NCBI GenBank assembly: GCA_014607495.2
Contig: CP053153.1
Location: 6,076,001-6,140,000 of the forward strand
Reading direction: 5' to 3'
DNA from: Carposina sasakii
Lineage: Eukaryota; Arthropoda; Insecta; Lepidoptera; Carposinidae
DNA length: 64,000 bases
The position numbers were made by a program, and so were the translations under genes. The first letter of the stretch is position 1. Each line of letters begins with the position of its first letter. The notes beneath the pieces were generated by a model. The model ran no database searches. It worked only from the letters and a program-made list of their open reading frames with translations, and was not told where the DNA came from. This document shows positions 1 to 64,000 of the stretch, in pieces.

Positions 1-1984
1 AAATATGTGTGCATTTCAGCTTAATCTTTTATATACTAACTGACAATTCGCACAATATACTTTTATATATTTTTATATGGCTAAATTTTAAATTTATTAA
101 AAAAAAACGAAAAGCTTTAACAGGAGAAACTCGATTTTACATGACAGGCAACTACTAGCGCTAAATCTACCTAATTTAGTTTAGACAGAGCAAACGCCGT
201 AAATTAGAACTTTATCCGAACTAAAGTAATTCGCCAGTAAGAACTGGATATAGTTAGAGGTGTATTGTGAGTCGTGATTACTGGCCTTGCACGCAATGAC
301 AACTCAATCGAGTGACTTCTTCGAATTACGGGTTACGTAAACTGTGACGAACCTGGCAAGGACAGAATGTATCCTTTTGAGGAAACTTCGTGACACAAAT
401 GTATTACCTCTCACTCTTCATGTCGAGATTTCATTTTGTATGCTATACATAATTAGCATGTACCTTACTTATACATGTTTATACACATTATTTTGGTAAA
501 AAAATCAATAAAGGATTGTATGCTCCATATCTATCTATCGCCATCTAAATTCCACTATAACCACGTGTTTATTAAATCATTCTGTTTATAATTCTGTTGC
601 GACTCAAAATTGCGGTTTAAATACTTGAAAGATCAGCTAATCTAATTCATTGACATTATCATAGATAGATATGAGACGCATCCGTAGCCATAACATATCT
701 CTGGTGGCAGTTGAGTTGAGTGTATAAACAAAATTACAAATTCTTAGGACTAAGATGATGTGATGCAAATGGCAAAATTACAATTTGAAATAAGTCGACT
801 CTGAATCGCAAATAACTTATCCAGCACAACGAGAGTTTTAACCTATGCTTGATGTCTAGGCAAATGTCTAGACAGCCAATTCAGATACCTACGATTCTGA
901 GTAGAGCCTACTGACGTATTACAAACGTGAGGCGACACTTAATATTATCGATACCTAACCTCTAAGAAAGGTTACGCAATATGTGTAGGTACATTCTTGC
1001 AACTAACGCATATACAGATGAGGTATATTCAATATTATTAGGGTCAAACTTCATGTTATAGCATCTCTGCTTAGTTGGTGATGAATCATTGTTTTTCGAC
1101 TAAAGTTCGACGCTTACTTACATTTTAATATACCATACGTATCTACATTGTAACATTGTACATTCCCACCCATTTACATGACGTATTTATTCATATAATA
1201 AAATGTTTGCAAGGTTTAGGGACTTTGTATTAGAGTTAACACTATTAGAGATATTATAATGATACGTAAGTACGTTCAGTAAATTTCGACTCATTCCGCG
1301 ACATTGTCGCTGGCGAATCTTTATACATACGAGTATGTATAGTCGTAATACTGCCAGAATATAAGAGTAAATACATCATTCTATCCTGTAAAATGACGTC
1401 TTTGACGTAGTAACACATACGCACTAAAGCCCGCATTGGGAGTGAAACCATGATAAAATCTATCCAGATAAAAGGTTTATTTTTACTCGACGGTCATTGA
1501 AGGGTATCTTTTGTTACAACTATGTTTGTTTTTACTTCGTATCGTATTCGTACCTACTAATTTTTTTACTCGTCAAAATGGGCGGACGTAAGTTATCTAC
1601 GGAATTTCCAAAGCAAAAGACGACAGATAACCAGTTTGTTTTATGTGTCATAATAAAAATTCTTATCTCAATTATAAGGAGAGATAAAATAACACACTAA
1701 CAAAAACACTTTCGAAGTCTTAATGATAGGCATATTTTGAAACCTGAAAGAGCGAATCCCCCTTAAGCATATTTAGTTGCCACTGTCCAGCTATCGAGTA
1801 GACAATCATAACTACTACTACTATTAGACAGTTGATAAAATGATTCTAATGATGTAACAAAAGCACACAGGTGGTGAAAAAAAGAAATACAGAAAGAAGC
1901 ATACCATTTTGACTTGAAGTATTCATTTGCCATATTTAGCGAAACTATCTGATCTGAAAATTGGTTATTCAAATAAATACTTAC
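1..1984 (-). other. Ogdh intron (continues off the left edge)
   Basis: The sequence after the donor at 1984-1983 is AT-rich. I searched the minus strand for the next expected OGDH segment (a Ser-Trp-Asp motif followed by aromatic residues) and found none. The short open frames here look like chance. Confidence 0.6.
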
Positions 1985-3684
1985 GCCATGCACAGAGTTG
2001 GGGTCCGACAGCCAGTTGTTGTACATAGTCTCCACGTAGGCCGAACTGGAGCCATTGAGGAAGGGTTCCGCCGCTGTTGAACTCTTCAGCCTATGGGCGT
2101 TTACTGTCACAGCGGCAGACTGTGTGTTAGAAATAATAGTTCGTCATTTACACTTTATTTGTTGACAATCAGTATCACAAGGATGATATTGTCAATTAGG
2201 AATATTTACTTTGAGTTGTACTAGATACGAAGATGGATCTTCAATAACATAAGTGCATTTTCAGTTTACACGCTTTGTGATGGGTAAGGGGGTGCGGGAT
2301 TTTCTTGTAGGTATTTTAACCAAATCATGGAAGATTACAAGTCACACATGTTTCACAATCAGGAGGCTTGGCATTCATATCTGAGTGAAACAAGTTTATA
2401 ACATTCTGAAGAATCCAATTATATAAGTAGCTTTTATAGTGTCATTGAAAACAAAACTGACCCCAGATAAAATATTAATTGCTACAAGAATAGCTACTGT
2501 GAAATAAATTGAGTAGGTATGGGTATATGGAATAATAAATAACCTTTGTATATTACTATCATTAACAATATAATATTAAGTATAATGATACTGTTCAGTT
2601 CACAGACATCAGTTTTATTTTTTTCTATTAGACACAAATGCTAACCTAACACTATGATAAGCTTATCTTTATATAAAGGGGGCTTGGCAATAAATTGGAA
2701 TATACACTCGAAAGATAAAGCATGTAAATTATTATGAAATAAGACTATTTATCAATTCATGTGACCGATTCGATTCACATGAAAAAAAAAAATTCCATAA
2801 TCCTGTAAAATAAAACAACTACGTAATACCCCGCTTTACGCGAGGGATACGTTGCTGGAAAAAATCGCGTTATGTGAATTTCGCGTATATCGAGGTTTGT
2901 GATTAAACATAGTCAAAATTTAATCATTGCCATAGAACAATGAACAAAGTCGTAGAAGTAGGATGGGAAATCCCTAATTCTTTATTCAGAATGTTCAGAG
3001 GACCCGAGGATTCCCGCGACCAAAGAAAAGTTGATGACTAAATTATTTTTATTCACAATTATTCACGTAATGCGAGGCATATTTGAACGCGAAATTTATA
3101 ATTCGCGTTATAATGAAACCGCGTATAACAGGGTCGCGTAGAGCGGGGTATTACTGTATTTCTAAGAGGTTTTTTCATTTTCAGGAAAAATTGTTACAGA
3201 CTATACTTATTCAAATTGCTGTGGGAATCTAATGCAGTATTTTCAATCACAATATTATTGATATCCCTCAAGTCAGAATTTTCACACACATATTTCTTAG
3301 ACAAAAATATAAATGGCACGGAATGCAGAGGTCGTGGGTTATATTCCCACCCAGGTGAGGAATTTTTTCCATTTCTTCATTAATAATTTTAAAAATATAA
3401 ATTTTTCAATGTGTGCCAAAACTTTATGGGATTTCCATAATATGTTTATGGTGTATATAAACAGTCACTTTAATGAGTCACATGCAAAGACGATTTTACA
3501 TGTGACACGTAAAAAATCATAAAATGTAATCCTCCCAATGCATAGAATCTCAAATCTATAGGCACATGTATATCAGTGTATTTGAATACCTTACCTGAGG
3601 TTTATTGAGCAGCCATGAGGCGAACCTCTCACTGGTGCCAACTTTATTGGAGACATTGTTAAGTACTAATCTGGCACGATGCAT
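1985..3684 (-). CDS. Ogdh: 2-oxoglutarate dehydrogenase E1 subunit, N-terminal two coding exons (partial gene)
   Basis: E1 of the mitochondrial 2-oxoglutarate dehydrogenase complex oxidatively decarboxylates 2-oxoglutarate in the TCA cycle, using thiamine diphosphate. Exon 3684-3595 encodes 30 residues beginning MHRARLVLNN, rich in Arg, Ser and Asn and low in acid, as expected of a matrix-targeting peptide. It ends CAG|GTAAGG in phase 0. Exon 2119-1985 follows a CACACAG acceptor in phase 0 and encodes 45 residues containing AEPFLNGSSSAYVETMYNNW and LSDPNSVHG, the conserved N-terminal segment of OGDH; it ends before GTAAGT. Family proteins are about 1,000 residues, so more than 90 percent of the gene, including all ThDP-binding parts, lies left of position 1. 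The coding exon has a good 5' acceptor (TTCTTTGCAG, ending at 3705), so at least one 5'UTR exon lies further right. The gene diverges from MICU1. Confidence 0.9.
2822..3156. mobile_element. pogo/Tigger-like MITE
   Basis: The ends are imperfect inverted copies: TAATACCCCGCTTTACGCGA on the left and TCGCGTAGAGCGGGGTATTA on the right. They are flanked by TA dinucleotides (2820-2821 and 3157-3158), consistent with TA target duplication. It is about 335 bp with no coding frame and sits in the Ogdh intron. The family assignment rests only on the look of the ends. Confidence 0.65.
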
Positions 3685-4471
3685 TTTGCTGTCTACTAAT
3701 TATGGATCTGCAAAGAAAAAAAATTGAAAACAAAAAAATTATTTCATTATCACTCATGGAGAACCATATTGTAAAATTAGAATGAAACATAACTACCTAT
3801 AATGTTACATTAATGTATCTTAAAATTATAGTTTTGAAGTTGCAATTTCATCAATAACATAATAATTAATGAGAAACATTGATCTAAAATCTTATTACAT
3901 TTACAAAGTATGTTATTCTGCAATAAGAATCAATCAAACAATGTCATGGCCATGGTCAATGATTAGATTTGGAAAAAAGACCCTAATCTTAACAACTTGA
4001 GACAAAATACACAGTAGAGGCAAACAATAAAATTGTTTATTTAGGCCACTCACTTGTCACAATGTCAAACAATCTAGCAGTTTGTCTACAGCTGTCTATA
4101 TGTATTAATAGCTATAATTAAAACATGGATTGTAGCATTTAAATAAATAACATATCTGAATTTAATTGTTTACTTTATTCATTCATGCATAATGATAAAA
4201 ATTTAAGATTAGTAAAGTTGGCAATAATCCAAATAGGCAATACTCTATACATGAGACCTATTCTTAGAAGAACGGCAATAGCTATACATAACTAAGGATA
4301 ATATAAACAACTTGTGCAATAAAGAATAAGAATAAATCCAATTTCATCTGGCAGATCATCTACATGCAACAATACTCATTTAGGATAAATAAATGACAAA
4401 ACATCATTTATTATGTTTCATATTTTGTTATTATAGATCTGTTTTTATTTTCCAGACCCTTACGGTTAAAC

Positions 4472-5300
4472 CCTAGTAACCAATCATGTGACTCAAGTTT
4501 TGCAGTATAGATAGATAGAAAGTTCTTTCTCCTAGTAACCAAAATTGTGAATCATGTGACTCAAGTTTTGCAGTATATGGATATGATAGAAAGTTTATTT
4601 CTACATACTGAAACGTTAACATAAAATGAGGAATAGTTACTAGGTATCCCTTAGCTTAGACTGAATTTGAATTTCATATCCTGTGATCATGGAGGCCAAT
4701 AAAGGATGTCTCTGGATTCTGGACTTCACACACTATTTCGATTATCAAAATTAAGAAAACTTTTAAAATTGTGAATCAGGTGGTGATAACCATAATTTAT
4801 AACATCTAATTAATTATTCACATTTACCTCACAAATTTAAATGCTACATTCACTTTTTGCAGCTGACAGAATTTAACAGTGACAGGAAGATGTACCAAGT
4901 ATTAGTCATAGAAATGTATACAACTATTCATTTAAGTCATTTAGAGTGTACTCACAATTTAATTTTAATGTTTGACATAGAACTTAAGGTTCGTAGCTTA
5001 TATAAGTTTACCGAGTATCTTGATGCTTTATATGAGCATTTTGAAACCATTATGATGCTTTCTAATTACATAGTTAGTGCTTAACCAATTAGAAAGGATC
5101 TTTTTTAATTACATATGCCATGGTCTGCCTACAGCATAAACTTGTGCTTAATTCCATTCTAAAATTTAATAGCTAGTAAGGAAATGCCTAGTATTTTTGA
5201 AACGTTAACATAAAATGAGGAATAGTTACTAGGTATTCCCTTATTGGCTTAGACTAAAATTTGAATTTGAATCTTCATGATCCTGTGATCTATGAAGGCC
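4472..5300. repeat. Duplicated segments in the Ogdh 5' intron
   Basis: A segment beginning GAAACGTTAACATAAAATGA occurs at about 4610-4698 and again at 5199-5300 with small differences. A shorter unit, CTAGTAACC...GTGACTCAAGTTTTGC, occurs twice at 4472-4509 and 4532-4576. Both copies are in the same orientation. Origin unknown; they may be parts of one dispersed repeat. Confidence 0.55.
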
Positions 5301-6253
5301 ATCTTATTTAGATTAAAGATTTAACAACTATTAAATAAATAACCATTAAATATCTTTTATTTTATTTGCACAAATGTCAGCTGAGCATCTGGTAATGAAC
5401 GACAAATTCTGGACTTCATAACGTTACTATAATCCATACGTGGGTTTCCTTGATTATCTGAAAATTTAAATTTTCATACTACTAGTATTACAAAATGTTA
5501 CAGTAAGAAAACCTTAAAAGCTAAGAGTATCACATCAGTAAATGGCGGCAGTTAGACAGAGTTAACTATAACATTTCCAACATGTGCAAAGTAGCTTGCA
5601 AAAATTTTGCTGTGACGCAAGAGGCCTTTTGCCGAGTTTTTGCCTAATAGTTTGGAGTACCCTGGATGCCATCTGCAACCAGGTAGTATATGCGAACGAT
5701 TCAAACAAATCGACCCTCATGTGCTACCCAGGGATACCATTACATGCTGCTATAGTTTTACGTACAAATTACACATTTCATTAATTAAATATACATTTTG
5801 GTTATTCAACGTATTATAGGGTATATCACTGTCATCTTATTTTTTTTTCTCAACCAAATGCATATACCTAAAAATTAGGTCCTCGTACCAACTATAGAAA
5901 CAGTATAGTCAATTTGATGATTCGATAACTGTAATTCAAATGACTCATGATTCTTTCCGCGCCGTGTTCTCACTAATCTCACTGGTTGATTTGCAGCCCA
6001 TTTGCTACAGAACCTTTGACAGCGAAGTGACAGTGAAATTTCAAGATTACGTACCTGAAATCTTGACAGCGATTCGACATTTTTTTTTTTTAGTTTATCC
6101 CGAAGGAAAGGCAAGGGGAACTAAGCCCATACAGCCATTATCTTTAGTAAATTGTTTCTGAATTCATGATGATGATGATGAATGGAAACGTCGGGAAAAT
6201 CCTCAAGAACAAGTGTTTAATCAAAATGAAAAATAATTGCAGAAACAACTTAC

Positions 6254-6330
6254 CTGGTCCCATTAAGAGATCGTATTCCGCCTAAAGTTTTACTCAGCTT
6301 ACCTGCGTATAAAACCATGCACACGCACTA
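6254..6330 (-). other. Candidate 5'UTR exon of Ogdh
   Basis: On the minus strand two good donors occur here: CAG|GTAAGTTG, with exon end at 6254, and GCAG|GTAAGC, with exon end at 6303. Either could join the acceptor before the Ogdh start codon (exon edge about 3704). No transcript evidence is available. The upper limit of the exon is a guess. Confidence 0.35.
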
Positions 6331-7319
6331 GATTCACATCACAAGTAATCAAAATATAACTTATCTACTAGAAAACATCACTTTACGGACACATGCAAGC
6401 CATTTACAAATAATTTTTGATTTTCACAAGAAAGTTACACCTGCACCCTTCCAGCCTTTTCCACCGTCCCAACATTTCCACAATGAAACATAATTGTGAC
6501 TGCCATTTGTAACCCATTTTCAGGTACTTTGAACTAATTAGTAGTAAATTTTTTCCAATGGAAAGGCAAGGAAACTATGCCCATGCAACCATCAAGTTTA
6601 GTAAAATAATTGATGATTAGTGAATTGTCGAAAGTCATATTCGGTTCTCTGAGTGCATTTCACCCACTCTTTTCAAAGTTCTGGCTCTGCGACTTGAGCT
6701 TAGTTTCACCCAAAGAACTTTTCTTTTTTTTTGCGCCTTTCGCTTAAAGATCGTCAAAGCAAAGAGAGAATGATACCTAGTCGTCAGCCTATTGGCCTCC
6801 CCCAACGTAGGCCTCCCCCAAGCGAGAAAATGATGACGTCACGAATTTCAACTTTGATAAACTATTATTGCGATTTTCATTTAACAGGCTATCTTAACTC
6901 GACCGAGGTACATAAACCTATGTAGATAAGTTATTTAAAAAATCTTAGCAACAGAACCATAGATAGAAATGTAAAGTACCAAGTTCCGAACAGAACATAT
7001 TCAGATTAGAGGTTTTTCTTCTTGTATTAGTTCCAGGGATTTGGTATCTCCTACATTTCTATGATTAGATCATTATAACATGGAAAAATGATGTCGAGAT
7101 AAGCTATATGGACATTGTTTCCTTGGCTAATCCCCGGGATAAATAAAAAATATTATACTGTCATACACGGCTGATTGTCAATGTCAGTGTTGTGTCAATG
7201 TCAAAGCAAGTAAGCAAGTCAACTGGAATTTTGTATAAATATTTCTGAAATTCATTAAAATTAATTAGCTATTTAGGATAGAATTAGAATAGAACTGATA
7301 CATACTGACACATTTAAAA
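6331..7319. promoter_or_regulatory. Head-to-head intergenic region, Ogdh and MICU1
   Basis: This stretch lies between the putative 5' end of Ogdh (minus) and the MICU1 start codon (plus), so it should hold both promoters. It contains a truncated copy (about 6781-6821) of the GATGAT-tailed repeat found elsewhere in the window. I could not identify core promoter elements with confidence. Confidence 0.45.
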
Positions 7320-10300
7320 ATGTATAATGTTACCCCTCGCTTATTTCGAATACCTCGGGAAATCTGTTCTTTATCCCGATTGCCAATAAAGGATTCAGCA
7401 AGGATTTGCACACCGCCGCCTTTGAGTTTACAAAAACATTATTCTACTGAATATTACCAAAACGACAATGAGCGCAAATTCTCATATAAATTGGCTTGCT
7501 ACTCCCTGATATTTGGCGCTACTGCATTCGTGACTTATAAGTGCTGGTAAGGTTTATCACTATTTTAACAAAGTTATGATATTTACTAAATACCTACCTA
7601 TTTGTTAAATCTAGACTATTCTAGACATGGTACCATTCTTATAATCTTGGGTGTGTTTTTTCAGGATAAAATCTCAAGTATTTCCAGCCATAACAGCAGC
7701 TGAAGAATTAACAGAAAATGATTGTGAAACAGAAGGGGATACTAAAAAAAAGAGATATAGAAAAGAGAAGATTGGTTTCAGAGATCGGAAGGTAGGCCCT
7801 AGTATACAATTGCCACTATTTTACCTACATTTCACTTCATTCATAAAGATATCTTAAATTACTTTTATGTTTAACATTATATTCATTTTTTTGTTGTTTA
7901 CTTTAATTTCTTTCCCATTAGATAATAGAATATGAGAATCGTATGAGATCATATTCAACTCCTGACAAAATATTCAGGTACTTTGCTACTGTAAAGTTAA
8001 CAGTCAATGAAAATACTGAAGTTTTTATGACACCTGACGATTTTTTAAGAGCAATTACACCAGGCATGAAACAACCTGATGGTATGTTTTTTATTTATTT
8101 CCAATCTTCTATGTCTTCTTGTAATTAACAATGGACAGGGGAATAACGCTCATTCTATCTCCATCATGTCTTCACAGCTTTTACAAAGTATCTGTAGTTT
8201 TTGGTAATGGTAACTAACTACCTATTTTAACATGTTTATCTAATTATAACACTGCACTGGCAAAAGTAATGTGTCTTACTTAATAATTCAAACTAAAGTA
8301 GCTTTGGCACTGTTAAGATGCCTATAAAAATTAATCAAAAAAGTATGTTGTCGTACCTACTTATGAGCCATCATGTGCTATGTAGTTCTTCCAACATTTA
8401 TACAGGGTGTAACAAAAAGGGTATGTTAACATTTATACAGAACCTATCCACAAAATTTTAGATCTGAAATCACATGTTTATTTTTAACATGGAGAATTTT
8501 TAAAAAAAGGGTATGTTAACCCTTTCTGTTACACCCTGTATATTTCAAACAATATTAAAACATCCTAAAAAGCTATGTAAATAGCATTTATGACCACTAT
8601 AGAGTTAACAAACATAACACAAACCTATCCACTGGATAGAAAATTGAAAACAGAATTAGATCCGAAATCACATGTTTATTTTTCCCGATTGTATCAAACA
8701 GGAGAATTTTTAAATATCTAGCAAGCAGGAAGTGTGTTTTTTCATACAATCTTGCAAATTTTCCTAACAAACCTTTAACTTTTCTAAAATATTGTCTTGT
8801 GATTGTTCTAATTTGTTTTGTGATTTAGGGGAGCCCGAGTCTCAAATGGGGACTTTGATTCTACAGAATGTTATGAGCAAAAAAAAGGTTCATTTTCTAT
8901 AGTGGGGGGTTTACCGTACACTTGTTTAAAAATGTAAAAAAAAATCTATTTATAGCGCGTCAGCATTTATTTTCGCTTATATTACTCATAACTATTAGAT
9001 ATTATCTGACAATTAATAGGGGGTGGCCCCGAGTGGTTGAAAAAAAAAAAAAAAAAAAGTTTTCTGTTACAAAGTGAGTGTTAAGTAAACCCTGTACTAT
9101 TCAAATATATTTCAAACATAATTAATTTTTAATATTAAAAAAAAAAACATCCTAATTTTTCTGCAGCAACTGTCCTCCTGAATCATAATCTACAATATTG
9201 TCAGACCATTTTTGTTTTGCTGCTTTCTTCACAGAAATGATCATATACACTGTTCATATTTATATTTTATAATTTATTGATTTAAAATTGTCGAAATTAC
9301 AATTATTTATGTTAATTATCACTTGCACAGCTTAATTCATAGTTGGCTCTTTGTTAAGTCAAAATACTATTAGCCGCCATTGTTAACAAACGAAAATACC
9401 TATTAATTCTTTGGTTCAGGTTTTCAATACTTAATATTTTTAATTTAGTGTTTTAGTTTTCTTATCATAGGTAGGTCAAAGGTAAAATTAAATGATTAGA
9501 AATTGGATGATAACATTCTGCTAATATCTGTATTTTGATAGATCATAGATCGTTTTTCGCTGGTATGAAAACAGAATGCAAAAAGGAAAAAAAGAAAAAA
9601 AAAAGTGGACGACAATTGAAAAAAAGAAAAAAATATTTTACTCATTTGTTTAAATCTCGCGCCACGTATTGTAACAGATAAATCTTAACAATTGTTCCAG
9701 TGTTCCGATAATTATGGTGGTATAGGTATTTTGCTACTTTTCGTGGTCGTGCTAGCCCGGCTTCGATATATTTTTAAAGCTCTGCTGTCTGGCGTCTGCT
9801 CAGCATCATGACCAGCATGAAGTGTTCATGACTCCTGATGACTTTCTGCGTTCAATGACACCCGGTGTCAAACAGCCTGATGGTAAATCTTTTAAATATT
9901 AGACACATTAGTAGCAAGCAGTTGTGACGGTGCGAAAGTAAGAGATGAATGAGAACGAAAGTAGGCGCAGCGTGGGGGAACCACAGCTCTCTGCCGTGTG
10001 CTCCACCTTTTTTCGATTACCTACAGATTATTATTTTTTTATTAACAACTTATTTTCCATTTTTGCTAATTTTCCAAACGAACCTTTAACTTTTCTAAGT
10101 ATATTATTTTAAAATTGTCTTGTGATTGTTCTACATTTGTTTTGTGTATAAGAAGACCAAAATTAAACAGCTTCCACTTTGTGTATACAAGTAGCTCATC
10201 TACTTTTCTTTTCATACAATTTTTAATACAGATAATCACTCCTCTTTCCCGGAGGGGTAGGCAGAGATCACGGATCTCCATTTGCTACGATCCTGATATA

Positions 10301-13300
10301 CCTCTTTCGCTTTATCTACTTTCATGATACTCTTGACCTGACCTTTCTTTTATAACTGCAAAATCAAAGTGCGCGATGGTGCTTTAATTTTGCTAGACTT
10401 TAAAGTAGTCTTTAAAGTATTTATTAGTATATGGTGAAAATCGCTCATTATTTTAATGTTGATTAATTTGTAAATATTATGCTCCCACAGGTTTGGGATT
10501 GGACCAGTATAGAAGATACGACCCTAAGGTGAGATGTTAATGGTTTTTGCATCATTATTTTTGTTAGTACATATTTATTTTTGCAATATTTATTTTATAT
10601 TAGTACACTGACTGGTTAATAAAATTGAATTAAATTATTCAAAAGTCACTTACTAAAAATGCATGATCTTTATGAATTGTATAAATGGGTTTATTTTCAT
10701 ATAAAATAGTAAAAAAAACTTGTTTCTCTATCTTTGCAATTTTCCTTTGTAGTTCAAAATGGTGATAGAGTTCGTATAAAATCATCTATCTATATTTTCG
10801 CTATATGTAAGTATAGGCTTCGCCGAATGAAATAGGCGGACCTGACCAGCATTATGTTTAGTCCGAGGACTCTCACATTAGTACTTTGAAATATTCATTA
10901 TGTTTTTAAATATCTAAATCCCAATGTGCTAGTGGTCGTTTTTACATTTATTTTATCTTTATACTTATGTCTTCTATGCTGCTCTGGGAGTGAAAAAATA
11001 ACGTGTAATACTACAGCTGCTTCTCTTCCCGGGCATACTGTACAAACCAGTAGAGGGACAAGAGGGTCTTGGTGTTTTGTAGGCGATGGGTTGACCACCT
11101 GTCACTACTAACCGAACTTGTACATCTCAACTATACCCTAAAAATTGGTCAGAAGTGGCACCATGTGGTTCTATCGGCCCTTAGTGCTCTGCCTACCCCT
11201 TAAGGGATAAAGGCGTGATTATATGTATGTATGTATGTTATACTTATGTTTTTCGACTTGTACTTAGTAAGGTTGATCAACGTCGTCGATGGAGAAAAAG
11301 ATTTTCTTGTAATTAACCTACATTGTCGCATAGACGACCCTAGACTACCTGCCCACGTATTGGCTATCTTTTTTGACAGTTCCTAATGATGATCACTCTG
11401 TCAACTTAATGAAATGACAGTGGCATAAAGACTTGCCTTAAGAAAATTTGGCAACAAACACATACACGCCACTTCCATTTACTAGGTTTCAATAAGTGAT
11501 CATCAACTATAAACTGTCAAAAAATTATATTCTAAAATTTTATTATTTTAAAACTATGATATATCTTGGCAGGTAGGTACCTATTGAAACACAACCGCAC
11601 TGGCACCTTCCTTGCCACTCACACCACTTTCTTCTCTTTTCAGAACATCGATGAGGTACTGTCCCTTCACCTTCTCGTTTCTCTGTCGCTCTAAATTCAG
11701 TAAACGAACTTTATTTCAGCACACACAAATTTTTCCCCTTTTTTGCCTTGGTACCGAAGCATACTTCTTAATTTAGTTGACACCATAGATATCTGACTTT
11801 AGAGTAGATTTATTTTGTTATGTTTGTTTGCCCCTTTTTGATTTTAGTTGCTGTTGAATGTCCTGCACACCCTGCATACATTTACTTTTCTAGTATCTAT
11901 CACTTGCATTTGCGATCTCTTAGTTTTTCATTGGTTCCTGTCAATGATTGATGTGGAAAATTTTGCTAATTAATGACACTAGTTAAATAGTTAAAAATCC
12001 GATTTGGAAAATTTGTAATTTTAAATTAGCCAACATAGGTACCAACTTTATTAGATTACCTACTTTTTAGGAGTGAGATGAGGTATTGTCCTGCATCAGT
12101 TCTACCTTTGCAGTGGTGTTAATCATAATATTTACTTTATTGCTGTCATTACGTTACTTAGTTGTATGGGTAGGTACTCTAAAAATGTAATATTTATACA
12201 AGATAAATTACAAGTAAATTATATAAAGAGTGATATTAAATACTATGCCGAGATTAAAATCCATCTATCCATAGCCTCTTACACCCACTGCTGAGTAAAG
12301 GCTTCCTCTTCCCTATCCTCTGTCCTGGGCAAACCTCATCCACTGCTGTCCAGCAACCCTTCGGATATCATCTGATCATCGGGCGGGTGGTCTGCCCCTC
12401 GGTCTTAGAGCGTCCCTTGGCCACCATTCCGTCACCGCCTTGGTCCATCGACCATCATCCCTCCTGGCCAAATGTCCCGCCCACCTCCACTTCAGCCTCA
12501 CGATACGCTTACCCACGTCCACGACCTTGGTTCGACATCGTATCTCCATGTTGGGTATGCGATCGATAAGCGAGATTAAAATACTAGACCAATATGATCC
12601 CGTTCATTGATACCTACTTAGGTAATTTAAATCAAAATTAGTAAATTAAGCATTAGTAATTACAAAACCACTTTAAATTAGCACCATTATTAAAACGCCT
12701 TATTCATCACGAAACAACAATTATGTAAAAAGGTACTAGTCTAATATAATCTCTGAACGTCTTTTTCATTTACTTGGTTACCGTAAATATTTCAGTTAAG
12801 TATGTGTAACATACTACTACAAACTCTTAACCAACATACTACTGCAAAGAACTATCCTTCTGATTTCCAGGAGACACTAATATGTGATGATGAGCATGAG
12901 GTAACTCCTATCTTTTTCCTACCTTTGATAGTATCTCTTATTCTTAAGCTGCAATTAATGCTATTGTTACTGTATTTTGAAAATGGTATATCAAAAGGGG
13001 TCAGTAAAGGAGTATTTCCCATATAATTGTCACACCTTTTGAGTGTCAAATTTATGAATAGGTTATCTGTTAGTGCGCTAATTTCAGGGCATTTTCCTTA
13101 TCCTACCCCTTCGGTTACGCTCTTATATTATATTACATGTAAAGTTAATTTGTCCTCACTTCATTGGTTGTGTAAACTCCAGTACATTAGCGGTCTATAT
13201 ATCTATGCACCCGCATAAATTTAATTAAATCAACATTTCAATAGTAGGCTGTATTACTCGTACATGTGTGAGTAGATAGGTGCAGTTGCGTAATATTTGT

Positions 13301-16300
13301 TTATACTAGTATCGTGAAATTTTCGCCTCTGTCTCTACAATTTACTGTTTCCTTCTCTTTCCAGAATCTCCATCATGAGGTACTACTATTCCCGAATACA
13401 ATAAATTTTAGATCTAATCAATCTTATAGTATGACATACAATAAAATTAAATAATAAAATCTTTCTGCCACCGATGAAAATAGCATACACATTCATTCAA
13501 ACTGTAATTCATTACGCATCACCTTCCTCAACCCATATTTTCCTTTTTTTTCAAGACAATACAAAGGAGGTTAATAATAATAATCATTTCTATTTACTGA
13601 AGTTTTACACAAAGCTAGACTATCTTTTAATATACAGGATGTAACAGAAAGGGTATGTTAAGCGAAAAGCTATGTAAATAGCCCACTATAGAGATCCTAT
13701 TTTCAAAATTTCAGACTCAAATTCATATTATTATTTTTCCAGATAGTATGAAGAATCCCGAAACAACTCAGGAATGTCCATACAATCTTGAAAAATAAAA
13801 ATGTGATTTCGAGTCTCAAATTTTGGAAATAGGATCTCTATAGTGGGCTATTTACATAGCTTTTCGCTTAACATACCCTTTCTTTTACACTCTGTATACA
13901 AAAAATACATCTACACAGCTGTGTTCTCGAAATGGGGTAGCCAGAAGTCTGCAGGATCATACCTATAAGATCTTTCACGAAAGGAGATGTAATTGAAGTA
14001 TTCCAGTGAGGCCCCGCATCAGCACAAAAATATTTCTTTGTTTCTTTTTACATGTGATGGCTGCTATGTCATTAACCGATTTTCGTCATTATCTGCGTCT
14101 TACGTTTTGCATCTTAAAGTTTCCGCTTTAATTCAAAATCAAATAGTTTCACGTGAAAAAAATGATACATTTCAGATCACTTTACAGTTTACATATTAAA
14201 TATTATTATTTCAGGATGTTTATAATGAGGTATCTACTCTTGTTCGTTATCATTTCTGTCTAGTTAGCACTTTGAACTACTTACATATACTAGCCATGTA
14301 TTGTCATGTAACTTTTACTTAAGAACCTTTAACTTATTCCTGCTATTTTAAACTATTATTTAAAATTTTATGTTACGTACATTATTCATTGAAATTATTA
14401 TCATTTACATACTTAACTAGAAAAGTTTAATAATTAGAATATTTGTTCTTATATCGCTAAAAATTTTCACCTACCTATTTCATATCTTATGGACTTGACA
14501 TACTATATCTACCTACTTTTCACTTCTTCATATTCCTCATATAGTTTCAACAGTATTATTATTCAGTAGCTTTCTTACATGTCGATTACTGATATATATT
14601 AACTACGGTACTTACTTCCCTTTTCAACTTTTCAGGGTAGATTATATGATGAGGTAACAGCTCTTCCGTTCCTACATAATGTTTCTTTCGTACATCTCAT
14701 GGTTTTTAAATAATGATTCATGAAACCATTTATTTTTCATTTAAATTCATTTATTTCTCACCACAAATGACACAATATGATACATAACAAAATATTATAC
14801 TTGAAAGGATGGACAGTTGTCATTCATGGGAGACTGGTGCCTGTGTAGGTTCGGAGACCCGTGTTACAGGTCACCAGGCCCCCTTACAATATAGTGGGCA
14901 TACATATTAATATATAGTAAGCACTGTGCAGTATCAGTTCTCATATATTGTGATAGTACTGGAGTGAGACCAAAATTCAAAGAGATATAATCAGAATCAT
15001 AATTCAGTTTAAGGTTTCATAAGCCAAAATATTAAACAAAATAGTATAAACTTTGTACAATTTTGTATTATTGTCAACTAAATTAAAAGTGATATTAAGC
15101 TTAAGCTTAGTAGGATCGTTTTATTTTATGAATCCGTAAATATTATAATTTTAACGCATAGAGTTGTACTGCTTCATCGATCCCTTTTCCCACATTTTGC
15201 AGGATTTTGAAGATGAGGTTTGCCCCTTGCTGTAACCTGTTTTTTGCACCCTGTAGTTTTTATTTTATTTTATATTTTTCCATTCATAAATTATGTTTTG
15301 TTTAGAATACTTTTCATCATGGGTGTATTCATATACTTTTTATCTTAGATGTATTTATATCACGAGTAGTCTTTCACATATGTAAGCTCTAGTATCAAAG
15401 ACTGCACTTTTAGTTAGGATTAGATTATCTTTTATAGAGCAAATAATAAAATTCTAAATCGCGAGTTAAACTAGTATTTTTAGGGAGGTAGAACAGTGAC
15501 GCTTTGTTAAAATTGAAAAAATAAAATGGGTTGCACTCAGCCTGCTTTAATGTAGTGTACCTACCTACCTACTTGTAGTTTTACATCGATCTTTAACTAT
15601 TTTCTTCATCATGCTATGCTTTATTATTTTGTTTTTGAAACTATCTTCTACCATACTGCATACACATACCATGTCCATTATAATATTACTATAAGCCGTA
15701 TTCTGCATAAATATTGGCGATAGATTCAGTCATTAGTTCCCTGGTTGCATAGAAAAGCTTTAAATTATGCAACTCTTGTGTTATTTATTTAATGATATTT
15801 TTTCTACAGAGCATTAACCAAAGACTCAATTTGGATCTGGATGAGGACTCCATCTTCTTCAAGCTTGGCTCGGCTGGATTGATCACATTCAGCGACTATA
15901 TATTTTTGCTGACTGTACTATCAAGTGAGTGCCATAACGTACTTAACTAGAATAGAAAGTAGTACTTGTTACGTAACAGGGAGATATCTAAACGAGAAAA
16001 ATGCTATAGATTGTTGAATACTATGTATTTGTATAGTTTGGAAAATATTTGCCCCTCTCTTGCTTACCTATTCTTATAAAATCTTTTACTATGTATAATA
16101 TATACATATTTTTAGGTTTAAATAACAACATTAACAAATAATTACTTTAATATGCATCAATATCAGTGAATTAATATATAAATTTAAAAACTACATGTTT
16201 CTGCAGACTTTGAACCTCTTCTTGCGGAAAAATAGGCATATACTTGATACATATATGTCTGCTAATTTGTTTTTCTTTTCGTAGACATGACACTATTATT

Positions 16301-19300
16301 ATTATCTGTATGTAAATTATTTTGCAGTGTTGTTGAGGGTTTGTGATAACCATTGTTAATGTTGGGCAGATATGCCTAGGTATATTGCTGTTATCAGACA
16401 TCGGCAGTTGGTCTTTTTATTCAAGCGTCTTATATTAGGTATATGTTCACACCTACTCTTTGATATTAAATATTTATACGTGGAGATTTGTAATTGGCAT
16501 AGTATATGGATATTCTTTAAGTCAATGATGCTATACTGCTGTAAATCTTCCCTGAGAGTAAATAAATAAATAACATATTTTACAAAATTAGATTTATTTA
16601 CGAAAATTATTAATAACAATCGACATAGCAACAAGATATACATATTCTAATAACAATTACTTACTTCCTAACATATTCGTAATATATATTTGGATCATAT
16701 CCGAACATATCAAAATCTAAACCATAGATCGCCAGCAGATCTTTTAGCATTTTCTGATCAAGTTGGTTAAAGTATTTTTTCAACAAACTAGTTGTATTTC
16801 GTCCGTCCTGCGATCTGTTCATGATGACTTTGTGTCGGCGATTCTTTGGGTGTATTGATTTATTTCCTAACACAGGCCATAGCCCAAGTTGTTGAATAAC
16901 ATGCGCAGAATCCCTGTTTAAGGTTTCGACTTTAGCTATCACAGTAAAATTCACTGCACAAGGTGTGCAGAACTGGTAATACGGCGCCCAGTGCTCGTCA
17001 AACGCATGAGATCCGTTTTTCTTGTGTCTATCTATTAAATATGCAACAAATTCGTAGAAAGTTGGCTGTGAACCTGTCACCTTTCCAAGTACTTTGACGG
17101 CTTGTTCTCTGAATTCTGATATAATAGTCCGGGTCAGGTTTCTATAGTACAGTCTGCACGGTTTTGTTTCTAGCTTGTCTCGAAAAGCTGAGAGTAGTCG
17201 CACAAAAGGTTCTCGCACAATCAGTAGGGAGACCACTCCGGGTGACGTCACAGCCTCGCGCACTTCATCCTCCTTGGGCCGGTGAAATTTGTTCCGAGCT
17301 AACGTCAAAGGTGTAAGATTTGTGTGCGCCAACATCATCAAGTCGTATCCACCTAAAACCAGTAAATATATAGTCGCTGATGATTACCCCAAATATAATA
17401 ACGGATTTGCATTTAATTATTATATGTAGTTGTTCTCACCTAATATATTGAACTTGTGCAGCCAAAAAGAACTAGCAGCTTTAAATATATTGCACCAGAC
17501 AATATTATGAGCGTGATCTATAAAGAACTCCTTGCTGTTTATTTTATTTCTGGGCACGGATCGCAGTCGACAAACCTTGTCTACTCTTATAGATCGGTCT
17601 TCTAATTCTTTGATAGTCGCATTGTCTGGTTCTATCCAATCTGTAAAACTATTAACGTTTGTTTGAAAATCGTAGTCTATAGCGTTTGCTGGAGCCTGTA
17701 ACAACAAACAAAAATATTGATCCAGATATATTTGTAAATCTACTGTGGTCAATGAATTTGTTTCATCTTTTCTAAGACTTGAAATATTTTCTTACTACCT
17801 GATACCCAATAGCCTTACTTTCACGACTATGAATCGATCTCGATTTGATTCAGCTTTAGTTTTCAGACTGTCAACACCGAGAGCCCAACAATGTTTTCAT
17901 GTATACATTTCCCCTTTACATAGTCCTGGTGACTGAGCGAATTAAGGGCATGTTATAGAACAAACTAAACATAATCTACGTTACCATCCACTTGGAGTAG
18001 TTGTCAGGTGGCAAGGCCCACCGGTCTCTCACCGACGACGTGTGTGTATCCTTGAAAACTGTCAGTTTCATCACAATCATGTAAAAGGTCGCCACAAGCA
18101 GGAATGTCGCCGTTTTGGCACCGCAAGTTAGATACTGGATCGTCCTTGATTTCATTTTCGCTTGGATCCGTCTGCCTGATAGTTTCATTGCGGCGCGTCA
18201 TTCGGTATCGATGGGAGATGAAGAAAAAACACTGTCGAATATGGTTAAAAGGCGTTATTTTATGGTTGAACAGTTTTAATATGTTAGAGAAACATTGGCT
18301 TGGATGTATTAATAACAGAGATGAATAGGTCCACGCAGCCTCCGAATGAAGTTGTATTGAGCATGAGCGGAAATATCGATCGCAATAGTCGCCCGGGATT
18401 CTATTTCATTTTATATTTTCTTTTCTAGGTGCAGTGGACCAGCGATACATGAATACGATAATTATGAATACTTAATTATCATCTATCTATATGAATGTCA
18501 TTAAGAGGTTTATACATAATATATATAGGTATATAGGTTACATACCAACATTAGTTTTTTTTTACTTCTTAGGTACACTTCATGCGGGATAGAAGTAATG
18601 GATCTAGGTAGGTACACATAATTTTTTTCAATCAGTAAACCTCGCTCGTTTGTATTAAATTTATCACTATCCGTTATATAGGTATACAGTTTTTGTTTCT
18701 TATCAAAAAGTAATTAAAAATTAACGTTTATGGTTATGTATTTTATTTAAAAATTTAACATCTAAGATTTGATTTTACTACAATTCTATGGAGGACTAGG
18801 TACTATAATTTATGTACCTATTGAATGGCAGCATTATACTGTCCATATATCTGTTGTTACATTTCCTATGACAGATGGACTCATAGGTACAGTTAACAAA
18901 AGTCACTTACCTTCAAGCTTAGCGTAAAATGTTGTGGAGAACACTGGGCAATGTTGCACTAGCATAAAAAATGCGTGTTTTCTCAACATTGACACATTTT
19001 GTTCCTAGCTTATGTAAAGCCTTTACGCTTTTTATCGTACAACCCCGGTCAATGTATCCTTTTTTCTCATAAATTATTCAATGGCGCGGCCTCTATAGGT
19101 ACTTGTTGCGTTGTGGCACGCGAGTCGAGAAGTCGCTAGGTTAAAATAAAATAGTAGTTTAGTCGATAGCGTAAGTGTATTTCGAAGTACAATTAAGCTA
19201 TATCTGCTCTAGATTTAGAGAAGTAAATCTTCAGTAGTAGTAGTAGTGGGCCTGTAGCCAATCTATCGCTTCCCATTTAAAGTATATAATTTCTAGATCG

Positions 19301-22300
19301 CACAGGGTCGTCAGTGATCTTAAGTCAAACCAAGTCGGCCAGCCCTGCTGCATATGTATGTGTAATCTACAGCTTTTCTCGTACCTTGCAGCTTCCCGTC
19401 GCCATTTCGAGATCGCGTTCCGCATGTTCGACCTGAACGGAGATGGCGACGTGGACTGCGAGGAGTTCGAGAAGGTGGCCGCCCTCATCCGGCAGCAGAG
19501 CAGCATCGGCTCGAGGCATCGCGACCACGCCAATACGGGAAACACTTTTAAGGTTAGCTACAAGTACCCAGTTAGCCGCGTGGTGCCGGCAGAGTAAAAT
19601 TCGTACCACCCCATGCCTGCCCGTGGGTATCGTACGAGGCGATTAAGGGTGTTCGGGAGGTGGGCTGCAGCGCCTCCCGTGTTAAAAACATAGTCCAAAA
19701 TACAAACTGCGGTCACCAACCCGCCTGCCCAGCGTGGTGACTATGGGCAAATACCCCCCATGGCAGTCTTGTGGCGTGCCCTGGGGGAGGCCAACGTCCA
19801 GCAGTGGACTGCAATAGGCTGATGATGATGATGATGATGATATAACTCTGTCAGGCGACCAACCCAGCGCCGGTGCGGATTGAACAAGAGATGTATCTAT
19901 ATATTCGAAGGAAGGAGTTTCAAAGGGCTTATAGGAAGCACTCACTCCAAGGTCTTTCTAATAAAATACTGATATTTTTGTTCACCAATGTCCCTCTAAT
20001 TAGTTCATTATAGTTCCATTCATTCCTATCCTTTATATTTCACCCTTCATGCTTTATTAATTCCAGGGAATCAATTCAGCTCTCACAACATACTTCTTCG
20101 GGCCGAAGTTGAACGAGAAGCTTACGATCGAGAAGTTTCTGGAATTTCAACAACAGCTGCAGAAAGAGATACTTTCCTTAGAGTTCCAACGCAAGCAACC
20201 TGGTAATATTGCTTCTCGCTCACGCATTGTCAAAATCCGTCTTCTTTTAACTAGCTAGTGTAGTTCACATCTGTCCCCGCTAAGTTAAACTTTGGATGTG
20301 ATATCTCCCATATGATCGTGCAGTTCTGGCTACCCCATTTCGGGAATACAGCTGACTATATGTAGGTATGTATGTAGTGAGTAGTGTAGGTGGGTAGTAG
20401 GTAATTGTAAAGTAAGCAGCGGCCCCTTACAACGTGAGATATGCTGACATTTTAAAAATTGGTGTGGAATTTGCACACTTCTGTTTGGGTATATCTAGTA
20501 TACCTATGTATGATATGATAAATAAGTGAAAGTTGCGTATGGCAGAAACGAAAACACCAAAGTCAAGTGAATGCAGTGGAAATGAGAGCATTGAGAAGCA
20601 TGTGTGGAGTCACTTTGAAAGATAGAATAAGAAATGAGGTGATCAGAAAGTAATGTGGTATAAATGAGGACGTTACGACGAAGATTGAGAAAGGTATGTT
20701 GAGATGGTTTGGGCATGTGGAGAGGATGGATGAAAGTAGATTGACAAAGAAAGTGTACAACGGAGGAGTGGATGGAAGGAAAGGACCTCACCGGACTCCC
20801 ACCGATCAAATTGGTGAAATTCTAGAGAAAGATCAGGTCAAGAGTACCCTAAACCGACGAGCGTGCATGAAGCGAAAGAGGTGTGTCAGGATCGTAGCAA
20901 ATGGAGATCCGTGGTCTTTGCCTATCCCTCCGGGAATAAGGCGTGATATTTATATATTTATATATCTATGTGACGTAGATGGGTCGAGTGGCGTGCCGTT
21001 AGGTGTGTCCGACATCTTCCAAAATCCGAAATAAAGAATGCGGCGTGTAGTAAACAAGCTTAATTAGGAATCACAAACACTTTCACTGTATCTACGCACA
21101 AGATTACTAGGATTCTAGCGGATAACGTAGAAACGTGGTAAGTACAAGACAGAGGCTGATTAGCACCCGTGCTTCGCTCGACAGACGCAACAAGCCAGCC
21201 CAGAATACCCTCCGGCTCAATTCAAACGACCCGGTGGTCGTTGTAAATCTACCGTGGCGCCCTCTCAGTACTCTGTCTTGTCTTTACCCAAGTGACAGCT
21301 GTCCTCCAGTCAGTGATAGCTGTCGACTTGACGTTTCTAACTTCAACGATTGAAAATAGATGGCGTTGGAGATCCGACTGTAGGATATGACATCTTGATC
21401 TCCGACACGGCCATTTTGACAGACTACCCGTCCTCGGGTAGAACCGATGAATCTGTGAACAAGATAACTCAAGGAAGTATCTGCGCTCGGCCATTCTGCC
21501 TTAACTTAAATTTAAAGACTTCTTATTACAATAGTTCATGAAATCACAAAAATCGCTCATCGACCGTCAAGTTCCCAAAATCTTTACGTAAAGACATAAA
21601 AAATAAAAGATAAGCAGACTCGCACATACGTTTAAATCAGTCAGACCTTTCCTTCGGTCAACATTACAGTAACAGTTAGTCATATAGCCAGTCCTTCGGC
21701 TATCTACTATGGAAACACAGTCCTTCGGTTTCCAACACACACATGTAGCACAGTCCATCGGCTACCTACTACGGAAACACGGTCCTTCGGTTTCCCACAC
21801 ACACACATGTAGCACTGTCCATCGGCTACAGCAGAAACTCGGTCCTTCGGTTCTGCCACAAATACATACTACTGTCTGTCAAGGGTTTGTCAAAGTCACA
21901 ATTTAAAAAAACCGGTCAGTAACTTGTACATCGCATATGAAAATTCATTCATTTAGACTCTGAGGTCACATTAATTTCGATATCAAAATTACTAGGAACT
22001 TGATGGTCTGGCACCCTACGGACCCGATCGTGCGAATATTTGTAGGTTCGATTTGAAGACAAAGATTTTAGTCGGTATCTATCACCATCTAACAATTAAA
22101 TTTTATACGGTCCTTAAAATTTAGGATCTAGTTTAACTTGATTACGTTTTTCATTCTTAATGAACACATCTAAGACACGTCGTAGACGTTCCAACCCCTG
22201 CTCTCCTGTAGAATACAATACCAGCAGGTCATCAATGTAAGAAACAATATAACTATGAGCTAATTCACCTAAAGCTTTTGCTATAGCCCGCTGATAAACT

Positions 22301-25300
22301 GAACTGGCGTTCTTTAAACCAAACGGCATGGCACACACAAGGTAAATAATTCCAAAACAAGGCTACAGTATACACAATCCATATAGAGTAACGTCAGTCA
22401 AGTAAGTCTAGTTGCCTCAATCTAGCAACTCTTGGAAACTTCCATCCAGCTTCCGTAAACCAGTCTAGTCACTTCCATCCAGTGACTCTTGGAAACTTCC
22501 ATCCAGCTTCCGTATACCAGTCTAGTCACTTCCATCCAGTGACTCTTGAATACCTCTATCCGGTATCCGTAAACCACTCTCAATCAGTCAACTCAACATT
22601 AATTAGAACATGACGGTCCATCCCCGTCAAGTTCGCACAGATTATCATCACGGTCACATGTCAGCATGTCATTGGTAATGTCATTCGCAGGCATTCGCCT
22701 AAGTCTGTCATGTGCGTACTTATAGGTTCTATTGGAATTAAGGGCTTTAAGAACATAACGATTACCTTCAAGTACCTCCGATACCCTAAAAGGACCTCTA
22801 TACTTCGGATCAATTAATCGAATTTCGAGTTCACCTGTAGTTACACGAGTTATTGGCAAACCTGTTGTAAAATAACTGGAATATTCACCTAAAATAGTTA
22901 AAAGATCTGACTTTTTACAAGAGGGTATATCTGTGTCAACATTACTAAAGTCGTTACTGATACTAGAATCGGTTAAAACGTCACAATTTAAAACTGTCAA
23001 ATTATTTTGTTTTGAAATGCTAAAATTATTTGTTGACAAGTTAATAACGAAGCCTTGACTCAATATTTCACGACCTAGCATAATATCACTACGCATATAC
23101 ACATCGGGTAAAACATGTAATAAAAGTTCTAAACAATAATCATTAATTTCAACATTACACAGTATTTGCTGGGTGCTGAATACACTGGTTTGACCAATTC
23201 CCGTTAGAGAGACAGTTTTAGCAATTCTTTTACCATTGAAACTTGATGCAACGCTTTCTTTTATTAGTGAACACTCAGCACCCGAATCAAAATGAAAATC
23301 ATAAAATCTACCTTGATTATTAAGAGCGCCGGTCGGTGGTAAAGCGGTAAGTGCAACTATCTTTCGTGGATTCAGACGAATTTGACCTCGGCGCACCTCG
23401 AAGCCTAGGTACTCTACTTTTTCTTTCAGGAATGAGCACTTTTTAGGATTTAACGAAAATCCCTTCACAGAAAGAACTTCTAATACTACCTTTAGTCTAT
23501 CGAAAGCTTCGTCGATGTTACTGGCCACAACTAGCACGTCATCCATGTACACTACAACGTACTTGTTCACGAGATCGCCTAGAGCATATATGAGAGCACG
23601 TTGAAACACTGCAGGAGCATTTTTCAAACCGAAGGGCATAGTAAGGTACTCATACTGACCTTCAGTTGTCACGAATGCTGTGCGCTCTATGGACTCCGAC
23701 TCGATAGGGATCTGGTGAAATCCCGATGCTAAATCTAAAATTGTAAAAAAATGTCCTCCGTGCAACCTAGCAATCTGTTCAGATATGAGTGGTAAAGGAA
23801 AACGGTCAGCAACGGTGTTATCGTTCAACTCCCTATAATCGACACACATTCTATCTGAACCGTCTTTTTTTTTACCAAAAGTATCGGGCTTGCGAACGGT
23901 GAAGAACTAGGTCTAATTACCTTAGCATTAAGCAGCTCGTTGATCTTGCCCCTCACAATCTGACGTTCATCTGGGGTCAGCCTGTATGGGCGACGATTTA
24001 CCGTCTTGTGCGGGTCTACGAGCCGTATCTGCATAGGTTCAGTGTCAGCAGGAGAAGTAGGTGTACCGGTAATGAAACTAAGCTTGAACCGTTCTAAAAT
24101 CTCAATCAACCTAGGTCTGTATTCATTACTAACGTCAGTATCTACCAAGTCAAGGTCTATACCATTATTTGCAACTACATCACATGATTCGACTATGTTA
24201 ATTTTCTCGAAACGTACTTTATCTACCGACATATGTACAGTCAAACCGATAGCTAGAATTTCACGTCCGATCATAATGTTGTATCGCAAACAATGGTCAG
24301 GTAAAACATGAAGGAGTATCTCAAAGTTAATATTGTCAATGTCAATTGTCGTTAAAATTTGCATGGTCGAGGCTATAGAAGTTTGTCCTATACCAGTCAT
24401 AGAAACATTGTCATAAATTCGCTTACCACTAAATTTCAAAGCAATCGATTCTTTAACTAAGGAACACTCTGAACCTGAGTCGTAAGTAAATGGGAATGAC
24501 TCACCAGAGTGACGCAGAGAACCCGAAGGCGCATTCACAATGCACACGTCTACTCGCTTTTCCTTAGCTGGACCAGTTCCAGTGCCGCCGCCGGTACCGT
24601 TGTTCCCCTCCTTGATTTTCCTCTTCGGGCAGTCGGATGCATAGTGGCCTTGTTCCCGGCAGTTGAAGCAGGTGATGCGATCGGTTCTCCCTGTAGGTTG
24701 GTTGGTCGAGTTATGGTCCCCGTGAAAGGACCTGTGTTTGGACCGGTCATCTTGCTTCTTCGAATTGGCTTTGTTGCGACATTGAAGAGATTTGTGGCCT
24801 AGTTGTCCACAATTAAAGCACTTGATGGTCACAGCAGATCCATTAGGTCGGTTTCTTTTTAGGTCGGGTCCATCACGATAAATACTTGATGAATAACTTC
24901 TCTTCAGGAACGAGACAGCCTTCAGTTCCTTTTGTAAATGGTTACGCGTCTTGATGTCAGTCGTTATAGCAATCCTCTGAACACGTGGCTCTTGTTTTGA
25001 AATATGAGCTAAGACAGTGGCTATTGCTATCTGTTCTGTAGTCAGTCCATTCCACCTTGCCATTAAGGATGTTATGAGGGTAGCGGCGTATGAGGCCAGG
25101 CACTCGTTATCTCTCGGTTTCTTGTCGTGCATACTGATGAGAAAGAAGCAGCAGTTTCAGGACAGTCATACCTTGCTACGAAAAGCTCCTTAAAATCGGC
25201 CCACGTCATATTAGGAAACGATATTGAAGACAGCCAAGATGATGCTTCGCCCTTGAGTGCATGGCTTAACGCGATCATCAGAGAAGATCCATGGCGATGT

Positions 25301-27693
25301 CGATCTGTGATACACATGTCCGCGGTCGATATCCAAGCTCGGGCGTCGATGTCTCTTTTTCTCTGGGTCGAAATCAGGAAGGCGAATAGAGTCCGAAGAT
25401 GCAGGTAGTTTTATTGCTTGCACCAACGCCAGAAAATTTTGATTTTGTTGCTCGAAGAGAAGACGCCATTTTTCTTCGCTCGAGTCACTATTTGAAGCAC
25501 GTGTTTCATGTGGGTGATCCGGGTTGCATCCCACGCCTGATGACGTAGATGGGTCGAGTGGCGTGCCGTTAGGTGTGTCCGACATCTTCCAAAATCCGAA
25601 ATAAAGAATGCGGCGTGTAGTAAACAAGCTTAATTAGGAATCACAAACACTTTCACTGTATCTACGCACAAGATTACTAGGATTCTAGCGGATAACGTAG
25701 AAACGTGGTAAGTACAAGACAGAGGCTGATTAGCACCCGTGCTTCGCTCGACAGACGCAACAAGCCAGCCCAGAATACCCTCCGGCTCAATTCAAACGAC
25801 CCGGTGGTCGTTGTAAATCTACCGTGGCGCCCTCTCAGTACTCTGTCTTGTCTTTACCCAAGTGACAGCTGTCCTCCAGTCAGTGATAGCTGTCGACTTG
25901 ACGTTTCTAACTTCAACGATTGAAAATAGATGGCGTTGGAGATCCGACTGTAGGATATGACATCTTGATCTCCGACATATGTATGTATGATAAATAAATA
26001 AACTCAATCTTACAATGTGCTACGTTTTCTATTTTAGTCAGGATGCGCAGCACAAAAAAATCGTACATTGACCTTTAGGCGTATAAGGATATTTACTGAG
26101 GATTAATTACCTTTGCTGTATTCCCAGACGAAAACGGGCGTATAACGGAAGCAGACTTCGCGGAACTACTGCTGGCATACGCCGGCTATCCTGCTAAGAA
26201 GAAGGCAAGGATGTTGAAACGCGTTAAAAAGGCGTAAGTAAACCTACCTTCGTCTTCAGCCTATTGCAGTCCACTGCAGGACATAGGCCTCCCCCAGAGT
26301 ACGCCACAAGGCTACTGCCATGTGGGGTTTTGCCCATAATTGTCTTTGCCCATTGTCACCACGCTGGGCAGGCGGGTCGGTGACCGCAGTGTGATTTTTG
26401 GACTATGTTGTCAGCACGGCAAGCGCTGCTGCCCACCTCCCGGAAACTCTTAATCGCCTCGTACGATACTCACGGGCAGGCTGGGGTGGTGGACTCTACT
26501 CTGCCGGCACCACGCGGCTAAACCTACCTTACAGTGCCGTAAATAGGGCGGAGCCACCAGTTCCCAGTCACAGGGCGTAGACTTTGGGGGCGCAAGAATG
26601 GCCAAACTAGATAGGACTAAATAGGGCGCAGTTATAGAAGCTCACGCAGGGTGCAGAAAATGCTATTTACGCCACTGCTACCTTATTCCGACACTAATAG
26701 CCTGTTTATCGAAGGCAGTCGATTTAAACTGTCATTTCATGGATTGTCATCGTGAATTTACGTATACGTAACTGTTATAAAACTGGTGCGGCCTGTATAT
26801 TTCCGAAGATCTATCGTGGTTTCTTAGCAACGACCCGATATTAAGGTCATTTATTTTCCTAATTCCAGGTTCCGAGACCACGGCAAAGGCATCACCAAAG
26901 AGGACTACCTAAACTTTTTCCACTTGCTGAACAATATAAACGATGTGGACACCGCTCTGACGTTCTACCACATAGCAGGCGCGTCCATCGATCAGCCGAC
27001 TCTAAGGCATGTGGCTAGGACGGTCGCACACGTGGACTTGAAGGAGCATGTTATTGACGTAGTTTTCACCATCTTCGATGAGAATAGTAAGTGTTTTAGT
27101 TCATGATGCATAGTAGAAAATTTCGTACTATGTATTACAAAAAAAAATAGAGATTGTTTCAGTTTAACATTTGATCTAATTTGACGATTTTTCCATACAT
27201 TTTGCTGTCAAATCACATTTTTAAGCAGTGTTGCAATGTTTATCATTTTGGTACTTAAAATATGACTTAAAACCCCGTATATTGAGGTTTAACATTATCT
27301 AACTAATGAAATCACAAAAGAAAATTCGGTCTGTGAAGTTTTGCAGCGCAGTGTTTGTCACATTCTTATTCGCACACCGCATTTTATTAGTAAAAGAAGG
27401 CTCTGTGGTGGCCATCCGAATTCTAGAATAGTCGCGTGTACACAATGGGCAACTATAAAGCCTTTCGCACACAAGTAGTTAAGTATATGTTATGTTATTA
27501 TTCTAAATAAAAATAAATAAAAAATACCATATTAACAGTGGACGGGCAGCTCAGTAACCGGGAGTTTGTAGCCGTTATGAAGAACCGCCTCCTTCGCGGC
27601 CTAGAGAAACCAAAGGACACGGGCTTCGTCAAACTGATGCATTCTCTCATCAAATGCGCCCGAGACACAAAACCCGCCATCTTGGACTTTTAA
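7320..27693 (+). CDS. MICU1: Mitochondrial calcium uptake protein 1 (uniporter gatekeeper)
   Basis: MICU1 is the intermembrane-space EF-hand regulator that sets the calcium threshold of the mitochondrial uniporter. Exons: 7320-7546, 7665-7791, 7922-8081, 10491-10528, [microexons], 15810-15924, 19392-19552, 20067-20202, 26128-26233, 26869-27086, 27539-27693. All junctions are GT-AG and phase-consistent, giving 480 residues without microexons (human about 476). Features: an N-terminal presequence with a hydrophobic segment at about 58-75; a polybasic run KKKRYRKEK at 103-111; GFRDRK and [15 protein letters not shown]-hand loop 1 [12 protein letters not shown] at 236-247; EF-hand loop 2 [12 protein letters not shown] at 427-438, both with the canonical acidic positions; and a conserved Cys469 in IKCARD near the C-terminus, matching the cysteine that pairs with MICU2 in mammals. 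It ends ILDF. Introns host a nested gene and a retrotransposon. Confidence 0.95.
7922..8081 (+). other. MICU1: MICU1 exon 3 with internal alternative 5' splice site
   Basis: The full exon runs from the acceptor CCATTAG to the donor G|GTATGT at 8082 and codes from [20 protein letters not shown] to MKQPDG. Inside it, after the codons for FRYFAT, the sequence ACT|GTAAAG at 7990|7991 is a phase-0 donor. Use of this donor would remove the last 91 nt, and the frame continues exactly into the alternative exon at 9804. The full form and the 7990 form are therefore alternatives. Confidence 0.75.
8401..8540. mobile_element. Foldback MITE, family C (copy 1)
   Basis: Inverted ends CAGGGTGTAACA and TGTTACACCCTG are flanked by TA. 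Internal AAAGGGTATGTTAAC is shared with the copies at 13635 and 62060. No coding capacity. Related, more decayed sequence continues to about 8770. Confidence 0.65.
8541..9803. other. MICU1 intron, degenerate repeat and A-rich tract
   Basis: It holds decayed family C-like sequence (about 8560-8770), a poly-A tract at about 9040-9058, and purine-rich A/G stretches at 9580-9640 upstream of the alternative exon. No coding exon was recognised before 9804. Confidence 0.4.
9804..9882 (+). other. MICU1: MICU1 alternative exon (duplicate of the 3' part of exon 3)
   Basis: The 79-nt exon is preceded by TCTGCTCAG and followed by GTAAAT. It encodes [20 protein letters not shown] and then GVKQPDG, a diverged duplicate of the segment [20 protein letters not shown] in exon 3. 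It starts in phase 0, which fits the internal donor at 7991 but not the exon 3 donor at 8082 (phase 1). It ends in the same phase as exon 3 and so joins the 10491 exon. The replaced linker VKLTVNENT (9 residues) becomes HHDQH (5), shortening the protein by 4 residues and adding three histidines. Confidence 0.8.
10224..10345 (-). repeat. LINE 3'-end fragment
   Basis: Read on the minus strand, this matches the tail of the LINE fragment at 20515-20968 (segment around CGTAGCAAATGGAGATCCGT and CCTCCGGGA). A third copy is at 54815-54900. Confidence 0.55.
11104..11240 (+). repeat. Dispersed repeat with ATGT tail (copy 1)
   Basis: The unit CCGAACTTGTACATCTCAAC ... GGATAAAGGCGTGATTATAT ends in an ATGT run. 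A second copy is at 48493-48620, and a short tail piece at about 28327-28370. The end resembles that of the LINE fragment at 20.9 kb, so it may be the 3' end of the same or a related LINE. Confidence 0.6.
11644..11655 (+). other. MICU1: MICU1 microexon 1 (12 nt, NIDE)
   Basis: A strong pyrimidine tract (CACTTTCTTCTCTTTTCAG) is followed by AACATCGATGAG and the donor GTACTG. Phase 0 on both sides, it would insert Asn-Ile-Asp-Glu after residue 184 of MICU1. Confidence 0.75.
12071..12082 (+). other. MICU1: MICU1 microexon-like segment with in-frame stop (12 nt)
   Basis: The acceptor TACTTTTTAG is followed by GAGTGAGATGAG and the donor GTATTG. Length and terminal GATGAG match the other microexons, but the second codon is TGA in the MICU1 frame. 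It is either a dead copy or a poison exon that would trigger decay. Confidence 0.45.
12244..12570 (-). pseudogene. Non-LTR retrotransposon fragment, reverse transcriptase C-terminus
   Basis: Translated on the minus strand it reads [35 protein letters not shown] and WMRFAQDR, the C-terminal region typical of endonuclease-reverse transcriptase LINEs of insects. Stop codons interrupt it, so it is dead. It lies within the MICU1 microexon array between the stop-containing segment and microexon 2. Confidence 0.7.
12871..12900 (+). other. MICU1: MICU1 microexon 2 (30 nt, [10 protein letters not shown])
   Basis: It is flanked by CTGATTTCCAG and GTAACT, in phase 0. It encodes [10 protein letters not shown], the longest of the array. 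It ends in a GAG codon as all the others do. Confidence 0.72.
13365..13379 (+). other. MICU1: MICU1 microexon 3 (15 nt, NLHHE)
   Basis: The tract TTTCCTTCTCTTTCCAG precedes AATCTCCATCATGAG, and the donor is GTACTA. Phase 0; it encodes Asn-Leu-His-His-Glu. Confidence 0.75.
13556..13569 (+). other. Possible decayed microexon (14 nt, out of frame)
   Basis: A strong tract (TTTTCCTTTTTTTTCAAG) is followed by 14 nt ending GGAG and then GTTAAT. The look matches the array, but 14 nt would shift the frame, so it is either non-functional or chance. Confidence 0.25.
13635..13894. mobile_element. Foldback MITE, family C (copy 2)
   Basis: It is a long palindrome: the left arm TGTAACAGAAAGGGTATGTT continues through GCTATGTAAATAGCCCACTATAGAGATCC and reappears inverted before TACACTCTG. 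TA flanks both ends. Adjacent 13915-13960 carries a piece of another dispersed repeat. Confidence 0.65.
14215..14229 (+). other. MICU1: MICU1 microexon 4 (15 nt, DVYNE)
   Basis: It is flanked by TTATTATTTCAG and GTATCT. Phase 0; it encodes Asp-Val-Tyr-Asn-Glu and ends in GAG. Confidence 0.72.
14636..14653 (+). other. MICU1: MICU1 microexon 5 (18 nt, GRLYDE)
   Basis: It is flanked by CCCTTTTCAACTTTTCAG and GTAACA. Phase 0; it encodes Gly-Arg-Leu-Tyr-Asp-Glu and ends GATGAG. Confidence 0.75.
15203..15217 (+). other. MICU1: MICU1 microexon 6 (15 nt, DFEDE)
   Basis: The tract CCCTTTTCCCACATTTTGCAG precedes GATTTTGAAGATGAG. The donor GTTTGC is weak. Phase 0; it encodes Asp-Phe-Glu-Asp-Glu. Confidence 0.68.
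16593..16598 (-). promoter_or_regulatory. Poly(A) signal of the nested sulfotransferase
   Basis: AATAAA on the minus strand, 63 nt downstream of the stop codon, implying a very short 3'UTR. Confidence 0.6.
16661..18188 (-). CDS. Carbohydrate sulfotransferase (CHST11-like), nested in MICU1 intron
   Basis: Golgi type II membrane enzymes of this family transfer sulfate from PAPS to glycosaminoglycan-type sugars. Exons 18188-17985, 17695-17440 and 17352-16661 join at GTAACG/TTACAG (phase 0) and GTGAGA/TTTTAG (phase 1), giving 383 residues. Residues about 24-45 ([20 protein letters not shown]) form an N-terminal signal anchor. The 5'-phosphosulfate loop is at 134-149 ([16 protein letters not shown]) and the 3'-phosphate loop at 196-215 ([20 protein letters not shown]). 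Many N-glycosylation sequons (NATI, NLTP, NLTR, NGSH, NFTV, NKSI, NRSQ, NTTS) fit a luminal domain. AATAAA lies at 16598-16593, 63 nt past the stop. Another ATG 13 nt upstream at 18201 opens an overlapping out-of-frame reading frame. Exact substrate is not decidable from sequence. Confidence 0.88.
18189..19391. other. MICU1 intron, upstream side of the sulfotransferase
   Basis: It should contain the sulfotransferase promoter, reading leftward. I recognised no further exon or repeat up to the TTGCAG acceptor at 19391. Confidence 0.35.
19575..19840 (+). repeat. GATGAT-tailed dispersed repeat (full-length copy)
   Basis: About 265 bp from GCCGCGTGGTGCCGGC to a GATGAT run. This family has at least seven more copies or fragments in the window (6781, 26251, 34091, 38010, 41054, 42609, 44643, 52083), in both orientations. 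It is non-coding and shaped like a short retroposed element with a microsatellite tail. Confidence 0.7.
20515..20968 (+). pseudogene. LINE C-terminal fragment
   Basis: The plus strand encodes [20 protein letters not shown], then after a stop [20 protein letters not shown], then [10 protein letters not shown], the C-terminal region of insect non-LTR reverse transcriptases. It is broken by a stop and frameshifts, and ends in an ATAT/ATCT-rich tail that the Gypsy element at 20971 has interrupted. Confidence 0.75.
20971..21407 (-). repeat. 3' LTR of the Gypsy element
   Basis: Direct repeat partner of 25541-25977, offset exactly 4,570 bp with no difference found on reading. The segment just upstream in element orientation (GTCAAAATGGCCG) is only a weak candidate polypurine tract. 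Confidence 0.88.
21644..21856. repeat. Hairpin array 1 (seven stem-loops, constant loop)
   Basis: Stem-loops at 21644-21659, 21684-21703, 21711-21733, 21745-21765, 21773-21795, 21809-21829 and 21831-21856. The stems alternate between types (ATAGCC/GGCTAT, GGAAAC/GTTTCC, GTAGC/GCTAC, GCAGAA-C/GTTCTGC). The loop stays close to ACAGTCC(T/A)TCG, 11 nt in the last five. It lies between the integrase remnant and the 3' LTR. Confidence 0.87.
21949..22338 (-). pseudogene. Second reverse-transcriptase fragment joined to integrase tail
   Basis: Codons at 22338-22114 give [20 protein letters not shown] and YIDDLLV (YIDD at 34-37), a reverse transcriptase clearly different from the YMDD one. At about residue 64 it joins NQVKLDPKF, the start of an integrase C-terminal region. 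After a frame break this continues as [29 protein letters not shown]. The deletion between RT and integrase is thus of the same type as in the neighbouring chimeric frame. Confidence 0.75.
22410..22568. repeat. Hairpin array 2 (six stem-loops, constant loop)
   Basis: Six short inverted repeats at 22410-22430, 22434-22454, 22467-22487, 22491-22511, 22524-22544 and 22548-22568. The stems differ (AGTTGC/GCAACT, GGAAAC/GCTTCC, AGTCAC/GTGACT, ATACC/GGTAT), while the 9-nt loop is mostly TTCCATCCA. The array follows the stop codon of the chimeric pol frame. Confidence 0.85.
22599..23849 (-). CDS. Chimeric pol frame: reverse transcriptase, second protease, integrase C-terminus
   Basis: A single 416-codon open frame joining parts that do not belong in this order. 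Residues 1-170 are reverse transcriptase ([34 protein letters not shown] at 101-104, NPKKC, VEYLGF). At about 172-181 it jumps to a second aspartic protease, [16 protein letters not shown] with DSG at 188-190, related but not identical to the upstream one. At about 348 ([11 protein letters not shown]) it enters the integrase C-terminal region ([16 protein letters not shown], then HDRLRR). Both junctions keep the frame, the second at a shared Asp-Pro. Catalytic residues of the RT are visible, but thumb, RNase H and integrase core are absent. Confidence 0.8.
   Translation of the reverse strand: MCVDYRELNDNTVADRFPLPLISEQIARLHGGHFFTILDLASGFHQIPIESESIERTAFVTTEGQYEYLTMPFGLKNAPAVFQRALIYALGDLVNKYVVVYMDDVLVVASNIDEAFDRLKVVLEVLSVKGFSLNPKKCSFLKEKVEYLGFEVRRGQIRLNPRKIVALTALPPTGALNNQGRFYDFHFDSGAECSLIKESVASSFNGKRIAKTVSLTGIGQTSVFSTQQILCNVEINDYCLELLLHVLPDVYMRSDIMLGREILSQGFVINLSTNNFSISKQNNLTVLNCDVLTDSSISNDFSNVDTDIPSCKKSDLLTILGEYSSYFTTGLPITRVTTGELEIRLIDPKYRGPFRVSEVLEGNRYVLKALNSNRTYKYAHDRLRRMPANDITNDMLTCDRDDNLCELDGDGPSCSN
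23825..25132 (-). pseudogene. Gypsy gag C-terminus, zinc knuckles, protease and start of reverse transcriptase
   Basis: A 435-codon open frame. CCHC knuckles are at residues 105-118 ([14 protein letters not shown]) and 155-168 ([14 protein letters not shown]). The aspartic protease has its DSG at 218-220 ([12 protein letters not shown]). Then comes the reverse-transcriptase entry motif [20 protein letters not shown] and [12 protein letters not shown]. The reading shifts at a run of nine A residues (T9 on the plus strand, 23865-23873) into the next frame, where MCVDYRELN continues the same domain. Either a mutation or slippage at the run explains the break. Confidence 0.82.
25072..25585 (-). 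pseudogene. gag of the Gypsy element, frameshifted
   Basis: The frame starts at [16 protein letters not shown] (25585) and runs through [20 protein letters not shown] and LPDFDPEKK. At a run of five A residues (about 25361-25365, minus strand) the gag-like reading moves to another frame ([40 protein letters not shown]). It shifts again near 25140 into the frame that carries the zinc knuckles. Two frameshifts therefore break the capsid region. The start lies within the LTR. Confidence 0.75.
25541..25977 (-). repeat. 5' LTR of the Gypsy element
   Basis: In element orientation it begins TGTCGGAGATC and ends CATCTACGTCA. It is identical to the 3' LTR by eye. The presumed gag ATG (25585-25583) lies 45 nt inside its end. 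Confidence 0.88.
26251..26521 (-). repeat. GATGAT-family repeat (near full length)
   Basis: An inverted copy of the 19575 unit that begins only 17 nt after the donor of MICU1 exon 26128-26233. The microsatellite tail is lost. Confidence 0.7.
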
Positions 27694-30258
27694 ATGTTAT
27701 GTACATTTTGTTATATTATATTGACAGCTTTTTACAATCTCACTTATAGCTAGAAAATTACGGTAAGTTATATTAAAACTTAAAGGCATGTAATATTTTA
27801 ATTTATAATTTTATATTACGAGTAAGCTGCAGTAAATGTATAGATTGGGTACTCGAATGCACATTATGCATTCGCGTCTTACTTTTTATGATATAGACAG
27901 AAAGAGAGGTCGTGTGACATAGATGTCATTTAATATAACGTCTAGGTTTGCGCCTTATTCTAGGCGATTAGCACAGATGTTATTCATTTTTGACATAGAT
28001 AAACTGATAAAGACGTCTCGAATGACAGACATTATTCCTAGTGTTAACAAGACCTTAATATTTTGACAAAAAGGATGTTTACTTACTACACGGTTTGTGT
28101 CAAAAGTAGCTAGACGATATTTATATTATACGAGTTAAGCAGGTACATTTGAGAGAATTACCAAATAAGTTGATCCTCGAATATTTACACTGATATAATA
28201 TATTTAACAAAATATAATTATTTAATTGATATCACATTGTTCATTTTATTTTATTGTCAAGCCACTTCAGAGGCATTACATCTTTGCAATGTTATTTATT
28301 GCTACCAAGTATAACTTATCCCTTACGAGGTAGGTCGTAAGGGATAAAGGCGTGATTATATGTACGTATTAGCGTTTAGATGCTTTATTGCCACCAAAAA
28401 GCATAGTTCTTGTTTACTTGAAGACTACTACACCGAAAGTATGACATATGCAGACTAATGTCTGCTAAACCATATACTATGTAGATCAGAGTTTTATGAG
28501 GTAACTCCATAATGTAATTCGCGACTATGATCTCTTGAATCAAAGTACGATATGCACACTCACTATTAACAACACATATACTATATTAACATACATTTGC
28601 ACCGTTCAGCCCAACGGCTTTTAGATTAATGTGTGACACAATTACGGAAGTCAAAATAAAACAACCGTACAGTATGATACTGTAACCATATAAATAAATC
28701 GTTTTGCTCCATCTTTCATATAACAGACACGTGGTGATGCGGGGCTTCACCTGCACGCGTATGATGAATTTGGTGAGAGCGAGATGTATCACTTTTAAAC
28801 GTCAAATCCACAGAGCCAAGTAATAACTAGACAAGGCAAGTGTTTCTACTAGGTGTGTAAAAAGGGATTGCAAACCACTTCTATCAGCCCTAATTCACTC
28901 AGTCCTGGCTTGAGAATGAGTGTCTATTCTAATTCTTAAGTCTATTTTTACATGCAAAGTACATACACTTAGTTTATCTAGTTATTAATAGATCTGTGAG
29001 TTTGACGTTTAAAAGTGAGACATCTCGCTCTCACCAAATTCATCATACGGGTGCAGAATACATCAGCTGCATCTCTTTCCGTGCATGTCGTTAAAGTCGA
29101 CAAAGAAACTCGAGCGATAAGATAGCAACTTGTCTTGTCTTTGATCATTCACATTTGTGCTCGCTATGCTTAGAGTGGCTGTGTCAGTGCCAGTTTTGGT
29201 TATCCCATTTCAGGAGGACAGCCGTATCTATATGTATCATATAACTTTGTTTCTATTTGGTTCCATTACTGAGTAGTTTTAAGCTCTCTATTTTTATTCA
29301 TGTATGTATGTATATAAGTTGTGGTGCTCTATGCCTTACTGTATGTATACCTATACATACAGTAACCAGAATTTATATACATACAGTCATTATGGTAATG
29401 TAACTGTTTAGTCCACTAATTTTAATAGTTATATCTATTTTTTTTTAAGTTTTTTGTATCATCGTGCTTATTATATTATTTTGTTATCTAAGCATAATAA
29501 GTATTGTATGTAAGTATGTACTCAAGTTGTAGATAAAATTATTAAACTATTTGTAAATATTTATAAATACTGATGAGATTTGTTCTGTTAATTTTTATCA
29601 CAATTAAATTGTTATAAAAGAATTAAAAATAAATATTCAAGTATTTATGTCTAAATCTATTTTTATTCTTAAAAAGGAAATATAAAAGCATAATAACAAA
29701 AATCGTAATTGGATTTATCGGCAAGTTTGTGTATTAAACTGTCCAATAGTACATTTTATTTAGTTAATTTGTTGTTGCATATTTTTGTTAATATACCTGC
29801 AGAATTTTGTATATGCTTGATATGGTGTTTAATAGGTTAAAATAAAAGCACTTGTGATAACTTTTTTATTTTTAAATATACATATAAAAATATGTTTTTA
29901 CTTGTATTCATACGAGTAGTTCTATGATTGAATACGGATTGTTGTAAACTTGCGATTTTAACATATTGTTTTAATCTACTCTTTGATAAATAAAGAATTT
30001 CGGGTAAATTTATATCGTTAGCATATTATTTTAGAAAAAAAAACATGTCATTACGTTTATGTATAAAAAAACATCGACGTGTGTCATGTGGCAACTCAAC
30101 AAAATGCATTAGAACAAATTTATTTTGATATTTTTACGCAATATCAAGATAATCCAAATTCATTATTTGATATGAGTCTGTTATTACTGTGGGATACTAA
30201 GTACTAAAGATAATTTATTACTATACGATACTAAAAGCTTGAAACATGTTTTTCATTT
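27694..30258 (+). other. MICU1 3'UTR and downstream intergenic region
   Basis: After the stop codon the sequence is AT-rich, with several AATAAA candidates (for example 29628-29633 and about 29988), so the 3' end is uncertain. An inverted repeat pairs 28739-28815 with 28993-29062 (key words GATGAATTTGGTGAGAGCGAGA and its complement). A dispersed LINE-like piece covers about 29055-29235 (related to 33847-34080 and 53656-53840). Confidence 0.45.
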
Positions 30259-30297
30259 AAAAAAATCTAGCCTAGGATTGGTAGGCTAGATTTTTTT
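30259..30297. repeat. Perfect 16-bp hairpin between MICU1 and Zasp66
   Basis: Arm 30259-30274 (seven A then TCTAGCCTA), loop GGATTGG at 30275-30281, arm 30282-30297 (TAGGCTAGA then seven T). No mismatch. Confidence 0.8.
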
Positions 30298-30479
30298 TGG
30301 CAAAATGTTTTAAGTTACCAATTTATCTGACTCGGTGATAGTTACAGCGAAGCGTGCAACTTATATAAATATACCCTATCTACATACATTTTATATATGT
30401 ACCATAATGTAAAGGTTCCACATCATTCCGCGGGATCAGAAAATCGCATATATTTAGTTTATGTCAACGTTAACATCTT

Positions 30480-30877
30480 CGCACATCGTTAAAAGTTTAA
30501 GTTGATTGTACCGAAAGTGTGTGACCCGCGACCGACCGAATGACGCCGCACTTCGAAAGACACACTGTTGCTCCAGAACTGTCATAATAATTTCCCAACA
30601 GTGTAATCCAGGGTTCAGTGACCCCTTTGTGGCGGAAGATCGCGAATTTCGGATTGCCCCAGAAACAGCGCGGCTAGAGCGTGTAAATCACTCGAAACAT
30701 ACGCCGCCGTCGAACGCTCGCTCTGGTCCCGGCGCGAAAAATAGACATATCGTTTAATCTCGGAATAATTCGAGATAATACAAACGCGTACTGAGACGGA
30801 GCCGGGAGCACGCAGTAACGGTCCGCCCCGCGATTTTGGTGTTCAGTGATACCCGCCCTACGTAGTTGTGGAAACAG
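30480..30877 (+). promoter_or_regulatory. Candidate promoter and 5'UTR exon of the Zasp66-like gene
   Basis: A GC-rich island with many CpG, unlike its AT-rich surroundings. It contains insect initiator-like TTCAGTG (about 30613 and 30842) and ends GGAAACAG|GTGACC, a plausible donor for the acceptor at 31039. No long reading frame. Confidence 0.45.
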
Positions 30878-31060
30878 GTGACCTCCCACTCCATACGGCT
30901 TCTCATGCATGTTTAGAATTCGGTGATTTATCACGTGGATTCTGCTGCCAACTACCTGCGGCTTTATGAAATTCTTATGCATTTATGACGCCAACACTTT
31001 TTGCTTAAATTTTTGTTTATTTGTACTTTTTTATTTTAGTTTTGCCGGCACAAGATCATA

Positions 31061-31153
31061 ATGCCGATGTACCAGCGGCCTCCGTTTTGGCGTGTACCTC
31101 ATCAGAGAAGAGATCCCGAAGATGAGACCAGAGACTTCGGTCAGAGGAGACGG
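31061..31153 (+). CDS. Candidate alternative first coding exon, Zasp66-like gene
   Basis: The exon begins at 31040 after TTTTTTATTTTAG. It encodes 31 residues, MPMYQRPPFWRVPHQRRDPE then DETRDFGQRRR, and ends CGG|GTATGT in phase 0. Its phase allows joining to the exon at 55123 (PYRTTPLVLPG), giving a PDZ-less protein of 222 residues. It could also precede the PDZ exon at 34598, but that exon's only phase-compatible acceptor, CCCCCGAG, is poor. Exon look is good; the partner is undetermined. Confidence 0.5.
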
Positions 31154-33589
31154 GTATGTTGAATAGAACTTTTATTTTCTTATAGGTTCATATTCTTCTT
31201 GCATTTTATCGATGGAATTATATGCATAATATGATGAGAGAAACGCCAAATATTGGCGTACTGTCTGTTATAAATAGTACGCTTTATTGAGACCGGTGTC
31301 CGCTTATTAATAAGAGAAAAGTAAATCAAGGTCTGTTCTTTTATTCATGCAACTAACTGATAACTGGACAATACTGATGTCTAGAGATTCTCGTGAAATT
31401 TGAGCATCTGGCACAACTTCATTCATCTACTCGTAGTTGTTGGAACTTTGCGTTTTTGCCTCAAACCGTTTGCAAAATTTCCCTTTCCTTAGTCTACTAA
31501 TTATTACTTAGATACCGATCTACTTTGGTACATGTACTTGTGATACCTACTCGCCAAGATAGATAGGGCAAGTGCAAGACTAGATATTGTAGCGCTCCAC
31601 GTTTGATCTCATCAATAGCAATCCGTCGATGAGAGCATTCATGATAGCACTCGTTTAGTCCCGTGTTGGGTGTTTATGACCTGGATTCGTATACAAATGT
31701 CTCGAGGAACTAGCCTCGGGTCCAAGTGTGCACTATAACTGTCGACTCTAAGCAAATCGCTGCTAGGACTTGATCCCTACCATCATAAAATGGTTATTAA
31801 ATATTTTCTATACCCCGCCATTTTGATGGTGGTATGCTTTCTACATTAACCACAGATACCACTTCCCTCTTCAATCCAATATCACATCTTTATATCTAAA
31901 AAGATAACCGTAAATCATAGAAATATTAACTATTTCGATAGGTATAGAAGTGCCATTAAAAAGGAACGTCGGTGTAAAGTAATTCCATGTTACCTCACCG
32001 TTGGTTTATACAGCGCATATGTGTTTTATTTGTTGCTTTAACATCAATCTGAACTCGTTTAAAAATAGCGTTAGGATTAAATTTTTGCGTGAAATGTACA
32101 GCCGCTGTTACTTTTTCCTGCACGTACCCAATCTTATTACCAAGAATTGCACATGAAACGTTATGGTTTAACAACAAGTCTATTTTAGATCGTACTGTAT
32201 GCGTCTACTTCCTTGCTATTGCCCTATTTCATTTTATATGATTCTTATTCGTATGATAGCTTCTACTTCTATCTACGAATAAGTATATTTTTTATTATCG
32301 AACGTGATGATTGATGATACAAGGAAAAATATCGCATACACTATTATTTTTAGAACAGGTACTTACTAACCCACCTAATAATAAATTGAGGATATAGATT
32401 ACCAAATCAAATAAAACCGTATAGATGCAAGTAAATTGCATTTCAATCCAACTGCAGAAAACGTGTTTAAAATCAAATTAATGTGTAGTGACATGAAGCC
32501 GTTGCGTCTGCGCAAATTATGTGTGAAAATAATAAGGTATAATAATTAAATGTAAAAATATATACGGACGAAATAGGAAACCTTATTTTTTGAAGTCGGT
32601 TAAAAAGTAGGCCTCAGAATAATCAATGCGATTTGTGACACATGTTTGTTACATGAAAATGTCAACACACCTTTGAGTTAGGTTAACCTCTGTCTCTATC
32701 CACGTTTTTAATCTTAGAGATATTAAGCATTGATTAAAATAAGTGTAGGTATGTCGACTTCGATATTATCAATCCGAAAGGAACTCGTGTCTACTGTCTA
32801 TCTGTATCTTCTCTACACAACTAATTAACATGAAATTTGATATACAGCCTGCGGAGACGTATCCGGAGAAAGACAGATAAGCTTTTTATTTTGAGAAATA
32901 TATGACTTCCGGAAAATTATATATTTTTTTCTTTTTTTGTTGTAGTCTCCGCCAGCTACAGCTAGTATTAGGTTACAGGGGGTACTTATTTAATATATTT
33001 AATACTCTGAAGTTGGCTATATTCATAGCATTTCATTCCCTTAACATGTCCCCTCTATGACATTCTGTATACAGGTGTTTTTTCGTTGCCTTAACGAACT
33101 CTATACATTAAATAAAGTAAGTTTATGGCAAAAAAAATCTGGGAAAAGATGTAAATAAAAAAAATTATTACTTGCTTTGTCGAAATTCATAGTGTCCCGT
33201 GTTTATGCTAGGTGTTTCCATAGACAGATATTAATTATTTCTCGTGAAAAAATCTTGCTACACGCGTCAATTCAAACACGTGCAGAAAAACGCAGTCTAT
33301 TTAGTCAACTTTGGACCGTAATATTTTGGAAACCAGACACTTCCCAGATATGCTTCCATGGAGAAAAATGATCGTGGTGATGAGATTCCGTAGTTTTCGG
33401 GAACGTTGACGTCCAAAAATCATCTGTATAGTCAGGAAATCTGTTCAAATGGTTCTGACTTGTGCCAATATTTAGAGCATGATCTTCCTGTCCTAATCTC
33501 ATTATTAATGGGGTCGGCGCAATATGGTTTCTTTCGAAACTCATATTGCCAAAGATTTAGCGTTTGTTTTACCGCCGGCTGCCTGCCTG

Positions 33590-34137
33590 ACGCCAACCCT
33601 CCTCGGGTAAAGCTAAGTGACAATTTTAGAAAATCCGTACATGAGATAAATTAAGTCGTACAGGCCCGTGACTGGGATCTAACCTACGCCTTCTGGCTGG
33701 AAGTTATTAATATTACACGAATGCACATACCTATAGATTAGATCCGCGAAAATATCTGCAGATTATTGTCAAATAGCGGCGGTCCACGACTTTGTCCACG
33801 TGATTTTCACCAATGTATAAACATATTTCTGACATATTCCTGCGCTGATGGGGCTTCACTAGAATACATCAGCTGTATCTCTATGCTTGCATGTGGTAAG
33901 AGTCTACTAAGGAGCTCAGAGGCTTTCTCTCAGGCGAGCTAGCTAGCTAGGAACTTGCCACTTAGCTAGCTAGAAACTCTTTTACACCTGTGACCCTGTT
34001 ATGCTAAACGTGGCTGTAGGACTTCCTCCGTGATCTTACGATTCGGGCAACCCCATTTTTGGAAACAGCTTAGCTGTGCGTAGTATAAGTCATCGTCAGC
34101 CTATTGCAGTCCACTGCTGAACGTAGGCCTCCCCCAG
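33590..34137. repeat. Repeat cluster in Zasp66 intron 1
   Basis: An inverted fragment of the tRNA-type SINE (about 33590-33720, with the words TACAGGCCCGTGACTGGGAT), a LINE-like piece (about 33847-34080, shared with 29055 and 53656) and a short GATGAT-family fragment (34091-34137). The rest of 31154-33590 shows nothing recognisable. Confidence 0.5.
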
Positions 34138-34299
34138 TTATAAGTGGTAATAGTGTAATTTAATATAAGTAGGTAATAAATAAACAGACTAAATTCTGTT
34201 TTCAGATACCTACGTAACCTACGTTAGTAGATAATTGAAACTATAAGTAACACAAGTCAACTTTAATTTAATTTCTGTTTGAGGTCACGTAATATTAAA

Positions 34300-34597
34300 T
34301 TAGCATTGCTCATTAAAACGCATATCGGCGGAACAAGGACATCACGCGCGTCAGCCGCCCCGGTTCCTCTGGAAAACTTGGACGCTTATTGACCCGCGCT
34401 TTCCGCTGCTGAATTAGGTCGATTGCGAAGGCAGGGTTATGTGCATACGGTGCAGATCCAAGAGGGGAGGGAAGGGTGTGGTGTTTGCTTTGCGGCGAGG
34501 CTAAATTTGCGCGCACAACGTCGCGTATTGCCGGCGTGTACGCACCGCCCAAATCGCGCATCGCGCGCCCGCGCTATTTACTGAACCATCCCCCGAG
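34300..34597 (+). promoter_or_regulatory. GC-rich 5' region of the PDZ start exon
   Basis: CpG-rich sequence directly upstream of the PDZ ATG, open into a leader without a convincing splice acceptor. It looks like a promoter and 5'UTR of its own. Alternatively it is part of an exon spliced from 31 kb. Confidence 0.4.
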
Positions 34598-37500
34598 ATG
34601 GGGCGGCTTCACACTTTCGTGGTCACCCTGCGGCGGGAAAGCCGGGAGATGAATTGGGGCCTACGCCTCGTGGGGGGCTCGGATTTGGCCACGCCTCTTA
34701 TTGTCACAAGGGTACGTCCTTGTAGGTTCTGGAAGACGCCACCGTGTCAACAATAGACGCCGGTGTAAACAAACCGGCACTGGAGATGTTGCGCGGTATC
34801 TGCATGCGGGTTTTTGGCTGGACTTTAATTTTTTCATAATTATTCTTGTGCGTAACATTAATGTTTTAGTCAGATAATTTTATAATTACTAGTCTAAAGT
34901 CTATTGTTATTACAAACTTATGTTTTCGAGTATTCTTTTCTGGGTACCAGAGTAGAATGTTCAGTGAAAATTAGAACGGTGTCGTCTACGTCTCTATATA
35001 ACCGATGTATTCTTGGATAGATATCGGTCACCCGTCGATCGACAGCTGCCGACACAGCTTGCCCTCAATATTATGGAATCTTGTAAATCCGTCTGAACCG
35101 AAAATAACAACAAAAAAATACAAAAGAAACTTTCTTAAGCTCAAACTATACTAAAAGTGTTAGCTAGAGTTACACTAGACACATCTCTAGCGGCTAGAGG
35201 TGCATTTTAATAGACAGTTTAGCTACGGCTTTTGGCTTATCGGAACCTTATTCTGACATGGTAATGAAGAGTACGAGGGAAGTTTTAGTTCCACAGATTG
35301 CGTAATATAATAACTCTCACTGGTCTCATTTACTCGTACCACTCTTACCTAAGACAATAGCAACTATTCAAACTTGCGTGTTTGCCACGCATTTAGGCAT
35401 TATACGTATTATTATTCAATATTTAAGTAAAAAAACATATTTTTTATTAAGAATAAGGTTGATGCTGTATTTCTCTACTTAGATTACCATCAAATTCCTC
35501 TGAATAAGTTTACCTATTGAGATTGAGACATTATTAAAATGGTTTTTGGATGTGCGTGACGTCCGTAGAGCAGACTATACCTAGAGGTCCTAATTTTGTG
35601 AAAGCCAAAAACCAAAATAACCTTTGTGATCTAGAGAACTTATGATAAGTCTGAAGTTGCACAAATCCCTTTTATTGATCACCATCAGTATCTTTCTGTC
35701 CCTTATCCACTTATATTCTATATTCCAGTGAAGCGGTGATAGCCCAGTGGTTAAGACGTGCACCTTACAAGCGGGAGGCGTAAGTTCGATCCCAGCCACG
35801 GGCCTGTACCAATGAATTTATTTTTCAAATACAGATTTTAATGTTGCAAAATTGTCACTTAGCTCGTGCCTCGGAAAGCACGTAAATCGTTGGTCCTGAT
35901 CTCTTTCCGGTCGTGTCGGCTTTCCGTCCCATCGAACTATAAGAGTAACGGAATAGAGAGTGCATCTGTGTTTGCGCACACACTTGTGCACTATAATATC
36001 TCCTGCGTACCTGGCCAATCTCCGTAGCGATTGGTCGACGTGGCCGAAATACGGTCCGAGATCATCATCATCATATTCCAGTGAATAGAGGAGTTTTACT
36101 TATTGTACAGTTTTGGCTCTCTCTCTCTCTCTCTCTCTCTCTCCGTCTAGTCGCTCCCTCATCATTCCTGTGGATCGTGGTCATTGGAACTCACTTACGA
36201 GCTATGTATTTCCTTTGTTGATCAATGTTCTCATGCTACTGAATTACTGAATGGATGTAAATTCAAACTTACGTTCATCTTTCTTGCTTTAACTCTTAAT
36301 ATTAATGAAATTGTTTGATTGTATGCATGGATAAAGCGACTTACATGATGGCTGTAGTTAGGTTATGTATAATATACGACGCCACTGGCAAAGGGCCTTG
36401 ATCTTGCGATGAAAGTAATATTTTAACACCCATTTATCATCATCTTCCTGCCCTGTTCCAATTATACAATATATACTTAATCCATTTAAAAACATTTACA
36501 GCCAATTTCTATAACTGATTTTAAGAGATTTTTTACATATCTCATATTTAATCTTCAATTGTTTTCATATAAAATTTCAAATTAGGAATAAATAAATCCG
36601 AGATTCTTTTTGATCTCTCGTATTGAAATTGACCGTTAATCAATAACTAGATAATAAGTACACATCAGTGTGTGTTTACTCAGACAGTGCTGAAATATCA
36701 CTCAGGCTAATTGCGGTGGGCAATTAGGCATACTACTTTTTCACAGAATATTACCTACTTCAAGTAAACAGACTACAAGCTGCCTTAGAAATCTATTTTA
36801 TTTATAAATATAATTATATACCTTACGGAACCCTAATAATAAACATAAAGTTTGCAAAAATTCTGTTAATATTTTTAATTTTTTTCAAAGCACACTACCC
36901 CTTCAAATCTGAAAATCATTGACCCTAGCAATGAGTAAGAAAGTCTATTCCTAATGTAATGTAGAAACTGCATTCTATTAATCTAGAACTAGTTTACAAA
37001 GAACATCATAATATAAAATACGACCAAACAACTGGGTCCAGAATCCAGATGAGAATAATATTGAGGTTAATGTTATTTTAAAGTTGTTGCGACAATATGT
37101 TTAGACAGAAAATAAAATAAATAATAATGAAATATGTAGTAACTTTGAGGGAGGACACAAAGCTCGATGAGCTGGAAGAGGAAATGAGTAAGTTGCGGTG
37201 GGATATTGTAGGGTCCGAAAACAGGGAGAGGATATAACCCTGAGGCAACTTACTCTACCACCGGGAAGGTGATCGATTACCTTCCCGGTGGTAAACGGAA
37301 TTAGGTAGAGTCATTTATGGAGAGGATATTAATACCTTCCCGATAACCCTGCCAACAATATTACAAATAAATAATAATAAAATCAGAGATGACAAATAAA
37401 ACAAAGATAATTAACATAAAATTTCTGCTCTTTAAAATTTACGGAATTTCTACCATTCTTTCGCTGTATGAAATCGGTACATAAATGACTCTACCTAATT

Positions 37501-40500
37501 CCGAGGTGATCATAAGTCCCAGGATGGTGTTGGGTTTATCGTCCACAAGTCCCTCGTAAAGAATGACTTTATTTATTTTATTTATCTAAAGAACATACAG
37601 CATAGTACATGTAACAGATCCAGCCTAATACTTAACTAAAGCCAATTAACATGTTCTACAGCTCAGTATTTAATGTTGTCTATAAAAGAGTTATATTTTA
37701 GGTATTGCTTATTGTATCCGTAGAGAAAAATCCTATGTTATTCAACAGACTTCAGTCTAAACATGAGATGGCTTCATATTTTTATTTCACCTACTGTACC
37801 TGCAGCTTGTCTTTGCTAATAAGCAAATGGTTGCATTTTTTAAATGAAATGATTATTTATTTTCTTAAAATATGGTACAATAAAGTTGTTTTTCGCCAAA
37901 AAATGTGACATGTGTATGTGATTTTGCTGCTCAAACCACTACGACCAGCACTACGAGTAGCAGAACGTTTTACGATTAGCCATAAGCAATAAGGTGCAAA
38001 TAGATTAACGATACCCCCCATGGCAGTCTTGTGGCGTGCCCCGGGGGAGGCCTACGTCCAGCAGTGGACTGCAATGGCTGATGATGACGATGACATTAAC
38101 GCTCGTATTCGAAGGGTAACTTTACCTTACCATGTCGCTTGAGAGTGGGTACTACTTTGTTTTCAATGTCATAGGGTAATTTCAGTGGTGGCATCTGTGG
38201 CATATGATGGAAGGATAGACCAGTCTTATTAGCGGCGTAGAAGCCACAACCGTATAGGTTGACCCATATCTGGGCTAGGCTATGTTATACTCACCGAACA
38301 TATTTTGTGAGATATGTAGCCTGTTCAGTCGTATGTAGGGTTGCCAGACGTCCGGCCAAAATTAACGTTGTCCGGCTTTTGTTAGGCTTTTCACCACGCC
38401 CGGATCCATGGGGTCAAGAAGCTCATGATCACCCCCTGGGGCTTAGGCCAGCTTAAGCAATGCAATAATTTTACAAGTGACAGCAAAGATTGTAAAGTTA
38501 TCGAAACATTTCCACCAACAGCGGTCACGTCATTTAGTGAACGCGTTAAATTAAGGCTTCCTATTTAAGAAAATGTTTTCCAATAGAAACAAATCTAATA
38601 GCAATGTCAAGATTTTTTGTAATGAAAAATAGGCTACTCATCCATTATCACAAAATTTTGCGCTCGCGCTTATTTGTGATTCATTTCAGTTATCTGATAT
38701 TATGGCCTCTCGCTTACTCGTGTAAGCGAGAAAGTCTTCGTAGACTTTGCCAATGTTGTTAAATTAAATATACTAACGATTACGTTTAGATGTCTATCCG
38801 CTTGTAACTCATCTAATGTTTTAGCAACGGTCACAAAATTCTCGGTAGAGCTTAAATTTTCAAGAAGTAATAGGCAACTTAGATATGTGAGTTACGTGCT
38901 AAATATGAGAAAAAATTTCGCGCTCGCTTCGTTCGCGCATCTAATCTATTTGAGCTCATTTTCAATCACATGAGAGAAAATGATCGCTAGTCTCTCTGAT
39001 TCTCCGACTCGACTGTCAGTCGCGCTCTGTCAATAGTAGGTTGCGTTGTTAGTTTTCGTATTCAGCGACAATAACTTTCGTACCCATTAATACTGAGACA
39101 CAAAATCCTAAATAATATATATAGAGTGTCCGGCTTTTTTACCCAAATGTCTGGCCAAACTGGCTGGTCTGTCCGGCTTTTTGGTTTTTCGACCTGGCAA
39201 CCCTAGTCGTAAGGCATGGGTTCGATCCCAGTCACGGGCCTGTACCACTGAATTTATTACTTGTACGGATTTTCTAGAAATTGTCACTTAGCTATACCCG
39301 AGGAAGGTTGGCGTTAGGTCTTATTTCCAAAGCTTAATAGTCAATCTAATAACCGTACCTATTTTTTAAATAATTCACTGTAAAGAAATAAAAATAGACA
39401 CCTTTAAGCTGAAAATTGGTCAACTATTCCCGGTCTCCCCTAGCTAGCTACCCTTTTCTCAAGCTAACAGTTTGAATGTATCAAAATTATCAACTTTGTT
39501 TTACTGTATATCAACATTAATCATAGGTATTAGTACTCGTATTAGCATTGTATTGTAGGTGATTTGTCAGGAGACCGGCTAGGTACAGTGCCAAAAATCA
39601 GAACTACAACATTGATAACTAATGTAGCAGTTATTAATTAATTGGATGTTAATATTATTGGCTATGCATTGTTAAAAATATGTAATACTAGTGACGCCTG
39701 TGACTTCGTCTCCGTGGACCGCAAAAAAAAAACAAAATGTCAAAATTTTCCGGGATAAAATTATTTTCCCGAGATAAAGAGTAGCCTATGTGTTAATCCA
39801 GTGTGTCAGCTAACTCCATACCAAATTTTATTAAAATCGCTCCAGCGTTTTCACGTGAAAGAGTAACAAACATCCAGCCATCCACACCAAACTTTCGCGT
39901 TTATAATATTAGTAAGATTCACAATAACTATCGTTGTACTAGTGTTGTACTACATTCATCAGTCGTCACTGATAGTCCTAGTCGATGTTTTTCTCATGCT
40001 GACAGTTTGAATGTATCAAAATTATCAATTTTGTTTTACTGTATATCAACATAATCATATGTTATTTATTATTACTTATTACTTACAAACTTTCGCGTTT
40101 ATAATATTAGTAGGATTGAAATAATAGGTAACATGTACATTGTTTAAAGATCTACCGTCTTACTAATAAAATAAACATTATAATAAGTACCTAAAACAAC
40201 TTTTATAAGAGAACTCTTACTAATAAACTATGTATGGGCCTCATTCGCTTTGGCTATATACGGCCTTTGCTTAGGGCTCTACTTATAAAAGCCTATGTAC
40301 AAAATTAATCTCATATTAGCAAGTATATTATTCCCGCTACAAACAATGCTGTCTTATTATTTTTGTCAAAAACTAGATGTGTGTCAAGCGGGTATATTAA
40401 AACATCAAAGATTGAGACTGCTGGAGCAAGTGGGCCCTAATTCTGATCATGATAGAGCTTTTAAATGTTCCCAACCATTCGCTAAATCAAATCAATTATG

Positions 40501-43500
40501 CAACTAACCGAAATAGAACGACTTATATGTTGACTATGACTCAAAGCATTAGACATCACATGTGGCGGAACTGATCTGCTTTTTTAATGGTAACATCAAG
40601 AAAAATGGTTCAAGGTTACCATTTGGATTGGCAGGTTCCGATTTACGATAGGCAAGGCCAATGAGATAAATTTAAGTGCCTCAGATGGTAAATAGAATTT
40701 GGCGATCCAATATTTGGTGTTTCTCACTTTCGCAAAACGAAAATTACAATCTCGACGGAATACATAATATAATTTTGGTATCGTTTAATGTTCGGAATAA
40801 TAATGTTAAGGATTATTTCAATGGCATGTAGTATTCTCTTTCTATCTAGTAAGTAATGTGTAAGAGTTTTCAGCTAGTAAGAAAGTACAATTTACATATT
40901 TTAAAAATTGCAAGTAGGCGTCGATTTAGCATGTAGAACCAGTTGTAGAACGATGTTTTCAAAAATATAAAAGGTAGTCATCTAAACTTGTGGGTTTTTA
41001 AGGAATCGTACATCTGTACGAATATCTCAATTCCGTACGAGTATCTACACACATCAGTCTATTACACTGCTGGACGTATCCTCCCCCAGGGCACGCCACA
41101 AGGCTACTGCCACAGGGGGGTTTTGTCGATAGTCACCTGGGCAGGCAAAATTATCTCAATCAAATGTTACAAGTACCATATGTGTAAGTTTACCTAATGG
41201 CCAGTCTAGGTACTCAAAACCTTGACATTCCTTCTATTAATCCGCGTCTGTATTCAAAGAATCCCGACGAATAACACATCCGGCACCTGCGGCGTTTTAA
41301 AAGTTATCTTACTGACCGCTACAAAGACGTCGGATTGACGTCGCCACCCGGATTCCGCATGATACGCGTCGCATGTTGATGGACAAGAATAAATATAGTC
41401 AGGTGTCCTCGCCATTGACTCGAGGAAGTGTGATGGATCTGCACAAGGCGGCTGTCGATGCTCGCCGGCCTCCGACGGATCCGGCGGTTGTTTTCAATAA
41501 AAATGTCGCCGACGATGCCCGGCGCGTCCACGCCAATGGACGCATTTAGCTTGGCTCCACGCCAATCTTGGTGCATGCCCCATACTCCTTCTAGTCCATC
41601 ATCAAGGTCGTCCTAGCGAATGCATCTTTTAATTTTAATAGTTAATTATGTTATTTTTTGCTTATGATGTGTTATTTACATGATTCATGGCGCGGGCTTC
41701 CGACATTATTTCCTTTGGTATGCGATAAAGTGTTTGTAATTAGGAAATGCTCGACAAATAACATCATAATCGGCAGTATAGCGATGGTAAACCTCATTAG
41801 TGTTACAATTTGTAATAAACATGAAATACGAACTACCTGCTTACATACTTTAAACATAAACAAAGGTAGTTCCAATATTTCAAAGCCCATTTACGATTTG
41901 GAAATACCATACAATATGAAGGAAATAGCCGTACGATGATGAAGGGTCCCACAAAGCTAAGGAACTCAGATAGTATTTTTAATTTCGAAGTTAGGTTTCG
42001 GTGGTTAGTACCTATTGAGGTCCAGTAGGTACTCCGAAAAGTCGAAGCTCCGATTTTGTTGATTAAACACCGGTAAATTTATTTAAAAGTCCGCAGTTCA
42101 AGCCCTATCCATAGTTCATTTTGTTACTGAGGCACTTGAGAGAATTTCTTGGGACTCGCGAGCCTGTGACTAGATTCTTGCAAAAACTTTCACTAATTAT
42201 GTTACAAAAACTATTACACTACCTCGGTCTTCAGAATGTCACGGTCCATCTTCCAACCTTCGGCAGTATGACATAAATATGACACAATGCTTAGCCAAAA
42301 TTACGGTGGCAATATTTGTCACGCATTACGTACGAGTACATTATCTTTAGTCACATTTCGTGAGCTTGTTATTCTCAAAATATGTTGACAAGAGTTTTAG
42401 GTTAATTGCGCACGCGCACGTAAATCTAATTTAAGCTCACATAGCTACGACGGCCATAAAATGAGAGTCTTTGAAGAGACCTTAGCTCTCCCGTTTTACT
42501 TTCGTCAATCTGACATGTTTTTCTGCAAAATCTCGAAGCAATATTTATGTGTTTTGCTTGCGAATTCCTGTGGCAGTTTTCGAATAATATTGACGCAATG
42601 TATGAAATGGCCGCGTGGTGCCGGCAAAGTAGAATTCGTACCACCCCATGTCTGCCCGTGGGTATCGTACGAGGCGATTAAGGGTTTCCGGGAGGCGGGC
42701 AGCAGCGCCTCCCGTGTTGACAACATAGTCCAAAATACAAACTGCGGTCACCAAGCCGCCTGCCCAGCGTGGTGACTATGGGCAAATACCCCCATGGCAG
42801 TCTTGTGGCGTGCCCTGAGGAAGGCCTACGTCCAACAGTGGACTGCAATAGGCTGATGATGATGATGTGTGGAATTGACTTGCGGTTCTATAAATCTACC
42901 TAGGTACTTACCTGCTCAAATTGATACATAAAAAGTGGAAACTCTTTTAGGGATTTTTCCAATAGTCAGATAGCCTTTCTCAGGGATAAACTTGATGCTG
43001 TCTCTATCTTGATCAAGTTTTAGAGAAATATAGAAAAATTCGCCCCGTTGCCACATAAATTATGTAACGTAATATGCAGTGCTCGCAAAATAGCATGAGA
43101 ATTAGGTTAATTAAATTTTGTATGGCCTGCAGGGTATACCAAGTTTTTATTGTGATTTACTCTTCAAAACCAACATCGACGAAAATCAAGGTTGTATTTC
43201 CGTTGTTTTTGAAGTAGGTATGTACCATATATCTCCGTTTCTTTTGTAATAGAAGGGTGTATGTCCGTTAGTTGTATTTCAAATAGTTACCGTTTATCTG
43301 AATATTTAGTTTAAACAATGGACTATCTTCATTCCAGGTGACAGCAGGGACCCCGGCTGGCCGGGAGCTAGTCCGAGGGGACATCATCGCTAAGATCGAC
43401 GACTACGATGCGAGAGACCTGCGCCATGAGGACGCGCAAAACCTTTTCAAAAACGCCCCCAACCAGATCAAAATCGTCGTACAGAGGTATGCAGTTTATA

Positions 43501-46500
43501 TATTTTATACTGGAACTATAAATTTATCAAAGAACATAGGGTTAGGTACACATGTATATTACATCTCCTATTCTGTAGCTAGATTTAGAATAGAAAGATA
43601 GGTCAGGTGCATAAATTAAGTAATAATTAATAAAGTAATTCTGAATGTCAACCAAGGTTATAATAAACTGTCAAGGAGAAAATTGACGATGTCTGGCACA
43701 TGGAATGCTAGGATATTAAAAGTAGCAAGTCAGATATTTTTTTATATCTATTTCGTGTACCTAATATTTTAAAGAGTAAAGGAATCTTGGCTCAATGAAA
43801 TACGTAACGTGGGTTCTACAATCCACCCAGATCTTTGATAACAACTGTAAACGAGTAACCAACCGCTAATCAAGAAAACCTCTCACAAGAAGTTATATTA
43901 TAAGTAAAGGTGTATTTAACACTCAAAGAACCCATTTGAAGCCAAGATAGTTTCTCATTCTTATGAGCTATGTACCTCTATCTAACGTTCTAGTTAGACT
44001 GACATAGCCAATATCTACATCTAACTACTCTAACATTGACATTATAGATGGACAAACAGCTGGGGGCGGATCCAGGGTTTTTTTATGAGGGAGGTCATAA
44101 AGGGTTTGTCCACTCTGATCATATGATTTGTTGTGAATGGAAACTGATCACGTTTTAGGGTACACTCTGATCACGATATCAGTTTCACCTCAAATCAAAC
44201 GAATGAAAAGTAGTATCCGATCACGTGATCCGATTCCACCGAGTTAACGTATATAATAATGTCCACTCTGATCACATTAACTTCAAAGTGTTACAACAAA
44301 ATAAGAAACATTATTTTATTTAGTCCAAACAATAAGTAGAAAATGTCAGTAACAATCCTTATTACCTAGATTTTCTTTTAAAAATAATTTCCAAAAAATT
44401 CTTATTTTCTATAGCACTGAAGTTAATGTAATCAGAGTGGAAATTACTAGATATATACCTTGTCTCGGTGGAATCGGATCCGCGTGATCGGATTCTACAT
44501 TTTATTCGTTTAATTTGAGGCGAACCTGATATCGTGATCATAGTGTACCCAAAGGCATTATCAATTTCCACTTGCAACGGATCATATGATCAGAGTGGAC
44601 TAACCCGGCACAAAGAGCAGATAGATTTGACTTGGTATGCCTTCGTCTTCAGCCTATTGCAGTCCACTGCTGGACGTAGGCCTCCTCCAGGGCACGCCAC
44701 AAGGCTACTGCCACAAGGGGGTTTTTGCCCATAGTCACCACGCTGGGCAGGCGGGTTGCTATGTGCTGTGGTGAAATTTTCACCTACTGTGTAGGTCCTA
44801 CAAACATCCGTCTGAGGGCGCACATCTATATCCGCTTAGGACTAACAGAATTGACTTCAAATAGTTAGTTTAAAAATGACTCCGCATCCTTCAACTTCGT
44901 GCTTAGTGGCGTTACTGACGGTTTTATTCTACTTATAAGTTCTTTAGCCTTCAAATTTGGAATTTAAAAAATCCGCGATTCATTATGATCTCTAGTATTG
45001 AAATTGGCCGTAAGCTGTCAAATAGTAGACTACTACTATAACTGCTACTACTAAGATGTACACACACATTTCTTACGTTGACGATGTAATACAACACAGG
45101 GGCGGATCAGGAGCTCACCTATACTCGGTCCCTCGAGCGACAGGCAGTTACGTAGGCAGGGTGCTGACGCCCACCTTCTATCACGAATTCGCTCAGTAAG
45201 CGTATGCACCCTAGGTGTCCTACCTGACCTATAGGTCTCTTGTATTATTTATAATATTTCCTTTCAAACTAAGAATAAACCACCTTCTATTTATATGCTG
45301 TTGTTTTATGGTTATTCAAAGTGTTATTACAAAATCACGTCTAATAAACGCGATAAGCTTAGTTTAAACGATATTTGACAGCAAAATGTATGGAGTATCT
45401 GTCAAAGTTAAGCGTAAACAAAGTTTAAAGGTTTTTGTAATAACACTGTCAATGTATTTTCCAACCTACCTCAAATGTTTACTATTTCTTTACTGGGGGC
45501 CAATTTTCGATAATTTAAGTCTCGAGTTGGAACGAAGTCGAAACGGAACCGTTGTAGACGCTCAGAACAAAGCAATAATTACTTTATGGTAACGTAATTA
45601 GACATATTTCAGCACGAGAGAGATATTTGTTTTTATTCTGTCATACTCGCGACCGATGTGTGCTGAAATATACCTTATACTCAAGCGGTAAGCTTCGCAC
45701 CGCGTTTCGTTAAAGGTTCGTTAATGGTTGCGTTCCGGCTCAAAAATTTCCAAGAATTGTCCCCCTGGGCATTTTTCTATACGATATAGTAAGAGCAGTA
45801 AAAGATAGATTCACGGTCAGGTGAAGCTTACCGGATTTTTGAGAAGGAATGTAGAGACTGGTACACCTACGTCTACGTGGTCACCTTGTGTCAACTATCA
45901 TATCACTATAGTAAAAAGCCCATCAGTTAGAGTTACTTTCTGCACGATTTGACCTACATACCTATATGTGTACTATTTGAGTTATAAAGTTTACTTAGTA
46001 TGTTTAATTATGGATAATACGAGTATGTACCCATGTTATTGCATTTATATATAAGAGGAGCCATATTTACTGTCTGTAGACCTTGTATGACCTTTTGTGT
46101 TGCACCTGTGATACCTGTTATGTTTACGTTTTAACTGTGAAATATTTATAATGTTAACATGAAATTTGAAATACATTGGGTATTAAATAATTTCACTTTG
46201 TACCAACACATTCGGATACTTTTCAAATCTGAAATTGTTGCAGAAATGGCTTGCATAAATCGTAGAATGGACATTCAGCACATTGAATAGAGCGGTTACA
46301 TAACTCGCGAGGCTGCTCGCTCTATGTGTCTACCTGCCTAATACCGCGAGTTTTTCTACAACCCATATACATACCAATATATATAGGTAGTTGTATGATT
46401 TGGTTTTACTTCCGTAAAAATGTTCGATCGGAAACGGTTGTTGCAAGTTACGATAACAAGGATCTCTAAATGAATATGACAGTAAGACGCGCCGGTACGA

Positions 46501-49500
46501 TTTTGTATAAAAACAGCCTTAATTTTGCCTAAGGGTCAAAATTGCTTGTCTGCAGTGGATACTTTTATATGAAATCGCTCGAATTACATATGTGAATTCG
46601 ACCCTTGGGCGAAACTGGGGCTGATATCATACCTTGCAGATCAGCTAACCATGAACTCTAAAAGTAATATTGTTCCCATTGCGGAACAGAGATGTTGCTC
46701 TACACTGCCAATGGCGGCGTCTTGCTTGCACAATATAGACACTCTCAATTCAAATTCATTAGAGTTCATAGTTAACCACCAGAACGTAATAACACGTCTA
46801 CGCATCCGACGTGTACCTATTTCCTTCAAAGGCTTCTCCTGAAAACTGTCACGATCATTAAGATCCTTGTCATACTGTGTCACTGTTATATGTCAGTAAT
46901 GTCACGTAGATTCATTTTCACAAGTCGCACTGTACAGGGATGTGGACCGCGAAGGACCTCACAGGACACCCAGCGCGCCTCGTTCACCCATTCCGTTCGC
47001 AGCGTCGCCATACAGTCACAGGTAGAAACCATTCACTCACTCGTTCACTTGCTAGTTACGGACCAAGGATCTATTTAGTATAACAGACAGGAGTACAGTT
47101 ATGAGTGTAATAACATGCATACCTACATTTTTGTTGGACTTTGAACCTTAACGCAAGGGCATACCTAAGTACATTTGCCTTATTGCTTATGACTGTACGT
47201 ACATACTATATATATATATTGAAGCTAATAACTATCGCAACATTGGGCTAGCTTAGCTAGTCCCTACACCAGTTATATTTACAACCTCCTTGTAACAACC
47301 AAGTTATCTGTGAAATGGAAAACAAGGATCTACGGCCACCACAAAACGACAGTGTTGACACCTTCAATGAACATATAAGTTGGTTTGACTTCATAGGTAC
47401 AGGTAATATTTTATTGTGTCTTAGTTTCACCATTATTCAATATATTTGAGCTTCAATTACATAATTTAAAAGGCAATTATAAAATGTCCAAATAGTTACT
47501 TTCCTGTTCTAAGACCTAATTGTTAAGTGCAGACTCCTGGCTTAAAATATTTTAATAATATAAGCTTATGTTGGGAAACGAAAAAATAATATAAGATTTC
47601 ACATGACACATGCAGAATACAGCACGTATTAATACCCTAAAGTAAGATGTAGTTTCAAGCTGAAGACACTGGTTTAGTTATACCTGTCCCTTTCTGTCTT
47701 ACCATTTATATTAAGAATGGAGAGGGACGGTCTTCAATAATTTAAAATATAAGTGTGACGGTCAGAATCGCACATACTAACCCACTAGCGCTGCCGTTAC
47801 ATGAAACCTCATCCTTACTCCTTGTAGTAAAAGGTTGGTTCAAATTTCGAACCAAATAATTTACATAATATTGATGAAAATTTGTTTGACTAGGACGCCA
47901 AGCCCGCTGCCCAATCCCGGCGGGTACCGAGGCCCGGAGTCGTTGCCGCGAAGCACGCCGCTTTCCCAATACTCCTATCCGACCCAGGTGGAGGGAGAGT
48001 ACCGTAACTTGCTGCTGTCTCCCTCTTCTACCCGAACTGATGACACCGCCGACGAGAGCTTACAGAACCAGGTGAGGCTTTCTTGTTCTGCTATACTAGG
48101 TATATTTGATTCTGGATCTATCTGAAGACTGGTACGCTGAGAAGCTAAGCAGTAGCAATGCGACTGCGTTGAATACAGCGTTGAAATTTTAAATTCCTAT
48201 GAGTTTGTTGTTGCATACGAATTCATAAGCGATCGGCGAATATTGTTCAATTTTTGCGATCGCTTCGCTGTTGCTAGACACCGAAACTTTTAACAAAATT
48301 CCTGACAGTGGTTAGCTGGTTGACCTGTCAACCAACTTTTTGTAAGTATTTAGTTAAATGTTGGAAAAGAAATTCGTTTGCAATCAGCAGATGACATTGT
48401 TTTGATATTATACTGAATGTCATGGTAGAGTATTCGTATTCAAAACACCTCTATAGCTAGCTAGTAATACATACCTATCTACTACATACATACTAACCGA
48501 ACTTGTACATCTCAACTATACCCTCAAAATTGGTCAGAAGTGGCACTATGTGGTTCTATCAGCCCTTGGTGTTCTGCCTACCCCGTAAGGGATAAAGGTG
48601 TGATTATATGTATGTATACTACATACATAATTCCTATCACTTCTGAACTTTACATATCCTATCTCTGTATGTTACCTCTGTCTACCAAGATATAAAAGCC
48701 ACAAGAATGATAAGTATTAATTGGCTCAAAAATTGGTATTTTAAGTGTTAAATTCCATCTTCAGTTACAGCTTCACGCGTGAGATTTTTCGTAGGAACCT
48801 ATTGATTGTCATAACTTCGATTGTTGTTAGGACGTACGAACAGTGATGTTGATGTTAGGTCAGCTATTTTATTTCACCATTACGTTTGATCTAATTGTCT
48901 GAAAATAGTTTTATATTAGACATCATAAATCGAATTTACTCTAGGTATGAGTCACAATGATTAATTTCCACTTTCGTTCCGGGCATATTTTCTACGAGCT
49001 TTTAAACTTTTCGTACTTTTTGATTCGGATTTTCGTTACTTTGAGAATTGCGAAAATAAATTATAATTCTAAGATTATATAATTCTACTAACTGTTGCCC
49101 GCGACTTCGTCCGCACGGTATTCGATTATTGTAAATTGAAAAAGTAGCTTATGTCCTTTCTCGGGCTCTAGACTATTTGTATACAAATTTCATTCAAATC
49201 TGTTTAGTATTTTTGTCGTGAAAGACGGACAAACATACACACACACACACACACACTTTCGCATTTATAATATTAGTATAGACTAGTGGACGCCCGCGAC
49301 TCCCGTCTTCGTGGACTACAGAAAAAAAAAATCTAAATTATCCGGGATAAAAACATTTTCCTGGAATAAAAAGTAGCCTATATGTTAAGTGGGAAAACTG
49401 CATCGAAATCGATTCAGCCGTTTCTGAGATTAGCGTGCACAAACGCACAGACAAACCGACAAACAGACAAAAATTCCAAAAATCATTGTTTTGGGTACTA

Positions 49501-52500
49501 TTGCGTTGATAAAGGTATTCTATAATATTTTTTCTTATATATCTTCCATGTACAGACAGCGATCCGTTACATTTTTATTATATGTATAGATAATAATTAT
49601 TTTTCTAAGAGCCGATTTTTCCAATGGTCAGATTCAGATAGCCTACCTGAAGGATAACGTTGATTCTGTCTTTCTCTAAAAATTTCGTCAAGTTTATCGT
49701 TCCGATAAGCTATCTGACCAATGGAAAAATCGGCCCTAAGAATTCTTACCCATCGTTTTATTTGCAGAATTTTGACAACATTTTCCCGACATAACGATAT
49801 AAGTAGACACATCACAGAGATCGTCCTTGATACTTTAAAGAAATAGGTGATCCGAAGCAGGTTTAGGTGGCTTGTGTCGTCAGTTGGACGCCAGCCAACA
49901 CTCTCTTAAGTCCAATGAAAATATTATTAATTAGCCCAGCGAGCGACGTTTCACTCCTCAACAAATTGGCCTCTTTAGACGTGTAGATACACGTCTTAAA
50001 TACTTTGATAATCATTAATCCAACTCTCTGGAATTATCCCTGATGTTTGCTAAATGCGTGACTGAATCACACGGCGGACAGTAACTCGGCCGAGTAACTT
50101 TACAGCTGGTTAGCATTGAACAAGTTGTAATTCCGAAATTAGAATAATAGGCATTGTGTTCGAAGAAATATCGTATTACTTGGAGTTATAGGTACATCTC
50201 TTTACATTTCCCTGGTTTATCGAGACTATAAATGTGGTTTTGATTATTTACTATTGTCGTGTACTATTTTGTATTTCAAAATTCAGCTATATAATCCGAC
50301 TCACGCATGTAAAACTTGGTAATACAGTTTCAGGGCGGTGCTCATAAAGTAATTGTCGAGACAAACCGCTGAATTTAAAGTAAGGCACTGTATCAAAATC
50401 GATTTTATAGACATATAAATGGTAACCAACATTATAAAAATATTTTATGTTGTCACGGCTTTCCTTTGTGGTTTGCTACGATTATAAAATTCATTAATAA
50501 AATTTAATTTAATCTATACATATAATAAAATTGTAACGGATCGATATTTGTGCGCGCTAATCTCAGAAACGGCTGGACTGATTTGCAGTTTTCAGAAGTA
50601 TATTGTGACAGGTCTTACGGAAAATGATTTTATCCCGGATAATTTCGACATTTTGTTTTTTCTGCAGTCTACGCGGATGGAGTCGCGGGCGTCCACTAGT
50701 ATAACAATAAAACTGATGATTATTTTATAATGAAGTTATAGTTATTGGCTATCGGTGTGTATTGCTTAGTACGAGTAAGTATTAACGTTATTATAAATTA
50801 GAATACGATACAAAATGGGCGAATCCCTTCAGAAGCGAATAATTTTATATTAGTAGCGAAGGCTACACAGTCTGCACGAGGCCGTTCAAACATTCTTTCG
50901 AGTATTCTGTTTAAAACGAATATCAATTTATTTTCTAACAGAAAGTAAGTCTCGTGCTTATTTCCGCGTCGTCAAGTTTATTTCAGTGTCGCACAGCCGA
51001 ATATTCTAGCAGTTCCAGAACTATTTAAATATATAGCATTATAAAAAAATAAGCAGTTTGCGAAAAAAAATAAGTGATAAATAATGCGGAGTATAGCACG
51101 AGTGGGCAAGGTTCTAGCGCGGGAGGCTCTCGCCCACGTCTCGCCTATTTTCTCGACAATATTTCCGAAATAGAATGCATTGAAATCGCGTTGTTTACGC
51201 GGGAAGATCGCTGGACGGCTCCAGTTCGCGTTCGCACTCTGTACGACACACGTCCGCGCTAAGTGCTACCATGGCAGTCAACCCTAATTTCTTCCCTAAC
51301 GGGTACCAGGACCCCATGCATCCTGAAGAGGAGGTCGTCACCAACTGGGTGCGTGCGATCCCGTTTAAACTTTTTGGAACTAATGAAAACCTTTTTTCTG
51401 ATAACCAGCCACTTTGGTGTATTCTAATGTGTTGTGTCTAATCCAATCTATGAATCTGTGATCCTTCTGATAGTTTGGGAGTATGAAGTACAGAAGGGAA
51501 GCTAATTTTGGAACACTTGAAGCACGCGCAGTATTACAAAATATGTGATGTAATAGCTCTCGGGCGTACTGCGTCATATTTCTCTGGAGTTTGTATGAGT
51601 GGCTTTTTCCATGACAAGATTTTTCATCATAAATTTTACTTTGCACTTTCCTAGTTACTTGCATATTTTTGATATTAACGTATATAGGATTTATAATTTA
51701 GTATGAATCTATTTTTGCATAAAATTCTACTTAGCAGGTAGTTATTATACATTTTACTTATGTAGCTTATTATCATCTACCTGTCCTTATCGCTGTATTT
51801 GCAGTTTGGCAAAATGTGATTTCTTTCCAAATTCATATTGCTGTATTATGTTATAATCAAATAACGGAATTTTCAGTATACTGAATAGTTTTATAGTGTG
51901 ACCTTCGTTTGATATGAAATCGCCAGCCGTTCGGTTATTTTTATTTCAATGTCAGAGCTCAAGTCTTTTACTCCCACTTGAACTTTCAGACGTTATGATT
52001 AACACTACCTATTGCCAAAGAATTGATAAAGTAATGTACGAATCAAATGTATTTTGTAAAAAAAAACTATTTTGTTTCATTATAATCAGCCTATTGCATT
52101 CCACTGCTGGACGTAGGCCTCCCCCAGAGCACGCCACAAGACTGCCATGGGGGGTATTTGCCCATAGTCACCACGCTGGGCAGGCGGGTTGGTGACCGAG
52201 AGAGATTTTGTTCACCGAGATGATAATACATAGAGAATAGGTATCACAACTTATATATGACTTATTCAATCAATTGTGTTAGTGTAATGTAGATATTCAA
52301 ATACTAATATTATACATAACCTAACTTCAATATTTTAAAGTATAAAACTAAAAAAAAAAACATTATACTGGCTACAAAAAAGTGTTCAAAATAAAACCAA
52401 ACTATTACTGGCCAGCAAGTCATAAAACGAACATTTCCCGTTAATATTGCTTTCACAAATTTTACATAAATAATACAGCGAATGCTCGGCAATAACAATA

Positions 52501-55500
52501 CAATTTCAACAAATGGTTTTAGCGATCAGCTCCATGACTAACATAGAGCATTGCGTCAGCGAAGCTTCAGCTTTATAAACACGAACGAAAATAAACTCGA
52601 GCATGTTACTCTACTTTAACATGTACCTATTGGGTATAAATGGGTCCGGGTAAAATGTGCGGTTAAAAATGTAGTAAAGTATGTAAGGTACCTATATCAA
52701 AATGTACGATATTTTTCATACTACAAGACCCTAAGTTTGCGTTTATACTGCAATTCCACACGAAATAAATGACCCCTACTTACACTTAAATATTCAGAAA
52801 CCTGGAATACGCAAGACATTATTATAGACAAGTAGGTTTAACATAAATGAAGCTGGTAGGTACACCAATTTGTTGAATGTAGAAGAAACAGTAAGGAAAT
52901 TACCAGAAACTTAATCAGTACCTACTTAAAACGTAGTAAATACTAGTAAGTACCGGGTTTAGGCTGCCTCTCCAGTTTGCTATGTTGTTATGAATGTGAT
53001 TAATATCCACCAATGAAATGTATTGAAATAAGGGACCAATTCATATGATTGGTGGGTGGATAAGACACGCATTCATAGCAACTTAACTAACATAGCACAT
53101 TTGCGTCTAGCATATGAACGTATAACATTTAGAAACTTAGGAATTAGATCTATTAAAGGCTCTGGTACTCTGGGACCTAATAAACACCATTATGTGGTCT
53201 AAAACAATCTTTTTGGGAAAGTAATCTAGTAAATATACCCGCCTATTTCGAAATTACTAAAACTACTTAAAAGTAAAGTGCTTAAAATAAAAATAATAAA
53301 AATTGTTTGTGTAAGCGCAACTTTATTATTTTCATGCGTTTCAGGAAATACCTATTCAATGTCGAACACGCGTGTTTATGTTTGTTAGTCCTTGTACTAA
53401 TAGGCGTAGAAAAATACCAGCTATTTACTAAGAAAATATAGGTGTATTTTTACTTTTGTTTAATATAAACATTTGCCACCTTAAATTCAAGACTTGGTCG
53501 AGAGAAGGTACGAGTGGCGAACGAAGAAATCTATTGAATCGCTAAATCTCAAGATTTTTTATTAAACCGTTATTTTAGTGATATCTCTGTAGACCTCATA
53601 TTATTTAAATACCTAATATCAGTATAACATCTGAGTAAATTTTAGCTTACCTTCACTAGAACACTTCGGCTGCATTTCCTTCCACGTATGTCGTAAGAGT
53701 GGACTAAGGAAGGACGGACTCAGGCGATGAGCCAGCAACTTGTCACTGACCATTAACATCTGTTAACGTGACTGTGAATTCTTCTTTATGATCCTGCAGT
53801 TCTGGCCACCCCATTTAGGGAAGACAATCGTGTCTATATCGTATATTGTGCGTAATACCTACTGTATTACTGTCTATTAGTAATCCCCATACCTTATTAT
53901 CATATCAAATCAAATCAATCAAAATTTCTTTATTTGCTTTTAAGTGGTCAAATATATAGGACTAATAGGTAAATCTAAGTTGTTATATTTCCAGCCGACC
54001 GCGACCTAGATTTGATTGCTTCGGATAAATATAACGAATTTGTGACTGAAATCATAACCCACATGTAATAACCTCGCCCGAATGATAAAATTAGAACTGG
54101 CAACATATTCGAACGGCAAAGTATACGAGACTCAGAAATGCAAGTTTTAAGATGTTACAGATGGACATTGTAGTAGGTATCTATAAATACAAGTTTTGTC
54201 TAAAATTGGAGATAGACTGCATGTATTTGGGTTTTTACACGAGTTTAGCAAGATTACATTATTATTACGTGTAAGAAAACAAAATTTACCATCTCTGTCT
54301 GAACCAAGAACGCTGAATATGAACATCATGTCGCAAACTCCAAAAAGGGAGAGCGGAAAATTGCTTTTAGTCTTGGTTTTTCTCCGAAGTTTCGCCTTCG
54401 CGTTACAGGGCATCATCATCTTTAGGTCGACTATACCTAACTGAAATCAGGAATAATTCACTGTTCGTAAAGTAAATTATTATTTATTGGAAGGGAAAAA
54501 TCATATTCTTGGATACTACTTGAATTATGTAGCAATGTCGAATAGACCCTAAAGGCAAAATAAAAAACAAATTATGATTATACAGAAATAAGTGGACTGT
54601 AGGGTAAAATTGTTGAGGAATATTTGTGGAAGAGGAAAACGACACGCCATATAGGAGTTAGAGAATGAGTAAAAGAGTGTGTGAGAGAGTCATGAGTGGA
54701 CAAGGAAGGATTTGACATGATGACAAAATGCCGGAAATACGCAAACAGAGATAGCAAGGGAAAATTTGTAATCTTGTAACAATACTTAATTATTACCATC
54801 ATACATGCATAAAATCACGCCTCTTTCCCGGAGGAGTAGGCAGAAATCACGGATTGCCATTTGCTACGGTCCTGACACACCTCGTTTGCTTTTTATGATA
54901 GTACTATCGACCCGTCCCGGCTTCGCACCGGTGCAACGCTAATACTATACATATAAACCTTCTTCTTGAATCATTCTATCTGTTTAAAAACCGCATCAAA
55001 ATCCGTAGTTTAAAAGATCTAAGCATATGTACATATGGACAGACAGACAACGGGAAGCAACTTTGTTTTATATTATGTTATGATTTTACAACCAAGCCAA
55101 CAAAATCCTGCTTTCCTTACAGCCGTACCGCACAACGCCCCTGGTGCTGCCGGGCGCGAAGGTGCGCCGCGAGCCGGGACCCACCGAGAGCTACCTGCGC
55201 CACCACCCCAACCCGTCCATGCGCGCGCCGCCGCACCACGACTACCGCGACACTGTCATGAAGCAGAGGGTAAACTCTTACTGCCTCCAACTATAGCTAT
55301 ATACGAGCTAAGTGACAATTTTTAACATTAAAATCCGCGCATGACTAAATAAAAGTGCGACACTTTCTGAAACAAAGGGTAACTCTTACTGCCTCCAGCT
55401 ATAAGCTATATTTCGGATCGACGGAGATTACCCAGAAGATTTTATAGTGCACAAGTGTGAACGCTTACACACATCAAACACTGTGCACTCTCACTCTCAT

Positions 55501-58500
55501 AGTCCGATAAGACGGAAAGCCGACACGAACTAAGTGACAATTTACAACATTAAAATCCGTATCTGAAATAAATTCAGTGGTACAGGCCCGTAACTAGAAT
55601 CGAACCTAACCAAACCGATTGGAAGGCGTACGTCTAAACCAGTGATTTCAGGAGACTCGATGGGGGTCTACGTTGACGTGAAAAAATGGGAGTTTACAAT
55701 TTATTTCGTATGTGGTGTAGGCCTGTAGGGGGTTCACCAGAACCAGTTAACTTTTGAAAATTAGGGGTCTATGAGAAAAAAAAGTTTGGGAACCCCTGGT
55801 GTAAACCATTAGGATATCACCGCTGTTAATGTTGTAAAATTGTCACTGAAGCCCGTGTCGGCTTTTCGTCACATCAGACATGAGAGTGAGAGTTCACCTG
55901 TGTTTGCGCATACACTTATGCACTATAATATCTTCTGAATAATCTCCGTAGAGATTGGCCGCCATCACCGAAATTCGTTCGGAGGCATTATTATAGGTAA
56001 ATATGGAATTCAGTGAATTGCAAAGTGATGATGTGAATAGAGTTTGGATAAAATTGGCCTCCGAGGCGAGCGTCTATAGGTAACAGGAGTTCCTTAAAGA
56101 CTAACGAGTATGATGTGCTATCTCGAGAAATCATGTCGCTATCTCGTATATTTGTTACCAAAAAAAGTAAGATAGCAAATTTAATTATTGACGGTCGTTT
56201 GTTATTGATATTCTTTTATAGGACACATGTGACCAAACTACGCCTGGCAAGACGTAAATTAATTAATTTTATTTTTACACCTCAAATCGGCCTCACTTTG
56301 CTGTTCACTAAGTTCTGTGTTATGTTTTTTAGTCTGAACAATATACGAACACTGGGGAAACTCGATGTTCGTATTATCAATAGAAATGGGTACGACTCTA
56401 CACTATTGTAAATACATATATGTCTTATACTAGTAGATACCTTACATTCTCTATTGCACACACGCACGTATGCACCTCCACACTTACAATAACACTGTTA
56501 CTATAATCAAGGTATATAACTATATCTCTTTTACAATAGATTAGAATTAAAGCTTCGCGGCTGGTTTAGGTTTTAACAGCCTAGTTGCATTACATCTGTA
56601 GGCTTTTGTGAATATTTATCTTCGCAAATAAGTAAGACTATATTTAACATTGATCTCGACGGATTCAACCCTGATCTAGATACCAACGTATCGTGAAAAC
56701 GCGCGGATAGTTACAAACAAAATGACAGCCAGTAACGCTTTGGCAAATAGTTAAATATCTACTGGACATTTATTTTCAGTCTTACTTATTTACCGTTACA
56801 TTTCAATGGCACACGAAATTTTAATATTGCACGATAATTGGTATTACATTAGATTTTTTGCTAAAACTAGGTGGCCGAGTCGGTGTTGCAGCGAGTGGGT
56901 GGAGATGAGGGCAATAAGGTGGTTAAAGAACTCGTGTGCGATGTCAGCTTAGCATGGTCTTACGCCGAACCTCATCTGTCGACTGTCCCTACAATCTATT
57001 GCAGAAACTATGCTATATTATTTATTATTTGTTTATTCAGTTAAAAGAGCTAAAAACTAAATACTAAACTACAAAACTGCTTGTTGACATTTGTCTTAAT
57101 TTAGATAAAATCTGTCATTAGGGATGGTGTTCATCTTTATAGTTAAATTGAATTTAAGAGGATAATTTATTTTCCCTTCTATTAATATTGCACGTAGACC
57201 TTCAGAAAGAGACAGATAAAAGTGGGTTAAGTATACAAAAATGTGTGACAGAGATACGAGACTATTTAGGACGACTTAGGAGTTGAAAATAGCCCAAACT
57301 ATAATAAAATAAAATTTGATTTGATACTAAAATTCCTGTAGTTTCTGCATTAGATTATTCTCATCAACTTTCATTCGTCTGAGAATTGCTTCTCTATGCA
57401 TTGTTATGTCGTTGTTGGACTTCCTCATCTTCATCATACCTATACATCGATGGGTTTACTGATAGAGCGACACATGTAAACGAATATATCAGTTTAATTC
57501 CAGGTTTTTTATATCACTATGTGTATAGGGGAACATTGCTTTATTTTAATGCAATAAAGCCCTAAATGACGTGCGATTGCATATAAAATTATATCATTGT
57601 AAAAACCACTGTTCCAGTACCCACTTCTTGAATGTGATTCTGTATATTATGCCAATTTATATGTAAGATTTTATTGCATTTTGCAGTAACTTCAGGATAT
57701 TTAGGCCCTCTGGTGGCCACCACTTAGCATAGAATTTTGGAGTTAATAGTGACTATGACGGGTAAATTTCGTAGACTACAGAATCACATTTTGTACTATT
57801 TGATTTTAAATTTAAATAGGTTTATGATAACAATGTGATATGTGTAACTTACAGTATGCACACAAGCAGTACAACTCCCCCATCAACCTATACTCAGACC
57901 AAAACATCGCCAGCACTATAAGGCAACAGACGTCGCCTCTGCCGTGAGTATTCTATGATAATTGTGTAGTCATTAGTAGAACATTTGACATTAGACACAA
58001 GTCCTATTGCACCATGGAGAAGAAATAAAAGAGGAGTAGCGGCTAAGTATATTTTCATACAAAAATAGTGTGCCGCGGAGCGGGGGTGAAGTATGGGACG
58101 AGGGGAGCATAGAACACTGTAGCCCTGCCCATTTACATACCGCGTCGTAGTGACTAATCAAACTACTTACTCATTATCAATATGGTTCAAGATTGTTTTA
58201 CTAGTGCAATTACTCATCACTAGATGGGAATATTATACTATGTACGTTTTAGTAATAAAGTACCCTGATAAAAGCGCTAGGGTCTTTGTAATTTTAATAC
58301 GGTTACATTTCGGAGCACAAGCGTGTGGTTACAGCTACTGCGTTACACTGGCGCTGAAGCTCCGCCCCTATCATGACGTCATGGCCTCACGATTGCCACA
58401 CGACTTCATAGTCCCACCTCCTCTTTTATACCTTCTTCATGTATTGCACCAAGTTTTTACTCCAAGATCTATTTTTAAGTAAAGTTAATTATATCTAAGG

Positions 58501-61500
58501 TTTTTTTTATCAATAAAATTGACATCTTTTCAACTTATGTCAAAAACACATACACATACAGAGCACATTGGTATAATTATATGATCCTAGAGCTAAGGAC
58601 TTGGTGAAAGTAGAACTGAGATCCTCAATACAGACGGACAAAGTGTCCCTCTGTGATATTGAGACTAGACTTAGTACTCATACTTGACTTAGGCCGAGAT
58701 TGAGCTGAATACAAACCGTGCTTACATACATTTCCTTTGGTTTAGCGCTGCAAACTTTTTTAATTTTGAAAATATTCAACAAAAATTTTGTTTATCACTA
58801 AATCAGAATAGAATCACGGTTTTATATTCCGCTCTTCAGTATTGTGACTAGACTCAAGCTTGAGAATAAAATCAGGCTTGGGACAAGATTATTAATACCT
58901 AAATGGCCAGTTTGAAATTATGTTGTTAGTTGTAGACTCATATGAAAGTTATGAGAAATTCACGAATAATTTGGAAGAACTCCAATATTTTGAATATTTA
59001 CTTTGTGTACATGATTCAAGCATAGTTTGTCTATTTCTGTGGAAACTTAACTTTTACAAAGCCTACAACGAAATAAAGCCTAGTGCACACGAATTTTGTC
59101 ATTATTATCTTTTTGGAAAATGATAGTATAAATAACTAGAACGACTTCCTTGTTAGGGAACATCTTAAAACAGGTAGATCTTTTGTATTTATGTATGAGT
59201 TTGGTAATATTAGTAACATGACGAAGAGAAAGCTTTTTAGAACCTCTTCTCCGTTGACAAACATCGTGCGCTAATGGCCTTGTATGAAAAATAATCGCTT
59301 ATTGTCAGTAAAAGTCTAGATGTCAATGTTTAGTTTATTTTACCTAGCCTTGTGTCAAACACTAACTAGTTCGTGTAGACTTAATTCTCTAAACTTGTTC
59401 CTTACTAGGCGTTCCATTGCCGAAAATAAGCGAATATTAATTTTTTATAAGGTCAGATTTTTCCAATGGACATATAGCCTCCCCCTGATTATGTAACTTG
59501 CAATAGCAAAGCCGAAGCAGCGCGATCGCGATAATTGAGTGTGTGCGTGCGCGCAACGAGCGCTCGGCGTCCTCCCGCGACCCGCATCTCGCCTCGCCCA
59601 CGCACACATTCTCAATTTTCGCGCTGCTTCGGCTTTGCTATTGCAAATTAGGTAAGGGGTCCTATCTGAAGGGAAAAGTTTATGGTATCTCTATCTTTAT
59701 CAAGTTTCAGAGTAAAACAGCGTCAAATTTATCCTTCTATCTGACCATTGGAAAAATCGACCCTCAGTTATCTTCCAAAAAAGTACTTTGTCAGTAAACT
59801 ATTACAGTGTGACATAATACGAGGGCTGTTTGATAAGTCCTTTTAAAAAGTAATTTTTTTTTATTTTTTTTAAACAATTTACATTTATTTCTCAACATAG
59901 TCTCCTTTGAGGGCCAAACACTTGTTCCAGCGAGTTTCCAATTTTTTTATCCCCCCCAAAAAATACGTTTTGTCGAGGTCTTCAAAATAGGCGTTTACAA
60001 CAGCGATGCAGTCCCCATTTGTCAAAAATTTTTGCCCTCCAAGCCATCTTTTCAGATTTGGGAATAGGTAATAATCGCAAGTTTCGTCCACAGTGACAAA
60101 TCGACTCAAAAAATTCCGAGGATTACGCTTCATCATATCCAAACACAGTTTTGAAATTCGCTTTCTTTCGTGTTTTTGTTCGATTGTCAACAAACGTGGC
60201 ACCCATCGTGCAGACAGCTTTGTCATACCCAAATCTTCATGCAGGATTTTATGTACTCGCTCAGTGGAGATGCCTGTGTTCTCAGCTATTTCACGCACCT
60301 TCACTCGGCGGTCGTCGAGTACAATATTATGGACTTCTTCAACAACATCCTCAGTAGTGACTTCGATTGGGCGACCAGAGCGTGGAGCATCAGATGTGCT
60401 TGACCGACCACGTTTAAAATCATTTATCCAGTTATAAACAGTCTGCAACGTTGGTGCGTTAGTGCCATGAACAGAATCAAGTTCAGTTTTTAACCCTTCA
60501 TAAAAAATGTTTTATAACGGCACGAAATTCAGTTTTTTCCATAGTTGTTGAATATTTACGAGTGATCACAGTTAAACAATGGTTATACTGACAAAAACTT
60601 GGTTTTTTTGCTGAATTTTTGACAGTCTTCATTTGAAAGATTGTGCCTGCCAGTGTTAACGCCATTTACCAGAAAAAAGGTTTTACAAATAGTTTTTAAA
60701 AGGACTTATCAAACAGCCCTCGTACCTAAACATTTAATAATGTCTCTCCAATATTTGGTGACTTCAAAACACTGATTTAAAAATATTTGAGTGTCATGTA
60801 ATTCGTTCTTGGACGCAATTTTTGGCACTGACTTTTAGTAATATGGCCAATTGCCAACATTCACGCACAATTTATACTACATAAGAGTAAACTCGCTTTA
60901 TTTTATCGTAACCGCTGTAATGTTAAAACATTCCAAGGGATATCAACACGTTTACTGTACATTATAATCATAATTTCAGACGTCGAAAGTGGTAGCTGTT
61001 CGGCACGACTTTCTAGAAAACAAACCCTACGTATAAACCATTCATTCTTGCTAACTTATATTAAGGCTATTAAAATGTAACTAACTCTTGCCGCTTTTCG
61101 CGTCTGATTTTATGAGAACTGTACAAATAGAATTGTGCAATGTACATACAAGTCGACAGTTTTATAATGTGAATAACGGTTATTAAAAGTTTTGTGACCG
61201 CTTTGTGTGCGATTGTATTGTATTGTATCTAAATAGAAATACTGATGTATCATAGTTAATTTAAATGGAAGATATGGGTTAATAATTAGTTAGTACTCTA
61301 AAATTTTAAGGATTTTGAGCTAAAATGATAATAATGTTTATATTTATCTGGTTATTTAGCGCTAACGGCCATTACGGGCGACCGCACGTTGTCAAGAGGC
61401 AAGTGTTTTACTAGAAACGTGCGAAAACAACGATCGACGCCCATCTCATGACGCATTAACGCTTATTTATTATTTGCTATCTCTTTAAACTCTGAACTAT

Positions 61501-63119
61501 CTCTCACTGCCCACTTCTATAATTCTTAACGATGACGTCGATCCGTTTCTCAATCGAGGAAGTGTTTCACTCCACCCGCCTCATGTTTCACGCGACAACA
61601 TTGTGTGAATCGCGGCGATCAGTAGACCTAAGATTTATAATATAAAATTATATTAATATTAAGCTAGCGAACTTGTTCTACATGATTAATTGTAGTATTT
61701 TTATTGACCTCTCCTTCCTGAAATCGAAACACAACTGAACGCGACCGTTGGTGTACTAACCGCTTCCGCGTCCTGTCTAACCGTTCTGTCCGGCTAACGT
61801 TTCCGTGCGCGCCCGCTAATCCCTAACCGCGCGTAGCCACAAGCCGACGCTGCTGTACGACCCGGCCAAGTCGGAGACGTTCCGAGCTCTGCAGGAGGAC
61901 GGGCTGGGCGACGCGGTGCAGGAGGTTCCTGTACCCGTGCAGACCAAGGTCTTCACCGCGCCACCCGTCAAGGTCAGTCGCAGATCTGCATATCTATCCT
62001 ACTTCCTACTAATATTTGCGGAAGTTTGTGAGGATAGATGTATGTGTATATTTGCGTATACAGGTGTGACAAAAAGGGTATGTTAAGCGAAAGGCTATGA
62101 TTATAGACGATTATAAAGAATCTATTCCCAAAATTTTAGACTTGAAATCACATGTTTATTTTTCAAGATTGTATGAACATTCCTAAGTTGTTTGGGAATT
62201 TTCTATACTAACTAGTAAAATAAACATTTGATTTCGCGTCTCAAATTTAGGAATAGGTTCTCTATAGTGAGCTATTTTCATAGCTTTTCGCTTAACTTAC
62301 CCGTTACTCTTTCACGTAAAAACTACTGTACGGATTTTGATCGAAATTGCCAGCTTGTACTCGTACATCACAATAACACATAGGCTATAAAGTTCACACA
62401 TACTAAACCGCTATCATAGGGCCCCTGAAATTTGGATAATGTATTTTTTGTATGGCCTAGCCATCTATAAAAATCATATTTGATTACCGGCTGCGCCAAT
62501 AGGCCGTTATTTCTTGGCCGTAATAACACCAAGATATGCATAAATCTTAACTGCATACTCTTTAGTACATGAATTTCCAATTTGCAGAAACCAGCCCCAA
62601 CTCCGAAACCTACGAAACAGCCCCAGGCAAAACCGAAAGGAAAACAGACGACCTTCGTAAGTCTCTATATTCTACAAAATATATAGATATCTACATACAA
62701 CAGATGTCGCACTGCGGTTACATATTATACATATTGTAAACTATCTTTTCAACTAGTCGTTTAACTCTATAATTATTTACCTACCCATAAGAAAAGACTA
62801 CAATAGTTAATTAATTAAGGTTTGGAGCGAATTGGTACCAGTTGAGACAGTTGGACATTTTGCGATACAGTACCTACATACGCCTTACCTTAGGGCCGAT
62901 TTTTCCGGCCGATAAAGGTGATCCTTCAGATAAGCTACTGACCATTGGAAAAATCGGCCATTAACAAAAAAAAATATCTGTTGTTTAATACAGTTAATGT
63001 GATTGAAACTGAACCCGTTTTCCTCATTTCAGGTAAACCAAGTGAGCGAAGAGCAGATCCAGCAATCGAACTCGTTCAAGCGCCTCATGTATCACGTGCT
63101 TGGAGACGCGGAGTTCTAG
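34598..63119 (+). CDS. Zasp66: Zasp66-like PDZ and ZM domain protein (ALP/Enigma family, no LIM)
   Basis: ALP/Enigma proteins anchor alpha-actinin at muscle Z-discs. Exons: 34598-34711, 43338-43486, 47894-48071, 55123-55269, 56871-56918, 57855-57943, 61837-61972, 62588-62656, 63033-63119. All junctions are GT-AG and in phase, giving 338 residues. PDZ at about 4-87: the carboxylate-binding loop lies in NWGLRLVGGSD, then GRELVRGDIIAKIDDYDARD and HEDAQNLFKNAPNQIKIVVQ. Residues 148-158 read PYRTTPLVLPG. The ZM motif HKQYNSPINLYSDQNIASTI is at about 215-234. A Lys/Pro-rich segment precedes the C-terminus FKRLMYHVLGDAEF. The stop at 63117 precedes any LIM domain, which favours Zasp66 over Zasp52. 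The 48-nt exon 56871-56918 (VAESVLQRVGGDEGNK) has a weak donor (GTGGTT). Confidence 0.82.
35733..36072 (+). mobile_element. Intact tRNA-derived SINE with target duplication
   Basis: The body starts GCGGTGATAGCCCAGTGGTT (box A TAGCCCAGTGG), with box B GTTCGATCCCA about 45 nt later, and ends in an ATC run. The 13-nt duplication ATATTCCAGTGAA is present at 35720-35732 and 36073-36085, so both ends are exact. Fragments of the same family lie at 33590, 39206, 55300, 55410-55660 (inverted) and 55800-55990. Confidence 0.9.
36116..36142. repeat. TC dinucleotide microsatellite
   Basis: About 13 uninterrupted CT repeats. Confidence 0.9.
37180..37505. mobile_element. Nested palindromic (foldback) element
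   Basis: A perfect 15-bp stem (37256-37270 with 37279-37293, loop 8 nt) sits inside a larger inversion: GGAATTAGGTAGAGTCATTT at about 37297 reappears inverted at about 37480-37503. GTAAGTTGC/GCAACTTAC pairs within the left half. Non-coding. Confidence 0.6.
38010..38094 (+). repeat. GATGAT-family repeat, 3' part
   Basis: The last 85 bp of the family, ending in the ATGATGACGATG tail. Confidence 0.65.
38336..39205. mobile_element. hAT-like non-autonomous DNA transposon
   Basis: Ends TAGGGTTGCCAG and CTGGCAACCCTA are inverted. Internal copies of GTCCGGC near both ends extend the imperfect terminal repeat. The flanks GTCGTATG (38328-38335) and GTCGTAAG (39206-39213) are an 8-nt duplication with one mismatch, as hAT elements make. 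It is 870 bp with no transposase frame. Confidence 0.65.
39206..39335 (+). repeat. SINE fragment beside the hAT-like element
   Basis: It begins within the box B region (GGTTCGATCCCAGTCACGGG) and continues with the SINE body (TGTACCACTGAATTTATT). The 5' half is not present on the other side of the transposon. Confidence 0.6.
39685..39920 (+). repeat. Dispersed repeat of the GACTTCGTC type (copy 1)
   Basis: The words GTGACTTCGTCTCCGTGGA, CCGGGATAAAA, GTGAAAGAGTAACAAAC and TTTCGCGTTTATAATATTAG mark a common lepidopteran repeat. Other copies or parts: 40085-40115, 49091-49280, 49287-49500, 50531-50705 (inverted) and a diverged one at 54905-55070. Confidence 0.6.
41054..41147 (-). repeat. GATGAT-family repeat fragment
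   Basis: Inverted partial copy (words CCCCCAGGGCACGCCACAAG and CACCTGGGCAGG). Confidence 0.6.
41320..41625. other. Unexplained GC-rich segment
   Basis: About 300 bp distinctly richer in GC and CpG than the intron around it. Open minus-strand reading 41576-41319 (85 codons) with no recognised similarity; plus-strand readings contain stops. It could be a decayed retrocopy or retrotransposon piece. Confidence 0.35.
42609..42867 (+). repeat. GATGAT-family repeat (near full length)
   Basis: Same unit as 19575-19840, ending GATGATGATG. Confidence 0.7.
44102..44606. mobile_element. Long foldback element
   Basis: About 505 bp whose outer roughly 200 nt are inverted copies. The left end is GGGTTTGTCCACTCTGATCA; the right end inverted is GGGTTAGTCCACTCTGATCA. 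GATCACGTGATC-like words recur along both arms. No coding frame. Flanking duplication unclear. Confidence 0.7.
44643..44760 (-). repeat. GATGAT-family repeat fragment
   Basis: Inverted copy starting CTTCAGCCTATTGCAG, placed 37 nt after the foldback element. Confidence 0.65.
44761..47893. other. Zasp66 intron 2, right part
   Basis: No exon recognised before the TTTGACTAG acceptor at 47893. A short frame starting at 47315 ends in a plausible donor but in phase 1, which fits no exon of this gene. Confidence 0.4.
48493..48620 (+). repeat. Dispersed repeat with ATGT tail (copy 2)
   Basis: About 90 percent identical by eye to 11104-11240, ending TATGTATG. Confidence 0.65.
49091..49500 (+). repeat. 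Two tandem copies of the GACTTCGTC-type repeat
   Basis: The first copy ends in an AC microsatellite (about 49238-49255) and TTATAATATTAG. A second copy begins at 49287 (GTGGACGCCCGCGACTCCC). Both point the same way. Confidence 0.6.
49606..49739. mobile_element. Foldback MITE, family D (copy 1)
   Basis: Ends GCCGATTTTTCCAATGGTCA and, inverted, GGCCGATTTTTCCATTGGTC, with TAAG-like flanks. About 134 bp. Other copies: 59449-59763, 62890-62964, and a piece at about 42955-43020. Confidence 0.7.
50531..50705 (-). repeat. GACTTCGTC-type repeat, inverted copy
   Basis: The words TCTCAGAAACGGCTG, TTATCCCGGATAATTT and GGAGTCGCGGGCGTCCACTA are the complement of the 49287 copy. Confidence 0.6.
51271..51348 (+). 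CDS. Zasp66: Internal alternative first exon of the Zasp66-like gene (PDZ-less isoform)
   Basis: ATG at 51271 encodes MAVNPNFFPNGYQDPMHPEE then EVVTNW, ending TGG|GTGCGT in phase 0. The next exon (55123, PYRTTPLVLPG) starts in phase 0, and the regular upstream exon ends in LQNQ in the same phase, so TNW replaces LQNQ. The result would be a 217-residue protein without PDZ but with ZM. The 280 nt upstream are CpG-richer than the surroundings and contain TTTCAGTG at 50981, an initiator-like site. Confidence 0.65.
51349..55122. other. Zasp66 intron after the alternative first exon
   Basis: It holds a GATGAT-family fragment (52083-52197, inverted), a LINE-like piece (about 53656-53840), a LINE tail (54815-54900, inverted, as at 10224) and a diverged GACTTCGTC-type repeat (54905-55070). 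52200-53640 shows nothing recognisable beyond AT-rich sequence. Confidence 0.45.
55300..55990. repeat. SINE fragments flanking a Zasp66 exon
   Basis: A short piece at about 55305-55350, an inverted fragment at about 55410-55660 (words AGTGGTACAGGCCCGTAACT) and a direct 3' part at about 55800-55990 (ending near GGAGGCATTATTATAG). The first begins about 35 nt after the donor at 55270. Confidence 0.55.
57944..59448. other. Zasp66 intron 6, left part
   Basis: No exon or clear repeat seen. Open frames at 58150-58482 and 58920-59123 show no similarity I recognise and lack splice context. Confidence 0.35.
59449..59763. mobile_element. Foldback MITE, family D (copy 2) with a GC-rich hairpin core
   Basis: The outer ends (GGTCAGATTTTTCCAATGG and its inverse) match family D. 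Inside, TTGCAATAGCAAAGCCGAAG (about 59509) is inverted near 59627-59646, enclosing a CpG-rich loop of about 55 nt. The small plus-strand frame over it is a by-product. Confidence 0.6.
59820..60722 (-). mobile_element. Internally deleted mariner transposon
   Basis: A 903-bp element with perfect 30-bp terminal inverted repeats starting CGAGGGCTGTTTGATAAGTC, flanked by TA (59818-59819 and 60723-60724). The interior carries a shortened transposase on the minus strand. Full mariners are about 1.3 kb. Confidence 0.92.
59885..60542 (-). pseudogene. Mariner transposase, frameshifted and missing its catalytic core
   Basis: The start ATG at 60542 (MEKTEFRAVIKHF) runs into a stop after a frameshift near 60500. 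The main frame (from 60448) encodes the paired-type DNA-binding domain (TVYNWINDFKRGRSS, DAPRSGRPIEVTT, AENTGISTERVHKILHEDLG, WVPRLL). It reaches the first catalytic Asp in VTVDETC, then jumps directly to DYYLFPNLKRWLGGQKF and the C-terminus KGDYVEK. The segment with the second and third catalytic acids is deleted in frame, so no active enzyme is possible. Confidence 0.9.
60723..61836. other. Zasp66 intron 6, right part
   Basis: No repeat or exon recognised. The last 100 nt before the GCGCGTAG acceptor are GC-rich, with a weak pyrimidine tract for such a well-supported exon. Confidence 0.35.
62060..62315. mobile_element. Foldback MITE, family C (copy 3)
   Basis: Left CAGGTGTGACAAAAAGGGTA; right arm inverted with CATAGCTTTTCGCTTAAC. 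It is more diverged at the right end than copy 2. Located between two Zasp66 coding exons. Confidence 0.6.
62890..62964. mobile_element. Foldback MITE, family D (copy 3, short)
   Basis: TTAGGGCCGATTTTTCC and GGAAAAATCGGCCATTAA close a 75-bp palindrome 70 nt before the last coding exon of Zasp66. Confidence 0.65.
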
Positions 63120-63532
63120 CTGTGTCACTCCCGTGATGACTCGACTCGTGATGAAGTGTCAGTAACCCTCGTTACTGCTCATTACGTCACCAGCCCATTG
63201 ACTGATTCCTTTGGCGGTTAGACATGTCGCCACACGCAACGGTTAGCGAGATAAGACTAACAAAAATTAATTTTAGCATAATGTAAAGCTCCTGGCAGTG
63301 TGTAATACCTACTATTTTTCGGTGGATTTAATTTATTCTAATACTCGAGTATTAGTGATGTAATTTATATTTTACATTAAGTATGTAGTGTAACGTTTAT
63401 TTATACTAAGTGTTGATATTCTGTTTAAACAGAAATTTATATTGTTTATGTATACATAATGAGAAAGTGTTGAGTGTACAGTCTAGTCATTTCGACCCGA
63501 GCTCTGGTCTACGACAAATTCGACGATTTTTA

Positions 63533-63538
63533 AATAAA
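63533..63538 (+). promoter_or_regulatory. Poly(A) signal of the Zasp66-like gene
   Basis: AATAAA about 414 nt after the stop codon. The sequence beyond (63540-64000) shows no gene I recognise. Confidence 0.45.
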
Positions 63539-64000
63539 TTATTTATTTTTATTTAAATTTTGTTTTATTTACACATATTAGCTATCTTTTGAAAATAAAA
63601 GTCAAATCATGAATTTCAAAATAACTATATTTATAACTTGGGAGTTAACTATCAAATTTACACAACAAATAAAATACAGTCTTACAAATTTCATGAATGA
63701 TAAGTACAAGTCAAACAGAGCGGAAATTAATAATTATGATTAAAATAAAACACTTAACAACTTATATCACATTATATAGACATGGGTGCCGTCTCCTGCG
63801 CTGCAGCCAGTGTAACCCTAACCTTACATGTACTTGTGACACAGATTTTTGGTAGGTTTTATTATTGTATGCCAAACAATTATAATTTAAGGTTATCCTC
63901 AAGATTTCATAAAACATTTGCTCAGTGCTCTTATGCCTCGAGTAAAAATCACTTAAAATAAGGCACAATACACATTGCACTTGAAAATCAAATTTATTGT

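Follow-up and report, generated by a model that had tools for sequence, protein, structure and literature searches.

Six candidate microexons in one MICU1 intron of the moth Carposina sasakii: distribution, chance tests and comparison with other insects

Introduction

The intron between exons 4 and 5 of the MICU1 gene of Carposina sasakii contains six very short in-frame segments which look like exons, and the question is raised whether these are real microexons, how they came to lie side by side and what they would do to the protein. Here we surveyed this intron within a window of 64,000 nucleotides, which is the whole stretch of DNA that was analysed. The best explanation, in which we have good confidence from the sequence, is that all six are real MICU1 cassette microexons, each of which would lengthen a flexible loop by a short acidic peptide, and which were expanded in this lineage at an ancient site of splice variation.

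Optional microexons at this site are already known in vertebrates; the six-exon array, its common acidic design and an insect-wide ancestral microexon would be new if confirmed. In that case a site of splice variation in this gatekeeper of mitochondrial calcium has grown during evolution, and the ancestral microexon would be common to moths and beetles and to one fly or more. Exons of 12–18 nt are easily missed by annotation pipelines, so similar arrays may be overlooked elsewhere.

MICU1 gene model

The gene lies on the plus strand at 7320-27693 and its ten exons encode 480 residues. In a protein search the product shares 84% identity with the MICU1 of a butterfly, Maniola hyperantus, and the overall pattern of identities is lepidopteran; its nearest solved structure is human MICU1 (4nsc, E 4e-144, against 1.8e-37 for MICU3 and 7e-33 for MICU2) and EF-hand families score above cut-off in it. 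Judged by these matches the gene is the orthologue of MICU1 and not of MICU2 or MICU3, and the earlier identity call as MICU1 is borne out by the full-length similarity, the structure match and the EF-hand families together.

All exons are on the plus strand. Exon 1 (7320..7546) carries the start codon and the N-terminal targeting part and is followed by exon 2 (7665..7791) and exon 3 in its version 3a (7922..8081), the same version being found in P0001 and others; part of an alternative exon 3b is also visible in the window. The constitutive exon 4 (10491..10528), upstream of the array, ends in DPK followed by gtgaga, and the constitutive exon 5 (15810..15924), downstream of the array, begins with SINQ, with cag standing before AGCATT. 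Thereafter come exon 6 with the first EF-hand (19392..19552), exon 7 (20067..20202), exon 8 (26128..26233), exon 9 (26869..27086) and exon 10 with the stop codon (27539..27693). The junction of exons 4 and 5 is in phase 0 on both sides of an intron of 5.28 kb (10529-15809).

Distribution and design of the candidate microexons

The first-pass annotation had described six in-frame segments of 12, 30, 15, 15, 18 and 15 nt in this intron, and their place, lengths, phase and peptides were all found as described. All six are on the plus strand and are called m1 to m6 in order; the ranks given are those from the splice-site scan described under the chance tests. The first, m1 (11644-11655, 12 nt), encodes NIDE and is a microexon of the ancestral type, with orthologous four-residue inserts in eight named lepidopterans. 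Rank 1 belongs to m2 (12871-12900, 30 nt, 10 residues), rank 4 to m3 (13365-13379, 15 nt, NLHHE) and rank 8 to m4 (14215-14229, 15 nt, DVYNE), which has the weakest splice sites of the six; no protein homologue was seen for m2, m3 or m4. At rank 2 stands m5 (14636-14653, 18 nt, GRLYDE), whose donor side resembles that of m2 in 20 of 27 nt, and at rank 6 m6 (15203-15217, 15 nt, DFEDE).

The segments share one design. Every one of the six closes with ATGAG|GT, so that the last two residues of each peptide are D, H or N and then E, and all six peptides, of 4 to 10 residues, have a net negative charge of -1 to -5. As all lengths are multiples of three and all segments are in phase 0, any one, several or none of them could be joined between DPK and SINQ without a frameshift.

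The splice sites are of unequal strength. A G at donor position +5 is absent in five of the six (m6, with GTTTGC, has it), compared with one of the nine donors that follow exons 1-9 (a count by eye). With the matrices used, the acceptors of m2, m3, m5 and m6 score 6.0, 8.2, 6.4 and 7.0 and those of the constitutive exons -0.9 to 6.8, while m4 is weak at both splice sites. The sequence just 3′ of the donors is pyrimidine-rich, with a mean of 0.75 against 0.55 at 292 intron GT sites, a level which was equalled by 3 of 20,000 random sets. The introns around the microexons measure 406-1215 nt.

Inserts at the same junction in other insects

The junction was inspected in 125 proteins, of which 120 are the listed ones among 1561 matches and five come from a further 54 matches; five of the 120 were not parsed at the junction. 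Fifty-seven listed proteins were taken as lepidopteran (four of them without a species name) and 68 are others. The relatives are mostly computed models of the RefSeq type, and each protein represents a cluster at 90% identity inside which isoforms are hidden.

An insert is present at the junction in 12 of the 57 listed lepidopteran representatives and absent in 45. Ten of the 57, from eight named species, carry the form N-I/M-x-E (NIDE, NINE, NMDE, NISE or NIGE): Maniola hyperantus, Trichoplusia ni, Vanessa cardui (two proteins), Bicyclus anynana (with an extension), Danaus plexippus (two proteins), Colias croceus, Pieris brassicae and Hyposmocoma kahamanoa. The remaining two, from Helicoverpa armigera and Anticarsia gemmatalis (P0042, P0039), have a basic insert of 15 residues at the same junction, so acidity is not required at this site. 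These protein models show that lepidopterans beyond C. sasakii apparently also use more than one type of insert here. Among the 68 listed non-lepidopteran proteins, 12 have HxxQ or HKLE at the junction (10 from named beetles, two without a name), and one, from the phorid fly Megaselia abdita, has MNGE.

Five pairs of isoforms were compared, and in four of them (from Maniola, Danaus, Diabrotica and Tribolium) one member without its insert is exactly the other. In the fifth, P0038/P0034 of Danaus, there are further differences besides the insert; between P0038 and P0049, also of Danaus, all differences lie in exon 3, which means that the choice of exon 3 and the microexon vary independently in annotation. 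We regard m1 as almost certainly a real optional microexon, optional use being seen in the annotated isoforms of other insects. The insects with a four-residue insert (NIxE, HxxQ or HKLE mostly in beetles, MNGE) resemble C. sasakii in the junction and in an insert as long as m1, and in four of these species isoform pairs make the insert optional; they differ in having a single short insert type per protein and in the absence of m2-m6.

The strongest rival explanation is built on this difference. In it only m1 works, and the other five are decayed copies or chance look-alikes of exons, seldom or never included, as may be argued from the weak donors, from m4 being weak on both sides and from the finding that the peptides of m2-m6 are carried by none of the 57 listed lepidopteran representatives (one search was aimed at them, and clusters at 90% identity hide members). 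However, the acceptors of m2, m3, m5 and m6 match or exceed the constitutive ones with the matrices used, and the phase-0 frames of all the segments stay open, features which unused copies should lose. This rival is thus considered rather unlikely, and the reading of six real cassette microexons is preferred; by their sequence m2, m3, m5 and m6 are very likely real exons and m4 is probably one.

It could also be supposed that all six are constitutive and always joined into one acidic insert of 35 residues, since each of them preserves the frame, they follow a single order and the DNA does not forbid joint inclusion, but the 57 listed lepidopterans, with 45 lacking an insert, 10 having the m1 type and two another, and the weak donors, as expected for regulated exons, make this very improbable. 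The Bicyclus insert NIDEVQSYLSDY (P0035) was considered as two joined microexons, but we do not count it in favour of joint inclusion: the codon of V starts with GT, and an m1-type exon using an alternative donor further downstream would explain the insert just as well. Searching the intron with REQILFKKNKESLQK and NIDEVQSYLSDY by tblastn returned no match, which is weak evidence since an exon 3b query was also empty although part of that exon can be seen. The AlphaFold models of the long-insert homologues P0035 and P0042 are poor (mean pLDDT 55.8 and 54.6), with values below 50 around the insert.

Chance tests

Two tests were done against shuffled sequence. In test (a), candidates were defined by [CT]AG with a pyrimidine-rich tract, a length of 9-33 nt divisible by three, no stop codon and a following GT. 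The intron gave 25 such candidates from 21 acceptors, and the largest group with a common suffix of 5 nt had six members (ATGAG), a size that none of 2000 dinucleotide shuffles attained (shuffle maximum 4). Candidates ending in GAG numbered six against at most two in any of the 2000 shuffles. When 24 chunks of 5.28 kb were compared on both strands, the chunk covering the intron gave six and each of the other 23 at most two.

In test (b), candidates were scored with generic weight matrices for splice sites, and the GAG rule was not applied. At thresholds of 4, 5, 6, 7 and 8 the intron held 8, 6, 6, 5 and 5 candidates, the shuffle means being 0.77, 0.45, 0.25, 0.13 and 0.06, and the observed number was reached in 0 of 1000 shuffles at each of the five thresholds. 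Five of the six microexons are among the top six open candidates of a length divisible by three, and m4 is eighth. Two further candidates enter these counts and were not taken as exons: 13638 (DVTER, rank 5), which lies inside a palindromic repeat and outranks m6 and m4, and 10753 (rank 7), which appears at threshold 4 only.

A scan with an added acceptor threshold was passed by exactly m1, m2, m3, m5 and m6, this threshold being the score of m6, chosen after the fact. Under it, 951 of 1000 shuffles gave no candidate, 45 gave one and four gave two; elsewhere in the window the plus strand had one in-frame candidate (63033) and the whole minus strand none. All five passing candidates have lengths divisible by three even when other lengths are permitted. 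Test (b), in which the acceptor threshold is not applied, shows that the result does not depend on the cut-off based on m6.

The set of six segments is more than chance. That a pyrimidine-rich intron merely imitates microexons, as the false candidate at 13638 shows can occur, is highly unlikely for the set in view of the two shuffle tests (none of 2000 and none of 1000) and of the protein orthologues of m1, and chance may still account for m4 alone.

Origin of the array

The flanks downstream of the six segments are modestly similar to one another, with the observed sum reached in 500 and the maximum in 275 of 20,000 shuffles (best pair m2-m5). Upstream flanks showed no similarity above shuffles (5631 of 20,000 for the sum and 9141 of 20,000 for the maximum). 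When whole neighbourhoods were compared, three of 15 pairs (m1-m3, m3-m4 and m4-m5) scored above almost every one of the 300 shuffles made for each pair. Probably m2-m6 are related to one another and to m1 by duplication, or they may have converged on a common splicing signal. The best reading appears to be that m1 is an old insect microexon and m2-m6 are lineage expansions, seen for now only in the C. sasakii genome.

Relation to vertebrate MICU1 and functional interpretation

Human MICU1 has two extra exons, EFWQ (5′, MICU1.1) and TE (5′′, MICU1.2), which combine into four isoforms, MICU1.3 having both (PMC8909990). The first-pass annotation had named a single vertebrate microexon, EFWQ, and is corrected on this point; its placing of the array at about the vertebrate site holds to within one or two residues by alignment (LDQY..K before, ISQ/INQ after), the human offset being taken from the numbering of PMC8909990 set against a human sequence. 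As reported there, Ca2+ affinity is roughly ten times higher with EFWQ and the MICU1-MICU2 pair then becomes active at a lower Ca2+ level, TE alone leaves MICU1-MICU2 behaviour unchanged, and the loop with the insert is unresolved in crystal structures, from which the authors could not infer the mechanism (PMC8909990). Zebrafish has two micu1 microexons, which depend on srrm3 (PMC13281805). Flies are described as having no MICU2 orthologue, and fly MICU1-A and MICU1-B each rescue the lethal null; the text of that study gives no description of these exons (PMC6506686). Neither MICU1 nor CG4495 is named in the main text of the fly microexon papers PMC8042270 and PMC8797185, and no paper on an insect MICU1 microexon array was found among the titles and abstract openings consulted.

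The C. sasakii array resembles human and mouse MICU1.1/MICU1.2 in the gene, in having tiny in-frame candidate cassette exons, which may be combined as the human ones are, and in the final Glu of TE. It differs in having six candidates in place of two exons; EFWQ is not acidic-rich, the moth inserts differ from it in sequence, and effects have been measured in human and mouse only. As a 12-nt in-frame segment with splice sites, m1 is like the extra exon of MICU1.1, and m2-m6 are 15-30 nt long.

Each microexon would add 4 to 10 net-acidic residues ending in Glu before the first EF-hand, in the same loop that is not visible in the vertebrate crystals. The likely effect would be as for the vertebrate insert, an altered Ca2+ response of MICU1 and hence of the uniporter, and by this analogy tuning of the uniporter by the inserts is the leading functional guess. 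Why four added residues at a distance from the EF-hands should alter MICU1 is unexplained in vertebrates, and six natural inserts differing in length and charge would allow the roles of length, charge and terminal Glu to be told apart.

The first-pass annotation had seen here a menu of alternative linkers. Optional inclusion stands for the m1-type insert in related insects, where isoform pairs identical apart from the insert were found; m2-m6 are in 0 of the 57 listed lepidopteran proteins. For these five we infer that they enter mRNA, can be combined, are controlled by tissue and tune gating. More tentatively, and with the odds rather against it, the six may act as a combinatorial splice dial of independent acidic cassettes, in which as many as 64 combinations could be made, every cassette would move the Ca2+ threshold or the choice of partner to a different extent, and uniporter gating would be graded across muscles and neurons. 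This dial may be likened to the acidic N-terminal mini-exons of fast troponin T, a run of small in-frame exons which are combined and tune or grade the contractile Ca2+ response, but troponin T is a sarcomeric protein with the variation at its N-terminus and homology is not claimed. Schistosome micro-exon genes, which encode secreted proteins mostly by microexons, likewise have many symmetric microexons in a row, but they are unrelated genes with secreted products.

Splicing control

Neural microexons of Drosophila under eMIC (Srrm234) are described in PMC8797185 as lying between short introns and as having a strong CUAAY and a weak 3′ splice site with UGC close to it. The C. sasakii array is like them in its very short in-frame exons and weak donors, and unlike them in its strong acceptors and introns of 406-1215 nt; UGC occurs in the last 20 nt before one of the six (by eye) and CUAAY was not found near their acceptors. 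The fly eMIC code, as far as these motifs indicate, does not fit the array. No GCATG (RBFOX) was found in the 200 nt before or after each microexon; m2 itself contains one.

Neither frame nor distance forces mutual exclusion, given lengths divisible by three and the spacing of 406-1215 nt, and no shared selector sequence was noticed among the intron repeats in the repeat listing. Independent cassette inclusion, in which trans factors regulate exons that combine a strong acceptor and a weak donor, would be the simplest mechanism, and proteins of the PTB or TIA type are plausible regulators through the downstream pyrimidine tracts. The intron also contains many AT-rich inverted repeats, and the donor of m6 (15212-15225) has a perfect 14-nt match at 12327-12340.

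Inserts at the microexon junction in other Lepidoptera

The boundary of exons 4 and 5 in MICU1, at which the six candidate microexons (m1 to m6) are arrayed, was also found to carry inserts in other lepidopteran proteins. MICU1 isoforms of Helicoverpa and Anticarsia (P0042 and P0039) have a basic insert of 15 residues, REQI.FKKN.E.LQK, at this junction, whereas the inserts of the window are of the opposite charge. In the Bicyclus protein P0035 the insert is NIDEVQSYLSDY, which looks like the NIDE microexon with a downstream donor used.

Exon 3 versions

Comparison of lepidopteran MICU1 isoforms gave two versions of exon 3, of which 3a is whole in the window (7922-8081) and 3b (about 9700-9882) keeps just its 3′ part (9804-9882), the 5′ part being degenerate-looking. 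A GTAAAG at 7991, within 3a, could act as a donor spliced to 9804, a joining which would be in frame; its donor score in splice-site scoring was poor.

Repeats and nested elements

Between m3 and m4 lies a near-perfect palindrome (13625-13904) having two arms of 137 nt, 88% complementary, and a spacer of 6 nt, and by eye similar sequence seems to be repeated in the region 8410-8545. The palindrome is probably the relic of a small DNA transposon, although this label is a guess. The stretches 12327-12340 and 15212-15225 form a perfect inverted match of 14 nt, the pairing of which would link the donor region of m6 with an upstream repeat-like stretch; the match may be due to chance.

Other MICU1 introns hold, on the minus strand, opposite to MICU1, a nested sulfotransferase gene (16661-17791; Sulfotransfer_2 match at E 8e-38 for 16664-17383) and, also on the minus strand, retrotransposon remains (22602-25633) with reverse transcriptase and zinc-knuckle ORFs. 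Elsewhere in the window, a minus-strand ORF (59888-60511) resembles a mariner-type transposase by eye, and its sole Pfam matches are helix-turn-helix ones below the cut-off.
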